Shown: positions 1-64,000 of the stretch, piece after piece
Position numbering within the stretch: the stretch's first letter is position 1
Layout of the letters: every line of letters begins with the position of its first letter
Source of the DNA: a bacterium OL-1
GTDB taxonomy: Bacteria > Actinomycetota > Coriobacteriia > Coriobacteriales > Atopobiaceae
Length of the DNA stretch: 64,000 nt
Assembly: GCA_000752675.2 (NCBI GenBank)
Contig: LM994626.1
Coordinates: forward strand, 594,794 to 658,793
Direction of reading: 5' to 3'
Notes under the pieces: generated by a model
What the model saw: the letters and a program-made list of their open reading frames with translations, nothing else
What the model was told of the DNA's origin: nothing
The model's database searches: none
Made by a program: the position numbers and the translations under genes

Positions 1-474
1 CACGGGCGTGGCGAAGCGCCCCGAAGTCGCCTCCGATCCCCACCTCTCCTCGATGCGCTGGACCGTCGCCAGGAAGCCCTCCACCATAAAGGGCCTGGAC
101 TGCACGCTTTCGGCAGAGAAGGGCATCGAATCCAGGAAGGCATCCGTCCGCTCCAAGGTGGAGCATCCCTTCCTCATCGTGAAGCGCCGGTTCGGGCATC
201 TGAGGACGCGCTACAGGGGGACCGGGAAGAATTCCTGCATGCTCTGCGTATCCTTCGCCCTCGCGAACCTGGCCATGTGCATCTCCGCAGGCAGGTCCCT
301 CGCCTCCCGGCCCGAAGCTGCCTGAGAGGCTCCGCTCCGCCTGGCTGCATGCACGGCGCCGGCAGGGCGGCCGGGGAAAGGCGGCCTCTGCCCGGGCCGG
401 ACGGGGGCCCTGCCCCCATGCCCGGCAGCGTCAGCGTTGGCAGCCGGGCTGCCGCGGTGCTGGAAGGGCATTAA
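1..474 (+). mobile_element. 3' end of an IS5-like insertion sequence (cut by window edge)
   Basis: The window opens inside a transposase reading frame (2-325). About 150 GC-rich bases follow before the next gene ends at 475. That tail contains palindromic GC stretches (for example GGGGGCCCTGCCCCC near 404-418) and no other gene. The terminal inverted repeat and target duplication cannot be set because the other end lies outside the window, so 474 is only an upper limit for the element boundary. Confidence 0.6.
2..325 (+). CDS. IS5-family DDE transposase, C-terminal fragment
   Basis: The frame is open to the left edge and stops at TGA 323-325, so this is the C-terminal ~107 residues of a longer protein. 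The stretch VRSKVEHPF-IVKRRFGH-RTRYRG-KN--ML--FALANL is the typical end of IS5-type transposases: the catalytic glutamate lies in the KVEHPF region, followed by the conserved arginine/tyrosine YRG block. The catalytic aspartates would lie upstream of the window. It is not possible to say whether the element is intact. It points directly at the C terminus of the LevR-like gene on the other strand, which appears shortened. Confidence 0.8.
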   Translation, partial: TGVAKRPEVASDPHLSSMRWTVARKPSTIKGLDCTLSAEKGIESRKASVRSKVEHPFLIVKRRFGHLRTRYRGTGKNSCMLCVSFALANLAMCISAGRSLASRPEAA

Positions 475-2112
475 TCATCGTTTCCCTAGAGCCTCTCGCC
501 TTTTGGTCCCCGAAGAGAGAACGTGACAGATTTCGAGGAGAAGCATTGCCCGTACAAGGTCGTCCATCTCCGCGCCCAGCGCGAGCCTCACCTTAGAGTC
601 AATCTGAGACACTGCAGAGGAGGCCACGAGATACCGGCGAGAGAGCTCGGCACAAAGAGATTTGAAAGCGACTCGATTGTGCAGGCGCCATGATGTCAAA
701 GGGGTTCCCGCCCATAGCTGAGACGCAACCAAATGCGAAAGCAACCGAGCTGTCTTCCTCGTCAGGTCTAGGCCGTAAGACTCGTTAACCTCATCGACAA
801 TTGGCCCGATAACCTGCTCGTAGGATGCGGAACGCTCATCTGCGTTTTGATCGTCGAAGTCAAGGTAGTCTTCATAGGCCTTCAGAGTCGCGACTGCCGA
901 AGAGAAGAACTCGTCAAACGAGAGCTTCTCGTCCTCAAACGAATGGAACGCGTCAACTATTTGTTGAAACAATCCGGTAACGCGCCGATGAGAGTCAAAG
1001 GCATCCTCCGTGCCACCGGGAATAAGCTGGTCATCGTCGACTCTTGTCTGCAGAGACGAGATGATGTCAGGAGGAAGGTTGTAAGTCTGAATGACGAGAC
1101 GGTCATCCTTCCTATTGAGGTACGAATTGGCGCAGCAATTGGTTATGCATGCTCGTAGACCGTCTACATTGTCCTCGAACTCGCTCGCGACCAATGCCCT
1201 GAGCGCTCCACGGCTAATTGCTGCGTCAGATGCAGCTCGCTGGCCTTCTTTCTTGAGAAAATCCATGACGAGGAGCGTACGCTCCTCCATTGTTCTCTCC
1301 GAAAGGCGTGGAAGCCTAATCACGATGGGAATCGACCGAGCGATTGCTTTTACGGCATCGCTGTCGATATCTCGACTCGTTCCAAGTATGAAGCGCGCTG
1401 TGCGACCCTGTTCCTGAGCACCGGTCTCGCATTCTCGAATCCTCTGGAGGATGGCATCACGAGAGACAGGATCCAGGTGATCAAAACGTCGAATGTAAAC
1501 GACTCCCCCGTGGGAATTGCCAACGGAGCCCGGTATCTTGCCTTCCCCGAAGATCAGCCGTTCGAGAGACGCACCGGCATTACTGTGCCGAGACGCATCA
1601 ACCGAGATATACGAGGCATTCTTGCTGAGGATTCCTGCATTCTTTCCGTACTCGAAGGTGAGCCTGGATAGGTATTCCTTCCCGGTCCCATGATCCCCAA
1701 CGAGGAGCACTGGAATTCCGTGGGGAGGGTACTGCATGGCACTCTTGAGCTGCTCAACGCATTGTCCAAGAGACAGGTCGCTCCCAATTGCCTGCTCGAA
1801 ATCTCTTGATGCCCTTCTCCCAGCCAACATGAGCAGCTCGGACATTGAGGAATACTCGTTCTTCTCGAGCTTTGCCTGCAGGTACCGTTCCAAATCCCTG
1901 CGATGCAGGAAGAGCACTGGCCGAGATCCAACCTTAATTGCAGGCCCTTCTCTCACCAGCTCGTTTAGATATTGACTCGCCAAGTTCCGGCTCACATGAC
2001 AAGCGCTGGCAACGGCAGTGGTGGTGAAGGACTCTGTCTTTGGTGGGTCAATCTCTCGCGTTACCTTGTCCAGATACGAAAGGATTTCACCCTTGGTTTC
2101 AACTCCAGCCAT
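475..2112 (-). CDS. LevR-type PTS-controlled transcriptional regulator, apparently C-terminally truncated
   Basis: A 545-residue protein. Residues 1-80 form a winged-helix region (SRNLASQYLNELVREG). Residues 110-350 are an AAA+ domain with a Walker-A-like GDHGTGKE at 139-146. The expected Walker B acidic pair is replaced (VVYIRRFDHL), and no GAFTGA sigma54-contact loop is visible, so classical sigma54 activation is doubtful. Residues ~390-540 resemble one PTS regulation domain. LevR/ManR regulators are usually about 900 residues and continue with EIIA, EIIB and a second PRD domain, all absent here. The stop lies next to the IS5-like element. The start ATG follows GGGGGTCAC. No PTS genes adjoin it, so its original target is unknown. 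Confidence 0.75.
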   Translation of the reverse strand: MAGVETKGEILSYLDKVTREIDPPKTESFTTTAVASACHVSRNLASQYLNELVREGPAIKVGSRPVLFLHRRDLERYLQAKLEKNEYSSMSELLMLAGRRASRDFEQAIGSDLSLGQCVEQLKSAMQYPPHGIPVLLVGDHGTGKEYLSRLTFEYGKNAGILSKNASYISVDASRHSNAGASLERLIFGEGKIPGSVGNSHGGVVYIRRFDHLDPVSRDAILQRIRECETGAQEQGRTARFILGTSRDIDSDAVKAIARSIPIVIRLPRLSERTMEERTLLVMDFLKKEGQRAASDAAISRGALRALVASEFEDNVDGLRACITNCCANSYLNRKDDRLVIQTYNLPPDIISSLQTRVDDDQLIPGGTEDAFDSHRRVTGLFQQIVDAFHSFEDEKLSFDEFFSSAVATLKAYEDYLDFDDQNADERSASYEQVIGPIVDEVNESYGLDLTRKTARLLSHLVASQLWAGTPLTSWRLHNRVAFKSLCAELSRRYLVASSAVSQIDSKVRLALGAEMDDLVRAMLLLEICHVLSSGTKRREALGKR

Positions 2113-2243
2113 GTGACCCCCAAAACTTGATCAGCGTCAATCATGCAGAACAGACATTCTCGAAGCAGAGGGCAGACCTAAGGCCTACCGCAGGGTCAGA
2201 CGGCCTTGTTTTCTCGCCGAGCGAGAGATTCTGCATTCTGTAT

Positions 2244-2975
2244 CTACGCCACGGCAGCATACGCGCTTGAGCGCCCGGAACCCACCTTCTTGAGCTTGCC
2301 CTCCTGAACCAAGCCCTCAAGAAGCCTACCGGCGCTGGATCTTGAGACGCCCAGGACCTGCTCGACCTCCACGCGCGTGATGCTCCCGTTGGATTCCACG
2401 ATGTTCATCACCATGTGAATTGAGTCCCCGGGGCGCATTACGCGAGGCCCCGGCACTTGTTCCATGGTTCTGGGGACTCCACCCATGGGGACGAGAGACC
2501 CCTCCTCCGCCCATGTCGGCACTCCGTGCTCGCGAACGTAGTTGAGATTGGGGAGCGTCAGCTTGAACACGTGGGCAGAGGCCTCGACGATGGGCTTCAC
2601 TGACCTTCCAGCATATGCCGCAAAGACGCGCGGCAATCCCATCCCATATGCCTCAACCATTCCAAGACGAAACATCACATTGGCCAACCTGGGGTTGCGA
2701 CAGACGGACGTGCCGTTTGTCACTTCGTCCATCCGCACGCCTCGGGCAAGGCCCCCGGCAGTCATGAACTCAATGCGGTCGTCGAAGACGCTTGCCTTGT
2801 TGATGGCGGGGGAACCATAGTCGCGATGCATGACCATATTAAGGACTACCTCGCGCAGAGCTTCGAACGTAAGATCGTCCGCGCCACAAGGAAGATCCTT
2901 GAACGAAGGGCAACTGTGGTAGCCATATCCTTCGAGCAGCTCATCGATTGCTCTCAGCAGCTCGTCTTCCCTCAT
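2244..2975 (-). CDS. ATP-binding / winged-helix protein lacking the usual AlbA_2 (Schlafen-like) N-terminal domain
   Basis: A 243-residue protein. Residues 35-130 contain the GHKL-like ATP-binding segment typical of the C-terminal half of AlbA_2-type putative regulators (ALREVVLNMVMHRDYG, then NPRLANVMFRLGMVEAYGMGLPR). Residues 180-240 form a winged-helix HTH (ITRVEVEQVLGVSRSSAGRLL). Family members are normally 430-480 residues with an N-terminal AlbA_2 domain. Here the ORF starts just before the ATPase-like part, and only 111 bp separate it from the neighbour, so that domain is lost or was never present. ATG at 2975 is preceded by TAGGAGATGAG, which overlaps an inverted repeat that may be an operator. 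A decaying remnant is possible. Confidence 0.65.
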   Translation of the reverse strand: MREDELLRAIDELLEGYGYHSCPSFKDLPCGADDLTFEALREVVLNMVMHRDYGSPAINKASVFDDRIEFMTAGGLARGVRMDEVTNGTSVCRNPRLANVMFRLGMVEAYGMGLPRVFAAYAGRSVKPIVEASAHVFKLTLPNLNYVREHGVPTWAEEGSLVPMGGVPRTMEQVPGPRVMRPGDSIHMVMNIVESNGSITRVEVEQVLGVSRSSAGRLLEGLVQEGKLKKVGSGRSSAYAAVA

Positions 2976-2984
2976 GGCGACTCA

Positions 2985-3030
2985 TCTCCTACCCATATAC
3001 CACCCAACAGGGTAGGTAATGGGTAGGAGA
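2985..3030. promoter_or_regulatory. Inverted repeat with three CCTACCC/GGGTAGG units (candidate operator)
   Basis: A 12-bp perfect inverted repeat, TCTCCTACCCAT (2985-2996) and ATGGGTAGGAGA (3019-3030). A further GGGTAGG lies at 3010-3016, so the heptamer occurs three times in 46 bp. The left arm overlaps the Shine-Dalgarno region of the 2244-2975 gene, whose C-terminal winged helix could be the autoregulator. The operator role is inferred. Confidence 0.5.
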
Positions 3031-3086
3031 GGTTCGCCGAGCGGTTCTCCAAAATGCGTCGGCGACGGACTGCTCGACGCGAGAGG

Positions 3087-4574
3087 CTACTCCCTATAGA
3101 ACTCGTGCAGGTCAGCGGCCATGGCGTGGAGCGTGGGCTCGTCGGTGTAGGCCATGTGGCCACACCCGTAGCGGTGCCAGGTGATCTGACGTTTGAGCGC
3201 ATCTGGCAGGTAGAGCTGCGACATTGTGTGCCGCACGTTCCACCAAGGCGTTGCCGTGTCATAGCGGCCGCCCAGGATGCAAAGCTTGGTCGTGGGACTG
3301 CGCCTCAACGCTACGGCAATGTCGTACGCCAAATTGGGTGCCGCAACGGTTGTCTCGTCAAAGCCTGGCTCATCGTGAACCCAGTTCCATCCAATGCCAA
3401 TCTCTCCCCACACGGAAAGACGGTACTCTTCAGGCCCCTCGTAACCCAGGTCGCCCCTCAAGAAGTCTCGGAATGCCACATACCAGCAGCTCTCAAGCGC
3501 ATGGTTGGCAGGATCCTCGCAGGCAAAGTAGAACGAGGCACGCTGACTGGGAAGCAGCGAGGTCTCGGTGAAGCGCTGGTCAAGACGGCCACACACAAGG
3601 CCGCGGCTAGCGAGAAGGTCTCGCCTAAAGTCCTCAAGCTCAACCCGGTTATTTCGGACAAGCAGATAGTCCTTAGGAAGCCCAATGAACGCAGACAGGT
3701 GCTCGGCCAAAGCGTCCTTATCGGCAGGAGTAATCTCATCACCCAGGAAGATGCCACGGGCATACTCGCCTCCAGCAAACGCAGAGGCCCTGTCGAACCA
3801 CTCGTCCTCGTCGACGCCCTGGCCAACCAGGCCAAAGTACTGCGCCGTCGAGGCAAAGGTGGGGACCATGCCCACGTAGTAGAGGTCATTGCCGGGCAGG
3901 TTCTGCGTCCAGTCGTAGTAGGCCGAGAGCATCACGACGCCCGCCAGGGGCACGTGCGCCTCGCCCAGGTAGCGCATGAGAACGGCGCTACGCATGGTGC
4001 CGTACGACTCGCCAAAGATGTAGAGCGGAGAACCCCAGCGGTCGTTCTCGTCAAGCCACTGGCAGATGGCGCGGCAGAAGGTGCGCGCGTCCTCCTCGAG
4101 GCCATAGACGCGCTTGGTGTCGTAGCCCTCAGCCACGAAGGACCAGCCTGTGCCCAAGGCGTCCGGGAAGACGAGGTCTGACTCCCGCAGCAGCGTGCCG
4201 GGGTTGTCCACGACCTCGTACCCCGCACCCACGAAGTCCATCCCGTGGGTCACCACGCGACGCGGCCCCAGGCCGCCAAAGTTGATGGGCACCGAGGCAG
4301 AACCGGGACCACCGTTGTAGCAGAAGCTCACCGGGCGCTTGTGGGGGTCCACCTCGCTGCCATCAATGGCCGTGGCAACATAGGAGACGTTGAACATGCG
4401 CCCCTCGAGGACCTTGTCGCGGTCGACGATGTCCAGGTGGCCAGCTGTGGCCACGTAGTCGATCGTCTCGTCACCAACATGCCACGTGAGCTGCGCGCTC
4501 TTTGCCTCCGGGACCTCGTTCACCGTGGCCTCGCAACCGCACTCGCACTCACAACCGCACTCGCACTCTCCCAC
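3087..4574 (-). CDS. Serine carboxypeptidase (peptidase S10 family) with a Cys-rich N terminus
   Basis: A 495-residue alpha/beta hydrolase that removes C-terminal residues from peptides. Visible are the oxyanion-hole region CYNGGPGSASV, the nucleophile motif FGESYGT, the catalytic aspartate near GRYDTATP and the histidine near YGCGHMAYTDEP. The open frame extends upstream to 4865, but that part lies over the M20 gene. GTG at 4572-4574 is preceded by GGGAGGT at 5-nt spacing and places the start 13 bp before the end of the M20 gene coding on the same strand. The first 16 residues alternate Cys and Glu/Gly (six Cys at 4, 6, 8, 10, 12, 14), which is not a family feature. No signal peptide is seen, so action on imported peptides is inferred. 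It is the last gene of the peptide operon. Confidence 0.85.
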   Translation of the reverse strand: MGECECGCECECGCEATVNEVPEAKSAQLTWHVGDETIDYVATAGHLDIVDRDKVLEGRMFNVSYVATAIDGSEVDPHKRPVSFCYNGGPGSASVPINFGGLGPRRVVTHGMDFVGAGYEVVDNPGTLLRESDLVFPDALGTGWSFVAEGYDTKRVYGLEEDARTFCRAICQWLDENDRWGSPLYIFGESYGTMRSAVLMRYLGEAHVPLAGVVMLSAYYDWTQNLPGNDLYYVGMVPTFASTAQYFGLVGQGVDEDEWFDRASAFAGGEYARGIFLGDEITPADKDALAEHLSAFIGLPKDYLLVRNNRVELEDFRRDLLASRGLVCGRLDQRFTETSLLPSQRASFYFACEDPANHALESCWYVAFRDFLRGDLGYEGPEEYRLSVWGEIGIGWNWVHDEPGFDETTVAAPNLAYDIAVALRRSPTTKLCILGGRYDTATPWWNVRHTMSQLYLPDALKRQITWHRYGCGHMAYTDEPTLHAMAADLHEFYRE

Positions 4575-4585
4575 CTGAGACCTCC

Positions 4586-5851
4586 CTACTCGATACCAAG
4601 CATTTCGCAGAGGGTGAGCATGTAGATCTCGGCTGCATGCACCACGTCCTCCACGTCCACGTCCTCGTTGTAGCCATGGATGCCGGCGTTGTTGGCTGGG
4701 CCAAATTGGATGGTGGGGCAGCCGAGCGCGCGATAGTGCGCCGCGTCGCTTGATGCCCACTGGTAGGCGGGCAGGCACTCCTCGCCCCAGACGCTCTCGA
4801 TGTTGTCCTTGAGGCTCGTCACCAGAAGGCAGGTGTCGTCGGTGTAGTTGCCCTCGGCAATCCACTCGTAGCCTGCCTCGACACCCGTGACGCCGCTCTC
4901 CTCGATGATGCGGTCAACGGCAGCCACCACGTCCTCGTGCTTGCAGCCGTAGGGCAGACGAACATCCACCTTGCAGCTTGCCTGGTCTGGCACCTGGTTG
5001 ATCTTGCCGCCGCCCTCGATGATGCCCACGTTGGCCGAGCAGTGGTCAATGACGTTGCCCACCAGGGGGTTGTCGATGGTGCGCTCGGCAATGGTGCGGG
5101 AGTTGGCAACCGCGCGAGCCTGGCTGGGAAGGTAGTGGCCGGGCACGGAGGTGAGCTCGTCAATGTGGAGAATGACGCGTGCCAGCTTGGTGATGGCGTT
5201 GTCGCCCTTGTAGTTGCCCGTCGAGCCGTGGCCAGGCGTGCCGTGCGCCGTGAGCGTGAGGTGCAGGATGCCCTTCTGGCCAATCTCAATGGTGTCGTGC
5301 CCGGTGGGCTCCCCCACCATCACGGCATCCGCGCCGTCCGCATAGCCGTTGTCGCAGAACCACTTGGTGCCAGTACCTGCGATCTCCTCGTCCGTGGCCA
5401 CATGCAGGCGGATGTCACCCCTGAGGTTGGCACCAGACTCGTTGAGAAGCGCCATAGAGAAGAGCAGCACTGCGAGGCCGCACTTCATGTCGGAGGCACC
5501 GCGCCCGTGGATCTTCCCGTCAAACACCTCGGCCCCAAAGGGGTCAAAGTCCCAGCCGGAGAGGTTGCCCACAGGAACCACGTCCACGTGACCGTTAAGG
5601 ACAACGCGGAAGCCCTCGTCAGAGCCAATGTGAGCGTAGATTACCGGGTAGTCCTCGCCCGCGTAGGCAACCAGGCGCTGCGACTCGATGCCGTGGCTCG
5701 CGAGGTAGCCCCTCACAAAGTCGACCGCCGGCTCCTGCGGGTCCAGCGGGCTCTGGTTCTTTATGCGAATGAGGTCCTGGCAGAGAGAGACAAGCTCATC
5801 CTTGCGGTCGAGGATCTTCTTGTGAAGCTCTTCCTTCGTAACCGTTGACAT
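4586..5851 (-). CDS. M20-family metallopeptidase (ArgE/DapE/carnosinase-like)
   Basis: A ~421-residue zinc peptidase/deacylase. Metal ligands are visible in order: GHVDVVP, then SDMKCG, DEEIAGTG, GEPTG and a late His in NNAGIHGYNE. The dimerisation-domain histidine lies in GTPGHGSTG. ATG at 5849-5851 is used here; a TTG three codons upstream (5858-5860) sits closer to GGGGGAG, so the start is uncertain by three residues. It lies between the oligopeptide ATPase gene (stop 5909) and the S10 carboxypeptidase (start 4574), so a role in hydrolysing imported di- or oligopeptides is likely. Substrate cannot be told from sequence; ArgE or DapE activity would also fit the fold. Confidence 0.85.
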   Translation of the reverse strand: MSTVTKEELHKKILDRKDELVSLCQDLIRIKNQSPLDPQEPAVDFVRGYLASHGIESQRLVAYAGEDYPVIYAHIGSDEGFRVVLNGHVDVVPVGNLSGWDFDPFGAEVFDGKIHGRGASDMKCGLAVLLFSMALLNESGANLRGDIRLHVATDEEIAGTGTKWFCDNGYADGADAVMVGEPTGHDTIEIGQKGILHLTLTAHGTPGHGSTGNYKGDNAITKLARVILHIDELTSVPGHYLPSQARAVANSRTIAERTIDNPLVGNVIDHCSANVGIIEGGGKINQVPDQASCKVDVRLPYGCKHEDVVAAVDRIIEESGVTGVEAGYEWIAEGNYTDDTCLLVTSLKDNIESVWGEECLPAYQWASSDAAHYRALGCPTIQFGPANNAGIHGYNEDVDVEDVVHAAEIYMLTLCEMLGIE

Positions 5852-5908
5852 GGCAGACAAACACTCCCCCGAACTAACGAACGGATTGATTACGTGAGGC
5901 TCACGCGG

Positions 5909-6943
5909 CTACTCGGCCACGATGTCGTGGTACTTGAAGCACGCCACACGATGGCCGGCCTCGACCTCCTCGAGCGAAGGCCGCTCGTGACGGCAGCGCT
6001 CCATGCAGAAGGGACAGCGGCCGGCAAGTGGGCAGCCCACCTGCTCCCCCACAGGGCTTGGGATCTCGCCCTGGAGCTTGATCTCTTCCTTCTTGTCGAA
6101 GGGGCTCTCGGGCGGGATGGCCGAGAGGAGCGCCTTCGTGTAGGGGTGCAGCGGGTGCGCGTAGATCTTGTCGGCGGGGCAAAGCTCCATGACGCGCCCC
6201 AGGTACATGATGGCAACGCGGTCGGAGATGTGCTTGATGACCGAGAGGTCGTGGCTGATGAAGAGGTACGTGAGGCCACGCTCCTGCTGCAGGTGGCGGA
6301 AGAGGTTGAGCACCTGCGCCTGGATGGAGACGTCAAGCGCGGAGACGGGCTCGTCGCAGACGATGACCTTGGGGTCAAGCACCAGGGCGCGGGCCACGTT
6401 GATGCGCTGGCGCTGACCGCCGGAGAACTCGTGCGGATAGCGCTGGAGGTGCTGCACGTCCAGGCCGACCTCGCGCATGACCTCGAGGACGCGCTGCTCG
6501 CGCCTGGAGGCATCGGGCTCGGTGCGGTAGATGAGCATGGGCTCCTCGATGGTCTTGGCCGCAGTGTAGCGCGGGTCAAGCGAGGAATAGGAGTCCTGGA
6601 AGATCATCTGGATGTCCTTGCGGACCGCCTTGAGCTGCTGCCCGGAAAGCTTGGTGATGTCCTGGCCACCGTAGACGATCTGCCCCGAGGTGGCCTGGTG
6701 CAGCTGCACCACGCAGCGGCCCAGCGTGGACTTGCCGCAGCCGGACTCGCCAATGATGCCCAGCGTCTCGCCGGGATAGACGTCCAAGCTCACGTCGGAA
6801 AGGGCATGGAGCACCTGCGGCTTGGAGAAGAGCTTCCCGCCGCGCAGACGGAAGTCCTTGGAGAGGTGCTTGATGGAGAGAATGGGCTCTCCGCTCGCAA
6901 CCTGGGGTCTCTCGACAACAGCCGCCGTCTGCGTCTCACTCAT
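5909..6943 (-). CDS. dppF: Oligopeptide/dipeptide ABC transporter ATPase (DppF/OppF type)
   Basis: A 344-residue cytoplasmic ATPase that energises peptide import. It has Walker A GESGCGKST, signature SGGQRQR, Walker B with CDEPVSALD, and the C-terminal oligopeptide-transporter extension with the cysteine cluster CPLAGRCPFCMERC. ATG follows GAGGTGAACCACC. The start overlaps the end of the neighbouring DppD-type gene by 8 bp (6936-6943), indicating translational coupling. It pairs with that gene as the heterodimeric ATPase of the transporter. Opp versus Dpp specificity cannot be decided from the ATPase. Confidence 0.9.
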   Translation of the reverse strand: MSETQTAAVVERPQVASGEPILSIKHLSKDFRLRGGKLFSKPQVLHALSDVSLDVYPGETLGIIGESGCGKSTLGRCVVQLHQATSGQIVYGGQDITKLSGQQLKAVRKDIQMIFQDSYSSLDPRYTAAKTIEEPMLIYRTEPDASRREQRVLEVMREVGLDVQHLQRYPHEFSGGQRQRINVARALVLDPKVIVCDEPVSALDVSIQAQVLNLFRHLQQERGLTYLFISHDLSVIKHISDRVAIMYLGRVMELCPADKIYAHPLHPYTKALLSAIPPESPFDKKEEIKLQGEIPSPVGEQVGCPLAGRCPFCMERCRHERPSLEEVEAGHRVACFKYHDIVAE

Positions 6944-7991
6944 GGTGGTTCACCTCGCCTCTCACGAGCCTGTGCTCGCCGTCCTGCCTCAGGCATGCCA
7001 CAAAGTGCCCCGGCTCAACTTCCTTGAGCTCTGGCACGCGCCTGTGGCACTCCTCCGTCGCATAGGGGCAACGGTTACAGAAGTTGCAGCACGTAGCGGT
7101 GAGCCTGAGGTCGGGAGGCACGCCCGGTATGGTCTTGAGGTCGGTCTTCGCGGTGTCGGAGAGCCGCGGCATGGAGTCAAGAAGGCCCCAGGTATAGGGG
7201 TGGAGCGGGTTTGAGTAGAGCTCCTTCATGGAGGTGTACTCGCAGGTGCGCCCCGCGTACATCACCATAACGTCATCCGCCATCTCCCACACGATGCCCA
7301 GGTTGTGGGTGATGAGGAGAATGGCCGTGCTCAGCTCGTCCTGAAGGCCTCGCAGGAGCGAGAGGACCTGGGACTGAACGGTAACGTCAAGTGCGGTCGT
7401 TGGCTCGTCGGCGATGATGAACTTGGGGTGGCAGCTCACCGCCATGGCGATGATCACGCGCTGGCACATGCCACCCGAGAGCTCGTAGGGGTAGGCGTCC
7501 ATGCGGGCCTCTGGGTCGGGGATGCCAACGAGGCGCAGCATCTCGACGGCGCGGTCGTAGGCCTCCTTCTTTCCCAGGTCGCTGTGCGCGCGAATCAGCT
7601 CGACCATCTGGGTCCCCACCTTGAAGACCGGGTCGAGGCCGCTCATGGGGTCCTGGAAGATCATCGAGATGTCGCTGCCGCGAAGCTTGAGCAGCTCGCG
7701 CTCCGGCACGTGGACCATGTCAATGCCATCGAACTCGATGGAGCCGCCCTCGATCTTGCCGGTCTTTGCAAGCAGGCGAATGACGGAGGATGCGGTCACG
7801 CTCTTGCCAGAGCCGGACTCGCCCACGATGGCAAGGGTCTTGCCGCGGTCGAGGGAGAAGCTCACGCCGTCGACCGCCTTGGCGATGCCGGCTGCCGTGT
7901 GGAAGTACGTCTTGAGGTCGCGTACCTCGAGGATCCTCTCGCCCGACTTTGTCCCGGCGTCGTCGAGAAGCCCCGTGTTCTGCTCGGTCAT
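6936..7991 (-). CDS. dppD: Oligopeptide/dipeptide ABC transporter ATPase (DppD/OppD type)
   Basis: A 351-residue ATPase with Walker [10 protein letters not shown], signature LSGGMCQR and Walker [10 protein letters not shown]. It has the C-terminal extension with cysteines ([14 protein letters not shown]) seen in OppD/DppD proteins. ATG at 7989-7991 is preceded by AGGTGA at 5-nt spacing; a GTG three codons upstream lacks a ribosome site. The Shine-Dalgarno overlaps the stop of the upstream permease gene (8001), so the genes are tightly coupled. It acts with the DppF-type subunit on the inner face of the membrane. Confidence 0.9.
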
Positions 7992-8000
7992 GGTCGTCAC

Positions 8001-8915
8001 CTACCGCTTCTGCTTGGGGTCGAAGACGTCGCGGATGCCGTCGCCAAAGAGGTTGAAGCCAAGCACCGTGAGCAGGATGAAGATGCCCGAGATGGTGGCG
8101 ATGTGGGGTGCGGTCTGCAGCGTGCTCTTGCCCTCCGAGAGAATCGCGCCCCAAGACGCGGTGGGCGGCTGCACGCCAAGGCCGAGGAACGAGAGGGCCG
8201 CCTCGGAGATGATCGCGCTTGCGATGTTGAGCGTGAAGTACACGATGACCGGCGACATGGCGTTGGCAAAGATGTGCTTGAAGAGGATGCGCGCAGGAGA
8301 GGCTCCAATGACCCTCTCGGCGTTGCAGTACTCCTCGTTCTTCACCACGTGCACCTGGCCGCGCACCACGCGGGCAAAGTTGGGGACGTTTGCCACGCCA
8401 ATGGCGATGATCACGTTCTGCGTCCCCTGCCCGAGGATGGTCATGAGGATGAGGGCGAGCAGAATGAAGGGGAAGGCCATCATGCCGTCCATGATGCGCA
8501 TGATAATGGAGTCGACCGCACCGCCAAAGAAGCCGGCAACCAGGCCGAGAAGCACACCGATGATGGCACCCACGATGGTGCCGCCAATGGCGATGAAGAT
8601 CGAGATTCTCGCTCCATAGATGATGCGCGAAAGAAGGTCGCGGCCATAGGAGTCGGTGCCCAAGAGGTGTCCCGCCTGCCCCGGTGCCGCAAACATGTTG
8701 GACATGTCCGTGACATTGGGGTCATAGGGCGAGATGAGCGGCGCAAAGATGGCGAGAAAGACCATGAAGGCCACGATGATAAGGCCCACGACTGCCATCT
8801 TGTTGCGCGTGAGCTTGTGCCAGGCGTTGTTGGCACGCCGCTCGCGCCTGAGCATCTCGAGGTTGGCGGCGTCACTCAGGGCCTCTGGGGCGCTCGAGGT
8901 TGTCTGCTCTGCCAT
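8001..8915 (-). CDS. dppC: Peptide ABC transporter permease (DppC/OppC type)
   Basis: A 304-residue membrane protein with about six helices. A cytoplasmic N-terminal tail precedes the first helix (MAVVGLIIVAFMVFLAIFAP). The BPD inner-membrane domain has the EAA-like loop around ERVIGASPARILFKHIFANAM. The tail LGFNLFGDGIRDVFDPK is typical of OppC/DppC. Its ATG overlaps the upstream permease stop as TAATG, and GGGAGGT precedes it. It forms the membrane channel with the DppB-type subunit. Confidence 0.9.
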   Translation of the reverse strand: MAEQTTSSAPEALSDAANLEMLRRERRANNAWHKLTRNKMAVVGLIIVAFMVFLAIFAPLISPYDPNVTDMSNMFAAPGQAGHLLGTDSYGRDLLSRIIYGARISIFIAIGGTIVGAIIGVLLGLVAGFFGGAVDSIIMRIMDGMMAFPFILLALILMTILGQGTQNVIIAIGVANVPNFARVVRGQVHVVKNEEYCNAERVIGASPARILFKHIFANAMSPVIVYFTLNIASAIISEAALSFLGLGVQPPTASWGAILSEGKSTLQTAPHIATISGIFILLTVLGFNLFGDGIRDVFDPKQKR

Positions 8916-9871
8916 TAGCGGACACCTCCCTCATAGCTCACCTTGGGGTTAATGAGCATGTACACGATGTCGACGATCAGGTTCACAAAGACGAAGACCA
9001 CTGCCGAGAAGAGAACCACGCCCTGGATGAGGGCGTAGTCACGGCCGTTGACCGCATTCACGATGAGGGTGCCCAAGCCCGGCCAGGAGAAGATCGTCTC
9101 GGTGAGGATTGCGCCCGCAAAGGCGCCGGCAAGCTGGATGCCCAGCACCGTCACAATGGGAGGAAGCGCGTTCTTGAACGCGTGCTTCCAGATGACCACG
9201 GACTCCTTGATGCCTCGGGAGCGAAGCGCCTTGATGTAGTCCGCGTTGATGGACTCGAGCATGCTAGAACGCGTGATGCGGGCAAAGGTGGCAGCCGGAA
9301 TCGTTGCCAGGCAGAGGCATGGCAGGATCATGTGGCTTACCACGTCCCAGGCACCCTTGGCGATGTTGCCCATGCCCATAACGGGAAGCCACCCAAGGTT
9401 GACGCTGAAGGTAAGGACAAGCATCAGGCCAAGCCAGAAGATGGGCACGGAGACGCCGACAAGCGCGAGCACCATGAAGATGTAGTCAAAGGCGGTGTTC
9501 TGCTTTACCGCGGACTCGACGCCAATGGGGATGCCAACGAGAATGGCCAGGACAAGGCCCGTGATGGTGATCATGAGCGTGGACGGGAGCCGGCTCAGGA
9601 TGATTGGCATCACGGCGCCGTTATAGGAGTACGAATAACCAAAGTCCCCCTGCAATACGCCGAGGACGTAGTTCACGTACTGCTGGAGCATGGGCTCGTT
9701 GAGGCCCATCTTCTCTCGCATGGTCTCGATGGCATCGGGCGATGCCTGGGGACCAAGCATGGTAACTGCGGGGTCGCCAGGAATCATGCGCGTGAGGACA
9801 AACGTGAACGTAACGACCACGAGCAGGACGGGGATGGTCTGAAGCGCCCGCCTGATGATTGTCTTGGCCAT
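8915..9871 (-). CDS. dppB: Peptide ABC transporter permease (DppB/OppB type)
   Basis: A 318-residue membrane protein. The N-terminal helix LQTIPVLLVVVTFTFVLTRMIPGDPA is the standard opening of OppB/DppB permeases. The EAA loop is around YIKALRSRGIKESVVIWKHAFKNA and the C-terminal helix ends near VDIVYMLINPKV. ATG follows GGGGGTGGTAGCAGG. It lies 117 bp downstream of the binding-protein gene, with a strong hairpin (9933-9965) in that gap, a common arrangement that keeps binding protein more abundant than permease. Confidence 0.9.
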   Translation of the reverse strand: MAKTIIRRALQTIPVLLVVVTFTFVLTRMIPGDPAVTMLGPQASPDAIETMREKMGLNEPMLQQYVNYVLGVLQGDFGYSYSYNGAVMPIILSRLPSTLMITITGLVLAILVGIPIGVESAVKQNTAFDYIFMVLALVGVSVPIFWLGLMLVLTFSVNLGWLPVMGMGNIAKGAWDVVSHMILPCLCLATIPAATFARITRSSMLESINADYIKALRSRGIKESVVIWKHAFKNALPPIVTVLGIQLAGAFAGAILTETIFSWPGLGTLIVNAVNGRDYALIQGVVLFSAVVFVFVNLIVDIVYMLINPKVSYEGGVR

Positions 9872-9932
9872 CCTGCTACCACCCCCTGGGTGTTCTCGTC
9901 CGAATGCGACTCAGGATGGCCCCATTCGGTGC

Positions 9933-9965
9933 CGAGGGGGCGCAGGTCTCGCCCGTGCCCCCTCG
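9933..9965. repeat. Intercistronic hairpin between the binding-protein and permease genes
   Basis: CGAGGGGGC (9933-9941) pairs perfectly with GCCCCCTCG (9957-9965) across a 15-nt loop. No U-tract follows on the minus strand, so partial termination or 3'-end protection of the binding-protein mRNA is more likely than full termination. This role is inferred from position. Confidence 0.6.
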
Positions 9966-9988
9966 ACTGGCTAGAAACGATGTTGCTG

Positions 9989-11635
9989 CTACGCGGTCTT
10001 CGAGACGTTGACCTCGTCGTTCACGATGACGATCTTGCCGTCGGCGCGCTGCTCGTAGCCCTGGACCTTGGTGGTGAGGCCGGTGTTCACGAACTCGGAG
10101 GCGTAGACCAGCATCGGGTCGTAGGAGACGATCGCCTTGAGCGCCTGCTTGTAGTAGTCGGCACGCTGGTCCTGGTCGGTGACGGCAAGGGCCTTGTCGA
10201 GAAGGTCGTCCACGTCCTGGTGGCTAAAGCCAGCGCCGTTGCCGAGCGCGCCCACCTCCGAGCTGCTGAAGAGCTTGTTGAGGAAGAAGAACGGGTCGGG
10301 ATACCAGGTCCAGCTCATGCCGTACATGTCGGCAGTGCCAGAGGCGGCCGTTGCGCTGAACGTGCCCCAGTCGGATGGGTTGAGCGTGAGGTCGATGTTC
10401 AGGGTCTCCTTGAGCGTCTGCTGGAGGATGGTTCCCATCTTGATGCGGGCCTCGGTGTTGGAGATGTAGAGGTTGAGCGAGAGGCCGTCAGCGTACCCCG
10501 CCTCTGCCATCAGCGCCTTCGCGGCATCCGGGTCGTACGTGGGGACGTCGCTCTCGACGGAGGCATCGTAGCCCCAGCTGCCCTTGGGGAGCGGCAGCGA
10601 GGCGGTCTCGGCCTCGCCGTACGGATAGACGCCCTTCACCAGGTCATCGCGGTTGATCGCCATGAGGATGGCCTTGCGCACGCGCTGGTCGGCGGTGGGG
10701 CCGTTCACCTGGTTGAAGTAGACGTAGGCGATGTGCAGGGCAGGCGTCTGCTGCATGACCAGGTCGGAGTTGTTCTTGATGGTCTGGATTGACTCGCCGG
10801 TGAGCGAGGTGGCCATGTCGAGCTCGCCGGTGGTGAGGCCGTTTGCAGCCTGGGTCATGTCGGTGACGACCTTGATGGTCACGCCGTCGAGGTTAGGCGT
10901 GGGACCCCAATAGGTGTCGTTCTTGGAGAGGTCGGACTCCTGGTCCTTGAGGAACTGGTCGAGCTTGAAGGGACCGGAGCCAACGAGGTGGTCGCCGAAG
11001 GAGACGCCCCAGCCCTCGACCTCCTCCTTGGGGACAATGACGTTGCCGGCGTCGGTGAGCGCGGTGAGGAACGAGGCGGCGGGGGCGTTGAGGACGCAGT
11101 TGACGGTCGTGTCGCTCACAACATCAACGTGGTCGAGCATCGCAAGACGGTTCATCGAGGACTGCTTGGCGGAGCGCTCGAGGGAGTACTTGATGTCCTC
11201 CGCGGTGACGGCGCGACCGTCCTGATACTGACCCTTCTGGAACTTGGCGTCGCTGCGCAGGTTGAAGGTGTAGGTAAGGCCGTCATCGCTGATCGTCCAG
11301 TCGGTCGCGAGCACCGGGACAATCTGGGAGAGGTCCATGTTGTAGTCAACGAGCGTGTCGCATACGCAGTTGATGATCTGGGACTCGTAGGTGCCCGTGT
11401 AGAGAATGGGGTCAAGGTACTTGGGCGAGGAGGGCAGCGAGATCACGAGGGTGCCTCCCGCCGCAGTTCCACCTGCCCCCATGGAGGCCGACGTATCGGA
11501 GCTGCCGCCACATCCAGCAAGCCCCATCGAAACTGCGCCTAGGCCCAGCATTCCCGCCGTGCGCAGGAAGCCACGCCTCGAGAGGCATGCCATGGACTCC
11601 TGTATGTTCAACTTGGCCTTGTTTTGAGCGCTCAT
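9989..11635 (-). CDS. dppA: Peptide ABC transporter substrate-binding lipoprotein (SBP family 5)
   Basis: A 548-residue secreted binding protein. The N terminus combines a twin-arginine-like motif (SRRGFL at 19-24), a hydrophobic stretch and a lipobox LAGC with the lipidated Cys at 42, so it looks like a Tat-exported lipoprotein. The family-5 core is clear: LDPILYTG, then YTFNLRSDAKFQKG, AEDIKYSLERS, and RVRKAILMAINRDDLVKGVY. ATG at 11633-11635 is preceded by GGGAGGAG at 6-nt spacing; the frame extends upstream without a good site. It is the first gene of the peptide operon and is divergent from the DUF1177 gene across ~280 bp. Confidence 0.9.
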   Translation of the reverse strand: MSAQNKAKLNIQESMACLSRRGFLRTAGMLGLGAVSMGLAGCGGSSDTSASMGAGGTAAGGTLVISLPSSPKYLDPILYTGTYESQIINCVCDTLVDYNMDLSQIVPVLATDWTISDDGLTYTFNLRSDAKFQKGQYQDGRAVTAEDIKYSLERSAKQSSMNRLAMLDHVDVVSDTTVNCVLNAPAASFLTALTDAGNVIVPKEEVEGWGVSFGDHLVGSGPFKLDQFLKDQESDLSKNDTYWGPTPNLDGVTIKVVTDMTQAANGLTTGELDMATSLTGESIQTIKNNSDLVMQQTPALHIAYVYFNQVNGPTADQRVRKAILMAINRDDLVKGVYPYGEAETASLPLPKGSWGYDASVESDVPTYDPDAAKALMAEAGYADGLSLNLYISNTEARIKMGTILQQTLKETLNIDLTLNPSDWGTFSATAASGTADMYGMSWTWYPDPFFFLNKLFSSSEVGALGNGAGFSHQDVDDLLDKALAVTDQDQRADYYKQALKAIVSYDPMLVYASEFVNTGLTTKVQGYEQRADGKIVIVNDEVNVSKTA

Positions 11636-11913
11636 TGTCAGCTCCTCCCATACGCCGAGAGCACATGTCTCGGCAACCAACGCAGAGTATGCGCGTTGAC
11701 CCAGGTGGGTCGTTGGATGCAGCATGCCATGCTGCTGACCCTGGTGCCTTCGCTGTATGGGGGTATTTCACTCGTATGAAACAAGTTACATCGTGCTGTA
11801 ACAATTATTCTCGCTCGTCAGGCTAAGGTAGATAGTAAACAAGCCGGTTATTAACGATGTATACGCTCAAATCGGCTTATGAAATGAAATGTATTTCGTT
11901 GAAAGGAATTCCA
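11636..11913. promoter_or_regulatory. Divergent control region between the peptide operon and DUF1177-aroM
   Basis: A 278-bp AT-richer gap between two divergent starts. It contains inverted repeats GTTACA (11785-11790)/TGTAAC (11797-11802), TTTCA (11766-11770)/TGAAA (11777-11781), and GAAATGTATTTC at 11886-11897 just before the DUF1177 ribosome site. Any of these could be operators. The RpiR-family gene at 13557-14375 is the nearest regulator; the link is inferred. Confidence 0.45.
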
Positions 11914-12852
11914 ATGCTCCTTCGTCAGATGCTCGACATCTACGACCTCATCGACAAGCCCTCCGCCTCGGGAAACGAAGTTGCGGACTTCCTCCGTGGT
12001 CGCGGTGCAAGCGACGTCACCGTCAAGCGCGTCTCTGGCGAGCGTGGCGGAACCGACTGCATGAAGATCCTCATCCCTGGTTCCAACGGTAAGTCGAACG
12101 GCGGAGAAGCCCCTACGCTTGGCATCGTCGGCCGTCTTGGTGGCCTTGGCGCCCGCCCGGAGCTCATTGGAGCCGTGTCCGATGGCGATGGCGCCCTCGC
12201 GGCACTCACCGCCGCCCTCAAGCTCGTTGAGATGCACGAGCAGGGCGACGTCCTTACCGGCGATGTCATCGTTGCCACCCATGTATGCCCCGACGCCCCC
12301 ACGCTCCCGCACGAGCCCGTACCCTTCATGGATTCTCCTATCGACATGGAGACCATGAACCGCATGGAGGTCGACCCACGCATGGATGCCGTGGTCTCCA
12401 TCGACACCACCAAGGGCAACCGCATCATCAACGTGAACGGCATCGCCATCTCCCCCACCGTGATGCAGGGCTACATCCTCTCGGTCTCCAACGACCTCAT
12501 GGACGTTATGACGCGCGTCACCGGGAAGATGCCGCAGGTATTTGCCCTCTCTCAGCAGGACATCACCCCGTACGGCAACGACCTCTACCACCTCAACAGC
12601 ATCCTGCAGCCCGCCACGGCGACAGATGCGCCGGTTGTGGGCGTGGCAATTGCCACCGAGCAGATGGTTGCCGGCTGCGCCACCGGCGCCACGCACGGCA
12701 CCGACGTCGAGGAGGCGGCACGCTTTGCCGTCGAGTTGGCCAAGGTCTACGGGCAGGGCGCCTGCTCCTTCTACGACCCCGCGCAGTTTGACCACCTGGT
12801 TGAGCTCTACGGCACCATGGAGCGCTTCCAGACGCCAGGCGAGGCGCGCTAG
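11914..12852 (+). CDS. DUF1177 family protein
   Basis: A 312-residue protein recognised as DUF1177 by its near-collinear conserved blocks: LLRQMLDIYDLID, GGTDCMKILIPG, GIVGRLGGLGARPE, VSDGDGALAALTAALKL, GDVIVATHVCPDAPTLPHEPVPFM, SIDTTKGNRI and CATGATHGTD. Many conserved His, Asp and Glu residues suggest a metal-dependent, peptidase-like (M42-resembling) fold, but no function is established. ATG at 11914 follows AAAGGAATTCCA; an upstream ATG at 11857 lacks a site. It is followed after 2 bp by the AroM gene and diverges from the peptide transport operon, suggesting a role in processing imported peptides or amino-acid derivatives (inference). Confidence 0.85.
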   Translation: MLLRQMLDIYDLIDKPSASGNEVADFLRGRGASDVTVKRVSGERGGTDCMKILIPGSNGKSNGGEAPTLGIVGRLGGLGARPELIGAVSDGDGALAALTAALKLVEMHEQGDVLTGDVIVATHVCPDAPTLPHEPVPFMDSPIDMETMNRMEVDPRMDAVVSIDTTKGNRIINVNGIAISPTVMQGYILSVSNDLMDVMTRVTGKMPQVFALSQQDITPYGNDLYHLNSILQPATATDAPVVGVAIATEQMVAGCATGATHGTDVEEAARFAVELAKVYGQGACSFYDPAQFDHLVELYGTMERFQTPGEAR

Positions 12853-12854
12853 GG

Positions 12855-13532
12855 ATGGCACGCACCCGGATTGCCGGCATCACCGTGGGACAGGCGCCCC
12901 GCACGGACATGACAGCGGACCTTGAGTCGCGCCTCTCTTCAACACTTGAGCTTGTACAGTATGGGGCGCTCGACGATCTCACGGTAAACGACGTCGAGCG
13001 CGACCTTGCGCCCGAGCCCGGCGACGAGGTGCTTGTTTCGCGCATGCGCGATGGCTCGCAGGTCACCTTCTCAGGCACCAAGGTGCTGCCCCTGGTGCAG
13101 GAAAGAATCGACCAGGCGGAGCGTGAGGGTGCCCGGGCCATCATCGTGCTGTGCACGGGGTCCTTTCCCGAGCTGCGCCACGAGGTTCCTCTCGTCTATC
13201 CGCAGCCGCTCTTCCACGCTGTTGCCCGCGCCCTTGCGGGCGGGCGGCGCGTGGCGGTGATGGTGCCCGAGCCGTCCCAGGTGGAGCAGGCTAGGGTCTG
13301 GTGGGGTGAGCACGGCGTCAAGGTAGACGTTGTCTCGGCAAGCCCATACGCAGGCATCGGCGGCGTGCGAAAAACGGCAGCCGGACTTCGCGAATCAAAC
13401 GACGCGTTCCTCTGCCTTGACTGCATGGGATTCACCACGCAGATGCGCGACGCCGCGCGCGAGGCGTCTGGCCTCGACGTGCTGCTGCCGCGCACCCTTG
13501 TTGCCTCGGTTGTCTCCGAGCTTCTCGGCTAG
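12855..13532 (+). CDS. AroM family protein
   Basis: A 225-residue protein matching the AroM family: opening TRIAGITVGQAPRTD, middle RAIIVLCTGSFPEL (Cys100) and late FLCLDCMGFTTQMRD (Cys187 and Cys190). The paired Cys-containing loops at the two halves resemble the Asp/Glu racemase superfamily, in which one cysteine from each half acts in catalysis; this is inference. The E. coli gene was named for its aromatic-amino-acid (TyrR) regulon, but its function is unknown. It starts 2 bp after the DUF1177 stop, so the two are co-translated. It converges on an RpiR regulator. Confidence 0.85.
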   Translation: MARTRIAGITVGQAPRTDMTADLESRLSSTLELVQYGALDDLTVNDVERDLAPEPGDEVLVSRMRDGSQVTFSGTKVLPLVQERIDQAEREGARAIIVLCTGSFPELRHEVPLVYPQPLFHAVARALAGGRRVAVMVPEPSQVEQARVWWGEHGVKVDVVSASPYAGIGGVRKTAAGLRESNDAFLCLDCMGFTTQMRDAAREASGLDVLLPRTLVASVVSELLG

Positions 13533-13545
13533 CGTTCTTCTTGAT

Positions 13546-13571
13546 CCGGACGGGGTTCACTCCCCGTCCGG
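13546..13571. terminator. Bidirectional hairpin terminator between aroM and rpiR-like genes
   Basis: CCGGACGGGG (13546-13555) and CCCCGTCCGG (13562-13571) form a perfect 10-bp stem with a 6-nt loop between convergent genes. The stem overlaps the last codons and stop of the RpiR-family gene. U-tracts are absent on both sides, so termination efficiency is uncertain. Confidence 0.65.
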
Positions 13572-14375
13572 CACACTTGCCTTAGCGTTGACACCCTCCG
13601 CCCTGCTCTGCAGATAGGCAACCTCGTCTAGAAGAATCTCCAGGTATATGTAAATGGTGAGCTGGGCATCTGCGAGGTTCGACCGCCCGCCGTTCATAAT
13701 GCTTGACAGCACGATTGCGTTCGATGCGTGCGAGATGAACTGGCTTCGGGCATTTACCGTAACGAAGAAGACCTCTCCTCCGTTCTCGCGAATAGCATCC
13801 ATGAGCAGGGCATAGGCATCGTAGTCGCGACCCTTCTGCGAGATGACCACGCAGACGTCGCCCTTGCCTAGGATGCTTGCCACGTCATCCATCACCGTCG
13901 TGTCGTTTGTCACGCTATTAAAGATGCCTGCATGCATGAGGCCTGCAGATAGCTGCAACGCCCTCTCATACATGCGGTCCACGCCCCATACGGCAACGTG
14001 TGGCGCATTGCAGAGCGAGGCAGCAACATGGTTGAGCAACGACGCGTCGACTGCCTCCGCAACCTTGCGCAGCTGAACAACGTTGATGTTCACAAAACGG
14101 GAGAGGAGGCCGCCCTCGCTCGCGCCACCCTCTTCCTGCGTGCCATTGGAGAGAAGCTGACGGTCCATCTCAAAGCGGAATTCTGAGAAGCCGCTATATC
14201 CCATGCGCTGGCACATGCGCACGATGGTTGCAGCCGAGAGGCCTGAGAGCTCCGAGACCTTCGAGACGGTGTTACCCACCACATCCATGGGATGACCTGC
14301 GATGTAGCGGGCGACGGCAAGCTCAGACTCGGTAAACTTCCCCTCCTGGGACTTCATGCGCTCTATCAGGTCCAC
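13557..14375 (-). CDS. RpiR/MurR-family transcriptional regulator (HTH + SIS)
   Basis: A 272-residue regulator. Residues 1-77 form the HTH_6 domain (FTESELAVARYIAGHP, VSKVSELSGLSAATIVRMCQRMGYSGFSEFR). Residues ~100-240 form an SIS sugar-phosphate-binding domain (HVAVWGVDRMYERAL, GDVCVVISQKGRD). GTG at 14373-14375 is chosen because GGAG sits 6 nt upstream; ATG at 14357 would shorten it by six residues. It is convergent with DUF1177-aroM and upstream of nothing else on its strand, so it may control the peptide/DUF1177 locus or the following MFS gene. Such regulators usually sense phosphosugars. Confidence 0.85.
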   Translation of the reverse strand: MDLIERMKSQEGKFTESELAVARYIAGHPMDVVGNTVSKVSELSGLSAATIVRMCQRMGYSGFSEFRFEMDRQLLSNGTQEEGGASEGGLLSRFVNINVVQLRKVAEAVDASLLNHVAASLCNAPHVAVWGVDRMYERALQLSAGLMHAGIFNSVTNDTTVMDDVASILGKGDVCVVISQKGRDYDAYALLMDAIRENGGEVFFVTVNARSQFISHASNAIVLSSIMNGGRSNLADAQLTIYIYLEILLDEVAYLQSRAEGVNAKASVPDGE

Positions 14376-14498
14376 CCGGTACTCCGCCCTCCATCAATCA
14401 AGCTCCACCATCCGCTTCGCGCCATGCAAGCGAGTTCGCGAGACATCGTGTATGGTGCCACAGAAGGGCTTCTCGTGCCATGGCCCGTTTGGCCAGCC

Positions 14499-15833
14499 CT
14501 ACTCCCCCGCGTTGGCCTCGCGACGCAGGATCTCGTCGGCGAGGATCGAGTCGCCGTGCTTGGCCAGGGCAATGAAGGCGCACATGGCCGCACCCATCAC
14601 GGTGATGTAGAGGAAGAGCTGAGACTCGGCCACATCCATCACCAGCCCGGAGAGGATGGGCGTCACAACCTGCGCTGCCATGCTCACCGTGTAGTAGTAG
14701 CCAGAGTAGCGGCCAACGCTCCGGGAGCTGCAGCCCTCGAGGATCATGGGATACACGCACAGGTCAACGGCACCCAGAGAAGCGCCCATGAACAGGAAGA
14801 GAACGTAGTAGAGGGGCGTGAACGACGGGAAGAGCCACATGATGGCCGGACAGATGGTCATCACCAAGCCGGCAACGAGGGCAACGCGCTTCCTGCCCAC
14901 CTTGAGGGAGAGGTTGGCCACCGGAACGTACGAGAGAAGCCCGCCCGCAATGGTGACAATGTTGATGATTGCGTAGGAGCCGCCGAGCATCGAGAAGAAG
15001 TCCGACGCGTAGCGCGAGATATTGGTGGTCATGGCGTTATAGGACATGTAGTAGAAGAAGACGGCGCCAAGGAGCAGGGCAATCGAGCGCACGAGCTCTG
15101 GGTCGGTCACGCGCTCCTTGCCTTCCTCGGCGTCGTCATCCGCATCGATCGAGTCTTCCTTGATGCCCATGGCAAGGCTCTCCTCATGCATCTTTGCCAC
15201 AGACTTGGGCTCGTTGAGAAGCACGCGATAGACCACGGCCGCCACGGCGATCACGATGCCCTGCAGCAGGAACACCGGCACGTAGTCCGGGTTGGCCACC
15301 GAGGGGACAAGAACCGAGATGGCCACCAGCATGACGCCCGTGCCCGCGTATCCCACAATCTTGTCGACCGAGTCGCCCTTGGTACGCAGCGGACGCGGCG
15401 TGATATCCGCCACAATCGCCAGGGTCGCGGTGCGATAGGAGCAGATGGCAACCAGAGTCACCAGAATCATCGCGATGAGCAGAGGCAGGCTTCCCAGGTT
15501 GTTTGCCACGGCGATGAGCGGTACAGAGACCGCTGCAACGGCAGATCCGGCCAGGATGAAGGGGGTTCTTCTCCCCAGGTGCGAGCGACAGCGGTCGGAG
15601 AGGATGCCAAACCACGGGAGAAGGAACAGGCCAAACACGTTGTCGAGCGCCATCACAACGCCGGTGAGCCAGTTGGAGAGACCAAAGGTCTGGGTGAGCA
15701 TCTTGGGGACCAGGCCGTCGAAGACCTGCCAGAACGAGATCATCCCCATAAAGGGAAGAGAGGCGATCGCACAGCGCTTCCAGTCGAAGGGGATCTTCCG
15801 CTTGGGCGTAGTGCCCTGCTTCTTCTCGGCCAT
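14499..15833 (-). CDS. MFS transporter (GPH/SLC45-like, sugar-cation symporter type)
   Basis: A 444-residue protein with about twelve membrane helices and a central charged cytoplasmic loop (residues ~215-250, DDDAEEGKERVTDPE). The loop between helices 2 and 3 carries GILSDRCRSHLGRRTPFIL, the D-R-GRR-PF signature shared by GPH and SLC45-type sugar symporters. Substrate is unknown. ATG follows AGAGGAG. It lies 60 bp downstream of an M20 peptidase gene on the same strand, so the pair may be co-transcribed and the cargo could be a product or substrate of that peptidase. Confidence 0.8.
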   Translation of the reverse strand: MAEKKQGTTPKRKIPFDWKRCAIASLPFMGMISFWQVFDGLVPKMLTQTFGLSNWLTGVVMALDNVFGLFLLPWFGILSDRCRSHLGRRTPFILAGSAVAAVSVPLIAVANNLGSLPLLIAMILVTLVAICSYRTATLAIVADITPRPLRTKGDSVDKIVGYAGTGVMLVAISVLVPSVANPDYVPVFLLQGIVIAVAAVVYRVLLNEPKSVAKMHEESLAMGIKEDSIDADDDAEEGKERVTDPELVRSIALLLGAVFFYYMSYNAMTTNISRYASDFFSMLGGSYAIINIVTIAGGLLSYVPVANLSLKVGRKRVALVAGLVMTICPAIMWLFPSFTPLYYVLFLFMGASLGAVDLCVYPMILEGCSSRSVGRYSGYYYTVSMAAQVVTPILSGLVMDVAESQLFLYITVMGAAMCAFIALAKHGDSILADEILRREANAGE

Positions 15834-15893
15834 CTTGGCTCCTCTCGTCCTGGCAACGCCGGAAGGCGACGCGGCAGGCCTTGGTTGCGTTCC

Positions 15894-17384
15894 TTATGCC
15901 TTCAGCTGGTCAAGCCCTCGAACAAATGCCACGTAGAACTCCACACCACGCTTGTAGTCATCAACCGGGATGCGCTCGTTGGCCCCGTGGATGAGCCCGC
16001 GCGCCACCGGCGTGTAGATGAAGGCGGCAAAGCGGTACACATGGTCGCAGATCTTGGTGAACGAGCGCGAGTCCGAGCAGCTGGTCTGCACGTAGGGGCA
16101 CACGCCCGCCTCGGGATAGACACCGGCGACGCAGCGACGGATGTAGTCAAACTGCACGTCGTCGTGCGGCGAGAAGGGCGAGGGCTCGTTGACCAGGCTG
16201 TTCTCGGCAATCTCCACGCTCACGGCATCTGGGGCAACACCGGACGCGCGGCACTCCTCGGCAGCCTGAGCGCGAGCGCGAGAAAGCGCGGCGCTCACGT
16301 CCTCGAACGGGGCCACGCGCACATTGAGGTTAGCCGTAGCCTCGGGCGGCAGGACGTTTCTCGCAGGCGACCCTTGAAGCTGTGTGAGCGCGTAGGTCGA
16401 GCGGACCATGGGGCCGGTCTCGGCACCGGCGGCAAGGATGCGCCCCACCAGCGGCCGGAAGAGCCACATGTTTGCAAAGATGATGCGATAGGCAAAGCTC
16501 CCGCGGGCCGCGAGCTCCTGAAGCATGGCCGTGACAGCATCTGCAACCTGCGGTTTTCCGGGATGGCCGCAGATGCGCTCCGTCGCGCGGGCAAGAAGCC
16601 GTGTGGCATCGTTGTTCGAGGGGGCAGACGCGTGCCCGCCCGTACCATGCGCCGTCACGGTGACGTCCACATGGCCCTTCTCAGAGACGCCCACCATAGC
16701 CATGGGCGAGGTCACGCCCAGGGGCACGCCAGTGGCAACCGCGCCGCCCTCATCGAGGACCATGCAGGGATGCACGTTGTGCTCGCGCAGCCACGCCACG
16801 GCATTGTCGGCCGTGGGGCCAGAGGTCTCCTCGCAGCAGGACGAGAAGAACCAGATGTCGCGCGGCGGGACGTAGCCCTTGGCCAACAAGTGCTCGAACG
16901 CCTCCATGCAGCCGCAGAAGCAGAGCTTGTTGTCGAGCGTGCCGCGGGCCCAGATCTGCCCGTCGTGGACCTCGGCCTCAAAGGGCGGGTAGGTCCACTC
17001 CTGGCCATCGGTTGGCACCACGTCGTGGTGGGCCATCATCACGACGGGCGCCAACGAGGAGTCACGCCCAGGCCAGCGCATGAGGATGCCGTACTCGTCG
17101 ATGTGGGTGAGCTCGAACGCCTGGAACGTGCGCGGGTAGAGGCGCTGGAGCGTGGGCACCCAGCGATCGAAGGGTTCGCGGTCAAGCTTGGCCGGGTCGT
17201 CTCGCGAGACGGTGGGAATACGCAGTAGCGTGCGGAAGCGCTCGACCTCCGCGTCGCCGGCATGGTAGCCGCCCGCGTCGATGGGCGAGCCGGCCGGAAG
17301 CGTTGGCTTGAGCGCCGCCGCGCGAACCACGCATGCGACTGCCAACGCGAGAATGACTACCAGGATGAGAATGACAGCAACCAT
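15894..17384 (-). CDS. M20-family peptidase with an N-terminal membrane anchor (carboxypeptidase S / PM20D1-like)
   Basis: A 496-residue zinc peptidase. Residues 2-22 form a hydrophobic anchor (VAVILILVVILALAVACVV). Metal-binding motifs follow: MMAHHDVVP, GTLDNK, CCEETSG, VLDEGGA and a C-terminal His in GLIHGANERIP. The dimerisation-domain motif is GTGGHASAP. The length and the HHDVVP variant match the yeast Cps1/human PM20D1 branch, which handles N-acyl amino acids or dipeptides. ATG at 17382-17384 is preceded by GGAGG with 4-nt spacing; the frame extends upstream without a better site. It probably acts at the outer membrane face and may work with the adjacent MFS transporter. Confidence 0.85.
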   Translation of the reverse strand: MVAVILILVVILALAVACVVRAAALKPTLPAGSPIDAGGYHAGDAEVERFRTLLRIPTVSRDDPAKLDREPFDRWVPTLQRLYPRTFQAFELTHIDEYGILMRWPGRDSSLAPVVMMAHHDVVPTDGQEWTYPPFEAEVHDGQIWARGTLDNKLCFCGCMEAFEHLLAKGYVPPRDIWFFSSCCEETSGPTADNAVAWLREHNVHPCMVLDEGGAVATGVPLGVTSPMAMVGVSEKGHVDVTVTAHGTGGHASAPSNNDATRLLARATERICGHPGKPQVADAVTAMLQELAARGSFAYRIIFANMWLFRPLVGRILAAGAETGPMVRSTYALTQLQGSPARNVLPPEATANLNVRVAPFEDVSAALSRARAQAAEECRASGVAPDAVSVEIAENSLVNEPSPFSPHDDVQFDYIRRCVAGVYPEAGVCPYVQTSCSDSRSFTKICDHVYRFAAFIYTPVARGLIHGANERIPVDDYKRGVEFYVAFVRGLDQLKA

Positions 17385-17819
17385 GGCGCCTCCAGTGACG
17401 TTTGGGCCATGGTAGCTCTTCCTCCTCGCCCCCTCCCCCTCCATTCTTTATCGGTATCTGAGAATTTCGATTTCAGCGACCTGCGGAAACACTGGCCCTA
17501 CTTCACAGTGATCGATAAAGAACGCAGATATGGGCAAAACAGCACCGTAGAAGTCCTTCTCGACAGACCACAGAGGCCGCCCGCACGGCTGCCAAACCGT
17601 AGAATCTTCTCGCTGCCCGTCCAAGCAACAGGCCGTTGTGTGATTCCGTTCAGCGCTGAGGAGACAAACCTCACACGTGTTTTTTCTTTATTGATATTCT
17701 GGCGCTCTTAACTGGGGTTTCACTGCCAAATATCAAAAAATAAATATCACGTGTGAGGTTGTCGCGTGAGGTTGTTCCTGAGCTCGGCGCGTGAGGTCTC
17801 CCGGCGCGCTGGGACTAAG
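17385..17819. other. 435-bp gene-free region holding an AT-rich inverted-repeat element
   Basis: No convincing gene. It lies between the M20 start and the HAD stop, both minus strand, and is AT-rich compared with its surroundings. The main structure is the inverted repeat at 17667-17760. A direct repeat GTGAGGTTGT occurs at 17753-17762 and 17766-17775. The promoter for the M20 gene should lie here. Confidence 0.6.
17667..17760. repeat. 94-bp AT-rich inverted repeat (32-bp arms)
   Basis: Arms at 17667-17698 and 17729-17760 match at 28 of 32 positions. The outer 13 bp are perfect (AACCTCACACGTG against CACGTGTGAGGTT). The 30-bp centre separates them. The arms are strikingly AT-rich for this genome. 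It could be a miniature mobile element, a structured leader of the M20 mRNA, or a large operator. Confidence 0.7.
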
Positions 17820-18638
17820 CTACACCGAGAAGGGCCATTCGCCGACGGCGAGGGCTTCGATCGCAGCGGCAACGGCATCGTCCTCGCAGCGGCCAATGTG
17901 CCAGCGGGCTGCCGTTGCCGCCTCGGGCTGGGCGTTGGCAACCGCCACGGAGTTGGGAACCGCCGAGAAGAGCGGCAGGTCGTTGCCGGCGTCGCCAAAG
18001 ACCACGACCTCGTCCGCGTCAATGCCGAGAAGCTCGCACAGCATGCGCGCTCCGGAACCCTTGTTGTAGCCGTGCGGCATCACGTTGGAGAAGCCTGCGT
18101 GCGCGTAGTCGAGGTCCAGCTCAGGAACCTCGCGCGCCGCCCGGGCGATAAGATCTCGCGTGCCCGCCTCGTCCGTGTCCACGAACACGTTGGCCTTGAC
18201 CACCACATCCGGTACGGCGTCGACCGGCACGCACTTCTCGGCGTAGGCGGGAAAGGGGCGCCTAAGGTCCTCTCGGCTTCCGGCAACCAGGAGCGGCGTT
18301 CCTCCGTCAAAGCAGAGCATCCCGGAATGCGGTACGCCCGCAAGCATTGCCGCCAGTCGCACAAGCGCGTCGTGCGGCTGGCGCTCCTCGTACACTAGCT
18401 TGCCACCGAGGTAGACCTGCTGGCCATTGGTGGCCAGGCAGGTGGCGCAGCAAGCGGCATCCCCGCCAAAGAAGGGCGGAATCCAGTCGATTCCGCGACC
18501 GCTTGCGGGACCAATGGCAATGCCGGCATCAAGCGCTGCGTGGAAGGCCCGTATCGTGCGCTGGGAGACCTGGGGATTGCCCTTGGGCAGAATCGTCCCA
18601 TCGATGTCGCAAAGGATGAGCTTGGTGTTTTTCGGCAT
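17820..18638 (-). CDS. HAD-superfamily phosphatase, Cof type
   Basis: A 272-residue cytoplasmic sugar-phosphate or nucleotide phosphatase. Motif I is LILCDIDGTIL (nucleophile Asp11), motif II is the ASGRG segment, a conserved Lys lies in the VVVKAN region, and motif IV is VVFGDAGNDLPLF. A C2-type cap domain fills residues ~85-190. ATG follows GGTAGGGGCGAA. It is a single gene with large non-coding stretches on both sides; substrate cannot be predicted. Confidence 0.85.
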   Translation of the reverse strand: MPKNTKLILCDIDGTILPKGNPQVSQRTIRAFHAALDAGIAIGPASGRGIDWIPPFFGGDAACCATCLATNGQQVYLGGKLVYEERQPHDALVRLAAMLAGVPHSGMLCFDGGTPLLVAGSREDLRRPFPAYAEKCVPVDAVPDVVVKANVFVDTDEAGTRDLIARAAREVPELDLDYAHAGFSNVMPHGYNKGSGARMLCELLGIDADEVVVFGDAGNDLPLFSAVPNSVAVANAQPEAATAARWHIGRCEDDAVAAAIEALAVGEWPFSV

Positions 18639-19306
18639 TTCGCCCCTACCCTCTCTGCACCACCTGCGCTACAAGGCGGTAACGCCCGCGTCTCCCATCT
18701 CGGCACTGGCATCAACTGTCTTCTCGCCAGTACCCCTTACCACTGTACCCGGGGAAGCCTGGTCTCCGTCAAATGTAATGCCTTTCGTGCCCATGGAAAG
18801 CCGTGGCCACCCGCTGTGGTGACGTGATAGTAGGTGCGCCCTTGGCTGTTTTCCGCAGCGAGAGGGTTGGGCGGTACCGAAGCAGCTCAAATAGCGCACA
18901 CGAAAACGATCCGGCGTTCTTCTCGGCGGCGTTTTCCCAGGGACTTGGTAGTAGGGGTCGTTTTGGCGTGCGCTTTTGCGGGACTGGAGGCCACGGGCGG
19001 GACCGACTCGAAGCACGGGCGCCCCTCGCCTCCGTTGCGAGGGCGCCCCTTTCCTCAAAAACTGCGGCTTAATTGCAGTTGGCCGGGGTCGCTGCCGAGA
19101 AGAACCGCAGGTAGCGACCTCGGCCCCTCCTGGCGGGCTGCAATTAAGCCGCAGTTTTCCCAGGCGGCCAAGCTCGGGGGCCGCCACGTGCCCACACCAA
19201 GCCCGCCGTCTCGGAGGACGGTGCCGCGAAGGGGACAGCGAGAAAGACTAACCTTTCGGCGCCCCGCCTAAAAACGGAGACGCCAAAAGGCCGGAAACAC
19301 ACCCAC
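18639..19306. other. 668-bp gene-free region with hairpins and 101-bp element copy A
   Basis: No ORF here has a plausible protein or ribosome site. Contents are the 101-bp inverted-repeat element (19058-19158) and an adjoining GC-rich imperfect hairpin at 19017-19048 (GGGCGCC...GGCGCCC). The rest (18660-19010) shows nothing recognisable and may be a degraded gene. Promoters for the HAD gene lie at its left end. Confidence 0.55.
19058..19158. repeat. 101-bp inverted-repeat element, copy A
   Basis: Perfect 21-bp terminal inverted repeats (19058-19078 and 19138-19158; core CTGCGGCTTAATTGCAG). A nested stem GGTCGCT/AGCGACC lies inside, and the central block near 19097-19111 reads GAGAAGAACCGCAGG. 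It has the same length as, and is ungapped-alignable to, copies at 26402 and 32088. It contains no ORF. Confidence 0.85.
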
Positions 19307-19936
19307 TTATTGCGCTACAAAGAACCGCGGGCGCTTCATGAGCGCGGTGTTGCCATCCACCACCGAAGACTGGGCCAGGTGGACCACCATACGCTCCATA
19401 TCCAGAACGCGCATCGAGGACTTCTCCGTTGCAGCGTTGAGAGCATCCTCCGCACCGTCGTAGCCGGCCGAAAGCGCAGCCCGCATGAGCGCAATAACCT
19501 GCACGGCATATCGCTGCTCGTCAGACATCTTTCCCTGCTCGTCACCTTTGGCAAGCCTCGTCGCCGCATCAAAGTACGAGCTTCGAAAAGCCTCGGCCTC
19601 GTCACCAGAAAGGCCCTGCCCAGAGACAACTCGCGAGATCATCTCATTCTCAATCGCCACTTTGGTCTTGTCCTTGAAGCGCCCGCTCGAGTTCCAGAGT
19701 TTCATGGCCGAGAGAAGCACGACCTGCCACACACCAATCTCCCTCTTGTGCGCGCTGGCCGTGGCAACATCATTGCCACTCAGGGCACACGCCTCGTCAC
19801 TCTGGCAAACGTCCTCGGCGCACTGCTCAACTATGCCGTACAGCACATCGACGTACTCGTCAAAGCTCAGGTTGACCTCGGGACGTGGCTTAGGAACCAT
19901 TTCCTTAAGTCTGTCCACCAAGCCAGAGAAGTCCAC
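19307..19936 (-). CDS. Hypothetical protein, last gene of the mannose-family PTS operon
   Basis: A 209-residue soluble, mostly helical, acidic protein that I do not recognise. No signal peptide, membrane segment or cysteine motif is visible. Features are an N-terminal SGLVDRLKEMVPKPRPEVNLSFDEYVDVLYGIVEQ helix pair and a middle AHKREIGVWQVVLLSAMKLWN. GTG at 19934-19936 follows AAGGGAG with 6-nt spacing and overlaps the end of the SIS-isomerase gene by 14 bp only in its leader, so the two are coupled. The genomic position implies a role in the same sugar pathway, perhaps as regulator or accessory subunit; nothing in the sequence proves this. Confidence 0.7.
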   Translation of the reverse strand: MDFSGLVDRLKEMVPKPRPEVNLSFDEYVDVLYGIVEQCAEDVCQSDEACALSGNDVATASAHKREIGVWQVVLLSAMKLWNSSGRFKDKTKVAIENEMISRVVSGQGLSGDEAEAFRSSYFDAATRLAKGDEQGKMSDEQRYAVQVIALMRAALSAGYDGAEDALNAATEKSSMRVLDMERMVVHLAQSSVVDGNTALMKRPRFFVAQ

Positions 19937-19947
19937 AGCCCGCTCCC

Positions 19948-20508
19948 TTACTCGAGGTTTGCGTGTCGATCTTTCACATCTTTCTCGGTCCACCCCATAC
20001 GCCACATGATCTCAAGCGCAACAATGTCGCCAAGTAGAAATAGCTCCTGCTCAACAAGGGTGGACATGGGCTGCTCGGACGCATACTCCCCACGGCCCGC
20101 AAACTTGGTGCGACCACGAAGAAGAAGACGGTTTGAGGCGAGCGAATCAATCGTGCTCCCAGGCGTGCACCCAATGTAGAAGACGTCGGCGCCCTTCTCG
20201 CGGGCAATACGACCTATCTCGGCGGGCAGTTTGCTCTCCCCAGAGCTCGACCCGATAAGCACAAGGTCGTGCTCGCGTACGGGCATTTCGGTCTCGTCGC
20301 CCACATAGTTGATGTCAATCCCCAGGTGCTTCAGGCGCTTGACCCACGCCTTAAGCGAGATGAGCATCCTCCCTACGCCCATCACAAGGACGCGTCGCCC
20401 GGGAACCAACAGCTCGTCGACAAGACAATCAAGCTGTGCATCGTCAAGAGAGGGGAGGGTCTCTCCAAGCTCCTTAAGGACAAGAGCTGTCGAGTCCCTC
20501 CCAGCCAT
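19948..20508 (-). CDS. SIS-domain protein, 6-phospho-3-hexuloisomerase (HxlB)-like
   Basis: A 186-residue single-SIS protein, the usual length for HxlB/PHI enzymes. The phosphosugar-binding blocks are RRVLVMGVGRMLISLKAWVKRL and HDLVLIGSSSGES (the S-S-G-E-S loop), with a C-terminal LFLLGDIVALEIMWRMG helix as in HxlB. PHI isomerises hexulose-6-phosphates to fructose-6-phosphate. ATG at 20506-20508 overlaps the stop of the dehydrogenase gene as TGATG and is preceded by GGAGG. With a dehydrogenase and an epimerase in the same operon it probably rearranges the imported phosphosugar. Confidence 0.75.
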   Translation of the reverse strand: MAGRDSTALVLKELGETLPSLDDAQLDCLVDELLVPGRRVLVMGVGRMLISLKAWVKRLKHLGIDINYVGDETEMPVREHDLVLIGSSSGESKLPAEIGRIAREKGADVFYIGCTPGSTIDSLASNRLLLRGRTKFAGRGEYASEQPMSTLVEQELFLLGDIVALEIMWRMGWTEKDVKDRHANLE

Positions 20509-21563
20509 CACTCTGCCTCCGGCACGTACATGACCTTGCAGATGAGAATCGAGTGATCGTTGATTCCCGAGCAAAGCGCGGGAAGCCCGTCCAGCGAGCT
20601 CCTGTGGGTGATGAGGTCGGTGACCTTCATCTTGCCTTCGTCGAGCATGCGCACGGTGTAGTGCCACTCGTTGATGGGCGTGTCTGCGTAGTGGGAGTTC
20701 CAGATGCCCTTTAGGCTCAGCTCCTTGCGCAGAATCTGGCTGTGCTGCGCCAGCTTGATGGTGGTATCGCTCGCAGGATTGCCCATCATCACAACGGTCC
20801 CAAAGGTACGCGTGCACTCGATGGCCTGTCCCAGACCAGACCCACTGCCAGTTCCCTCGATGGCCACGTCAACGCCCCTGCCGTGCGTAAGCTCGCGCAC
20901 GCGCTCAACAAGGTCGACCTCCTTGGAATCGATGACCTCGCACCCATGCGCGCGGGCAAACTCGCACTTTTCCTCGACGATCTCGGAGAGAACCACCGAC
21001 GCCCCAAAGAGCTTTGCCCAGCGAGCGGCCATGATTCCGATGGGCCCAGCTCCCATGATGAGGACGTTCATGCCGGCGGTAACCCCGCCCTTCCTCACGG
21101 CGTGCTGCGCAACCGTGCACGGCTCGGTCATGGCAAGGGCCTCGCCGGGTGTGTCCGGGTTTGTCGATGGGACGAAGTGCCACGCAGAAGGTACCAAGCA
21201 GTACTCGGCAAAGCCGCCGTCACTTCTCGACCCAAGGTAGTCGTAGTCCTCGCACATGGCATAGTTGGCCGAGAGGCACGCGTCGCACTTCCTACACGGT
21301 ATGCAAGGGAATATCGCCCCGCGCTTCCCCACAAGGTTCTTGTCCGCGTCCTCCCCCACTTCGACAATGGTGCCACCGAACTCATGCCCAATGGTGAGGG
21401 GGTAACGCTGCTTGCTGGTACCAAGCTTGAAAATCCTTGGGATGTCCGAGCCGCAAACCCCACAGCCCTCTACCTTGAGCAGTAGCTGCTCACCAACGGG
21501 CTTGGGAATCGAGACGGTATCGGTGGTGAACTCGCCAATGCGATGGAGCCTGCATGCCTTCAT
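20508..21563 (-). CDS. Zinc-dependent medium-chain dehydrogenase, galactitol-1-phosphate 5-dehydrogenase-like
   Basis: A 351-residue MDR-family enzyme. Catalytic zinc ligands are in GCGVCGSD and IGHEFGG. The structural zinc site is four Cys in CIPCRKCDACLSANYAMC. The Rossmann motif is IMGAGPIGIMAARWAK, and the NAD specificity residue region is VVLSEIVEEKCEFA. The opening MKACRLHRIGEF and length match GatD-type polyol-phosphate dehydrogenases. ATG at 21561-21563 follows GAAGGAACG; an ATG at 21611 lacks a site. Its operon context (PTS, epimerase, isomerase) supports oxidation of a hexitol-phosphate or an unusual sugar phosphate. Confidence 0.8.
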   Translation of the reverse strand: MKACRLHRIGEFTTDTVSIPKPVGEQLLLKVEGCGVCGSDIPRIFKLGTSKQRYPLTIGHEFGGTIVEVGEDADKNLVGKRGAIFPCIPCRKCDACLSANYAMCEDYDYLGSRSDGGFAEYCLVPSAWHFVPSTNPDTPGEALAMTEPCTVAQHAVRKGGVTAGMNVLIMGAGPIGIMAARWAKLFGASVVLSEIVEEKCEFARAHGCEVIDSKEVDLVERVRELTHGRGVDVAIEGTGSGSGLGQAIECTRTFGTVVMMGNPASDTTIKLAQHSQILRKELSLKGIWNSHYADTPINEWHYTVRMLDEGKMKVTDLITHRSSLDGLPALCSGINDHSILICKVMYVPEAE

Positions 21564-21684
21564 CGTTCCTTCGTGGTACGCAGATGGCGAGAGATATCGT
21601 GAGAAGTCCATATGTGCGTCATTCCCATCTTTCGAAGTCGTTGTTGCTCGCTCACAGTCGCCTTCGCGCACGGAATGGGGAGGC

Positions 21685-22170
21685 CTACTTCTTGAGTAGC
21701 CCCTCGACGCTTACGGCGTTGTTCGCGGGTACGATCCTGATTTCAACTTTCACGCCCTTGGCGACGAGCTCCTTGAAGATCTCTCGCTCCTCGGGTGAGG
21801 CGGCAATGTTCTTGTAGAACTTCTTCCTGCCAGCCGACATGCCCATGCCGCCAATGTTCACGAAGTCAATGTCGACGCCGGCATCAACCAGGCGCTTAAT
21901 GGTAAGCGGGAACTTCACCAACAGAATGGTCTGCTGAGGGAGACCCTCCTTCAGCTTGGGGGCCGCATCATCCACCGAGAGCGTCTCGATGGTCGTTCCC
22001 TCGGGGAGTAGCAGCTGGAACATCTTGGTCATGAACGGGTCTTTGCTCACCTGGTCATCCACAACCATGATGTGGGCGCACTCTGGGAACTGGTGGATCC
22101 ATGCCGTCATGACTTGGCCATGGATAAGACGGTCGTCAATACGGGTAAACACAAGGTTCTTCACGCTCAT
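21685..22170 (-). CDS. PTS mannose-family EIIB subunit
   Basis: A 161-residue cytoplasmic phosphocarrier. The phosphorylated His17 lies in TRIDDRLIHGQV, followed by MTAWI and a typical HIMVVDDQVSKDPF segment. ATG at 22168-22170 follows AAAGGAGAG. In this operon EIIB lies after the epimerase, whereas EIIA, EIIC and EIID come first. It receives phosphate from EIIA (24822-25238) and passes it to the sugar brought in by EIIC/EIID. Confidence 0.9.
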   Translation of the reverse strand: MSVKNLVFTRIDDRLIHGQVMTAWIHQFPECAHIMVVDDQVSKDPFMTKMFQLLLPEGTTIETLSVDDAAPKLKEGLPQQTILLVKFPLTIKRLVDAGVDIDFVNIGGMGMSAGRKKFYKNIAASPEEREIFKELVAKGVKVEIRIVPANNAVSVEGLLKK

Positions 22171-22228
22171 GGCTCCGCTCTCCTTTGGGTTGCCGGACCA
22201 AATTTCTCGTGTGACAAATGCGTAGCTA

Positions 22229-22912
22229 CTACGCTCGTACAATCTCGGCCTGATAGGCCCTGTACTTCTCTGAAAATGCGCTAGGACCACCCTGAATGAG
22301 CGAGGAGGTACCAACCACAAACCCCGTGGCACCTGCCTCATGCATGTGCCTGGCATTCGAAGGCGTCGTGTTGCCGTCTACCACAATGCTTATCGGGTGC
22401 TTTGCTTGAGAGGTTATCTCGGAAATCCTGCGCAGCTTGTCAAGATGGTCGGGAACCATCTTCTGACCGGCAAAGCCCGGACTCACAGCCATGACCATGA
22501 CAAAATCGAGAACGTCGAGGCATTCCTCCAGATAGCTCACCGGCACGCCCGGACTTAGGGCAAGGCCCGCGGAAACGCCCATGGCCCGAAGGCTCTCGAG
22601 CAGACTATACGGCTGGAGGGAAACCTCGGGATGGAAGCTCAGCGAGTCTCCCTTGCGGAGGCCGAAATACGGGACAAAGCGCTCTGGCTCGGTAGCCATG
22701 ATGTGGACATCAATCGAGAGGTCCGTAAGCTGTCGGATTGCCTTGAAGTCTTCCGAGCCGAGCATGATGTTTGGCACGTAATGCCCATCCATCACATCAA
22801 AGTGAATCCCGGCAACACCCGCCTCCTCGAAGGCGCGCACGTAGGCCTCAAGGTCCCACGGCTTGCAGCACATTACCGAGGGGTAGATGTCCACATCCTT
22901 CTTGTTTCCCAT
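22229..22912 (-). CDS. Ribulose-phosphate / allulose-6-phosphate 3-epimerase family protein
   Basis: A 227-residue TIM-barrel epimerase. Family motifs in order: MCCKPWDLEAYV, GIHFDVMDGHYVPN (metal ligands His, Asp), DVHIMATEP (His), VMVMAVSPGFAGQ, and ISIVVDGNTT (catalytic Asp). A dedicated copy inside a PTS operon points to a hexulose-6-phosphate 3-epimerase such as AlsE rather than the housekeeping Rpe; sequence alone does not separate them. ATG follows AGGGGGTTGAC. A strong hairpin lies between this gene and the preceding EIID gene. Confidence 0.8.
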   Translation of the reverse strand: MGNKKDVDIYPSVMCCKPWDLEAYVRAFEEAGVAGIHFDVMDGHYVPNIMLGSEDFKAIRQLTDLSIDVHIMATEPERFVPYFGLRKGDSLSFHPEVSLQPYSLLESLRAMGVSAGLALSPGVPVSYLEECLDVLDFVMVMAVSPGFAGQKMVPDHLDKLRRISEITSQAKHPISIVVDGNTTPSNARHMHEAGATGFVVGTSSLIQGGPSAFSEKYRAYQAEIVRA

Positions 22913-23006
22913 GTCAACCCCCTGAAGAGCCCGCCGCGAGCGGCAAAAGGCTCATACTTGTACCGAGCCCTCGTCGCGGTGCAAGCGCTGCGGGGGCCTG
23001 GGTAGC

Positions 23007-23053
23007 GTGCCCTCCTGTCCCACTTGGACATGGCTGTTCGGACAGGAGGGCAC
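23007..23053. repeat. Intercistronic hairpin between PTS EIID and the epimerase gene
   Basis: A 14-bp perfect stem, GTGCCCTCCTGTCC (23007-23020) with GGACAGGAGGGCAC (23040-23053), and a 19-nt loop. There is no U-tract on the minus strand. Lying inside an operon, it may separate the expression of the membrane subunits from the catabolic genes (inference). Confidence 0.7.
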
Positions 23054-23123
23054 CCGCACGTACACTGTCTTGCTTCGCTCTAGAGCGTGCCACGGCGCGT
23101 CTTGCGTGGCAGCCGGAAACGGT

Positions 23124-23954
23124 CTAATACAGGCCCATGAGAGCCTTGATGCCCACGAGGGCAAAGCCAACCAGGAAGATGATCAGCACCATCGTGAGGG
23201 GCTTTACCTGCTTCTTGGACAGGAGCGCCCAGGTTCCAAGAACCACAAGGAGCGGGAGAAGGCCCGGGAGCAGCGCGTCAAAGACGCCGGTCTGCAGGTT
23301 GAGCGAAACGGTACCAAGCTCGTTGGTCCAGTCAAACTCGAGCCAGGAGAGGTCGACCTTGACGTTGCCAACGGTCATGCAACCAACGACCATGAGGCCA
23401 ACGATGGAGACCGCGTCGAGGACTCTGTTGATGATGCCGCTCTGCAGCAGGTCGACGATGGCGTCGCGGCCCTTCTTGTAGCCCAGCATGTACATGTTGT
23501 AGCCGCAAGTAAGCTGGAGAATCTTGTAGCCAACATCAAAGATGATGGGGCCTGCGAAGTTGCCAGCAAGGGCAAGCTGAATGCAGATGCCGGCGAGGAT
23601 TGGGTAGGCAATCGACTGCGAGACGGTGTCGCCAATGCCTGCCATGGGGCCCATGAGCGAAGAGCGCATCAGCATGATGTCATCTGCGGAGATGTCCGCG
23701 CCCTCGGCCCTCTTCTCCTCCATGGCGCAGGTGATGCCGTTGATGATCGTGCCCATCCAAGAGGGTTCGGTGTTATAGAACACCAGGTACTTCTTGAGCT
23801 CCTCGGCCTGCTTATCCTCGGGATACAGCTCGCGGATGACCGGCACGAACGCGTTCGTGTTGCCAAGGCCCTGGAGTCGCTCGTAGTTGTAGCAAGTCTC
23901 GGACGAATAGGTGAGCAGCCAGTTCTTGACGAGTGTCTTCTTCGAGAGCGCCAT
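23124..23954 (-). CDS. PTS mannose-family EIID membrane subunit
   Basis: A 276-residue membrane protein typical of EIID-Man. It opens with LSKKTLVKNWLLTYSSETCYNYERLQGLG, continues with the cytoplasmic amphipathic part and RSSLMGPMAGIGDTVSQS, and has membrane helices in the C-terminal third (LLPLLVVLGTWALLSKK, TMVLIIFLVGFALVGIKALMGLY). The start overlaps the EIIC stop as TAATG. With EIIC it forms the sugar-translocating complex. Confidence 0.9.
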   Translation of the reverse strand: MALSKKTLVKNWLLTYSSETCYNYERLQGLGNTNAFVPVIRELYPEDKQAEELKKYLVFYNTEPSWMGTIINGITCAMEEKRAEGADISADDIMLMRSSLMGPMAGIGDTVSQSIAYPILAGICIQLALAGNFAGPIIFDVGYKILQLTCGYNMYMLGYKKGRDAIVDLLQSGIINRVLDAVSIVGLMVVGCMTVGNVKVDLSWLEFDWTNELGTVSLNLQTGVFDALLPGLLPLLVVLGTWALLSKKQVKPLTMVLIIFLVGFALVGIKALMGLY

Positions 23955-24709
23955 TATGCCTCGCCCCCAGTCAGCTTCTTGGTGCTATCGGACTGGTAGT
24001 TGTAGAGCAGGATTGCGACAAGTGCTGCGATGAACGTGACCATCATCGTGGTGAGGCCCATGAACTCGGCAAGTGCGAAGCCGATGAAGAAGAACGGCAT
24101 CAGCTTGGGCTTGTTCAGGTACTGAAGCAGCATTGCGATACCAAGTGCTGGCATGAGGCCGCCGACGATGCCAAAGCCATCGACGATCCACTGCGGGAAG
24201 GTCTGGAACCACTCGCCAAACGGGGCGCCGTAAAGCACCACGAGCATGGCAGGTATGCCGTTGAGTATGAACGAGACGAAGAACGACGGGATGTAGTTGC
24301 ACATCCTCATGGCACGAATGTTGCCCTTGTTGAGGAAGTCCTCGGCCATGTGGACCCACAGCGTGTTGATGGACATGTATGCCGTCCACACCATGATCGT
24401 CACGCTGCCGAGAATGACGCCGACCGTCGTGGCGGAGTTCACGTCAAGCCCGGAGACGAGCGCGAGCGCCGTGCCAACGGGACCTGCGAACTGCGGGTTA
24501 CCCGGCATGGAGCCACCGGCAGTGATGAAGCCGACATAGGGCAGGTTGATCGCCGCAGCGATCATCATGCCCTCCACGGGCTTTCCGAGCACCAGGCCAA
24601 CCAGGAATCCCGACCACAGCGGGTACAGCCAGGTCCTGGTTACGACGTGGCTAAACCACCAAGTGCAGCAGGTCGTGATGAGTGCAACAAGAATGGCTTG
24701 TACTATCAC
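23954..24709 (-). CDS. PTS mannose-family EIIC membrane subunit
   Basis: A ~251-residue protein with about eight to nine membrane helices. It starts VQAILVALITTCCTWW as EIIC-Man proteins do, followed by GLVLGKPVEGMMIAAAINLPYVGFITAGGSMPGNPQFAG. GTG at 24707-24709 is chosen because AAGGTGA lies 5 nt upstream; another GTG three codons earlier overlaps that site. It is coupled to EIID by a TAATG overlap. The real cargo is unknown; the accompanying enzymes suggest an uncommon hexose or hexitol rather than mannose. Confidence 0.9.
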   Translation of the reverse strand: MIVQAILVALITTCCTWWFSHVVTRTWLYPLWSGFLVGLVLGKPVEGMMIAAAINLPYVGFITAGGSMPGNPQFAGPVGTALALVSGLDVNSATTVGVILGSVTIMVWTAYMSINTLWVHMAEDFLNKGNIRAMRMCNYIPSFFVSFILNGIPAMLVVLYGAPFGEWFQTFPQWIVDGFGIVGGLMPALGIAMLLQYLNKPKLMPFFFIGFALAEFMGLTTMMVTFIAALVAILLYNYQSDSTKKLTGGEA

Positions 24710-24821
24710 TACTCTCACCTTCTACTTACACGCCCCAGCAGATTCAGAACAAAAAAGTGCAGCCTTCAGCTAGCCCTTAATCGCCTTGGGTCCCCCTCTC
24801 AAGTTTGGTTGTACGTGTGGC

Positions 24822-25238
24822 TTAGCCGAAGATCTTCTCAGCTAGACTGACCATTCCTTTACCACCGGCGGCAAGCGCCGTCTCTTCAAGATGTGGCAGA
24901 TCCTGCTCGTCTCGGTCACTCACGACCTCGATAAGCATGGGCAGGTTGAGCCCGGTTACGCACCGAATCTTCTTGGTACCCATCTCGTTCATAATGCGTG
25001 CTATGCAGTTGCATGGGGTGCCGCCAAAAAGATCGGTGAGAACAAGCACGCCACTGCCTTCTGAATCTTCATAGAGCGAGTGGACTTTCATAGTGAGCTC
25101 ATCAAGAAATGCATCAGGTGACTGCCCAATATTCAAGGACACGGTTGCGTATCCTTTTGCTTCTCCCATGATAAGTGTGAGAGCTGAGGTTATCCCCTGA
25201 GCAAACTCACCATGTGTGACAAGTAAAATATTTACCAT
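24822..25238 (-). CDS. PTS mannose-family EIIA subunit
   Basis: A 138-residue phosphocarrier with phospho-accepting His9 in LLVTHGEFAQG and the family block VLVLTDLFGGTPCN. ATG at 25236-25238 is preceded by GGGGTGA at 7-nt spacing; the frame extends to 25409 without a ribosome site. It is the first gene of the PTS-epimerase-dehydrogenase operon and diverges from a DeoR-type repressor gene. Confidence 0.9.
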   Translation of the reverse strand: MVNILLVTHGEFAQGITSALTLIMGEAKGYATVSLNIGQSPDAFLDELTMKVHSLYEDSEGSGVLVLTDLFGGTPCNCIARIMNEMGTKKIRCVTGLNLPMLIEVVSDRDEQDLPHLEETALAAGGKGMVSLAEKIFG

Positions 25239-25544
25239 TTGATGTTCACCCCTCTCTGTGCTTCTCTGGTTATTCAGATAGTATCCACGTCGAAATTGGA
25301 GGGTGCTCAAAAACTTGCGGTGTGTGTTGAGTGGTATTTTCGCTTCGGTGAATGGTTGCGAAACGAAAGCAATGGAAAGCAAATCCTGGCATTGCCAAAC
25401 TAGCTGCATAGCTTCTGCGGGTAAAACGTATGAATGAGCAGGAAAATAACTTGTGATGCTACATGCTCACATTGTTTCGCACTCGTAACGCTGCTTCAGC
25501 ATGGGTACTGTATCCGTCACGGCACTGGAGTTGGAGGCCTCCCG
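25239..25544. promoter_or_regulatory. Divergent control region of the mannose-family PTS operon and its DeoR gene
   Basis: A 306-bp gap with no gene. It contains an 8-bp direct repeat GAAAGCAA at 25365-25372 and 25375-25382 (10-bp period) and an odd-centred palindrome TGGCATTGCCA at 25387-25397. These are candidate DeoR binding sites between divergent promoters. No -24/-12 sigma54 promoter with correct spacing was found. Confidence 0.45.
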
Positions 25545-26354
25545 ATGACAAACGCCTCACAAAGGATTACCTCCGAGGAGCGACAGAATCGAATTCTCGA
25601 CATGCTCTCGAGAAAGGGCGAGGTTGTGGTCTCTGAGCTCAGCACAGAGTTTGGCGTCTCGGCGGTCACGATTCGAACCGACCTTACCGAGCTTGAGCAC
25701 GAGGGAAAGCTCAAGCGCATACATGGTGGCGCCGTGCCCGCCCGAGAACTTGTGGTTCCAAGCCTTCCCACACGCATCAGGAGAAACGTGAGGGCAAAGG
25801 ACGCCATTGGCAAGGCAGCAGCCGAGCTGGTTCACGACGGCGAGACCATCCTTGTGGGGTCGGGAAGCACGACCCTTGCATTTATCCGCAGCCTTGACAA
25901 GAAGAGGGACATCTCCATCATCTCCGATGAGCCTGCAGCGCACACGTACATCCAGCAGCACCTTCCCAACGCTACTCCCATTAGCACAGGCGGCATCCTT
26001 GGTCGAGGCTTCCACCTCTATGGTCCCTACCTCAGCGCATCACTGGTGGGAACACACGTAGACAAGGTTTTTCTCGGTGCTGACGGGTTTGAGAGAAGGT
26101 TGGGCTTCCTCGCGGAGCGGCAGGTGACCGCCGACGCGAAGAAGGAGTTCATAAAGCACGCCAGCAAGGTAATCATCCTCATGGATGCAACTAAGGTCGG
26201 CGCAAGCAGGCTGTTTGTTCCCTTTGCCCAACCAGGCAACGTTGACCTTGTGATTATGGACACAGATCCCAGCGACGTTGTGGCAGAGGCTGCGCGCGTT
26301 GACGGTGGCCGCGCGCGGGTGGTCGAGGTGGTACGGCAGACAGCTGGTCTCTAG
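25545..26354 (+). CDS. DeoR/GlpR-family transcriptional repressor of the adjacent PTS operon
   Basis: A 269-residue regulator. Residues 5-60 form the DeoR HTH (RITSEERQNRILDML, VVVSELSTEFGVSAVTIRTDLTELEHEGKLKRIHGGAV). The remainder is the sugar-phosphate sensor (AIGKAAAELVHDGETILVGSGSTTLAFI, VDKVFLGADGF). ATG at 25545 follows GGAGG at 7-nt spacing; the frame runs upstream to 25434 without support. Divergent from the EIIA gene, it most likely senses a phosphosugar of that pathway and represses the operon. Confidence 0.85.
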   Translation: MTNASQRITSEERQNRILDMLSRKGEVVVSELSTEFGVSAVTIRTDLTELEHEGKLKRIHGGAVPARELVVPSLPTRIRRNVRAKDAIGKAAAELVHDGETILVGSGSTTLAFIRSLDKKRDISIISDEPAAHTYIQQHLPNATPISTGGILGRGFHLYGPYLSASLVGTHVDKVFLGADGFERRLGFLAERQVTADAKKEFIKHASKVIILMDATKVGASRLFVPFAQPGNVDLVIMDTDPSDVVAEAARVDGGRARVVEVVRQTAGL

Positions 26355-26401
26355 CGCGCACCGCCCCACCTCGGACGGCTCCAAAGAGTTGCTTCCACCG
26401 C

Positions 26402-26502
26402 AAACCTGCGGCTTAATTGCACCCCACAATCAAGACGCAAGCTATCTGCCTGCGGATTCTCTCGCGACCACAGGCGGTTAACTGCAATTAAGCCGCAGTT
26501 TT
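26402..26502. repeat. 101-bp inverted-repeat element, copy B (inverted relative to A and C)
   Basis: Left terminus 26402-26422 and right terminus 26482-26502 are inverted copies with few differences; the right arm equals the copy A terminus exactly. Reverse-complemented, its centre carries GAGAGAATCCGCAGG, aligning without gaps to the core of copies A and C. It lies between the DeoR gene and the XRE gene. Confidence 0.85.
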
Positions 26503-26580
26503 CAATCGGGGGCGGCCAAGGAGGCGTACGATTGCCTCAGCCGCGGCTTGCCACCCAGTCGCAAAAACGGAAGGAATCGC

Positions 26581-27078
26581 ATGGCCAGCAAGGAACGCCT
26601 GACAGAGGATCTTCTCGCCCGCCTCCTGGCAGCGCCCAACGTGGAGTCCTACCTTGGCGAGCCGGACTCCACCCTCAATCGCGACCTCCCCCACTACCTG
26701 CGAGAGCTTCTGGACGAGAAGGGCATGAAGCGCGCCGAGGTCGTACGCGCCTCCGGTCTTAACGGCACCGTTGTCTACGACATCTTTGCCGGCAAGAGCC
26801 GCCCCGGCAGGGACCATGCCATCATGCTTGCCCTGGGCATGCGCTGCACGCTTCGCGAGACGCAACGGCTCCTGCGCCTGTCTGGCGTATCGGAGCTGTG
26901 GCCCAAGGTGCGCCGAGACGCCATCATCATCTGGTGCATTGACCACGGCTTCGATCGCTCCGCCACCGATGACGAGCTGTGGAGTCTGGGAGAGCAGACC
27001 CTCTTTCACACCGGCCCCCTGCGTGCAGGGCAGGCCGGCAGCCATCCGGTCAGGCAGTCGCCCTCGCCCGCCCAGTGA
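26581..27078 (+). CDS. XRE-type helix-turn-helix protein preceding a Ser/Thr kinase
   Basis: A 165-residue protein. Residues ~38-100 form an HTH (LRELLDEKGMKRAEVVRASGL-NGTVVYDIFAGKSRPGRDHAIMLALGMRCTLRETQRLLRLSGVSEL). The N-terminal part contains RLTEDLLARLLAAPNVESYL. ATG at 26581 follows GGAAGGAATCGC. The 91-bp gap to the kinase gene contains the palindrome TCAGTTG-C-CAACTGA (27083-27097). It is therefore the best candidate to bind the palindromes shared by this island; this is inference from position. Confidence 0.7.
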   Translation: MASKERLTEDLLARLLAAPNVESYLGEPDSTLNRDLPHYLRELLDEKGMKRAEVVRASGLNGTVVYDIFAGKSRPGRDHAIMLALGMRCTLRETQRLLRLSGVSELWPKVRRDAIIIWCIDHGFDRSATDDELWSLGEQTLFHTGPLRAGQAGSHPVRQSPSPAQ

Positions 27079-27082
27079 TTTT

Positions 27083-27097
27083 TCAGTTGCCAACTGA
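27083..27097. promoter_or_regulatory. CAGTTG-n-CAACTG palindrome upstream of the kinase gene
   Basis: TCAGTTGCCAACTGA is a 15-bp palindrome with a free centre, extended to TTCAGTTGCCAACTGAGG (27082-27099). The same 18-bp pattern, apart from the centre base, occurs twice at 30690-30747 in the same gene island. A shared operator is likely. Confidence 0.65.
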
Positions 27098-27169
27098 GGA
27101 GCGACCATCCTGGGTTGCATATCATGGAAAAGAGCCGGTCCTCACGCGCAAGCCGGCACTTATGCCATC

Positions 27170-28792
27170 GTGCGGGACGGGACCAAAGGCTTGAACGACG
27201 ACCAGGTAATGCATGCAATGAGCGTTGATGACTCCTACCACGTGGAGCGTGTTCTCGCACATGGGCAGGGAGGCATAACCGAGCTTGTCACCCTGGACGG
27301 TACGGGTCCCTTTGTGCGCAAGCGCATCCCCGCAGCGCGTGCCCACCGTGGCGTCTGGGCAGCGCTCCCCGAGATTGACTGTGCGCGCCTCCCCCACATC
27401 GAGGCAACGTACGAGATGCCCGATGAGTTCATCGTCGTCTACGACTACGTTCCCGGCGAAACCCTGGAGCAGCTCGTCGAGAGTCGCGGGAAGCTGGACG
27501 CCGCAAAGGCCCGACATCTGGTTGGCGAGGTCTGCCAGGCCGTCTCGAAGCTGCATGCCCACGACATCGTGCACCGCGACATCACCCCCTCAAACGTAGT
27601 GGTTGCCGCCGACGGCGCTCACTTGATCGACTTTGGCATTGCGAGGCTTGGCTCCGAGGATGCCAAAGGAAATGAAGACCAGCTTGGGACCTGGGGCTTT
27701 GCCGCTCCCGAGCAGTACGGATTCGCAAAGACCGACGCTCGCTCGGATGTGTACTCCATCGGCCGGCTTCTGGGCTACCTCCTCACGGGCGTTCATTTCG
27801 AGGACAAGGAGGGCTACGAGCAGGCGCTTGCCTCTCCAGACGTGCCCGATGACCTGCGCTCGGTTGTCCTCAAGGCAACGGAGTTCGAGCCCAGTGCGCG
27901 CTATCAAAGTGCGGCTGAGCTCGAGCGCGCGCTACACAACGCGCCTGGCGAGAAGGACGGCACAACTGTGGCCACCGCGGCCATACCACGCAGTGCCGCA
28001 GATGCACACCCCGCGTCCGCGCCAAGGCGAGCACGCACAATCGCCCTTGTGTGCGTTATTGCCGCCATTGCCGTGGTGGCGGTGCTTCTCGCCATGCGTT
28101 TCTTTGTGGCCGACAAGACCACCGGTTCCCAGGGCGCAAGCGGCAGCAGCGCCATATCAAGCGGCAACACAACCGTCGTCACTGCACAGCCGGACGAGAC
28201 AGACACCCAAGCAGCCGTGGACGCCCTCTCTGTTGGCGAGTCACACTGGTCGACAAGTAATGGCAGCGTATATGCCGAGTACTCGCTCACGAACAACTCC
28301 GACCGAACGGTTACGTATCCCAGTGTTACCATCACCGGCTACGCGGACGATGGCAGCGTCCTCTTCTCGGACGACCAGGTCCTTTCCGTCCTCGCCCCCG
28401 GTGAGACGGCGTACCAAAGCACCGTCCTCGACGGCTCAACGACACCCACACGCGTGGAGTTCGTGCCGGTCAAGCCCTCTGCGGACCTCCTGTCCGATGA
28501 CACGGCTCCCTCGTTCTCGACCGCGAACGTATCGGCCAGGTCAAACGGCTACGGCGGAATCACCGTATCGGGCACCGTCACGCTGGAGAAGGACGGAACG
28601 ACAAGGCTGCTGAGCAGCGATTACGGGGTCTGCCTCACCGCCATCCTGCGCGACGCCTCCGGAAACATTGTGGGCGGAGGCGTCAACTTCCTCAGCTCTC
28701 ACCCAGCAGAGGGCTCGAGCATTCCGTTCGAGGTGCCCATATTCGAGCAGGTTGACTATACGACCTGCGAGGTCCACGCACTTGCCTGGTAG
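27170..28792 (+). CDS. Membrane-anchored Ser/Thr protein kinase with extracytoplasmic domain
   Basis: A 540-residue protein. The kinase domain covers ~22-255: Lys51 in FVRKRI, catalytic loop HRDITPSN (Asp137), IDFG at 153-156 and APEQYG at 179-183. The glycine loop is degenerate (AHGQGG instead of G-G--G). A single membrane helix lies at ~290-312. The outer part (~350-540) looks like two beta-sandwich FxLYD-like repeats (YAEYSLTNNSDRTVTYPSVTITGYADDG). The frame begins at GTG 27170 without a ribosome site; ATG at 27209 or 27218 is also possible. It resembles bacterial PknB-type receptors without PASTA repeats. Probable role: sensing envelope state and phosphorylating cytoplasmic targets. Confidence 0.85.
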   Translation: MRDGTKGLNDDQVMHAMSVDDSYHVERVLAHGQGGITELVTLDGTGPFVRKRIPAARAHRGVWAALPEIDCARLPHIEATYEMPDEFIVVYDYVPGETLEQLVESRGKLDAAKARHLVGEVCQAVSKLHAHDIVHRDITPSNVVVAADGAHLIDFGIARLGSEDAKGNEDQLGTWGFAAPEQYGFAKTDARSDVYSIGRLLGYLLTGVHFEDKEGYEQALASPDVPDDLRSVVLKATEFEPSARYQSAAELERALHNAPGEKDGTTVATAAIPRSAADAHPASAPRRARTIALVCVIAAIAVVAVLLAMRFFVADKTTGSQGASGSSAISSGNTTVVTAQPDETDTQAAVDALSVGESHWSTSNGSVYAEYSLTNNSDRTVTYPSVTITGYADDGSVLFSDDQVLSVLAPGETAYQSTVLDGSTTPTRVEFVPVKPSADLLSDDTAPSFSTANVSARSNGYGGITVSGTVTLEKDGTTRLLSSDYGVCLTAILRDASGNIVGGGVNFLSSHPAEGSSIPFEVPIFEQVDYTTCEVHALAW

Positions 28793-28821
28793 ACCGGACG
28801 TGCAACGCAGCTGCATCACTC

Positions 28822-29994
28822 CTACAGCCCCAGTACCTGGCGCTTCTTCGCGTCGAACTCGTCCTGGGTGAGAATGCCCGCATCAAGCAGCTCCTTGAGC
28901 TTCTTGAGAGTCTCCACCTGAGAGTCGATGGAGGGCTTGTCCTGCTCGACTTTTGACTGGGCGCCCTCTGCCGCACTGGCAGCGCCTACCACCGAGGCAT
29001 TCCTAGGGTCAAGCGACCCGGCAAGGTTCATCCCAAAGACCATCGCACCGCCGTCGCCCAGGCCGTTGTCCCTCACCCCCTGCGCAATAAGCTGCTGGGC
29101 AGAGATGTCTGCGGCACGCTGAGAGACATCCTCGTAGGCGCGCACGCCCATGCGCTTCTCGGAGAACTGCCGCACAAGCTCGCGGGACTGCTCTGAGAAC
29201 TCGATGTTCTCGATGGCAACCGACACCAGCTCAAGGCCAAAGCGCGTTGGCCACGTTCCGGCATTGTCGCTTCCCTCGCGGATCTTCTCGCCAAGCGCCA
29301 CCGTTTGCGACGGCAGCTGCGAGACGCGATACGTCGAGGAGAGCGCATTGGCCGCAGCTACAAACGACGTAAGGAACTCGCCCGTGAGCTGATGGCGCGC
29401 ACGCGAATCGTCGAGCGAGTACGACGAGCAATTGGCAGGCACAAAGTTGCGGATGGCAAGCGTTGGGTCGCAGACTCTTACGCTCATCATGCCATAGGCG
29501 TAAATCTCAAGGTCGGCACCGTAGTAGAGGTCATTGTACGCAAGCGGGCCATGCGTCCCAAAGCGAATGCCGCGCAGCTCGCGCAGGTTGACGAAGGCAA
29601 CTCGCTTGCTGTCGGGTGACATGCCGCCAAAGCCGATTCTCTCGGCGGCCTGCTGGACGAATATCCTGCCAAGCCCGCCTTCTGCGCGGTCCTTCTCGTC
29701 AAAGACGGTTGCCTGGCCATTACGGTACTCGTAGCCGCCCGGCGTAGTTATGACCTGCTCTATGCCCGCTTGGCTAAAGACGAACGCCGCCGTGTTCTCT
29801 GGAACATAGATTATTGAACCATTTGAGAGAATGTCCTCGGCACCGTAGTTGCCTCCGCGCCCGTTCTGGGAGTTTCTCCGCACACCCGGCGTCACAAGCG
29901 TGTGCTCGTTAAAGTGGCCAGCGGTGATAACGTCTTTCCATTGGTCCGAAAAGACACCGCCAATGGAGTCAAACGCTGCGTCGATGATGCCCAT
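28822..29994 (-). CDS. SPFH-domain protein with C-terminal SHOCT motif (YdjI-like)
   Basis: A 390-residue protein. Residues 1-300 match the SPFH / virion-core-protein family: SDQWKDVITAGHFNEHTLV, SNGSIIYVPENTAAFVFSQAG and RFGLELVSVAIENIEFSEQSRELVRQFSEKRMGVRA. The C-terminal ~35 residues form a SHOCT motif (LKKLKELLDAGILTQDEFDAKKRQVLGL). B. subtilis YdjI, of the same family, recruits the PspA stress protein to the membrane. ATG follows GAGGAGACAACC. The zinc-ribbon gene lies 18 bp upstream on the same strand, so they form an operon, convergent with the kinase gene. Confidence 0.85.
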   Translation of the reverse strand: MGIIDAAFDSIGGVFSDQWKDVITAGHFNEHTLVTPGVRRNSQNGRGGNYGAEDILSNGSIIYVPENTAAFVFSQAGIEQVITTPGGYEYRNGQATVFDEKDRAEGGLGRIFVQQAAERIGFGGMSPDSKRVAFVNLRELRGIRFGTHGPLAYNDLYYGADLEIYAYGMMSVRVCDPTLAIRNFVPANCSSYSLDDSRARHQLTGEFLTSFVAAANALSSTYRVSQLPSQTVALGEKIREGSDNAGTWPTRFGLELVSVAIENIEFSEQSRELVRQFSEKRMGVRAYEDVSQRAADISAQQLIAQGVRDNGLGDGGAMVFGMNLAGSLDPRNASVVGAASAAEGAQSKVEQDKPSIDSQVETLKKLKELLDAGILTQDEFDAKKRQVLGL

Positions 29995-30012
29995 GGTTGT
30001 CTCCTCGCCGGT

Positions 30013-30609
30013 CTAGAGGGTCTGCTTGGTATCGCAGTAGCTACAGGTGACCACCGTTCCCTTGCGCCCAACGATTGGCGCATGGCATCCCACGCAGCGC
30101 TTGGTAACGGTCATGGGACGCTTGGGCAGCTCGGCCTTCTTGCGCGGCTGTCCCGTGCCCCCAAATAGCGCCCCAAAGGTACCCTTGGTCTCTTCCAACA
30201 GGTCGCCCAGCATGTCACCCGTCTCGTCGTCTGCTCCAATGCCGTCCAGGTCACCTACAGCAGCGCTCGAAATGGCCTGCTCCCAGCGCCTGGCGGCGCC
30301 TGCGGAACCACCGGCAAAGCACAGCGAGACGGTCTCGTCAGAAAACGCGACGTTAAGGACGTAGCTGTTGTCGACCTTGGTCACTGCGGTACGCGGCACC
30401 CCCAGGTCATCCAGTGCCTGCTCGAGCGGAAGCCGCTTGAGGTAGCGAGCCGTTCTAAAGGCTCCGTCGGGCACGGTCACGACAAGAACCAGGCTTTTGT
30501 TGGTGAGCACGACCTCGTCCAGGGGGTTCCTTCCCTCCTCGCTCACAAGGCTGACGTCGCTGCGCTGCAGAACGACAAACTCCCCCCGATCAAGGTTGTA
30601 GGACTTCAT
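30013..30609 (-). CDS. Protein with PH-like N-terminal region and C-terminal zinc ribbon
   Basis: A 198-residue protein. Residues ~5-115 look like a beta-rich PH/YdjG-type domain (GEFVVLQRSDVSLVSEEG, NKSLVLVVTV, YVLNVAFSDETVSLCF). The C terminus is a four-cysteine ribbon, CVGC ... CSYC. ATG at 30607-30609 is preceded by GGGGTGATC; the longer frame to 30669 runs toward the operator. It is followed by the SPFH gene in an apparent operon whose promoter contains the 58-bp palindrome. SPFH plus zinc-ribbon pairing occurs in the ydjGHI locus of Bacillus; function here is inferred as envelope-stress related. Confidence 0.65.
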   Translation of the reverse strand: MKSYNLDRGEFVVLQRSDVSLVSEEGRNPLDEVVLTNKSLVLVVTVPDGAFRTARYLKRLPLEQALDDLGVPRTAVTKVDNSYVLNVAFSDETVSLCFAGGSAGAARRWEQAISSAAVGDLDGIGADDETGDMLGDLLEETKGTFGALFGGTGQPRKKAELPKRPMTVTKRCVGCHAPIVGRKGTVVTCSYCDTKQTL

Positions 30610-30689
30610 GATCACCCCAGAGGTCGGACGCGCTTGCCTCGATGTACACCAAGGCACCAGCAGAACCAATCTTAGGAAGCACGTCGAGA

Positions 30690-30747
30690 ATTACCTCAGT
30701 TGACAACTGAAAACCGCTCGCGGAATTCAGTTGTCAACTGAGGTAAT
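30690..30747. promoter_or_regulatory. 58-bp near-perfect palindrome in a divergent promoter (double operator)
   Basis: Arms 30690-30711 and 30726-30747 are perfect 22-bp inverted copies. Each arm itself contains the 15-bp palindrome TCAGTTG-n-CAACTGA (30696-30710 and 30727-30741), and the 14-bp centre is also symmetric (CCGC...GCGG). It lies between the divergent zinc-ribbon (start 30609) and membrane-protein (start 30828) genes. Confidence 0.75.
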
Positions 30748-30827
30748 GGCCAGCGCCCCTTCTCAGAATTGGTTCAGCAGTTGCGCAATTCAATAAACCC
30801 AAGTTCAAGCACGAGAAAGGGGCATCC

Positions 30828-31928
30828 ATGGAATGGGAGAAGGCCAATGGCGCAGGCGGGGCCGGGACATCGTCTGGCAGTGGGGTGCCCAGGGGAAAGA
30901 AGAGTGGCAAGGGCAAGATCGTCCTTCTCGTGATTATTGCTTTGATTGCTATCTTTATGGTCTCCCGTATCAAGGGCAACTCGAGGGATGCCAAGAACTC
31001 CAAGCTCGACTGGCCCACGAGCGGGCTTGCGACGATGCTTCCCGAGCCTGGTACGGACAAGGGCAAGGTCGAAATCAACTCTGACACCGCATTCTCCGCA
31101 ACGCTTGCCGAGTACTCGAGCAGCGACTACTCGAGCTACGTGGACGCCTGCAAGGAGAAGGGCTTCACGGTCGACGCTGACCAGATAGGCATTGGCTACG
31201 CCGCCTTTAACGAGAAGGGATACAAGCTCTCGCTCACCTATTACGAACGCAAGGAGGAGCTCACCGTCCATCTCGAGGCGCCTGATGAGATGAGCACCAT
31301 CACCTGGCCCACGAGCGGCCCGGGATCGCTGCTTCCCGCTCCTCCATCCACGCAGGGCTCGATAGTGAACGACAGTTCCAAACTCTACCAGGTCAACGTT
31401 GGAGGCATGGACAAGGATGCCTTCTCGGCATACGCCGCGCAGTGCAAGGAAGCCGGCTTTGACGTGGACTACAGCAGTGGCGATACGTACTATCAGGCGA
31501 AAAACGCAGATGGCGCCAAGCTCCGCGTAGACTACAAGGGCGCCAACGTTGTGTCTATTAGAGTCGACGTCTCAGACGCAAGCTCAGCCGAAAGCGATGC
31601 GGCGTCCAGCCCTGCTTCGACAGACTCCTCCACAACGGCGGACTCGTCGATCGTAACCCCGGAGTTCAAGGAGATGATGGACTCCTACGAGGAAATCATG
31701 GACAAGTACTGCGACTTCATGGTCAAGTATACCGGCGCAAGCGCCGCAGACCAGGCAAGCATGCTCGCGGACTACACCGACCTCGTGCAGCAGGAGGCCG
31801 ACTGGGCCCAGCGTATCTCCGCCGTTGACGAGAGCACGCTCAGCGACGCTGACGACGCGTATTACATCGAGGTTCAAGCCCGTGTGAGCAAGCGCCTTAT
31901 CGACGCGGGCGTGCAAATCCAGCAGTAG
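30828..31928 (+). CDS. Membrane-anchored protein with two repeated DUF6591-like domains
   Basis: A 366-residue protein. After a Gly/Ser-rich tail there is one membrane helix at ~29-46 (GKIVLLVIIALIAIFMVS). Two homologous extracytoplasmic repeats follow, each opening with WPTSG (residue ~62, WPTSGLATMLPEPGTDKGKVE; residue ~160, WPTSGPGSLLPAPPSTQGSI), as in DUF6591 proteins. A Ser/Thr-rich linker (~245-270) leads to a helical C-terminal domain (EFKEMMDSYEEIMDKYCDFMVKYTG). ATG follows AAAGGGGCATCC. Function is unknown; sharing a palindromic operator with the zinc-ribbon/SPFH genes puts it in the same response. Confidence 0.7.
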   Translation: MEWEKANGAGGAGTSSGSGVPRGKKSGKGKIVLLVIIALIAIFMVSRIKGNSRDAKNSKLDWPTSGLATMLPEPGTDKGKVEINSDTAFSATLAEYSSSDYSSYVDACKEKGFTVDADQIGIGYAAFNEKGYKLSLTYYERKEELTVHLEAPDEMSTITWPTSGPGSLLPAPPSTQGSIVNDSSKLYQVNVGGMDKDAFSAYAAQCKEAGFDVDYSSGDTYYQAKNADGAKLRVDYKGANVVSIRVDVSDASSAESDAASSPASTDSSTTADSSIVTPEFKEMMDSYEEIMDKYCDFMVKYTGASAADQASMLADYTDLVQQEADWAQRISAVDESTLSDADDAYYIEVQARVSKRLIDAGVQIQQ

Positions 31929-31949
31929 CAAAGACGAGACCGCATCGCA

Positions 31950-31982
31950 GTACCCCCTGGCACCCCAGGTGCCGGGGGGTAC
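31950..31982 (+). terminator. Hairpin terminator after the DUF6591-like gene
   Basis: GTACCCCCTGGCACC pairs with GGTGCCGGGGGGTAC around a 3-4-nt loop, 22 bp after the stop. A U-tract is lacking, so it may be a weak or Rho-assisted terminator. Confidence 0.55.
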
Positions 31983-32040
31983 TCGTCTAGGGAGGGCAGC
32001 TGTTGCAACGCTTCGCGCCCATTTCTTCGAGCGGCTGTTT

Positions 32041-32080
32041 CGCAGCCGACGCGGCCCTCTCGCAGCCGACGCGGCCCCCT
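32041..32080. repeat. 20-bp tandem duplication
   Basis: Two adjacent copies of CGCAGCCGACGCGGCCC-CT (32041-32060 and 32061-32080) differing at one base. They sit eight bases before copy C of the 101-bp element. Confidence 0.75.
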
Positions 32081-32087
32081 CACACCC

Positions 32088-32188
32088 AAATCTGCGACTT
32101 AATAGCAGTTAGCTGAATGCGTCGCTGAGAAAAGCTGCAGGTTGGAACCTTGCCACACCTTACAGGGTTGCTATTAACCCGCAGGTTT
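32088..32188. repeat. 101-bp inverted-repeat element, copy C (diverged)
   Basis: Termini AAATCTGCGACTTAATAGCAG-like at 32088 and the inverted partner ending 32188 differ by four positions. The 59-bp centre matches copy A at 35 of 59 positions without gaps, including GAGAAAAGCTGCAGGT. Same total length as copies A and B. Confidence 0.8.
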
Positions 32189-32261
32189 CCTGAGCGAGCT
32201 CGTTCTGGCGCACGCTCGGGACCTCTTCCAAGATCCCAAGAGCCGGCCCGCGACCGCTACC

Positions 32262-32306
32262 ACGAAAAAGAAAGCGGCTCCGGCGCCAGATTGACGCCGG
32301 AGCCGC
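32262..32306 (-). terminator. Rho-independent terminator of the amino-sugar operon
   Basis: On the minus strand a 12-bp perfect GC stem (32295-32306 with 32274-32285), a 9-nt loop and then a U-rich run (TTTCTTTTTCG, 32263-32273). It lies 91 bp beyond the nagA stop. Confidence 0.8.
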
Positions 32307-32396
32307 AGCTGTAGCGGAAATCTTGTAAAAAGCGGGCCTTCTGGAGCCGCGTGGCGAGAAGAAGGTGCGCCGCAGGACGAGAAGGTCACGCCGCAC

Positions 32397-33557
32397 CTAC
32401 GCCACGGGCACCAGCTTGCCGCCAACGTAGGTCGCCGTGAGCGACATGTCGGCCGCGTAGACGTTGAAGTCCGCGTTGCGCCCGGGCAGCATGCTGCCGC
32501 AGACGTCATCCACGCCCACCGAGCGCGCCGCGATCTCGCTGCCCATGCGAATGGCCTGCTCGGGCGTCACGATGCCCCAGTCGACCATGTTCTTCACGCC
32601 CTTGGCAAGCGTGAGGACAGACCCAGCGATGCTGCTCATGTCGGCAAGGTAGCAGAGGTCGTCCTTCATGACCACGGGCAGGCCGCCGCTCATGTAGCTG
32701 CCCTCGGGCATGCCACCGCAGGCAAGGCAATCCGTGATGAGAACCACGTGCTCCCAGCCCTTGGCGCGCACGAGCGCCGCGCACGCGGCGGGCTGCACGT
32801 GATGGCCGTCGCAGATGAGCTCGGCGTACGTCTCGTCCGTGGTCATGGCGCAGCCGAGCACGCCCGGCTCGCGCTGGTGCAGGCCGCGCATGCCGTTGTA
32901 GGTGTGCACGAATACGGTGGCACCGGCGTCAACGGCGGCGATGCTCTCATCGTACGTGGCGTCGGAGTGACCAAGCGCGGTCACCACGCCCTCGGCAGCA
33001 AGGCGCGAGATGTACTCGGGCGCCTCGGGGTACTCGGGCGCCAGCGCGCTCTTGCGAATGAGGCCGCGCGCCCTGCGCTGCCACTCAGCAAAGTCATCGT
33101 ACGAAGGTGGCACCAGATACTTGGGGTTCTGGGCACCCTTGTGCTTCTCGGTAAAGAAGGGTCCCTCAAGGTAGATGCCCGGAATGCGAGCGCCCACAAA
33201 GTCATCGTCGCGCTCGTCCACCGCGTCCGCGATGGCCTCGCACTGGTTGCCAATGTTCTCAACCGAGTCCGTGAACGTGGTGGGCAGCCACGCCGTGGTG
33301 CCACGCTGCACGAGGGCAACGGAGGCATCATTTATGCCCGCAGGGTCGATGTCGGTGGTCGCATGGTTGTGGAAGCCGTGGATGTGGGTGTCAACCAGGC
33401 CGGCGCCAACGTAGGCACCCGCGTAGTCAACGATCTCGCAGTCCGGCTTCTCTGTCGAGAAGGACCCAAAGCGACCGTCGGTGATGGTGAGGTAGCCCTC
33501 TCCGGTGAGCCTACCGGGGAGAACAAAGTGAGCGGCATGAACCGCATACGTTGCCAT
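32397..33557 (-). CDS. nagA: N-acetylglucosamine/N-acetylgalactosamine-6-phosphate deacetylase
   Basis: A 386-residue amidohydrolase removing acetate from GlcNAc-6-P or GalNAc-6-P. Metal ligands are seen in VDTHIHGFHNH (His58, His60), the Glu of YLEGPFF, and the His of TALGHSDATY. The catalytic Asp lies in VLITDCLACGGMPEG. ATG at 33555-33557 follows AAGGAGAG. It is the last gene of a minus-strand operon with AgaS, a GntR regulator and a mannose-family PTS, so AgaA (GalNAc-6-P) activity is more likely than plain NagA; the two are not separable by sequence. The deacetylated product would go to AgaS. Confidence 0.9.
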   Translation of the reverse strand: MATYAVHAAHFVLPGRLTGEGYLTITDGRFGSFSTEKPDCEIVDYAGAYVGAGLVDTHIHGFHNHATTDIDPAGINDASVALVQRGTTAWLPTTFTDSVENIGNQCEAIADAVDERDDDFVGARIPGIYLEGPFFTEKHKGAQNPKYLVPPSYDDFAEWQRRARGLIRKSALAPEYPEAPEYISRLAAEGVVTALGHSDATYDESIAAVDAGATVFVHTYNGMRGLHQREPGVLGCAMTTDETYAELICDGHHVQPAACAALVRAKGWEHVVLITDCLACGGMPEGSYMSGGLPVVMKDDLCYLADMSSIAGSVLTLAKGVKNMVDWGIVTPEQAIRMGSEIAARSVGVDDVCGSMLPGRNADFNVYAADMSLTATYVGGKLVPVA

Positions 33558-33640
33558 GATCTCTCCTTCCAGGGCCAAAGCCCTCGGTGCGGGGATAAGT
33601 TAGCTAAGGTATACCCAAGGCTCTCCGCACCGAAGCAGGG

Positions 33641-34810
33641 CTACAGGCTAAACGGGTGAATGGTCACGCCCTTGACAACGCGGTTGACGGTACCGGTGGG
33701 CGACGGGGTATCGGGGGTGTTGCCAACCTTGATGGAGGCGTTGATGGCCACCGTCTGCGCGAACATGACGTAAGGCAGCGCAAGGTAAGCCTCGGGGAGA
33801 AGCCCGTCGCCGTCAAACGAGAAGTTCTCGCCCTCAAAGTCGCTGCCGGTACGCTGCTGGACGCCCACCGTGGCCATGGCAATCTCGTCACCCTTGATCT
33901 CGTTGAGGATGTCGAGGTCGTACTGACGCGTGTAGGGGTCGTTGCTCACGAAGTCAAAGACGAGGGTCCTGTCGTCCACAAAGGACTTGGGTCCGTGGCG
34001 ATAGCCCATCGAGGAGTCGAACGAGGTCGCGATGCGGCCGGCGCAGAGCTCCAGGATCTTGAGCTGCCCCTCGCGGGCAAGGCCGGAGAGCGAGGCGGAG
34101 CCCAGGTAGGTCACGCGGTCGAAGTCGCGGTTTACCCACGCCTTGATCTGGGGCTCGCGGGCAACCACATCGCGGCCCATCTTGGCGGCACGGGCGACCC
34201 AGGCGCGCTTGTCCTCGATCGAGGCCTGGTCAAAGATCAGCGCCGAGAGGAGCAGCATGCAGGAGTAGCTGCCCGTCATGGCAAAGCCCTTGTCGTTCGC
34301 GCCCGGGATGAGCAGCGTGAGAGCGCGCTCGTCGTCCTTGGACTCCTGGGCGAGCCTGCCCTCGGGAGCGCAGGTCACGTTGAGGTAGAGAAGGTCCTTG
34401 GCGACCTGCCCCACGCGCTCATAGGCGGCCATGCTCTCGGGGCTGTTGCCGCTGCGGGCAAAGGACACCATGACCGTGGGGTCCTCGGGACGCACGTAGT
34501 CGAGGGGGGCGCACACCACGTCGGTCGTGGCCACGGGCGCAAACTCGAAGGCTTCGTTGTCACCAACGCGGCGCAGGTACGGTACGAGCGTGTCGCTCAC
34601 GTACGCCGAGGTTCCGGCACCGCAGAAGATCACGCGGGTGCGGCGGGCGCCACCAAGCGCACGTGCCTTGGCGAGAAATTCCTCGATTGCCGGCAGATTG
34701 TCCTCGTAGATCTTGAGCGTGCCCTCCCACAGGTCCGGCTGCTGCATGATCTCCTTGGTGGTGATCTGTGCGCCCATCGACGTGAGCGTTGCCTCGTCCA
34801 TCTCGAACAT
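33641..34810 (-). CDS. agaS: AgaS-type SIS sugar isomerase (galactosamine-6-P deaminase/isomerase)
   Basis: A 389-residue protein with two SIS domains, the usual AgaS size. Phosphosugar-binding blocks are VIFCGAGTSAYVSDTL and VMVSFARSGNSPESMAA in the first domain and a DSSMGYRHGPKSFVDDRTLVFDFVS block in the second. In E. coli AgaS converts galactosamine-6-P to tagatose-6-P with release of ammonia. ATG follows GGGAGGAG. It lies between the GntR gene and nagA, and the next step (tagatose-6-P kinase) is encoded by the divergent gene at 39440. Confidence 0.85.
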   Translation of the reverse strand: MFEMDEATLTSMGAQITTKEIMQQPDLWEGTLKIYEDNLPAIEEFLAKARALGGARRTRVIFCGAGTSAYVSDTLVPYLRRVGDNEAFEFAPVATTDVVCAPLDYVRPEDPTVMVSFARSGNSPESMAAYERVGQVAKDLLYLNVTCAPEGRLAQESKDDERALTLLIPGANDKGFAMTGSYSCMLLLSALIFDQASIEDKRAWVARAAKMGRDVVAREPQIKAWVNRDFDRVTYLGSASLSGLAREGQLKILELCAGRIATSFDSSMGYRHGPKSFVDDRTLVFDFVSNDPYTRQYDLDILNEIKGDEIAMATVGVQQRTGSDFEGENFSFDGDGLLPEAYLALPYVMFAQTVAINASIKVGNTPDTPSPTGTVNRVVKGVTIHPFSL

Positions 34811-34835
34811 GTTCTTCTCCTCCCGGGGGCCTTCC

Positions 34836-35564
34836 CTAGCCCCGATAGTGTGAAACCTTGTATCTGAACTGGTCGGCTCGAGCCACGCTCCTGGTGTACT
34901 CGATGGCCGTGTTCTTCACGTTGAAGGTGGTGCGGTAGAGCTTGAGCACGGGTGCCGCCTCGCCAATGCCGAGAAGCTCCGCGTCGTCCTTGCGGGCAAC
35001 GCTTGCGCAGAACTCCTCCTCGGCCACGCGGATGGTCTCGTGGTAGACCTTCTCCATGAGGTCGTAGAGGGGCTGATCCTCGACGTCCTTCCGAGAGAGC
35101 CCCAGGAACTCCGAGGCCGGCAGGTACGTGCGCTCGACCATCATGGGGATGCCGTCTGCGATGCGCAGACGCTTCATGCGAATCACATGGTCGCCAATGC
35201 GCAGCCCCAGGCAGGCGGCTATGTGTTTTGGCGCCTCCCTGGTGTCGAACTCAAGAACCACCGTGCTGGGGACCCTTCCCATGCTTCTCATCTGCTCGGT
35301 GAAGCTGTAGGTCCCCATGAGGTTCGTAGCCTCGCGCACCGAGTCCGAGACAAAGGTGCCTCGGCCATGCTGCCTGGTGACAAGCCCCTGCCGCTCAAGT
35401 TCCGCGAGAGCCAGTCGCACGGTCGTACGCGAGAGACCGTACGTCTCGCAGAGCTCGCGCTCGGAGGGAAGCATGTCGCCAGCGCCCATCTCGTTCTCTA
35501 TCTTCTCGTGGAGAAGATCGACGAGCTGGTCGTAGAGGGGCTGCTTTCGCGAGATGGGGGTCAT
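34836..35564 (-). CDS. GntR-family regulator with UTRA ligand domain
   Basis: A 242-residue regulator. Residues 5-75 form the winged helix (PLYDQLVDLLHEKIENEMGAGDMLPSERELCETYGLSRTTVRLALAELERQGLVTRQHGRGTFV). The rest is the UTRA phosphosugar sensor (SFTEQMRSMGRVPSTVVLEF, PMMVERTYLP, KVYHETIRVAEEEF). ATG at 35562-35564 is used; the frame to 35603 has no clear site. Located inside the amino-sugar operon, it is the likely AgaR/NagR-type regulator responding to an amino-sugar phosphate. Confidence 0.85.
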   Translation of the reverse strand: MTPISRKQPLYDQLVDLLHEKIENEMGAGDMLPSERELCETYGLSRTTVRLALAELERQGLVTRQHGRGTFVSDSVREATNLMGTYSFTEQMRSMGRVPSTVVLEFDTREAPKHIAACLGLRIGDHVIRMKRLRIADGIPMMVERTYLPASEFLGLSRKDVEDQPLYDLMEKVYHETIRVAEEEFCASVARKDDAELLGIGEAAPVLKLYRTTFNVKNTAIEYTRSVARADQFRYKVSHYRG

Positions 35565-35668
35565 GTCATCACCGTCCTGAAAAAAGGCGCGAGCACGCGT
35601 CAAGCGTACCCGCGCCGCCTGTTGCCATAGAGCCCGCTACGCACATGTGCCGGATTTGGTTCCGGGCA

Positions 35669-35692
35669 CCCGGGGCGGCGGGCCGCCCCGGG
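35669..35692. repeat. Very GC-rich hairpin between PTS EIID and the GntR gene
   Basis: Perfect 11-bp arms, CCCGGGGCGGC (35669-35679) and GCCGCCCCGGG (35682-35692), almost back to back. It lies 20 bp after the EIID stop, within the operon. No U-tract; probable attenuation or mRNA 3'-end stabilisation. Confidence 0.65.
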
Positions 35693-35711
35693 CACGCAGC
35701 AATTGTAGGGC

Positions 35712-36812
35712 TTAGCCCCAGATGCTCGGCCAGATGCCGAAGCCGGCACCGACAATACCGATGATGAGCACGAGAACAATACCCTTGATGGGGGTGAAGT
35801 TCTTCTTGGAGAACAGGTAGTACAGAAGCATGACCAGCGCGAGCGGGACAAGCTTGGGGCAGATGCTGTCGAGGATCTTGGCGATGTCGACGTTGACGGG
35901 CGAGGTGACGGTCTCCATGTAGGTGACCTCGCTCATGCCGTTGCCAAGGTCGGTGGCGCCAGCGGTCACGGCGTTGCCGTCAGCATCGGTGGTGGCCAGC
36001 GGCTTGCCCGCAGCGTCAACCATGCCGGAGAGCGTGGTGCCGTCGGAGTCCTTGGAGATGACCTCGAACTTGCTCACGTCCTCGGTGGGAACGGTCGCGG
36101 TGTGCGCGACGTAGGCCTGCGTGGTGCCGTTGGGGATCGTGAGGTTGATCTGCGTGCCACCCATGGTGACGGTGAGGCAGCCGACGACGAAGACGCCGAG
36201 GATGGAGGCTGCGCGGGTGAACGCCTTCATGTGCTCCATGAGGGTGTCGAGCGCGTTCATGCCCATCTTGTACGACCAGTTCATGAGGCCGAAGCGCAGG
36301 GCGAACTGGATGATGTTGAAGACGATGAGGAACAGGATGGGGCCAAAGACGTTGCCCGCGATGGCCATGTTCGAGGTGATGCCGGCCAGAATAGGCACGA
36401 GGGTCATCCAGAAGATGGCGTCGCCGATGCCACCGAGCGGGCCCATGAGGGAGACGCGGACGGCGCGGATTGTGGGGATGTCAACCTTCTTCTGCTCCAT
36501 GGAGAGGATGATGCCCATGGCGAAGGTGACGAGGAACGGGTGGATGTTGAAGAACTCCATGTTGTGGGTCATCGAGAGCGCGAGGTCTTCCTTGTTATCC
36601 GCGTGAATCTTCTCGAGACCGGGGAGGATGGAGTAGAGCCAGCCTGCGGCCTGCATGCGCTCGTAGTTGAAGGACGCCTGCAGGAAGCAGGAGCGCCACG
36701 CCATCTTGTTGAGCGTCTTCTGATCGAGGTCGGCAGCAGGCGTGAGGTTCTGGTATTCAGCCACGCCCTCAAAGCGGTTGACGGTCTGAGCGGTCGTCTC
36801 GTTAGATGCCAT
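35712..36812 (-). CDS. agaD: PTS mannose-family EIID with an extra insertion domain
   Basis: A 366-residue EIID, about 90 residues longer than its paralogue at 23124-23954. The family core is clear (MAWRSCFLQASFNYERMQAAGWLYSILPGLEKI, RVSLMGPLGGIGDAIFWMTLVPILAG). The extra part, residues ~220-310, follows a membrane helix (SILGVFVVGCLTVTM) and is rich in Thr, Ser, Asp and Gly (TTLSGMVDAAGKPLATTDADG); it probably faces outward. ATG follows GGAGGTGAGGAAG and overlaps the EIIC stop by 11 bp. It forms the translocator with EIIC. Confidence 0.85.
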   Translation of the reverse strand: MASNETTAQTVNRFEGVAEYQNLTPAADLDQKTLNKMAWRSCFLQASFNYERMQAAGWLYSILPGLEKIHADNKEDLALSMTHNMEFFNIHPFLVTFAMGIILSMEQKKVDIPTIRAVRVSLMGPLGGIGDAIFWMTLVPILAGITSNMAIAGNVFGPILFLIVFNIIQFALRFGLMNWSYKMGMNALDTLMEHMKAFTRAASILGVFVVGCLTVTMGGTQINLTIPNGTTQAYVAHTATVPTEDVSKFEVISKDSDGTTLSGMVDAAGKPLATTDADGNAVTAGATDLGNGMSEVTYMETVTSPVNVDIAKILDSICPKLVPLALVMLLYYLFSKKNFTPIKGIVLVLIIGIVGAGFGIWPSIWG

Positions 36813-37611
36813 CTTCCTCACCTCCATCGGTGTCAGCAGCAACGGCAACGGAACCCTTGAGCTCGGTGTTCTGCTGGTAGTCCCAGTATGCAAAGCCAAA
36901 GCCGATGAGGGCCAGGATCAGCAGGGCCGGAGTCGCCAGGCTTGAGATGCCGGAGACGATAATTGCGAGGCCAAAGCCCATGAAGTAGAAGCCCCACATG
37001 TCACGGTTCATCATGAACTTGAGCAGGATTGCAAAGCCGACGAAGCGCATCATGCCACCGGCAGCGGAGAGGCCGTTGCTGAGCCACTTGGGGATGGCGG
37101 CAACGACGGCGGAGCCGACGGCCTGGCCGCCGATGAAGAACAGGGTGACAACGACGCCAAAGATGAGGCCGAGCAGGCACATCGAGAGGTAGTTGATGTT
37201 CTCGATGCCCTTGGGGTTAGCCTCGGCGGCGTACTGGTCGCACTTGGACATGAGCGGCGACATGATCGTGAAGATCAGGGTGACGCCGTACTGGCCAAGC
37301 AGGGAGAACGGAATAGCAGTAGCGACAGCAGCGTTCGGGTCAAGCTTGAGGGTGATTGCCAGAATGGCCGCCATGATGCCACCGACAACCGCGTTAGGCG
37401 GCTGGGCACCTCCGATTGGCATGTTGCCAATCGTCATGAGCTGGTACGTGCCACCAACGATGAGGCCGGTCTGCACGTCGCCAAGGATGAGGCCGATCAC
37501 CATACCGGTGACGATCGGCTGATACAGAGACTCGAGGAAGCTGAACTGGTCGATAGCCGCGATGAACGTGACAATGAAGACCAAGATCACCTGGAGAGCT
37601 GAGTATTCCAT
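36802..37611 (-). CDS. agaC: PTS mannose-family EIIC membrane subunit
   Basis: A 269-residue polytopic protein. It opens ALQVILVFIVTFIAAIDQFSFLESLYQPIVTGMVIGLILGD and contains the EIIC block GTYQLMTIGNMPIGGAQPPNAVVGG. A long charged C-terminal tail (LKGSVAVAADTDGGEEDG) ends in the overlap with EIID. ATG at 37609-37611 follows AAAGGAGGAACAAGG, a very strong site. Cargo is likely GalNAc/galactosamine or another amino sugar, inferred from neighbouring AgaS and NagA. Confidence 0.9.
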   Translation of the reverse strand: MEYSALQVILVFIVTFIAAIDQFSFLESLYQPIVTGMVIGLILGDVQTGLIVGGTYQLMTIGNMPIGGAQPPNAVVGGIMAAILAITLKLDPNAAVATAIPFSLLGQYGVTLIFTIMSPLMSKCDQYAAEANPKGIENINYLSMCLLGLIFGVVVTLFFIGGQAVGSAVVAAIPKWLSNGLSAAGGMMRFVGFAILLKFMMNRDMWGFYFMGFGLAIIVSGISSLATPALLILALIGFGFAYWDYQQNTELKGSVAVAADTDGGEEDGI

Positions 37612-37677
37612 CCTTGTTCCTCCTTTCCTATGGTTCCTAGTACCACGTGCCACGGATAGAGATAGAGCTATCGCTAA

Positions 37678-37696
37678 CACCCGTCCCTCACGGGTG
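37678..37696. repeat. Small hairpin between PTS EIIB and EIIC genes
   Basis: CACCCGT (37678-37684) and ACGGGTG (37690-37696) with a 5-nt loop inside a 124-bp intercistronic gap. It may tune relative expression of soluble and membrane subunits. Confidence 0.45.
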
Positions 37697-37735
37697 CGCA
37701 CGACCAAACTAAGTTGTTGCGAAAAGTGCTGTGGG

Positions 37736-38218
37736 CTACTCGAAGAGTTTCGACGTAGGCTCGACCGGCGTGCTGGGCACGCGCTGGATCGAGAGCTCCA
37801 CGCCCGCGTCCTGGAGCGCACGGAAGGCAGCAACGTCCTCGTCATTCACGGCAACAGAGGTTGCAACCTGGCGCTTGCCCTCGGACATGTGCATGTTGCC
37901 AATGTTGAGCTTCTTGATGGGCACGCCGCCCTTGACCAGGCGCAGCGCATCCTCGGGGTTCTCCACGATAAGGAAAATGTGCTGGCGGGCAGCGGCCTTG
38001 TGAATCACGTCAATGGTCTTCTGAACGGAGAAGTACCTGGTGGCAACGCCCTGCGGAGCGGCCATGTCCATGAGCTTCTGGCGCATCTGGTTGCTGGCAA
38101 CGTTATCGTTGGCAACAAGGATCAGGTTTGCGCCGATGGTGCTCGTCCACTGGGTGGCGACCTGGCCGTGAATCAGGCGGTTGTCGATCCTGGTAAGAAG
38201 AATGTTGGGCTCAGCCAT
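37736..38218 (-). CDS. agaB: PTS mannose-family EIIB subunit
   Basis: A 160-residue phosphocarrier with His17 in TRIDNRLIHGQVATQW, followed by LILVANDNVASNQMRQKLMDMAAPQGV. ATG is preceded by AAAGGGGAAGCAAGC. It lies between the YajC-like gene and EIIC. It takes phosphate from the EIIA encoded at 38594 and phosphorylates the incoming amino sugar. Confidence 0.9.
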   Translation of the reverse strand: MAEPNILLTRIDNRLIHGQVATQWTSTIGANLILVANDNVASNQMRQKLMDMAAPQGVATRYFSVQKTIDVIHKAAARQHIFLIVENPEDALRLVKGGVPIKKLNIGNMHMSEGKRQVATSVAVNDEDVAAFRALQDAGVELSIQRVPSTPVEPTSKLFE

Positions 38219-38309
38219 GCTTGCTTCCCCTTTCTCGTTCTCGCCCGCGTTCGTGGCGAGGCTTTTCCTTCTTGACTGCAGACGGACGAACTTGCTGTGC
38301 TAGTGCGCG

Positions 38310-38594
38310 TTACTTTTTTGAGATCTCCTGGATCGCATACCTCGAGACCTCAATTACCGCTCCGGACTTGACCTCAACGTCGCAGGTCTCCTCACCAACG
38401 CGGACGAGCTTGCCAAAGAGACCGCCGGCAAAGGCAACACGCTGGCCAACCTTGAGGTTGGCGTGGAGCTCTGCGAAGTAGGCCTTCTGCTTGTTTGCCT
38501 TCACCGCGCTGTAGATCGCGTAGACAACGCCCATGATGGCAATGAGGATGAGCAGCGCCGCGCAGGCGGCAAGCACGTTCTGCCAGAAGTCCAT
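38310..38594 (-). CDS. YajC-like small membrane protein inside the PTS operon
   Basis: A 94-residue protein. One N-terminal membrane helix (residues 5-28, QNVLAACAALLILIAIMGVVYAIY) is followed by a short basic linker and a KOW/YajC-like beta domain (LKVGQRVAFAGGLFGKLVRVGEETCDVEVKSGAVIEVSRYAIQEI). YajC normally accompanies SecDF, but no Sec genes are nearby. The gene start overlaps the EIIA stop (38594) by one base and the gene precedes EIIB, so it is a built-in member of the PTS operon. A role in PTS membrane assembly is possible but unproven. Confidence 0.7.
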   Translation of the reverse strand: MDFWQNVLAACAALLILIAIMGVVYAIYSAVKANKQKAYFAELHANLKVGQRVAFAGGLFGKLVRVGEETCDVEVKSGAVIEVSRYAIQEISKK

Positions 38595-39031
38595 TACAGG
38601 CCCAGCTCGTCAGAGTCGGCGTCAGACTCGTCGTCAACGGAGAGAACCATGTGGACAACGCCCTCCTTGCCCGCCTCGACGGCGCAGTCGACAAGTTCCT
38701 GCGTGGTGGACTCAGGAGTGCGGGTGGTGAGGACCTCGAGGAGCATGGGCAGGTTGGTGCCTGCGACAACCTCGACGCCAGGGGCCACCTGCGTGTTCAT
38801 CATGGCCTGGTTGAACGGCGTGCCTCCCATGAGGTCGCAGAAGACAATCACGCCGTCGTTCCTCTCGGCTGACGCCGCAATGGCGTCGCCCAGCTTCTGG
38901 GGGAACTCGCCTGCCTCGTCCTCGTGAAACGGGACAACATCGAACTCCTCCTGCGGGCCAGCAATCATCTTAACGGAGCTGTCGAGACCAACGGAAAAGT
39001 CTCCGTGACCAGTGAGCACAAATCCGACCAT
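38594..39031 (-). CDS. agaF: PTS mannose-family EIIA subunit
   Basis: A 145-residue phosphocarrier with His9 in FVLTGHGDFSVG and the block VIVFCDLMGGTPFNQA. ATG at 39029-39031 follows AGAGGAGGACTTGC. It is the first gene of the amino-sugar operon (EIIA, YajC-like, EIIB, EIIC, EIID, GntR, AgaS, NagA). The acidic C-terminal tail (DDESDADSDELGL) is unusual but not known to be functional. Confidence 0.9.
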   Translation of the reverse strand: MVGFVLTGHGDFSVGLDSSVKMIAGPQEEFDVVPFHEDEAGEFPQKLGDAIAASAERNDGVIVFCDLMGGTPFNQAMMNTQVAPGVEVVAGTNLPMLLEVLTTRTPESTTQELVDCAVEAGKEGVVHMVLSVDDESDADSDELGL

Positions 39032-39439
39032 GCAAGTCCTCCTCTGACGGGGTTCTTCATCACGCCACATAGGCTAGAAGACTTTTGGTTCCAACAAGGA
39101 ACCTCTTTGTTACGCCCGTCGTACTTCTCGGTTACTGGTTATTACCACGTTTCAACTAACGCCACTTTACAAGACCTCCGCAATTAGTCCATAGAAAACT
39201 TGGTTATTCTTTGCTGCATGCCGTTTACGGTTAAATTCATATCGGTCACGGCACGTTATCGCAGGTAGTGGTACTAATTTGGAAATACCAGCATGTCTTG
39301 ACGCATTAATTCTCGCATAGATGAGTAAGATTTCTGGTATATCCAGTGGTTGTTACCAACAGACAAACGGTACGTGTCGGATGATTTCTTTCAGGAACTG
39401 GTATCTAAATTGCACCCCAGAAATACAGGAAGGAAGACC
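39032..39439. promoter_or_regulatory. 408-bp divergent promoter region of the amino-sugar locus
   Basis: No gene. It separates the PTS operon (minus) from the kinase gene (plus) and is AT-rich. Small dyads occur near the kinase gene, CTGG-n5-CCAG (39334-39346) and TGGT-n4-ACCA (39347-39358). GGTTATT-like motifs recur at ~39133-39210. These are candidate binding sites for the GntR or DeoR regulators of the locus; a sigma54 site was looked for and not found. Confidence 0.45.
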
Positions 39440-40372
39440 ATGATTCTCACCGTTACGCTCAACACCTCTATCGACAAGGCCTACCGCATTTCCTCGACCC
39501 TCGAGCGCGGCACCGTCATGCGCGTGGCCGAGTGCATCGACAATGCCGGCGGCAAGGGCCTCAACGCATCGCGCTCGGTGGCAACGTGCGGCGAGGAGGT
39601 GCTCGCGACCGGCTTTGTTGGCGGCAACAACGGACGGCTCCTCTGCGAGCTGCTCGACCGCGACAAAATCCCCCACGACTTTGTCAAGGTAGCAACCGAG
39701 ACGCGCTGCTGCGTGAACGTGCTCGAGCCCGACGGTCTCTCCACCGAGTTCCTGGAGCCCGGCCGCGAGGTGACGCCCGAGGAGCTCGCCGCCCTCGAGG
39801 AGCGGCTCGTCTCGCTCGTCTCGCGCGCGGACGTGGTCACCATGAGCGGCAGCTTCCCCAAGGGGCTGCCCGCCGACACCTATGTGCGTCTCATCAAGCT
39901 GGTTCGCTCGCAGGGCAAACCGTGCATCCTCGATACCTCCGGCGCCACGCTCAAGGCAAGCATCGACGCGCTCCCCACCATGGTGAAGCCCAACACCGAT
40001 GAGATTGGTCAGATCCTTGACCGCAAGGTCTCCTCGGTGGACGAGGTCATCGGCGCGGCCCGCGAGCTCCACGAGCGCGGCATTGCGCAGGTAGTAGTCT
40101 CGCTCGGCGGCGACGGCGCCGTCATGGCGTGCGACGAGGGGACCTTCCGCGGCATTGCGCCCAAGATCGAGGTCGTGAACCCTGTGGGCGCCGGCGACAC
40201 CATGGTTGGCGCCTTTGCCGTTGCCATGGCACGCGGCCTGAAGCCCGCCGAGCAGCTGCGCTATGCGATGGCCTGCGCAAGCGCCAACTGCATGTCTGCC
40301 TCCACCGGTCACTTTGACATGGAGGTCGCGCGCGGGCTCATGGACGGCACCCACGTGGAGCGTGTGGCCTAG
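39440..40372 (+). CDS. PfkB-family phosphosugar kinase (tagatose-6-phosphate kinase / 1-phosphofructokinase)
   Basis: A 310-residue cytoplasmic kinase. The opening ILTVTLNTSIDKAYRIS, the sugar-phosphate motif GGKGLNASRSVA, and the C-terminal signature NPVGAGDTMVGAF with its catalytic Asp mark the LacC/FruK branch. ATG at 39440 follows CAGGAAGGAAGACC. A separate fruK lies in the fructose operon at 46527, so this copy most likely phosphorylates tagatose-6-P to tagatose-1,6-bisphosphate for the aldolase at 41512. Divergent from the PTS operon, it completes the pathway. Confidence 0.85.
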   Translation: MILTVTLNTSIDKAYRISSTLERGTVMRVAECIDNAGGKGLNASRSVATCGEEVLATGFVGGNNGRLLCELLDRDKIPHDFVKVATETRCCVNVLEPDGLSTEFLEPGREVTPEELAALEERLVSLVSRADVVTMSGSFPKGLPADTYVRLIKLVRSQGKPCILDTSGATLKASIDALPTMVKPNTDEIGQILDRKVSSVDEVIGAARELHERGIAQVVVSLGGDGAVMACDEGTFRGIAPKIEVVNPVGAGDTMVGAFAVAMARGLKPAEQLRYAMACASANCMSASTGHFDMEVARGLMDGTHVERVA

Positions 40373-40388
40373 GGGCAAGGCGCCTATC

Positions 40389-41165
40389 CTACTCCCCCAC
40401 GAGCACCAACCGAGTGGCAACGTCCCCGAGGCAGCCGGCAACGGCTCCCTCGGGGTCTTTTTCCATCACGATGACGTCAGCGTCGCCCACGTCGCCAAAG
40501 AAGAAGAGGCCATGGGCACCCACCTTGCTTGCGTCCATGAGGACGCAGGTCATGCCCGCACAGGCGAGAAATGCTCGCTTGAGCTCGGCCATGCCCTCGT
40601 AGCCGGTCATGAAGCCGCGGCCGGGAGCAAAGGCCGTGGGGCACACAAAGGCAACGTCAGGCCGAAGCATCGAGAGCGCCGAGACGGCCACAGCACCGGA
40701 GGTGTAGCGGTGGCCCTTGCGCAGCGCGCCGCCCAGGAGCACCACCTCGGCCGAGGGCATGGAACGGTCAACGTAGTCGGCAATGGTGAGGTCTGCCGTC
40801 ACGATGGTCACCTCGCCCCTCTCGCCAAGGGCGCGCACAAGCTCGAGGCCCGTGGTGCCTGTATCCACGAGCACGGACTGGCCCGGCTGCACAAGCGTCG
40901 CGGCAACACGGGCGATGGCGCGCTTTGCCTCAACGTTCACGTTGACGCGCAGGTCCTGGATAGACACCGTGAGGGTACGCGAGAGCGAGACCGCGCCGCC
41001 GTGGGTGCGACGCAACTTGCCGTCGCGCGCAAGGGCGTCGAGGTCTGCTCGCGCAGTGACGCGTGACACTCCTAGGGCGTCGGCCACCTCGGCAACCTGC
41101 ACGGACGAGTTTCTCTCGAGCATCGAGAGAATTGCCGCGCGCCTCTCCTCTGCGAACTCGCTCAT
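40389..41165 (-). CDS. DeoR-family transcriptional regulator
   Basis: A 258-residue repressor. The HTH is in residues 1-60 (FAEERRAAILSMLERNSSVQVAEVADALGVSRVTARADLDALARDGKLRRTHGGAV). The sensor domain has ATLVQPGQSVLVDTGTTGLELVRAL. ATG at 41163-41165 follows GAGAGGATCGC; the long upstream frame runs through operator-like repeats and is not coding. It sits between the kinase gene (convergent) and the aldolase gene (divergent), and likely represses one or both. Two tandem palindromes lie 22-84 bp upstream. Confidence 0.85.
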   Translation of the reverse strand: MSEFAEERRAAILSMLERNSSVQVAEVADALGVSRVTARADLDALARDGKLRRTHGGAVSLSRTLTVSIQDLRVNVNVEAKRAIARVAATLVQPGQSVLVDTGTTGLELVRALGERGEVTIVTADLTIADYVDRSMPSAEVVLLGGALRKGHRYTSGAVAVSALSMLRPDVAFVCPTAFAPGRGFMTGYEGMAELKRAFLACAGMTCVLMDASKVGAHGLFFFGDVGDADVIVMEKDPEGAVAGCLGDVATRLVLVGE

Positions 41166-41187
41166 GCGATCCTCTCTGCGGGGTTGC

Positions 41188-41249
41188 GGAATCGATTTGC
41201 CCGGCATCTCGATTCCTCGCGGGATTGAGTTACCCGGTAAATCAATCCC
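41188..41249. promoter_or_regulatory. Two tandem 29-bp palindromes upstream of the DeoR and aldolase genes
   Basis: Site 1: GGAATCGA (41188-41195) ... TCGATTCC (41209-41216). Site 2: GGGATTGA (41221-41228) ... TCAATCCC (41242-41249). Both are 29 bp, both have 13-bp centres containing CCCGG, and their starts are 33 bp apart (about three helical turns). Cooperative binding by the adjacent DeoR protein is the likely explanation. Confidence 0.7.
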
Positions 41250-41511
41250 GCCCCTTGTGTGTGCAAAATGTGTTTCCTTCTCTTTGTCTAAAAGAAAGAT
41301 ATCACAAGCATATTTCCTTCTTTTCTGCGTTTTGGAAAGCTCGGGACATCCCCCCGGAGGCCTGCAGGCACTGGTGGCTTGCGGTCGCTTTTCCTTGCTA
41401 ACCTGCGGTGACACACATCTTAAGCAACGCCCGCGAGCGGGCACGATACAATCGCGTTGCCGATAAGGAAGCCCCACGGCACAGGCCGTGGGCACGTGAA
41501 GGGAGAGCGCG

Positions 41512-42363
41512 ATGCTCGTCACAACCAAGGAAATGCTGCTCGACGCCCAGGCCGGCCACTACGCCGTGGGTGCGTTCAACGTGGAGAACCTCGAGTTCGT
41601 GATGGCCGTCGTCAAGGCAGCCGAGGACAAGCACTCCCCCGTCATCATGCAGACCACCCCGGGCACCATCAAGTACGCCAACCTCGACTACTTTGCCGCT
41701 ATGGTGCGCGTTGCCGCCGAGAACGCAAGCGTCCCCGTAGCGCTGCACCTCGATCACGGCGACGGCTTCGACCGCTGCATGCAGGCACTGCGCGCCGGCT
41801 ACACCTCGGTCATGATCGACGGCTCCCACGTGCCCTTCGAGGAGAACATGGCCCTCACCGAGAGCGTTACCAAGGTCGCCATCGCCATGGGCGTGCCCGT
41901 GGAGGCCGAGCTCGGCAAGGTTGGCGGCAAGGAGGACGACGGCCCAGCGGTCAAGGGCGAGAACCCCTACACCGACCCCGATGAGGCCGAGGAGTTCGTG
42001 AACCGCACCAAGTGCAGCTCTCTTGCCGTTGGCGTGGGCACCGCTCACGGCGTCTACAAGGGCACCCCGCACATCGAGCAGGGCGTCCTCAAGGAGATCC
42101 GCAACCGCGTCGACGTGCCGCTGGTCCTTCACGGCACCTCCGGCGTGCCTGACGACCAGGTTGCCGAGGCCATCCGCAACGGCATCTGCAAGGTGAACTA
42201 CGCCACCGAGCTGCGTCAGGCGTTCACCCGCGGCTTCATGGGCTACATGGCCGAGAACCCCAACAACTTCGACCCCAAGAAGCCCTCGAAGCCCGGCATG
42301 GAGGAGATTTACAAGGTCGTTGCCTCCCACATGGACAACCTGGGCTCCACCAACAAGGCGTAG
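41512..42363 (+). CDS. Class II ketose-1,6-bisphosphate aldolase (tagatose/fructose type)
   Basis: A 283-residue zinc aldolase, the length of GatY/KbaY/Fba-type enzymes. Zinc ligands are in LHLDHGD, VGVGTAHGVYKG and LVLHGTSG; the catalytic Asp is in HLDHGDGFD. Other family blocks: VMIDGSHVPFEENM, VEAELGKVGGKEDD. ATG follows GAAGGGAGAGCGCG. Placed after a tagatose-6-P-type kinase and a DeoR regulator, it probably cleaves tagatose-1,6-bisphosphate, though as the only class II aldolase in view it could also be the glycolytic enzyme. Confidence 0.85.
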   Translation: MLVTTKEMLLDAQAGHYAVGAFNVENLEFVMAVVKAAEDKHSPVIMQTTPGTIKYANLDYFAAMVRVAAENASVPVALHLDHGDGFDRCMQALRAGYTSVMIDGSHVPFEENMALTESVTKVAIAMGVPVEAELGKVGGKEDDGPAVKGENPYTDPDEAEEFVNRTKCSSLAVGVGTAHGVYKGTPHIEQGVLKEIRNRVDVPLVLHGTSGVPDDQVAEAIRNGICKVNYATELRQAFTRGFMGYMAENPNNFDPKKPSKPGMEEIYKVVASHMDNLGSTNKA

Positions 42364-42383
42364 ACGCACGCACAGTGCGACGT

Positions 42384-42421
42384 GCGGCCCGGACGGCATG
42401 TGCCCTCCGGGCCGCTTTTTG
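42384..42421 (+). terminator. Rho-independent terminator of the aldolase gene
   Basis: GCGGCCCGGA (42384-42393) pairs with TCCGGGCCGC (42406-42415), followed by TTTTTG. A classical intrinsic terminator 20 bp after the stop. Confidence 0.9.
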
Positions 42422-42432
42422 TATCGCGGGAT

Positions 42433-42485
42433 GCCCGTCCCTCTCAGTTATTGTGCCGCAGGGCGCCCGTCCCTCTCAGTTATTG
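42433..42485. repeat. 21-bp direct repeat, 32-bp period
   Basis: A 21-bp unit containing GTCCCTCTCAGTTATTG occurs at 42433-42453 and 42465-42485. Similarity extends about 7 bp further left with three mismatches. Only two units are present. Confidence 0.75.
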
Positions 42486-42669
42486 AACGTTATTCCTGAT
42501 TGATTCTGTATTTGCCCAGTTGAGGTTCATCAAGCTCTAGAGAATCGCGCAATAATTCTGTCCAACGTATGGGCGCGGAGACACAAAGAGCCCCTTGCAG
42601 CGCACCCGTCGCTCACCGGAGCGTTGCTTTCGCTCGTTTGCCGTTCAGAAGGTCTGGCGAAACTGTCGT

Positions 42670-45603
42670 CTAGGCCTTCTCGGCGCGCTTCTTCTTGATG
42701 CCAACCACAAGACGCCAGGTCGCAATGCCTACAAGTGCCACCGAAACCACGCGCAGCACGGCAAGCAGCGTAAGTCCGGGCGTCGTGATGGCCGAGCTTC
42801 TCGGCCGTGCCGCAGAGACGTCACCCGTGGCGTCCACATAGCTCTCGTTTGCCACACGCGCATCGAGGTAGGCGAAGAGGAAGTCCTTTGTCGCACGGCG
42901 CAGCTCGCTCACGTAGCTGGCAGAGCTTGGGTTAGACGTGAGAGACCCGCCGGACATCTGCATCCAAAGGTCTCCGCCATGCCGCAGCATCTGGTCGCCG
43001 TTCATGTAGGCGGTATGGTCAGAGAAGTCCGTCACAACAACCCCGTTGAAGCCCCACTCGCCACGAAGCACGCCTGCGAGCAGGGCCTCAGAGCCGCCCG
43101 CCCACACCGCGCCAACGCGGTTGTAGGAGCTCATGAGCGCCGTTCCGCCGTAATCCTCCACCACGGTTCGGAAGGGCTCGAGGTACGTCTCGCGGAGTGT
43201 CTGCTCGGAGAGCCAGGTATAGACGCCGTCGCGGTAGACGTACGCCTCGCCGTCGTTGAGCGCCAGGTGCTTGACGTAGCAGTACACGCCCGCGTCGCGC
43301 GCGCCCGCCACCACGCTGCCGCAGGTCTGCCCCACAAGCAGCGAGTCCTCGGAGAAGTACTCGTAGTTGCGCCCGCCAAGGGGGGTGCGGTGGAGGTTCG
43401 CACACGGCGCATACCAGCCAGAAAGCCCTCGCTGCGCCGCCTGCTCCCCACAGACGAGCCCCGCCTGCCGGGCAAGGTCGCGGCTCCACGTCTGAGCGAG
43501 CACAACGGCGCAAGGGAAGCCCGTTCCAGGGTTGGTGGGCACAAAGCTCTCGATCTGCGCCGGGCCATCAAGCTCGCGGGTCTCGGACATCCTCCCCACC
43601 GAGGCAAGCGCCGAAGCGCCGGAATAGGCATTGGTGACCAGCTGCTCCATCTCGGCAACCGTGAGCTGGTCGAGGAGGCTGTCCCATTGCGGGTCGTTGT
43701 AGTTGGCTCCCAGCTTGCGCCCCAGGCCCGTGATGACGCCGTTCCTCTCGATGGCCAGGCCGTTGCGCGCCCCAGTTGTGGGCATTGTTGCGCCGCGGGC
43801 ATCGTCGGCAGCACGTTCCTCGTCCGTGTACAGGTTGAGCGCAGCAACGCTTGCGGGCATGGTACGCGTCGAGGCAACCTCCGGATAGGTTCCCGCAAAG
43901 TCAGCGCGCGAGAGGTACGTGATGTCCTGACCGGTGCCAAGCCCGTCTGCACTCACACCATCCGTGACATCCTGGCCGGTGAAGCGGTTGGTGACCTGTA
44001 CGCCGGTCTTCTCGTCTACGGGAAACTGCCGTCCCTGGGAAAGCGCAAGCGATAACGTTGCGCCCTCGGCGTCATCCACGGTATGGGCGTCGTGCCGCAG
44101 CGTGAGCGTGTACGTTCCGGGGTCAAGCTCCCACCCGGCAAAGCCGTTGCCGTTTGCGTCGTAGCAGTCGTAGCTCGCCATGGCGCGAGCGCTCACGGTA
44201 AGGGTGACGTCCTCTGACTCGCCCGGCGCAAGCTGGCTGGTCTTGGCGTAGTCCCCCAGCACGACGGCGCTCTTCTCGATGCCGCCCGCTATGTAGGGGG
44301 CGCTGTAGTAGAGTTCGACCACGTCGCGCCCGGCAACGCTGCCCGTATTGGTAACACGAACGGTGACCGAAGCGCTGTCTCCCAGCTCGGAGCCCTGCTG
44401 CGGCGCGTCGACAACCTGCCAGTCAAACGTGGTGTACGAGAGCCCAAAGCCAAACGGATACTGAACAACGCCCTGGTAGCCCGTACCATGCTCGTTGGAT
44501 ACGTTACCCCAGAAGCCCTCGGCGTCCCCTGTCTCGTACCACTTGTAGCCCACGTAGATGCCCTCGGAGTAGTCCACGTACGAGACCTGGTCATAGCCTT
44601 CGGGTAGCGCAAAATTGCCGTTTTGGGTGCCGTCCGCGGGATAGAGACCATCGGCCGAGGTGTAGGCCCCCACGTGATTGCTCGCGCTGGCATAGGCCGG
44701 CGCGGTCGAGAAATCGTACGCGTAGGTGTCTGCCGTGCGCCCGGAGGGGTTCACCTCGCCCCACAGAATCTGCGGCAGCACCTCGGCGCCGTACTGGCCC
44801 GTGTAGCCCGCAAGCAGCACGGCGTCAATGCCAGGCGTGGAGTCAAGGGCGCCCAGCGCCATGGCGTTTGCCGAGTTCACCACCACAATGACGTTCTTGT
44901 ACGTGGCACCCACATAGGCGAGGAGAGCCTCCTCCTCAGTCGAGAGGTCAAGCGAGGTCCTGCTGGCGTCCGTTTCCACCGAGCCGTTCTTCTCTGATAC
45001 CTTGTACTGCACAAGCGGCATGTCGTTGCTCTCGCCCGCGTAGCGTTGCAGCACCACGATGGCAGTGTCCGAGAAATCCTGCGCGTTTTGCAGCAGCTCG
45101 TCGGTGTAGCACGTGCGGTCCGCAATCGAGGGCTCGTAGAGCACACTCGATTCCTCCGGTTTGCTCGAGAGAGTCTTGGGGCGCTTCCCGGCGGCATGGA
45201 AGTCCTGGTACATGGCCGTAAGCTCGGTGTTTGTCTCGATGCCGGCATCGTTCAGCGCCGAGATGAGGTCCGTCTCCACCGAGGTCACGCAACCGGAACC
45301 CGAGCCGCCGCCCAGCCAGTCGACGGATGCCCACCCAAAGACGTTCACCTTGGTGACGTCGCTCGAGAGTGGCAATGTGCCGTTGTTGGCGAGAAGGACG
45401 GCCCCCTGGGCCTCGACCTCGCTTGCCAGCTGGCGCGCAGCGTCATTGGTCGTGGCAACGGTCTCCTCGGGGGGTTTGTCCACAAGCGTGCCAAAGAGCC
45501 TTGTGACCACGGGGCTCACGCTGTTCTCGAGAATGAATCCCACGACCATCACGACAACCATGAACGCCACGGCAAGCGCAAAGAAGACCTTCTTGCGCGT
45601 CAT
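42670..45603 (-). CDS. Membrane-anchored glycoside hydrolase family 3 with permuted domain order
   Basis: A 977-residue protein. A membrane helix at ~8-28 (FALAVAFMVVVMVVGFIL) is followed by a GH3 C-terminal-type alpha/beta domain at ~45-330 (GAVLLANNGTLPL, GGGSGSG, VVVNSANAM, GEVNPSGRTADTYAYDF) and a fibronectin-III-like domain at ~405-500. The GH3 N-terminal TIM barrel comes next at ~590-890 (GWYAPCANLHRTPLGGRNYEYFSEDSLLVG, KHLALND, nucleophile Asp859 in GVVVTDF). A C-terminal helix at ~938-960 ends in KKKRAEKA. Thus catalytic and accessory domains are swapped relative to classical GH3 enzymes. Likely a surface beta-glucosidase, N-acetylglucosaminidase or similar. ATG at 45601-45603 follows CCAGGTGCGCAC. 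Confidence 0.85.
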   Translation of the reverse strand: MTRKKVFFALAVAFMVVVMVVGFILENSVSPVVTRLFGTLVDKPPEETVATTNDAARQLASEVEAQGAVLLANNGTLPLSSDVTKVNVFGWASVDWLGGGSGSGCVTSVETDLISALNDAGIETNTELTAMYQDFHAAGKRPKTLSSKPEESSVLYEPSIADRTCYTDELLQNAQDFSDTAIVVLQRYAGESNDMPLVQYKVSEKNGSVETDASRTSLDLSTEEEALLAYVGATYKNVIVVVNSANAMALGALDSTPGIDAVLLAGYTGQYGAEVLPQILWGEVNPSGRTADTYAYDFSTAPAYASASNHVGAYTSADGLYPADGTQNGNFALPEGYDQVSYVDYSEGIYVGYKWYETGDAEGFWGNVSNEHGTGYQGVVQYPFGFGLSYTTFDWQVVDAPQQGSELGDSASVTVRVTNTGSVAGRDVVELYYSAPYIAGGIEKSAVVLGDYAKTSQLAPGESEDVTLTVSARAMASYDCYDANGNGFAGWELDPGTYTLTLRHDAHTVDDAEGATLSLALSQGRQFPVDEKTGVQVTNRFTGQDVTDGVSADGLGTGQDITYLSRADFAGTYPEVASTRTMPASVAALNLYTDEERAADDARGATMPTTGARNGLAIERNGVITGLGRKLGANYNDPQWDSLLDQLTVAEMEQLVTNAYSGASALASVGRMSETRELDGPAQIESFVPTNPGTGFPCAVVLAQTWSRDLARQAGLVCGEQAAQRGLSGWYAPCANLHRTPLGGRNYEYFSEDSLLVGQTCGSVVAGARDAGVYCYVKHLALNDGEAYVYRDGVYTWLSEQTLRETYLEPFRTVVEDYGGTALMSSYNRVGAVWAGGSEALLAGVLRGEWGFNGVVVTDFSDHTAYMNGDQMLRHGGDLWMQMSGGSLTSNPSSASYVSELRRATKDFLFAYLDARVANESYVDATGDVSAARPRSSAITTPGLTLLAVLRVVSVALVGIATWRLVVGIKKKRAEKA

Positions 45604-45727
45604 GTGCGCACCTGGCGTCGCTGACCTCCTCCCGGCACCTCGCTGAATGTCTCTCCTCGAATGGGGCATACCCGTACCTACCCTTTCTTAGGGACATCAA
45701 GCGCCCCGGGAGACCAACGCTCCCGCG

Positions 45728-46522
45728 CTACGCGAGAACCACGCGACTCCTGCCGTCCTTACCAGCCGTGGCACTGGCCACAATGCCGCCTGGGTCCTTG
45801 TCCATGATGACAGTATCCACGTCGGTTGGTGCGGCAAAGCGCACAAAGGAGCGGGCAGCCCCCACCTTGGAGGCATCCATGAGGATGATGGTCTTTCTCG
45901 CATGGCGCATGAACTCGGCCTTTGTGGTGGCCGTGCGCTCGAACTCGGCAAGGAAGCCAAAGTCTGGCTCAAAGGCGTCAGCGCCGAGAAACACCTTGTC
46001 AAGGTAGATATCAGAGAGTGACGAGGCCACCATGGTGCCGGCGAAGTGGCGGTACTCGCGGCCCAGGATGCCGCCCGTGCACACGGGTGTGGCATGCGGG
46101 AGGAACTGCTCGATGTAGATGAGACCGTTGACATCGTTGGTGATAATCGTGATGCCGCGCTTCTCGGTAAGGCAGTGGAGAAACGCGAGCGTCGTGCTGC
46201 CGGAACCCACGAGGATCGTCTCGCCGTCCCTCACAAGCTCCGCTGCCTTGCGGCCAATTGCCTGCTTGGCATGGGCATTCTTGTGCACGCGCTGCGGGAC
46301 CGCCGGAATCACGAGCTGCGTCACGGGCACGGCCCCGCCGTGAGTTCGTTTGAGCTGCCCCTCGCGCTCCATGGCATCAAGGTCCGTCCGGGCAGTCACC
46401 GAGGAGACGCCGCAGTGGTCGCAGATTTGCGTGACCGAGACGGTCCCGTATTCTTGAATCACGTCGAGGATGTACTTCTGCCGCTCCGCAGCAAGCATCC
46501 GTGAGTTCTTGGGCGACGGCAT
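45728..46522 (-). CDS. fruR: DeoR-family regulator of the fructose operon
   Basis: A 264-residue repressor. HTH: MLAAERQKYILDVIQEYGTVSVTQICDHCGVSSVTARTDLDAMEREGQLKRTHGGAV. Sensor: AIGRKAAELVRDGETILVGSGSTTLAFLHCL. It is closely similar to the DeoR protein at 25545 (many identical blocks such as the DGETILVGSGSTTLAF stretch). ATG at 46520-46522 lies 5 bp after the fruK stop with GGAG at 7-nt spacing, so it is the last gene of the operon and presumably autoregulates it in response to fructose-1-P. Confidence 0.8.
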   Translation of the reverse strand: MPSPKNSRMLAAERQKYILDVIQEYGTVSVTQICDHCGVSSVTARTDLDAMEREGQLKRTHGGAVPVTQLVIPAVPQRVHKNAHAKQAIGRKAAELVRDGETILVGSGSTTLAFLHCLTEKRGITIITNDVNGLIYIEQFLPHATPVCTGGILGREYRHFAGTMVASSLSDIYLDKVFLGADAFEPDFGFLAEFERTATTKAEFMRHARKTIILMDASKVGAARSFVRFAAPTDVDTVIMDKDPGGIVASATAGKDGRSRVVLA

Positions 46523-46526
46523 GGCT

Positions 46527-47444
46527 CTACTCCACCACCTCCACGCAAATCGACTGCGCAAGCTGGTCGACAAGGGCAAAGTCACCAAGGCCCGCGCTCA
46601 TGGCAACGTTGGCACCCGTCGCCATGGCACGCGTGAGCGCCGGCTCCACCTGCGTGCGATCGGCCAGCCACAGCGAAAGGAAGCTCGCAAGCGTTGCGTC
46701 ACCGGCACAGGCCGTGGAGAGAACGTCGACCTTCGCTGCGTTGGCATGCCAGACATGCTCGCCGTTGAAGAAGTAGGCGCCCTCGCCTCCGAGCGTGAGA
46801 AGGATGTTCTTAGCCCCAGCGTCGTGGATGGTGTGGAGCGCAGAGACGATGTCCTCCTCGCTCTTCACGTCCACGCCAAAGATGGCCGCGACCTCCTCGT
46901 CGTTGGGCTTGATGAGCAACGGCCCCTTCTCCACCAGCTGGCGCAGGTGTGGGTGGGAGATGTCCAGGACAAACTCGGCGCCCTTCTCGCGCACCACATC
47001 GATGAGCTCGTCGTAGTATGCGGGCCCAATGCCCGTGGGCAGGCTCCCGGAGACAACGAGGCACTCAAGGTCATCCAGTCCTCGGATCAGCTTGAGCATC
47101 TCCTCCTGCTTGGCAGGGTTGACCTCGGCGCCGGCATTGGGGAACTTGTACTCCCCCTCCGGCGTGGTAAGAAACACGTTCACACGCGTGATGCCGTCAA
47201 TCTGGACCGGCATCACCGGGCATACCCTTGCTGCCTCGCGAACGATGTAGTCACCCGAGAAGCCTCCAAAGAAGCCCAGGATCTTGGAGTCGATGCCGTA
47301 GTGCTTGAGCGTGAACGAGACGTTCAAGCCCTTGCCGTTTGGCGTGTAGACCGCGTCGCGCGTTCTGTTGACATGCTCGGTCGATATGGTGTCCGAGGTG
47401 ATGTTCATGTCGATTGCCGGGTTGGTGGTAAGTGTGTAAATCAT
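46527..47444 (-). CDS. fruK: 1-phosphofructokinase
   Basis: A 305-residue PfkB-family kinase converting fructose-1-P to fructose-1,6-bisphosphate. Motifs: IYTLTTNPAIDMNI at the start, NGKGLNVSFTLKHYG, and the catalytic signature CAGDATLASFLSLW, in which the usual first G of GAGD is Cys. ATG follows AAGGGAAGCTCA. It lies between fructose EIIA and the DeoR gene, separated from EIIA by a hairpin-bearing 120-bp gap. Confidence 0.9.
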   Translation of the reverse strand: MIYTLTTNPAIDMNITSDTISTEHVNRTRDAVYTPNGKGLNVSFTLKHYGIDSKILGFFGGFSGDYIVREAARVCPVMPVQIDGITRVNVFLTTPEGEYKFPNAGAEVNPAKQEEMLKLIRGLDDLECLVVSGSLPTGIGPAYYDELIDVVREKGAEFVLDISHPHLRQLVEKGPLLIKPNDEEVAAIFGVDVKSEEDIVSALHTIHDAGAKNILLTLGGEGAYFFNGEHVWHANAAKVDVLSTACAGDATLASFLSLWLADRTQVEPALTRAMATGANVAMSAGLGDFALVDQLAQSICVEVVE

Positions 47445-47503
47445 TGAGCTTCCCTTGATCGTTCTCGACGCGTGTCAAGCGATTGATATCGCCGTACTAG
47501 AAA

Positions 47504-47533
47504 GGGGACCCGACGCGCAGGCGACGGGTCCCC
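47504..47533. repeat. Intercistronic hairpin between fructose EIIA and fruK
   Basis: GGGGACCCG (47504-47512) pairs with CGGGTCCCC (47525-47533). The stem extends by CGC/GCG past one A-A mismatch to a 4-nt loop. It is probably a processing or attenuation site within the operon. Confidence 0.65.
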
Positions 47534-47564
47534 AGCACGAACCTCAGACCGGATGCCCGGTCAT

Positions 47565-48020
47565 CTAGCTCTCGAGACCGCTGTTGATGAGACCCGCGAT
47601 CTCCTGCGGATCTGCGGAGGCAAGCACCTTCTCGCGGAAGTCTGCGTCCATGAGAAGCACCGCAACCTTGGAGAGCAGGCGAAGCTGCTCGGTCTGGGTG
47701 CCGTCATCGGGGATGAGCAGGGCGATGGCGCAACGGACGGGCTTGGAGTCCATGGTTGCCCACTCGACCTCGCAGGAGAACTTCACCACGGTGACGGTTG
47801 GCGTGCTGACCTCTGCGGTCTTGGCGTGCGGGATGGCGAATCCGCCCATCATCCCCGTAGTTCCCTCTGCCTCGCGCGCCTTGAAGGCCTCGAAGACCTT
47901 GTCGACGTCATGAGCAACACCGTAGGAGACGGCTGTCTCGGAGAGGAACCCCAGCACCTCGTCCACCGTGGTTGCGGGATTGTCTACGTAGACATGGGAT
48001 GACGGAACGAACTCGCTCAT
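47565..48020 (-). CDS. PTS fructose-family EIIA subunit
   Basis: A 151-residue phosphocarrier with phospho-accepting His65 in GGFAIPHAKT and the block AIALLIPDD. ATG follows TAAGGAGAGCGC. It is 9 bp downstream of the EIIBC gene and supplies phosphate to its EIIB domain. A stand-alone EIIA with a separate EIIBC is one of the common arrangements of fructose systems. Confidence 0.9.
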   Translation of the reverse strand: MSEFVPSSHVYVDNPATTVDEVLGFLSETAVSYGVAHDVDKVFEAFKAREAEGTTGMMGGFAIPHAKTAEVSTPTVTVVKFSCEVEWATMDSKPVRCAIALLIPDDGTQTEQLRLLSKVAVLLMDADFREKVLASADPQEIAGLINSGLES

Positions 48021-48029
48021 GCGCTCTCC

Positions 48030-49541
48030 TTACTCCACGACCTTGTCGCCGTTCTTATGGTATTCGTTGCGCTTGAAGATGACGTAAAGAATACCGCCAA
48101 CAAGGACGCCAGCAAAGATTGCAATGAGCCACAGGTACCAGCCGTCAACGACGGGCAGGACCAGGAAGCCGCCGTGAGGCGCGGGGTCATGGACACCAAA
48201 GAGGATGGTGAGGATTGCGGCGATCGAGGAGCCGCACATCATGATGGGCATCACGGGCCAGATGTTCTTGGTCATGAACGGGATTGCGCCCTCGGTGATG
48301 TGGGTGCAGCCCAGGACGATGTTGACGATACCGGCGTCATGGTCTTCCTTGGAGAAGTACTTCTTGCCCACGATGACGGCAAAGGCGGTAATCAGCGGAG
48401 GGACGATGCAGGCAGCGGAGACGGCAGCCATGAAGTTGGTGCCGAAGTTGTAGGTCGGGGTGCCGATGCCAGCCTGAAGCGCCTCAGTAAGAAGCGCGGT
48501 GCCGGTGACGTAGGCAGCCTTGTTGACTGGGCCGCCCATGTCGAACGCGCACATGCAGCCGATGGCGAGGCCGAGGACGATGGGGCCGGAGGCCTCGAGG
48601 CCCTCGAGGAAGCTCATCATGCCGGTGTTGATGGCGGCCATGGGGCCGGAGATGCCGAGCATGATAAGACCGGTGATGAAGGTGGAGAGCAGCGGGTACA
48701 GGAAGATGGCCTTGAGACCGTCGAGGTTCTTGGGCATGCCGGAGAGCAGTTTCTCCAGGCCAACGATCACGTAGCCGGCAACAAAGCCGCCGACGATGCC
48801 GCCGAGGAAGCCAAAGCCCACGCCCGCGCCACCGGCGTCGATGAGTCCGGTCTCAGGAGAGACGGGCAGGCCGGTGATGGCAATCATGCCGGCAACAAAG
48901 CCGGGGACCAGAGCGGGGCGCTTGCCGATGGACTCAGCGATGTAAGCCGCGAGGACCGGCACCATGAGGTTCATGGCGATGCCGCCGATGATCTTGAGCA
49001 TTGCCGCGAACGAGTTGTAGTCCGCCGCGGTGGAGTCGAAGGACGTGATGCCCCAGAGGAACGAGACGGCCGTGAGGACGCCGCCGGCAACCACGAAGAC
49101 GAGCATGTGGCTGACGCCGTTCATCAGGTGCTTGTAGATGATATGACCCACGGACTCCTTCTCCGTAGATGCGGAGCTGTCGCTCGAGGCGTTTGCGACC
49201 TCATCGGCGAGCTCGCCCTCGGCCTTGGCTGCCAGAGCCTTGTCGATGAGCCCCTCGGGGTCCTTGATCGCTGCGGTCACGCCGACGCTCACCATGGGCT
49301 TGCCGGCGAAGCGCTCGGCCTGAACGTCCTTGTCGGCAGCGACGATGACGGCCTTCGCAGCCTTGATCTGCGCGGGCGTCACCTCGTTCTCGATGCCGAC
49401 CTGTCCGTGGGTCTCGACCTTGATGGTGAGGCCCTTGGCCGCGGCGGCCTTCTCGAGGGCCTCCTTAGCCATGTAGGTGTGGGCGATGCCCGTTGGACAA
49501 CCGGTAGCGGCAATGAGGTCGTACGTCGTGTCTTCGGCCAT
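48030..49541 (-). CDS. fruA: PTS fructose-specific EIIBC
   Basis: A 503-residue protein. Residues 1-100 form EIIB-Fru with phosphocysteine Cys15 in IAATGCPTGIAHTYMAKEAL. An acidic/Ser linker (~115-135) leads to EIIC with about nine helices (GVSHMLVFVVAGGVLTAVSFLWG, GFVAGMIAITGLPVSPETGLIDAGGAGVGFGFLGGIVGGFVAGY, CAFDMGGPVNKAAY). ATG follows GGGGAGTGAAGGT. It is the first gene of the fructose operon and imports fructose as fructose-1-P. The upstream region is AT-rich with repeated CGTTT/TTC tracts (~49675-49705) that may bind the DeoR repressor. Confidence 0.9.
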   Translation of the reverse strand: MAEDTTYDLIAATGCPTGIAHTYMAKEALEKAAAAKGLTIKVETHGQVGIENEVTPAQIKAAKAVIVAADKDVQAERFAGKPMVSVGVTAAIKDPEGLIDKALAAKAEGELADEVANASSDSSASTEKESVGHIIYKHLMNGVSHMLVFVVAGGVLTAVSFLWGITSFDSTAADYNSFAAMLKIIGGIAMNLMVPVLAAYIAESIGKRPALVPGFVAGMIAITGLPVSPETGLIDAGGAGVGFGFLGGIVGGFVAGYVIVGLEKLLSGMPKNLDGLKAIFLYPLLSTFITGLIMLGISGPMAAINTGMMSFLEGLEASGPIVLGLAIGCMCAFDMGGPVNKAAYVTGTALLTEALQAGIGTPTYNFGTNFMAAVSAACIVPPLITAFAVIVGKKYFSKEDHDAGIVNIVLGCTHITEGAIPFMTKNIWPVMPIMMCGSSIAAILTILFGVHDPAPHGGFLVLPVVDGWYLWLIAIFAGVLVGGILYVIFKRNEYHKNGDKVVE

Positions 49542-49839
49542 ACCTTCACTCCCCTCTCTTTACGGCGCTTGGGGCGCCGCTTCCCTGCGGTCCCGTGGGA
49601 CCGCGTCCCATGGAGGAGCGAAACTTCTTCACATCTCCTCCCAAAACCGGCCACAACTCTACCACAAAAGCGTAAGTTTGTGAGAAGAAACGAAGAAAAA
49701 CGAAAGTGTCAGGTCACAATGCCGCCAAACGGTAGGTCAGCGACTGGCAACGGCATTATGTTAGAGAAGAAGCGCGCCCGCGCGGTGGATGTACCACCCC
49801 GCAGGCGCACCCTGCTCGCGAAACCTTTATTCGTCTACC

Positions 49840-50799
49840 CTACTTGCCTGCCTGGGAGCGCTTGCGAAGCTCGAGCGCCTCATACGCGCAGCCGTACATG
49901 GCCGCCTGGTTGCCCAGCGAGGCCGCCTCGATGGCAACGTCCTTGCACGTGGGAAGCGCGTGCGCTTGGAAGCGACGGCGCAGCTCGGGCGCGAAGGTGG
50001 CAAAGGATCCCGCCACGCCACCGCCAATGAGGTACATGGCCGGGTCGACCACGCAGGAGACCTGCGACATGGCCTGCGCGAGGTACTCGCACATCTGGTC
50101 GACGGCGATCTTTGCGCACTCGTCGCCCTTAGCAAGCGCACGGAAGACCGAGAGGGTATCGGTGGCGTGCTCAACGTGGACCGGAGTCACGCCGCGGCGC
50201 TCGCACTCCTCGAGGTAGAGGCGCACGATGCCCTTGGCCGAGGCGTACTGCTCGAGGCAGCCGTGGCGGCCGCACCCGCAGGTCTCGGTCTCGTTGGGGT
50301 TCACGGTGATGTGGCCAATCTCGCCGCCGGCGCCAAATGCGCCCGCCACCAGGCGACCGTTCACCACGACGCCGGCACCCACGCCCGTGCCAAGCGCAAT
50401 GAGCACAAAGCTCGAGACGCCGTGGGCGACGCCAGCCCAGAGCTCGCCCAGCGCGGCGGCATTTGCGTCGTTCACAAAGGCGATGGCAGCGTTGGGGAAG
50501 GCGGCGTTGATGGCAGCAACAAGACCATCGGGATCGAGCTGGATGTTGGGCAGGAAGCCCACCTTGCCGTCATCGGCAACAGGGCCGGGAATGTCCAGGC
50601 CGCAGGCAATAACGTCCTCGGGAGTGTTATCGTGGGCCGCCAGCAGGTGCGTCAGGCCGTCGGTCACAATGGCGAAGGCCTCCGCGTTCACAAGCGCGGG
50701 CGTGGGGATCTTACGCTCCTCGAGCAGCTCGCCCTCGGGCGAGAAGAGCCCCGCCTTGATGCTGGTTCCTCCGATGTCGATACCAAGGACGGCTTGCAT
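49840..50799 (-). CDS. glcK: ROK-family glucokinase
   Basis: A 319-residue sugar kinase. ATP-binding opening VLGIDIGGTSIKAGLF, catalytic Asp in FVNDANAAALGE, ATP-binding ALGTGVGAGVVVNGRLVAGAFGAGGEIGHI, and the ROK zinc site CGCGRHGCLEQYASA. No HTH, so it is an enzyme rather than a repressor. ATG follows AGAGGGGAAGAC. It probably phosphorylates glucose that enters or is released in free form, for example by the surface glycosidase. Single gene between the fructose operon and the divergent M32 gene. Confidence 0.9.
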   Translation of the reverse strand: MQAVLGIDIGGTSIKAGLFSPEGELLEERKIPTPALVNAEAFAIVTDGLTHLLAAHDNTPEDVIACGLDIPGPVADDGKVGFLPNIQLDPDGLVAAINAAFPNAAIAFVNDANAAALGELWAGVAHGVSSFVLIALGTGVGAGVVVNGRLVAGAFGAGGEIGHITVNPNETETCGCGRHGCLEQYASAKGIVRLYLEECERRGVTPVHVEHATDTLSVFRALAKGDECAKIAVDQMCEYLAQAMSQVSCVVDPAMYLIGGGVAGSFATFAPELRRRFQAHALPTCKDVAIEAASLGNQAAMYGCAYEALELRKRSQAGK

Positions 50800-51049
50800 G
50801 TCTTCCCCTCTCGGTTAGGTCTTCGGAATTGTGCGCCCCCACTGCCAGGCGATGCGGCGGCACCAGCTATCATCCCACGACCATGGTGGCTATGCACGGC
50901 TCATAACGCAAAAATGGTCGGTCCCAACAGCAGCCATCGACATGCGCGCAACGGCCACCGGCACGCGCACGGGGTGCCCACAGCCATGGGCTACACTCGT
51001 TGTCCTTGCAGTCGATCCGTGTGCCCCTTCGGGGCAGTCTGGAGGCATC

Positions 51050-52600
51050 ATGACCGACAACGCGCCCTCCGCGATGAATGCGGCGCTTTCCAATCCCAAG
51101 CAGGACATGGCGGACCTTGACCGGCTCGAGCGCCGGCGCTTCGCCCTTCGCTACGCACTGGACGAGATAGCAACCCTTGGTCCCTCCATCGATCCCCCCA
51201 AGGCCACCGAGGAGCGCGCAGAGGCCTCTGCGATCCTCGACGAGGAGGCAACGCGCCTGCTCTGCGCGCCAGAGGTTGGCCCCCTGCTCGACCGGCTCGA
51301 GTCCAACGCCGGCATCATTGGCGAGACGCGCACCGCCCAGGTCAAGATCTTGAAGCGTGACCGCAACTCGCTCGTTGGCGTGCCCGCAGACGAGCGTGCT
51401 GCATTCTGCCGCCTTGCCGTCGAGGCCAACGACGTCTGGCGTCGCGCCAAGGCGGCAAACGACTGGGCAAGCTTCGAGCCCTACCTCGACCGCCTCGTGG
51501 CTGCCCGCGTGAGCATGGCAAACGCGATGAACCCGGACGCAGACCCCTATGACGTCTGGCTGGACCAGTACGAGCACGGCACGAGCCGCGCCTTCTACGA
51601 CCCCTTCTTCGAGCGGGTCAAGAAGTGCGTGGTGCCGCTTTTGGCCGAGTGCATGGAGGCGCCGAGAAAACCCAGCCACCGCGTGGTCGACGGCACCTTC
51701 GACGAGCGCCGCCAGTGGGACCTCGCCCGTGACCTGGTGCGCATTGAGGGAGTGGACGCCGAGGCCCTGTGGCTTGGCTCGACCGAGCACCCCTACACAG
51801 GCGGACCCTCAACGGGCTTTGTGGCCATCGCAAGCCACGTCTACCCGGACAACGTGCTCTCGAATGTCTTCAGCATGCTCCACGAGGGCGGGCATGCCAT
51901 GTACGAGCAGAGCGTCGACCCTGCCTACCGCTTCACCTCGCTCAAGGGCGGCACCAGCTCGGGCATGCACGAGTCGCAGTCGCGCTTCTTCGAGAACTAC
52001 GTGGGCAGGAGCGAGGCCTTCTCCGAACCGCTGGCACGACTTCTCGCCAAGCACTTCCCCGGACAGCTTGGCCGCATGACGGCCCACCAGCTCTACATGG
52101 CCGAAAACTGCGCGGAGCCCGGCCTCATCCGCTGCGATGCCGACGAGCTTACCTATCCCCTGCACATCCTGGTGCGCTACGAGATCGAGCAGCTGCTCTT
52201 CTCGGGCGAGGCCAAGGCGGCAGACGTCCCGGGGCTCTGGGCCGATCGCTACCGCGAGTACCTGGGCGTAGAGGTGCCCACGGACACCGAGGGCGCCCTC
52301 CAGGACACCCACTGGTCCGACGGCGATTTTGCCTACTTCCCCACCTACGCGCTGGGCAGCGCCTTTGGCGCGCAATTCAAGGCGGCCATGGTGCGCCAGG
52401 GCGTGGACTTTGACGGTTGTTGCGCCGCGGGTGACCTCGCGCCCATCCGAGAGTGGCTGCGCACCAACATCTGGCACTGGGGTCGCGCCAAGGACTCCGC
52501 GCAGCTCATCCGTATGGCGTGCGGCGAGGACTTCGAACCGCGCTACTACACGGACTACCTCGTCGAGAAGTTCTCAGCGATCTACGGGCTGGGGAGGTAG
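51050..52600 (+). CDS. Carboxypeptidase M32 (Taq-type metallocarboxypeptidase)
   Basis: A 516-residue zinc carboxypeptidase. The HExxH site is MLHEGGHAMYEQ and the third ligand Glu is in SGMHESQSRFFENYVGRS. Other M32 blocks: VWLDQYEHGTSR, HPYTGGPSTGFVAIASHV, HILVRYEIEQLLFSGE, DTHWSDGDFAYFPTYALGS. ATG at 51050 follows GGAGG with 4-nt spacing; the frame extends upstream to 50831 without coding character. It is a cytoplasmic enzyme, complementing the peptide importer and the S10/M20 peptidases. The dtd gene starts 1 bp after its stop. Confidence 0.9.
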   Translation: MTDNAPSAMNAALSNPKQDMADLDRLERRRFALRYALDEIATLGPSIDPPKATEERAEASAILDEEATRLLCAPEVGPLLDRLESNAGIIGETRTAQVKILKRDRNSLVGVPADERAAFCRLAVEANDVWRRAKAANDWASFEPYLDRLVAARVSMANAMNPDADPYDVWLDQYEHGTSRAFYDPFFERVKKCVVPLLAECMEAPRKPSHRVVDGTFDERRQWDLARDLVRIEGVDAEALWLGSTEHPYTGGPSTGFVAIASHVYPDNVLSNVFSMLHEGGHAMYEQSVDPAYRFTSLKGGTSSGMHESQSRFFENYVGRSEAFSEPLARLLAKHFPGQLGRMTAHQLYMAENCAEPGLIRCDADELTYPLHILVRYEIEQLLFSGEAKAADVPGLWADRYREYLGVEVPTDTEGALQDTHWSDGDFAYFPTYALGSAFGAQFKAAMVRQGVDFDGCCAAGDLAPIREWLRTNIWHWGRAKDSAQLIRMACGEDFEPRYYTDYLVEKFSAIYGLGR

Positions 52601-52601
52601 C

Positions 52602-53060
52602 GTGCGTGCGCTGATTCAGCGGGTCGAGCAGGCGTCGGTCGAGGTAGAAGGACACGAGGTAGGTTCCTGCGACGCGGGCTACCTCGTGCTTCTCGGCGTT
52701 GGCCCTACCGATACAGAGGACACGGCCAGGCGCATGTGGGAGAAAATCCGCAAGCTCCGCATCTGCGCGGACGAGAACGGGCGCACCAATCTCTCGCTTG
52801 TGGACGTGGGCGGATCTCTTCTCGTGGTGAGCCAGTTCACGCTCTATGCGGACGCGCGCCACGGCAACAGGCCCTCGTTTACGGGAGCCGCCCCAGCGGA
52901 GCTCGCAAACCACCTCTACGAGCTCTTCTGCGAGCAGGCCGAGAAGGACCTGGGCCAAGGCCGCGTGGGACGCGGCGTGTTTGGCGCTCATATGCGCGTG
53001 AGCCTTGTGAACGACGGGCCCTTCACCGTGATGCTCGACTCGCAGGAACTTGGACTGTAG
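52602..53060 (+). CDS. dtd: D-aminoacyl-tRNA deacylase
   Basis: A 152-residue protein clearing D-amino acids from tRNA. Hallmarks: RALIQRVEQASVEVEG at the start, SQFTLYAD (the catalytic SQxTL motif) and NDGPFTVMLDS near the end (canonical NxGPVT; here GPFT). Length is typical. GTG at 52602 follows GGGGAGGTAGC, which overlaps the M32 stop, so the two genes are translationally coupled. A short gap and then MscL follow. Confidence 0.9.
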   Translation: MRALIQRVEQASVEVEGHEVGSCDAGYLVLLGVGPTDTEDTARRMWEKIRKLRICADENGRTNLSLVDVGGSLLVVSQFTLYADARHGNRPSFTGAAPAELANHLYELFCEQAEKDLGQGRVGRGVFGAHMRVSLVNDGPFTVMLDSQELGL

Positions 53061-53204
53061 CGCCAGTCCCGCAGCACGGCCGCCCTGCGCAGGTATCCGT
53101 GGGGCCCAACGTGCTAGAGTCTTCCAAGATGGCGGATAACGGCATCAACGCAAGCGGACAAAAGTCCGCACCCTCGGCCCAGCGGTACAGACAAGAGGAT
53201 CATC

Positions 53205-53648
53205 ATGAAGGGTTTCTTCAGCGAGTTCAGGGAGTTCATCTCACGTGGCAACGTTATGGACATGGCAGTTGGCGTCATCATTGGCGGCGCGTTCACTGCC
53301 ATCGTCAACTCCCTGGTTGGTGACATCATCCAGCCGCTCATCTCGGGCCTCACGGGTGGCGGCGAGCAGATTGGCCTCGTGGTGAACGTTGGTGCCGCCC
53401 AGCTCAACTTTGGTGCGTTCATCTCGGCCGTTATCAACTTCATCATCATTGCGTTCATCATCTTCTGCCTGGTCAAGAGCATGAATAAGCTCGCTGAGGA
53501 GGCCAAGAAGCTGGCTGGCAAGCAGGAGAAGGAAGAGGAGGCCGCAGCCCCCATCTGTCCACACTGCCTTGAGGAGGTCAAGGCTGGGGCCACCCGTTGC
53601 CCGCACTGCGGTGGCGAGATTCCCGGTGGCGCAAAGCCCGCGGCATAG
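53205..53648 (+). CDS. mscL: Large-conductance mechanosensitive channel with C-terminal zinc ribbon
   Basis: A 147-residue protein. Residues 1-100 are MscL: SEFREFISRGNVMDMAVGVIIGGAFTAIVNSLV (first helix with gating glycines) and FGAFISAVINFIIIAFIIFCLVKSMN (second helix). A basic/acidic linker leads to a C-terminal four-cysteine ribbon, CPHC ... CPHC, in residues ~118-139, where classical MscL has only a helical bundle. ATG follows AGAGGATCATC. It functions as a pressure-relief valve; the ribbon may bind zinc or another protein. Confidence 0.9.
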   Translation: MKGFFSEFREFISRGNVMDMAVGVIIGGAFTAIVNSLVGDIIQPLISGLTGGGEQIGLVVNVGAAQLNFGAFISAVINFIIIAFIIFCLVKSMNKLAEEAKKLAGKQEKEEEAAAPICPHCLEEVKAGATRCPHCGGEIPGGAKPAA

Positions 53649-53671
53649 CGGCCACGCAACAGAGAAGGAAA

Positions 53672-53707
53672 AGCGGCGCCCGGAGGCCTGTACCTCCGGG
53701 CGCCGCT
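53672..53707. terminator. Hairpin terminator between convergent mscL and manA
   Basis: AGCGGCGCCCGGAGG (53672-53686) and CCTCCGGGCGCCGCT (53693-53707) form a perfect 15-bp stem with a 6-nt loop. Very stable but without a U-tract on either strand. Confidence 0.75.
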
Positions 53708-53818
53708 GCTATGGGGCTACATTTCGACACATAACACCGTATTGAGAAGAGAGACTGTCCATTTTTTGCCCGAGAACACCTGCCAGACGGGACAGCGTAT
53801 GACAACGGGTCGAAAGGC

Positions 53819-54802
53819 CTACGCGCGCTCGGGGAGATGCGAGGTGATGAGCGTCATCTCGCCCGTCAGTCGAACGTCGCCAGATCCGAAGGGCGCCAGG
53901 AAGTGGCTGCCGGCGCTCACGGCGTGCTCGACACCTGACCCGTCGCAGACGCTGCCAGAACCTTCGATCACCGAGAGGCACATGAACGGCCACGGCTGCG
54001 CAAGCGTCTTCTCGCCTGAGACGCGCACGCGCTCCACATCGAAGTTGGGGCAGGCCATGAGCTCGGTCACGCCGTCCTTCTCGGGTGCCGTAACCGTGCC
54101 GCTTGTGGGCGGAACCTGCCCATAGTCCACTACGTCGAGCGACTGCTTCACGTGGAGCGGGCGCTTGGTTCCATCGGGCTGTATGCGGTCGTAGTCGTAC
54201 ACCCGATACGTGACGTCGGAGGACTGCTGGGTCTCCAGGATGAGGGTGCCGCCCATGATGGCGTGGATGGTCCCCGGCTCGATGCGGAAGAAGTCGCCGG
54301 GATGGATGGGCACGTAGTTGAGCATGTCGTCCCAGCGGCCCTCCTCTATCATGGCCGCAAGCTCCTCTCGGCTCTTGGCGCGCTGACCCACGATGATGCG
54401 CGTGCCAGGCTCGCAGTCGATTACGTACCAGCACTCGCGCTTGCCCAGCGAGCCGTTCTCGTGCTCGGCGGCATAGGCGTCGTCCGGGTGCACCTGCACG
54501 GAGAGGTTCTCGCGCGCGTCCAGGATCTTGATGAGCAGCGGGAAGCGGTCGCCCTCGGCGCCAGAAAAGAGCTCGTGATGGCTCTCCCAGAGCTCGGAGA
54601 GGTGCTGGCCGTCAAACTCGCCGCCGTCGACAACACAGTCGCCGTTAGGATGGGCCGAGATGCCCCAGCACTCGCCAATGGGGCCATCTGGAATCATGTA
54701 GCCAAAGCGCTTCTCGAGCTCGCGTCCACCCCAGACCTTCCCATGGAAGATGGGCGCAAGAAAGATGAGGTCCCGTGCCATACCAGCCGCAGCGTCTGCC
54801 AT
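53819..54802 (-). CDS. manA: Mannose-6-phosphate isomerase, class I
   Basis: A 327-residue cupin enzyme interconverting mannose-6-P and fructose-6-P. Motifs: FHGKVWGGRELEKRFG, GECWGISAHPNGDC, zinc ligands in SVQVHPDD, GKRECWYVID and EPGTIHAIMGG. Length equals the short bacterial type. ATG at 54800-54802 follows AAAGGGTGG; an alternative ATG seven residues on is possible. It is a single gene between mscL and the antiporter gene and would link mannose-type PTS substrates to glycolysis. Confidence 0.9.
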   Translation of the reverse strand: MADAAAGMARDLIFLAPIFHGKVWGGRELEKRFGYMIPDGPIGECWGISAHPNGDCVVDGGEFDGQHLSELWESHHELFSGAEGDRFPLLIKILDARENLSVQVHPDDAYAAEHENGSLGKRECWYVIDCEPGTRIIVGQRAKSREELAAMIEEGRWDDMLNYVPIHPGDFFRIEPGTIHAIMGGTLILETQQSSDVTYRVYDYDRIQPDGTKRPLHVKQSLDVVDYGQVPPTSGTVTAPEKDGVTELMACPNFDVERVRVSGEKTLAQPWPFMCLSVIEGSGSVCDGSGVEHAVSAGSHFLAPFGSGDVRLTGEMTLITSHLPERA

Positions 54803-54849
54803 ATGAGCCACCCTTTCCAAGGTCACGATTGCCGCACTCATCATACGAT

Positions 54850-54881
54850 TTGCGGGCCGCAGATTACTCCGCGGCCCGCAA
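54850..54881 (-). terminator. Hairpin terminator of the antiporter gene
   Basis: TTGCGGGCCGC (54850-54860) and GCGGCCCGCAA (54871-54881) with a 10-nt loop, 45 bp beyond the antiporter stop and upstream of manA. No strong U-tract. Confidence 0.65.
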
Positions 54882-54925
54882 TGCACATGGCTGTGATACG
54901 TACTTCTTCAGGTTAGCTGAGGCAA

Positions 54926-56326
54926 TCACGCGCCATCGTTGCTGGGGGAATCGTCCGAAGGCTCATCTCCCCCGTGCCGGGCAATGTACTCGGCGGAGGA
55001 GAGGGTCCTCCCCAGGTCGCGTCTGCGGCGGGCGCGTGCGGCCTCGAAGCGCCGACGGGAGGTCTGCATGGCGCGGCGCTGCCGCTCAAGGGCCTCGTTT
55101 GCGCTCTCCTCGCCCGAGACGATGCTGCTCAGGGCGTGGACGGGGTGTGCCGGCGCGGTCACGCGCACAAGCGAGGTGAGCACGGGAACAACAAGCACCG
55201 TGATGGCCCCCGCCGTCACGAGGACCGATGCATCCTGGCTGGTCATGGCGCCCGCATCCACCACAATCTGCGTGATGGCAACCACCAGCGGGAGCGCCAT
55301 CACGCAATAGGCCGTGGTCACAAAGCGCTCCTGCGGCTCCATCATGCGCGTCTCGGGATTCACGCGCAGCGAGACGGCCACAGAAACCCCGCGCACGGCA
55401 ATCAGGAGCCCAATGAAGAGGAAGAGTAGGCCAGGGTCAGCCAAGGCAGCCGAGAGGTCAATGCCAGCCCCGGATATCACGAAGAACGCAGGGATGAGAA
55501 AGCCGTTGCCAATGGCCTCCAGGCGCGTCTCCAGCTCATCGCTGCCATCCGGGAAGAAGACGCGCAGCACAAAGCCAGCGGCAAAGGCACCAAGCACGGA
55601 GTCAAAGCCAGCCACCTCGGCAAGGAAAAGCAAAAACACAAGGAGGAGCACCACCAGGCGCAGCGGCGTCTGCGTGGTGGCACCGGCGCTCGACCGCACA
55701 AAGTCGCGAAAGCGCGCGCCAATGCGCGCCGTGGACGTGGAGAGATGCGCGATGCGCACGCAGACCAGCATGAAAACGACAAGGACGATCACCGTGACAA
55801 GCAGCGACCTCGTGGAAAGCATGAGCGCCACCGCAATGACGGGCAGCACCTCGCCCGTGGCGCCGTAGGCAGTGACCGCGCGCCCCACGCTCGTGTTGGT
55901 AAGGTCGCGGGCGCGCATGATGGGAGCCAGGGTACCGTAGGCCGTGGTGGTGAGCATGATGGCAAAGGCAATGCCCGCCATGCCAGTAAAGCGGCTGAAG
56001 CCCGTGAGGCTCACGAGCGCGATGGCCGCCGCAAGCGAGATGCCCCAGCAGATGGAGGCGTGGCGCCCCATGGTGCCCACAAGCTCGGAGGGCTTAATCT
56101 CGTAGCCCGCCATCAGGAAGAGAAAGGCCATGCCCAGCTCAGAAACAAGAGAGAGGGCGCCTCCACTTGTCCTTATGACGTCTGCCCCATAGGGGCCGAG
56201 AAGCGCACCGGCAAAGACAAGGAAGACGACCTCTGGGATGGCCCTGCCGGGGACAAGGCTTGCCACAAAGGGGGCAAGCGCTGCCACCAGCATGGTCACC
56301 GAGAGCGAGAGGAGCTGACTCACCAT
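54926..56326 (-). CDS. CPA2-type cation:proton antiporter (Kef/NapA-like)
   Basis: A 466-residue membrane protein with about twelve to thirteen helices (GRAIPEVVFLVFAGALLGPYGADV, LVSELGMAFLFLMAGYEI, GIAFAIMLTTTAYGTLAP, NGFLIPAFFVISGAGIDL). The spacing of the 'FLMAGYEI' and 'AFFVISGAGIDL' segments matches Na+/H+ exchanger family PF00999. The C-terminal ~75 residues are cytoplasmic, very Arg/Glu-rich (ERQRRAMQTSRRRFEAARARRRRDLG); no TrkA-N domain is present. ATG at 56324-56326 follows AGAGGAG. It exports Na+ or K+ in exchange for protons. A TetR gene lies just upstream on the same strand and may regulate it. Confidence 0.85.
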   Translation of the reverse strand: MVSQLLSLSVTMLVAALAPFVASLVPGRAIPEVVFLVFAGALLGPYGADVIRTSGGALSLVSELGMAFLFLMAGYEIKPSELVGTMGRHASICWGISLAAAIALVSLTGFSRFTGMAGIAFAIMLTTTAYGTLAPIMRARDLTNTSVGRAVTAYGATGEVLPVIAVALMLSTRSLLVTVIVLVVFMLVCVRIAHLSTSTARIGARFRDFVRSSAGATTQTPLRLVVLLLVFLLFLAEVAGFDSVLGAFAAGFVLRVFFPDGSDELETRLEAIGNGFLIPAFFVISGAGIDLSAALADPGLLFLFIGLLIAVRGVSVAVSLRVNPETRMMEPQERFVTTAYCVMALPLVVAITQIVVDAGAMTSQDASVLVTAGAITVLVVPVLTSLVRVTAPAHPVHALSSIVSGEESANEALERQRRAMQTSRRRFEAARARRRRDLGRTLSSAEYIARHGGDEPSDDSPSNDGA

Positions 56327-56361
56327 GGCGTTATCTCCTCTCACACCTTTGGGTTCTTGCG

Positions 56362-56970
56362 TTACCTCTTGAGCGAGGCCTCCAGGCCACCACGCACGAA
56401 CGCCGACGTCTCGGTAAGGTGGCGCGAGATGGCACAGGGATCATCGTCGCTGGCAAGGATGTCGATGAAGGCATCTGCACACATGGTAGCAAGGAGACGA
56501 GAAGAGAAGCCGTCGGAATCCTGGCCCTTCTTCTTTGACACTCGGCTCTCGATGCTGGACGCAATCTCATCAACCTTGGAGTCAAGGTACTTCTTGACCA
56601 CAGGGTTGTCGCGGTTGCTCAGGACGATCTTGGGAACCAGCGGGTACTGCTGGAGAAGCTCGGCGAGGCCGTCGGGCAGCTCCTCGACGTTAGTGGGCTC
56701 ACCAGCTCCGTCGCAAATCACCGCAAGATCGCGCTCAATCCACGTGGCGAGAATGGTGGGGAACTCGCTCATCAATGGAGAGACCACGCTATTGAACAGG
56801 TCTTCCTTGCTGTCAAAGAAGAAGTACAGAGCTCCCGTGGTCACACCAGCCTTCGAGCAAATCTGACGCAGGGACGCTCCCTCGTACCCGTACTCGGCAA
56901 ACTCCTCTGTGGCTGACGCGATGAGCCCCCTCTTTGTCTCACCGCTGTCGGTCTGGGCCTTTCTCGACAT
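56362..56970 (-). CDS. TetR/AcrR-family transcriptional regulator
   Basis: A 202-residue repressor. HTH in residues 10-58 (ETKRGLIASATEEFAEYGYEGASLRQICSKAGVTTGALYFFFDSKEDLFNSVV). The rest is a variable helical ligand/dimer domain. ATG is preceded by AAAAGGCGG. It lies 35 bp upstream of the antiporter gene on the same strand, so the two are probably an operon. A dyad at 57011-57035 could be its operator. Confidence 0.85.
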   Translation of the reverse strand: MSRKAQTDSGETKRGLIASATEEFAEYGYEGASLRQICSKAGVTTGALYFFFDSKEDLFNSVVSPLMSEFPTILATWIERDLAVICDGAGEPTNVEELPDGLAELLQQYPLVPKIVLSNRDNPVVKKYLDSKVDEIASSIESRVSKKKGQDSDGFSSRLLATMCADAFIDILASDDDPCAISRHLTETSAFVRGGLEASLKR

Positions 56971-57010
56971 CTGGCTACCGCCTTTTCTCCCTCTTGAGCA
57001 TGTGGCTAGA

Positions 57011-57035
57011 TAGTGCTAATGCCCCCTCGGCACTA
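57011..57035. promoter_or_regulatory. Small dyad upstream of the TetR gene (candidate operator)
   Basis: TAGTGC (57011-57016) and GCACTA (57030-57035), with GGCTAG/AGCC extending the symmetry past small bulges, 41-65 bp upstream of the TetR start. Assignment to TetR is inferred from location. Confidence 0.35.
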
Positions 57036-57142
57036 GCCAGTACCTGCAGTGCATTATGAGCACAATAGGTTATTGAATATGCGTAAGAAGTGCAGCATTT
57101 GATAGAAATTCAAGAAACTTCCCCTTGGCTTACTTCTGTGCC

Positions 57143-57391
57143 CTAGGGCCGTGCGTCCTTGGGTCGCAGGAAGTGGTCGCACACATTGCTGCGACGAAGG
57201 TATTCCTTCCCATACGGATCCACAACGGGCACCAGGTCATCGGGGTTATTTGCAAAGAACATGTCGGGCTCCTTGTACACGTGGGGCACGGCCAGCGTGT
57301 ATCCACGACTGCAGGAGCCTTGGTACATTCCGGTCTCTTTGTTTATGGCAAAAGAGCCATAGATGCACTCGGTGCAGTGAAAACCAGCCAT
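57143..57391 (-). CDS. Small four-cysteine protein of unknown function
   Basis: An 82-residue protein. Cys residues occur as an N-terminal C-x2-C (HCTEC) and two later single cysteines (GSCSRGY and NVCDHF), enough for one metal or Fe-S site. The middle part LAVPHVYKEPDMFFANNPDDLVPVVDPYGKEYLRR gives no family match that I recognise. ATG at 57389-57391 follows GGGAGGG with 4-nt spacing, a good site. It stands alone between the TetR gene and a HAD gene. Confidence 0.65.
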   Translation of the reverse strand: MAGFHCTECIYGSFAINKETGMYQGSCSRGYTLAVPHVYKEPDMFFANNPDDLVPVVDPYGKEYLRRSNVCDHFLRPKDARP

Positions 57392-57456
57392 GAAACCCTC
57401 CCTGTACAAAACCGTAGAACTGTGGGTGCCTTAACCCGCACGCGCATGCCAGTTGT

Positions 57457-58113
57457 CTAGCCTATCTCGCCTTTTGCGAGAAGGTCGCGCACCTCGAGCA
57501 GGCTTGCGCACACGCGAGAGGCAATCCCCCTGATCTCGTCGTTTGGCTGGGCGAGGTCGGGAACCATCACGGTGAAAAAGCCTCCCGCAGCACCGGCACG
57601 CACTCCGTTGAAGGAGTCCTCGAGCACCATCGTACGCGAGGGCGTGGTACCAAGGCGCCGGGCGGCCTCAAGGAAGATATCGGGGGCCGGCTTTGCGCGA
57701 GAGACCTCGCTCGTGGGGACAATGGCCTGGAAACGGTCGATGGCGCCAATAAAGCGCAGGTTGCGATCGATGCCCTCCTTCGAGGATGACGAGGCAACGG
57801 CGCAGGGGACGCCCCTCTCGCCCAAACAGGCAAGAAGCTCGTCAAGACCTAGCTTCTTCTCGACGCCCTGCGAGAAGACCTTCTCGGCAAGGGACGAGAA
57901 GTACGCCCAGAACGCCTTGGTGTCGAGCTGGGGGCTCACCATCTCGTGAAGAATTCGGGTGGCGGTATCGCCGGCAGAGCCACGCACCGCGTCGGCAATG
58001 CCGGGCGGAACGGAATAGCCAAAATGGGCCAAGGCCGGCTCCCAGCACTCCCCCCACACGGGCTCAGTGTCGACCATCAAGCCGTCCATGTCGAAGATGA
58101 CGCCGTCGAACAT
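57457..58113 (-). CDS. HAD-superfamily phosphatase (beta-phosphoglucomutase-like)
   Basis: A 218-residue subfamily-IA HAD enzyme. Motif I VIFDMDGLMVDTEPVW (nucleophile Asp and general-acid Asp), motif II VASSSSKEG, Lys in RAKPAPDIFLEAARRLG, motif IV VLEDSFNGVRAGAAGG. The sequence style (DMDGLMVDTE, PAPDIF, EDSFNGV) is that of PGMB/phosphosugar phosphatases. ATG at 58111-58113 follows GGGGTGCGCCAG; starts at 58131 or 58146 are less likely. Substrate unknown. Confidence 0.85.
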   Translation of the reverse strand: MFDGVIFDMDGLMVDTEPVWGECWEPALAHFGYSVPPGIADAVRGSAGDTATRILHEMVSPQLDTKAFWAYFSSLAEKVFSQGVEKKLGLDELLACLGERGVPCAVASSSSKEGIDRNLRFIGAIDRFQAIVPTSEVSRAKPAPDIFLEAARRLGTTPSRTMVLEDSFNGVRAGAAGGFFTVMVPDLAQPNDEIRGIASRVCASLLEVRDLLAKGEIG

Positions 58114-58236
58114 CTGGCGCACCCCTTCCATCGTTTTCCCAGGCACACTTAAAGATGTAGGGTACCCTAACTGGGAAGCCCCGAAACTCCTTCACTTCAT
58201 CGATACCTTATTGACGTCGTTGGGAGGCTGACCGTA

Positions 58237-58878
58237 ATGCCAGGTATGGGGACTGTGGTGGTCTGCTCGCTTGCGGTGGGCTATGTCTGCGGGTCCTTCC
58301 TCACGGCAGAGCTGGTGAGCAAGCACGTGAGCGGTAAGAGCGCCTTCGACGTGGGCATGGGCAACCCCGGCATGGCAAACATGGGAGCAACCTACGGTAC
58401 CGGTTGGGCGGCCGTCACGCTTGCGGGCGACATTGCCAAGACCATACTCGCATTTGTCCTGGCGCGGTCTCTGTTCCCCGCCACGGCAGACGTTGCTGGT
58501 ACGGCAGCCGCTGTGGGCGCCACGCTGGGCCACGTGTTCCCTGCGTGGCACCGCTTCCACGGCGGCAAGGGCGTGGCCACAACCTGCGCGGGAATCATCC
58601 TCGTGGCACCAGTGGCGGGAGGCATTGCGGCGATGACCGGCCTTCTCGTGGTGCTCTTTGGCGGCTACCTCTGCCTGGGCGCTCTTGTCATACCGGCGGT
58701 GTGGCTGGCCATCGAGCTCGCCTGCCAGGACACGGTGCACACAATTGCCGGAGCGTTGCTTGTGGCCGTTGCCGTCTGGTGCCACGGAGGGCCAGCGGCA
58801 GGCATCAGGACCGGAGAGACACCCCGTGCGTCGATAAGCAAGAAGTTCCTCTCGTCGTTGTTCAGAAATCGTCACTAA
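58237..58878 (+). CDS. plsY: Acyl-phosphate:glycerol-3-phosphate acyltransferase (PlsY)
   Basis: A 213-residue membrane enzyme adding the first acyl chain to glycerol-3-P. The conserved loops are visible: GYVCGSF near the start, SAFDVGMGNPGMANMG (usual G-GN-GATN), HVFPAWHRFHGGKGVATTCG and the third loop near IRTGETPR. Five to six membrane helices. ATG lies 9 nt after GGAGG. It precedes a lipase-like gene and glpK, giving a glycerol/glycerolipid-themed stretch. Confidence 0.85.
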   Translation: MPGMGTVVVCSLAVGYVCGSFLTAELVSKHVSGKSAFDVGMGNPGMANMGATYGTGWAAVTLAGDIAKTILAFVLARSLFPATADVAGTAAAVGATLGHVFPAWHRFHGGKGVATTCAGIILVAPVAGGIAAMTGLLVVLFGGYLCLGALVIPAVWLAIELACQDTVHTIAGALLVAVAVWCHGGPAAGIRTGETPRASISKKFLSSLFRNRH

Positions 58879-59072
58879 AACCCAGCCGCAGGCCTAGGGA
58901 GCCCAGCAGCGCTGACGTGCGCGGCGTTTGCCGTAGGACGTTTGGCTCCTACCGCTCGCCGGCCACGCCAGCCCACACGCAGCCTCATATCGTGCGGCCA
59001 CGGACATCTGCGCGCGCCTCTCGCGGCGGCAAACAATAATGTTTGCTCAGCCACGACGGAGGAAGGGGCAGC

Positions 59073-60083
59073 ATGTCCACAGAGGTCACCTTTGAGCGTT
59101 TTACGTTCCCCTCGACGGACGGGACGTCGGCCATCAGCGCGTGTGCCTGGTGGCCGGCAGGCATGGCACCGTCGGAGTCAGCAGAGAGACCCGCACCGCG
59201 AGGCGTGGTGCAGCTCGTGCATGGCATGGCCGAGCACATCGACCGCTATGACGCTTTCGCCCGCTTCCTAGCTTCCCACGGCTTTCTCGTCGTGGGGCAT
59301 GACCAGATTGGACACGGACGCTCCTGCTCGCCCGAGCACTGGGGGGAACTGCCCGTGGGCAGCGGGGCAAAGGTCCTCGTGGAGGACATCGACGTCCTGC
59401 GCGGCCTGACGCAGAAGCGCGTTGCCACAGACACCCCGTACATTGTCTTTGGCCACAGCATGGGGAGCTTCGAGGTGCGCTCCTACATCGCACACCACGG
59501 AAAGGGGCTGGCAGGCGCAATTATCTGCGGGACCGGCTTTCTCCCAGCGGCGGCGTCCAAGGCGGCGCTCAAGATCACGTGGCTCGAATCCTTCTTCAAG
59601 GGTGCCGAGCACCGCTCCTCCTTTGTCGACTCCATGGGAGCGGGCGGCTACGGCAAGGCCATCCCCAACGCCCGGACCAACCTCGACTGGCTCTCCCACA
59701 ACCGCAAGAACGTCGACGACTACATCGCGGACCCGTCCTGCGGCTTCATGTTCTCTGTGGGCGCCTACCACGAGGTCGCCGTCCTCACCTCCGAGGTCAA
59801 CTCCCCCGCCTGTGCCGCAAGCGTCCCGCACGACTTGCCGCTGCTCTACATTGGCGGCGCGGAGGACCCGGTGGGAGACAACGGAGAGGGCGTCGAGAAG
59901 GCCGCAGCACTTGCTCGCGGTGCCGACTCCACAGACGTCACCGTGAAGATCTATCCCCGCATGCGGCACGAAATCTTGAACGAGACGGGCCACGAGCAGG
60001 TCTTTGCCGACGTGCTGGCGTGGCTCGAGAAGCGCGTTGCCCAGGCTCCCACGCCGCAGGCCACCGTCACCCAGGAGGCCTAG
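59073..60083 (+). CDS. Alpha/beta hydrolase (monoacylglycerol lipase-like)
   Basis: A 336-residue serine hydrolase. Oxyanion/HG motif VVQLVHGMAEHIDRY, nucleophile elbow VFGHSMGS, and late catalytic residues near LYIGGAEDPVG (Asp) and YPRMRHEILNE (His). This is the pattern of the Hydrolase_4/MGL family (HGMAEH, GHG-S). ATG at 59073 follows GGAGGAAGGGGCAGC; a start at 59043 lacks a site. The stop is 2 bp before the glpK start, so the two are co-expressed, which suggests release of glycerol from lipids followed by its phosphorylation. Confidence 0.85.
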   Translation: MSTEVTFERFTFPSTDGTSAISACAWWPAGMAPSESAERPAPRGVVQLVHGMAEHIDRYDAFARFLASHGFLVVGHDQIGHGRSCSPEHWGELPVGSGAKVLVEDIDVLRGLTQKRVATDTPYIVFGHSMGSFEVRSYIAHHGKGLAGAIICGTGFLPAAASKAALKITWLESFFKGAEHRSSFVDSMGAGGYGKAIPNARTNLDWLSHNRKNVDDYIADPSCGFMFSVGAYHEVAVLTSEVNSPACAASVPHDLPLLYIGGAEDPVGDNGEGVEKAAALARGADSTDVTVKIYPRMRHEILNETGHEQVFADVLAWLEKRVAQAPTPQATVTQEA

Positions 60084-60085
60084 CC

Positions 60086-61579
60086 ATGGCAAGCGAGAAG
60101 TACGTCATCGCGCTCGACCAGGGCACCACCTCCAGCCGCGCCGTGCTCATCAACCGCGAGGGCCGCATGGTCGACTGCGTGCAGCGACCCTTCCAGCAGA
60201 TCTTCCCCAAGCCGGGCTGGGTTGAGCACAACCCGCAGGACATTCTCTACTCGCAGCTTGGCTCGCTCACAGAGCTACTCGCCAAGCGCGGTCTCACCGC
60301 AGCAGACATCGACTCCATAGGTATCGACAACCAGCGCGAGACCACCATCGTGTGGGACCCCACCACCGGACAGCCCGTCTACAACGCCATTGTCTGGCAG
60401 TGTCGTCGCACGGCAGACCTCGTGGAGCAGCTCTGCGGAACGCCGGAGGCGCGTCAGATGATCCAGGGGAAGACAGGCCTTCTCCCCGACGCGTACTTCT
60501 CGGCCAGCAAGATTCGCTGGATCCTTGACAGCGTGCCCAGTGCCCGCGAGCGCGCCGAGGCGGGAGAACTGCTCTTTGGCACCGTTGACACCTGGCTTGT
60601 GTGGGTGCTCACAGGAGGCCTGGTGCACGCGACTGACGTCACCAACGCAAGCCGCACGATGCTCTACAACATCCACGAGAACTGCTGGGACAAGGAGCTT
60701 CTCAACTTCTTTGGGATCCCGATGTCCATGATGCCCGAGGTCCGGCACTCGAGTGGCTCGTTTGGCGAGACGAGCTACCCCGGCGTGCCAGCAGGCATCC
60801 CCATCACCGGCGTAGCCGGCGACCAGCAGGCGGCGCTGTTTGGGCAGTGCTGCTTTGAGCCCGGACAGGCAAAGAACACCTACGGCACCGGCTGCTTCAT
60901 GCTCATGCACACCGGGCACGAGGCAAGGTTTAGCACAAGCAACCTGGTCACGACCATTGTTGCCTCCGCGCCCGAGGTCGAGAGGACGGAATACGCGCTC
61001 GAGGGCTCTGTCTTTGTGGCGGGCGCCCTCATCCAGTGGCTTCGCGACCAGCTGGGCATTGTCCAGAATGCCGCCGACACCGAGTGGATGGCAAAGAGCG
61101 TCGAGGACACGGGCGGCGTCTACATTGTGCCGGCGTTCACAGGCCTGGGTGCGCCCTGGTGGAACCCGGACGCACGCGGCGCCATCCTTGGCATCACGCG
61201 CGGGACCACGCGCAACCACATTGCCCGCGCGGCGCTCGAGGCGCTTGCGTACCAGATCTACGACCTTGCCGATTCCATGGCAAAGGACGCGGGACATCCG
61301 CTGGGCGTGCTCAACGTGGACGGCGGAGCCAGCGCCAACAGCTTCCTCATGCAGTTCCAGGCAGACATCCTGGGGTGCGAGCTGAGAAGGCCGCAGAACA
61401 CCGAGACCACCTCTCTGGGCGCGGCGTTTCTCGCGGGGCTTGCAACTGGCTACTGGAGCGGCATCGACGAGCTCAAAGCCCTGCGCGAGACGGACGACGT
61501 GTTCCGCCGTCAGATGAATCCCCAGCGCGTAGACAAGCTCGTGGCAGGTTGGCACGACGCCGTGCGCCGCGTGATGTAG
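60086..61579 (+). CDS. glpK: Glycerol kinase
   Basis: A 497-residue FGGY-family kinase. Family blocks: YVIALDQGTTSSRAVL, GWVEHNPQDIL, GIDNQRETTIVWD (substrate residues), NAIVWQCRR, GVAGDQQAALFGQ (catalytic Asp), NTYGTGCFML, and GLGAPWWNPDARG. ATG at 60086 follows GGAGG at 7-nt spacing; the long upstream frame lies over the lipase gene. It makes glycerol-3-P for glycolysis or, with PlsY, for phospholipids. Confidence 0.95.
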   Translation: MASEKYVIALDQGTTSSRAVLINREGRMVDCVQRPFQQIFPKPGWVEHNPQDILYSQLGSLTELLAKRGLTAADIDSIGIDNQRETTIVWDPTTGQPVYNAIVWQCRRTADLVEQLCGTPEARQMIQGKTGLLPDAYFSASKIRWILDSVPSARERAEAGELLFGTVDTWLVWVLTGGLVHATDVTNASRTMLYNIHENCWDKELLNFFGIPMSMMPEVRHSSGSFGETSYPGVPAGIPITGVAGDQQAALFGQCCFEPGQAKNTYGTGCFMLMHTGHEARFSTSNLVTTIVASAPEVERTEYALEGSVFVAGALIQWLRDQLGIVQNAADTEWMAKSVEDTGGVYIVPAFTGLGAPWWNPDARGAILGITRGTTRNHIARAALEALAYQIYDLADSMAKDAGHPLGVLNVDGGASANSFLMQFQADILGCELRRPQNTETTSLGAAFLAGLATGYWSGIDELKALRETDDVFRRQMNPQRVDKLVAGWHDAVRRVM

Positions 61580-61637
61580 GAACGCACGCTATCGCGTGCA
61601 ACGTTCTTCTCGGTGCGCTCTTTCACCTGGAAAATCA

Positions 61638-61715
61638 CTGCACGCGTCACACAATCGGCACCGAATGTGTGACGCGTGCAGGTTGATACACATTCGGATG
61701 ACGAATGTGTATCAA
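61638..61715. terminator. Two adjacent strong hairpins between convergent glpK and metH
   Basis: Hairpin 1: CTGCACGCGTCACAC (61638-61652) with GTGTGACGCGTGCAG (61667-61681), the symmetry continuing inward (TCGG-CA-CCGA). Hairpin 2: TTGATACACATTCG (61683-61696) with CGAATGTGTATCAA (61702-61715). Both share CGAATGTGT. They are separated by one base and lie between convergent genes; no U-tracts. Confidence 0.7.
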
Positions 61716-61742
61716 TGACGCCTCCGAGATTGCGTCGGTGCG

Positions 61743-64000
61743 CTACCCCAGCACCTCTGAGGCGATGCGGGCCGTCTCCGTGGCGTCCTTGGCATAGAAG
61801 TCGGCACCGACCATCTCTGCATACTCGGGGTTGAGCACGGCGCCGCCAACCACCACCTTGCACCAGGGGGCCTCCTTGCGGAGAAGCTCGATGGTCTCAG
61901 CCATGGCGGGTACCGTTGCGGTCATGAGGGCCGACAGCCCGCAAAGCCGCACGCGGTCTTTGACCACGGCGTCCACAATCACCTGTGGCGGCACGTCTCG
62001 TCCCAGGTCAATCACGTTGTAGCCGTAGTTCTCGAGCAGCATGCGCACGATGTTCTTGCCAATGTCGTGGATGTCTCCGTGAACGGTGCACACCACGATA
62101 GAGCCCTTCTCGGGCACGTTTGCGCTCTGCCCGCTGGCGTCCACGGCGGCCTTGATGGTCTCGAAGCCTGCCTTGGCGGCCTCCGCAGAGGCCATGAGCT
62201 GCGGCAGGAAGAAGATGCCCTTCTCGAAGCGCTCACCCACCACATCAAGCGCGGGGATCAGGACCTCGTTGATGGCGTACATGGGATCGTGCTCGGCGAT
62301 GACCTGGGAAACGACCTCGGGCATGGGACCCTTGCGGCCAGCAAGCACCAGCTCGCGGGCACGGGCGGCGGGGTCCGCGGGCTCGGCGGGCGCTGCGGCT
62401 GGTGCAGCGGAGGCACTGGCCACAGGCGTAGCGGCCTTCTCGCCCGGTGATACCGGAACCGGGGCGCGGTCGCTCCTCTCGGCGTAGTTGGCCACAAAGT
62501 ACTGGGCACTCTCGTCTTCGCCGGAAAGCACGCGCCAGGAGTCGACCACGTCCATCATACGGGTGAGGCAGGGGTTGATGATGGCCAGGTCAAGACCGGC
62601 CGAGAAGGCCGCGGCAAGGAAGGTGCCGTTCACAAGCGGCCTGAAGGGCAGGCCAAAGCTGATGTTGCTTACGCCCAGCACGGTACGAACGCCAGGCAGC
62701 TCCTGCTTGACCAGGCGTATGGCGTCGAGAATGGCCCGGGGCTGGGTCTGGTCGGTTGAGGCAGCCATGGTGAGGCAGTCGATAACAACGTCGTGGCCTG
62801 GAATGCCGAGCTGCTCGCACTCGCGCACAATCTTCCTCGCAATGGCCAGACGACCCTCCGCCGTGGCAGGAATGCCGTCCTCGTCCAGGGTGAGCCCCAC
62901 CACCGCGCAGCCGTAGTGCTTCACGATGGGCAACACGTCTGCCATGGTCTGAGCCTTGCCGTTGGTAGAGTTGATCAGCGCCTTTCCTGGATAGCTGCGA
63001 ACCGCAGCCTCGATGACCACCGGATCTGCTGCGTCAATCTGCAGGGGAAGCGTGCTCACGCCTTGGAGCTCCGAGACGAGCTGGCATATCACGGCGCGCT
63101 CGTCTATCTCGGGGAGGCCGGCGTTCACGTCGAGGATCTGCGCGCCGGCGCGACTCTGTTCGATGGCCATGTTCATCACGTAGTCGTGGTCGCCCGAGCG
63201 CAGCGCCTCCTTCATCAGGCGCTTGCCCGTGGGATTGATGCGCTCACCAATGACGCCCACCTGACCGTAGTCGAGCGAGCAGATCTCCTGCGCGCTCGAC
63301 ACGGCAAAGCTGTCGCGTACATGGCGCTCTGCAGGCACGCGCCCGACGAGAAGCTCGTGCTCGCGGGCTATGTGCTGGGGGGTGGTGCCGCAGCAGCCGC
63401 CAATCACGGTGACGCCGGCGTCAAGCATGCCTGCCACGGCCTCCGCGTACTCCTCGGGCCCCACGTCATAGGTGGTTACGCCATCGACCACGTGCGGCAG
63501 GCCGGCGTTAGCCTGCGCCATCACGGGGCAGGACGCCCACGGGAGCATCCGCTTGACCAGCGGTGCCACTGCCGCGGGGCCAAGCCCGCAGTTAATGCCC
63601 ACAACGTCCGCGCCAAGCGAGGAGAGCGTGACTGCCGCGGCCTCTGGCGTGGTTCCCAGGAAGGTGCGGCCGTCCTCCCCAAAGGTCATGGTCACAAACG
63701 CAGGCAGGTCAGAGTTCTCGCGCACGGCGAGCAGGGCCGCCTTCGCCTCGGCAAGGTCTGCCATGGTCTCGATCACAAAGAGGTCTGCACCGGCAGCGTC
63801 GGCGGCACGCACCTGCTCGGCAAAGAGGTCGTATGCGTCGTCGAAGGGAAGCGGGCCCATGGGCGCAAGGAGCTGACCCGTGGGGCCAAGATCCGCCGCC
63901 ATGTAGCGTGCGCCGGCCTCGCGCGCGCAGGACACCGCCGCCGAGAAGACCTCCTCAACGCTTGCCGCGCCGCCAAGCTTGGTCGCGTTGGCACCAAAGG
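61743..64000 (-). CDS. metH: Cobalamin-dependent methionine synthase, N-terminal part cut by window edge
   Basis: 752 residues are visible, and the frame stays open to the right edge. From the edge: the homocysteine S-methyltransferase domain with zinc ligands (GINCGLGP, GGCCGTTPQH), the pterin-binding domain (GERINPTGKRLMKEAL, DVNAGLPEIDE), the helical cap, and the B12-binding domain (DIHDIGKNIV, with the lower-ligand His, and CGLSALMTAT). The protein stops right after the B12 domain (EMVGADFYAKDA), so the C-terminal AdoMet reactivation domain of E. coli MetH is absent, as in other short actinobacterial/clostridial forms. A Pro/Ala linker separates the cap region. Confidence 0.92.
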   Translation of the reverse strand, partial: FGANATKLGGAASVEEVFSAAVSCAREAGARYMAADLGPTGQLLAPMGPLPFDDAYDLFAEQVRAADAAGADLFVIETMADLAEAKAALLAVRENSDLPAFVTMTFGEDGRTFLGTTPEAAAVTLSSLGADVVGINCGLGPAAVAPLVKRMLPWASCPVMAQANAGLPHVVDGVTTYDVGPEEYAEAVAGMLDAGVTVIGGCCGTTPQHIAREHELLVGRVPAERHVRDSFAVSSAQEICSLDYGQVGVIGERINPTGKRLMKEALRSGDHDYVMNMAIEQSRAGAQILDVNAGLPEIDERAVICQLVSELQGVSTLPLQIDAADPVVIEAAVRSYPGKALINSTNGKAQTMADVLPIVKHYGCAVVGLTLDEDGIPATAEGRLAIARKIVRECEQLGIPGHDVVIDCLTMAASTDQTQPRAILDAIRLVKQELPGVRTVLGVSNISFGLPFRPLVNGTFLAAAFSAGLDLAIINPCLTRMMDVVDSWRVLSGEDESAQYFVANYAERSDRAPVPVSPGEKAATPVASASAAPAAAPAEPADPAARARELVLAGRKGPMPEVVSQVIAEHDPMYAINEVLIPALDVVGERFEKGIFFLPQLMASAEAAKAGFETIKAAVDASGQSANVPEKGSIVVCTVHGDIHDIGKNIVRMLLENYGYNVIDLGRDVPPQVIVDAVVKDRVRLCGLSALMTATVPAMAETIELLRKEAPWCKVVVGGAVLNPEYAEMVGADFYAKDATETARIASEVLG

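Follow-up and report, generated by a model that had tools for sequence, protein, structure and literature searches.

The two subunits of cyclodipeptide oxidase (CDO) are typically encoded in overlapping A and B frames (PMC11760959), and a 2024 paper reported that CDO clusters free of CDPS are enriched for AroM, DUF917, PF01177 racemases, dpp, OPT and peptidases (PMC11055893); DUF1177 is not mentioned in that paper. Diketopiperazine degradation is poorly known, and the peptidases assayed in one study did not attack diketopiperazine (PMC3852281). HyuA-type enzymes carry out ATP-dependent opening of lactam rings (PMC6061476). The alpha-protons of diketopiperazines are measurably acidic (PMC8159430), which makes cofactor-free epimerisation chemically reasonable. 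A literature search for DUF1177 itself returned nothing but an unrelated mention.

The gut bacterium studied here carries adjacent DUF1177 and AroM genes beside a peptide importer and peptidases, within a window of 64,000 nucleotides (the whole stretch of DNA that was analysed). With about even confidence, the pair is proposed to form the heart of a module that imports and degrades modified peptide derivatives, with cyclic dipeptides or related cyclic amides as the likeliest substrates. The proposal draws on gene linkage, predicted folds, paired cysteines in AroM, loss of motifs in DUF1177 and a unique inverted repeat, from which we infer the substrate and the activities. The features of the locus are as follows.

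3087..4541, minus strand: S10 serine carboxypeptidase family protein (profile match; start approximate, because the longest frame overlaps the M20 gene)
4586..5860, minus strand: M20 hydrolase, ArgE/DapE subfamily (TIGR01910 above cut-off)
5909..6943, minus strand: DppF-like ATPase (profile match)
6936..8000, minus strand: DppD-like ATPase (profile match)
8001..8915, minus strand: DppC-like permease (profile match)
8915..9871, minus strand: DppB-like permease (profile match)
9989..11635, minus strand: DppA-like substrate-binding lipoprotein (SBP_bac_5; start picked by ribosome site GGAGGAG)
11636..11913, no strand: shared intergenic control region between the divergent operons, 278 bp
11766..11781, no strand: inverted repeat TTTCA-N6-TGAAA, candidate operator (same position in 5/5 genus loci tested)
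11785..11802, no strand: inverted repeat GTTACA-N6-TGTAAC, the stronger of the two, candidate operator (repeat search)
11914..12852, plus strand: DUF1177 protein (PF06675), 312 aa (438 bits against a gathering score of 25; ATG at 11914 with ribosome site AAAGGAA)
12855..13532, plus strand: AroM protein (PF07302), 225 aa (246 bits against a gathering score of 23.8)
13557..14375, minus strand: RpiR-family regulator (HTH_6 + SIS), convergent to AroM, a possible local regulator

The initial annotation had described a 2-bp gap within the pair, a control region common to the pair and to a divergent dpp operon ending in M20 and S10 peptidase genes, and an RpiR gene convergent to AroM, and all of this was borne out. 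The DUF1177 stop codon occupies 12850-12852 and AroM starts at 12855; the opposing minus-strand operon runs in the order SBP5, DppB, DppC, DppD, DppF, M20, S10, and provides a complete Dpp/Opp ABC importer of one binding protein, two permeases and two ATPases. With the binding-protein start most likely at 11635, the shared region measures 278 bp. The locus is 100% identical to that of Tractidigestivibacter montrealensis KD21, in whose matching 20-kb locus (L020) no CDO (CDOA nitroreductase and CDOB PF19585) was found. Upstream of the RpiR gene and on the same strand lie an MFS gene and a second M20 hydrolase gene, whose product looks membrane-anchored, and this set (13557-17444) may be a separate peptide-utilisation unit. 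Farther along, at 21685-25409, translations indicate a mannose-type PTS operon with epimerase and dehydrogenase genes, and elsewhere in the same genome (G000 contig C10, 87-106 kb) an M42 aminopeptidase gene is clustered with three further SBP5 genes.

Near the pair in the window there is no DUF917, HyuA or PF01177 racemase gene, and the hydrolases there are of linear-peptide types only; a cyclic-amide substrate for this locus would thus be borrowed from its relatives. The same observation is the starting point of a rival explanation, in which the substrates are linear peptides with D- or otherwise altered residues, AroM racemises a free or terminal residue, DUF1177 is a D-specific or iso-peptide hydrolase, and no ring is involved. 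We consider this rather unlikely. In its favour, the window pair is accompanied only by linear-peptide enzymes (dpp, ArgE/DapE-type M20, S10), relatives add M29, M18, PepE and C1-type peptidases, and OPT and dpp are peptide importers. Against it, the recurrence among relatives of DUF917, HyuA, the NCS1 permease and the hydantoin-type racemase would be unexpected, as would the cyclodipeptide oxidase described below, and the families examined included no recognisable D-aminopeptidase (M55, DmpA).

The window and four other loci of the genus share a stretch of about 43 bp (11764-11806) with hardly any variation, and both inverted repeats, with centres 20 bp apart, fall within it. With one mismatch allowed, GTTACA-N6-TGTAAC occurs once in the whole genome; it is a single-copy sequence in each of six of eight genus genomes and was missing in all four related loci without an RpiR gene that were checked (L024, L105-L107). 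In two further loci (L023, L025) RpiR still adjoins AroM, with the MFS gene that neighbours it in the window far off. The distribution of RpiR and of the repeat fits, and does not prove, an action of RpiR on both operons, and RpiR is plausible as the local regulator. A scan for consensus promoters and terminators gave nothing useful. It might also be supposed that the pair has nothing to do with the dpp operon and stands beside it by chance or through a lineage-specific accident; importers do vary among lineages, but the strong enrichment in both samples described next, the conserved divergent layout, and the unique inverted repeat between the operons leave this explanation scarcely credible.

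Conservation of the neighbourhood was evaluated in two samples. A scan of public genomes for DUF1177 yielded 80 loci with flanks, to which six plasmid loci were added, and 53 dereplicated loci with enough flank were counted. As the 80 loci are the closest relatives of the window protein, so that the set is biased toward close relatives, and as related genomes are not independent, a second sample of 36 loci was drawn from an even selection of Bacillota and Pseudomonadota genomes, independent of similarity. Neighbours were counted by profile, since some AroM genes are hidden by longer antisense frames, and the family identities of representative neighbours were confirmed by Pfam. In the first sample 39 of 53 loci have AroM no more than 10 kb from DUF1177, 32 of them within 300 bp, and SBP5 (dpp) genes are near DUF1177 in 27 of 53, against 5.5% expected from SBP5 genes per genome (P ~3e-20). 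The second sample (n=36) gave AroM in 22 loci, PucR in 21, PF01177 racemase in 20, DUF917, M29 and OPT in 15 each, and dpp in 7; PucR regulators are frequent in both. AroM is present somewhere in 36 of 40 DUF1177 genomes, and within Coriobacteriia a clear AroM match was found in 4 of 13 genomes with DUF1177 versus 0 of 136 without (P 4e-5), a count that leaves out a borderline 24-bit match in one further DUF1177 genome. Separate annotated records from Paenibacillus, Klebsiella, Sodalis and Salinigranum also speak for the proposed module.

M20, M29, M18 and PepE peptidases, hydantoin-type racemases, DUF917 and HyuA recur near DUF1177, and the importer, where it is not dpp, is OPT, NCS1 or Liv-type. 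Over 116 loci, those with dpp tend to carry M20, those with OPT carry M29, racemase and DUF917, and those with NCS1 carry DUF917 and HyuA; none of the three main importers is found in 35 of the 116, short contigs being part of the cause. Genes for Liv-type (branched-chain) importer ATPases adjoin DUF1177 in three loci (L166, L168, L169), where what looks like a tungsten aldehyde oxidoreductase gene is close by, both names coming from reading of the sequence. The importers thus vary, yet each would suit a peptide, amino-acid or cyclic-amide substrate. A family of about 280 aa (cluster c28) with no Pfam or NCBIfam match recurs in DUF1177-AroM-DUF917 operons (L040:12607-13440, L065, L088, L096, and 8 of the 36 second-sample loci). 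AroM and HyuA seem to exclude each other within this set of loci (0/72 vs 11/44), but this comes mostly from one family, Eggerthellaceae, and was set aside as evidence.

Within Coriobacteriia, the divergent dpp-M20-S10 arrangement recurs in the same genus and in three more distant members (L105-L107); it is found in Atopobiaceae and one other family. The three more distant loci have an added gene for a bleomycin-hydrolase-like C1 peptidase (Peptidase_C1_2), located between DUF1177 and the binding-protein gene in L105 (10585-12066) and L107, and probably in L106. A different layout is seen in L108-L115, assigned by inference to Eggerthellaceae, in which DUF1177 and M29 are divergent from DUF917-HyuA, usually with an NCS1 permease. 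These last clusters invite a second rival, that the substrate is a hydantoin, thiohydantoin or ureide (an amino-acid heterocycle or purine breakdown product), with AroM a hydantoin or allantoin racemase, DUF917 and DUF1177 ring-opening or decarbamoylating enzymes, and M20 a deacylase. Such a substrate would suit the NCS1 permease and HyuA of the Eggerthellaceae clusters, the frequent PucR regulators, and the S-methyl-thiohydantoin desulfurase-like nature of the DUF917 family; however, the DUF917 protein tested, with a score of 249, falls short of the 440-450 cut-offs of both thiohydantoin equivalogs, NCS1 is found in only about 11 of 116 loci, and the dpp and OPT importers, like several dipeptidases, would be left without an evident function. 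The structural evidence on AroM given below favors this rival; overall we judge it unlikely.

The AlphaFold2 model of AroM (pLDDT 95.3) has its best structural matches in the hydantoin racemase 2eq5 (Z 17.2 over 192 residues) and in allantoin racemases (Z 16.9). Cys100 and Cys190 are both invariant in 44 of 44 aligned homologues. Each lines up with a cysteine of 2eq5, though the profile match is weak (E 0.06), and AroM has no better match in the PDB by sequence. Paired cysteines in a racemase fold make the DUF1177-linked AroMs look like complete two-base racemases. Against the E. coli AroM equivalog (NF007788) the window protein scores 182.5, below the curated cut-off of 198. E. coli AroM (L184) has Ser at the first conserved cysteine position, and may not be a two-base racemase, and an AroM from Shinella (L181), which has a LuxR-type-looking C-terminal extension, appears to be without either cysteine; PF07302 therefore probably mixes different activities.

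Foldseek aligns almost all of the DUF1177 model (pLDDT 90.9) with M28, M20, M42 and M17 enzymes (E 4.5e-8), and superposition on the M28/M20/M42 fold (VIA) gave Z 16.7 and an rmsd of 3.3 with 228 residues aligned. DUF1177 is thus predicted to have the clan-MH alpha/beta metallopeptidase fold, with no significant PDB match by sequence. Neither the HxD nor the EE motif, which serve metal binding and catalysis in clan MH, is conserved in 65 DUF1177 proteins, so that DUF1177 is no ordinary peptidase; R74, D90, D92, T122, C125, H133, D164, D216, H226 and Q232 are invariant polar residues instead. Profile-profile alignments with M42, M20 and M18 were not significant, and residues were therefore mapped by secondary-structure order only, without coordinates: in this mapping R74 takes the place of the first metal-binding His, D90 that of the bridging Asp, T122-H123 that of the catalytic Glu pair, D164 that of the Asp after it, and H261 (59 of 65 sequences) that of the last His. 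As the catalytic Glu and first His are missing by this mapping, hydrolysis is not assured.

The transferrin receptor and glutaminyl cyclase are non-catalytic or non-hydrolytic members of clan MH. Both are among the structural matches of the DUF1177 model, and a further rival would make DUF1177 a relative of this kind that binds or cyclises the imported compound, leaving AroM as the only enzyme of the pair. Loss of the HxD and EE motifs while other polar residues stay invariant would be in keeping with this, but the strict conservation of so many polar residues, which extends from archaea to Firmicutes, points to catalysis, and the residue mapping has the basis just described; on these grounds the rival appears quite improbable.

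A link to cyclic dipeptides comes from one Bacillota locus of the second sample (L152), with an operon of PucR-M29-OPT-racemase-DUF917-DUF1177-AroM-nitroreductase (CDOA)-PF19585 (CDOB)-M20, where the M29 label is from our own profile and the Pfam match is below threshold. In the PDB the nitroreductase best matches two A subunits of cyclodipeptide oxidases, Ndas1146 and AlbA (the identity of 9EXV was taken from PMC11760959); the PF19585 protein scores 76.8 bits and has AlbB as its sole PDB match (E 0.024), and the two frames overlap. Judged from sequence, this operon encodes both cyclodipeptide-oxidase subunits, although such an oxidase is found in only 1 of about 116 DUF1177 loci. Two other nitroreductases considered for the same role were rejected: that of the Salinigranum cluster, examined as a fused cyclodipeptide oxidase, is closer to NfrA-type flavin reductases, and that of L108 is a general nitroreductase. 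On four alphaproteobacterial plasmids an AroM gene without DUF1177 adjoins DUF917-HyuA, mostly with dpp, OPT or M20; for one of these, CP030828, only HyuA is named in the record.

The proposed module would operate as follows. The Dpp importer would take the compound up, AroM would act as a cofactor-independent two-cysteine racemase inverting the alpha-carbon, and DUF1177, as an atypical amide hydrolase with a remodelled clan-MH site, would open the ring or cleave an unusual peptide bond. M20 and S10, and elsewhere also M29, M18 or PepE, would then cleave the linear product to amino acids. A more specific version, in which DUF1177 is a new clan-MH family of cyclic-dipeptide (2,5-diketopiperazine) hydrolases with a remodelled metal site, AroM is a cyclic-dipeptide epimerase, and diketopiperazine salvage of this kind is widespread in anaerobes, is offered tentatively and is itself doubtful.

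These results bear in several ways on the initial annotation, which had called both families widely conserved and proposed a pathway for modified or D-residue-containing peptides or amino-acid derivatives. The first statement is wrong, DUF1177 being patchy in distribution (13 of 149 Coriobacteriia, 46 of 398 Bacillota and 3 of 398 Pseudomonadota genomes, counting the genome at the centre of each draw). The neighbourhoods, including the sample drawn independently of similarity, give good support to a pathway for modified peptides or amino-acid derivatives, but a D-residue substrate is not specifically supported, as DUF917, HyuA, the hydantoin-type racemase, NCS1 and the CDO of L152 point at least equally to cyclic amides. 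The suggested co-occurrence with peptide transporters was seen in the counts above for DUF1177 loci, and dpp, OPT, NCS1 and Liv are all of peptide, amino-acid or cyclic-amide type, in place of the unrelated transporters or pathways that had been named as contrary evidence. The anticipated resemblances of DUF1177 to M42/M20 peptidases (here M20/M28/M42) and of AroM to racemases hold at the fold level for the predicted models. Two families without known function thereby gain testable enzyme roles and a common pathway, and the control region between the divergent operons gives a concrete handle: it carries an inverted repeat that occurs a single time per genome, and its inducer would reveal the substrate.

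In comparison with known systems, the DUF1177 loci share with CDPS-free CDO clusters (PMC11055893) the partner families AroM, DUF917, PF01177, dpp/OPT and peptidases, and L152 has both subunits, whereas the window and nearly all DUF1177 loci are without CDO. AroM resembles the Asp/Glu/hydantoin racemase superfamily in its predicted fold and in both cysteines, but belongs to a separate Pfam family, PF07302, with a weak PDB sequence match. DUF1177 resembles the clan MH metallopeptidases (M28, M20, M42, M17; glutaminyl cyclase) in predicted fold along nearly the whole chain, and differs from them in lacking conserved HxD/EE and any significant sequence or profile match. Dipeptide ABC import operons with an ArgE/DapE-type M20 are the remaining parallel, dpp with a nearby M20 being common in DUF1177 loci; unlike these, the operon in the window is coupled to DUF1177-AroM and to S10, and has a control region of its own.
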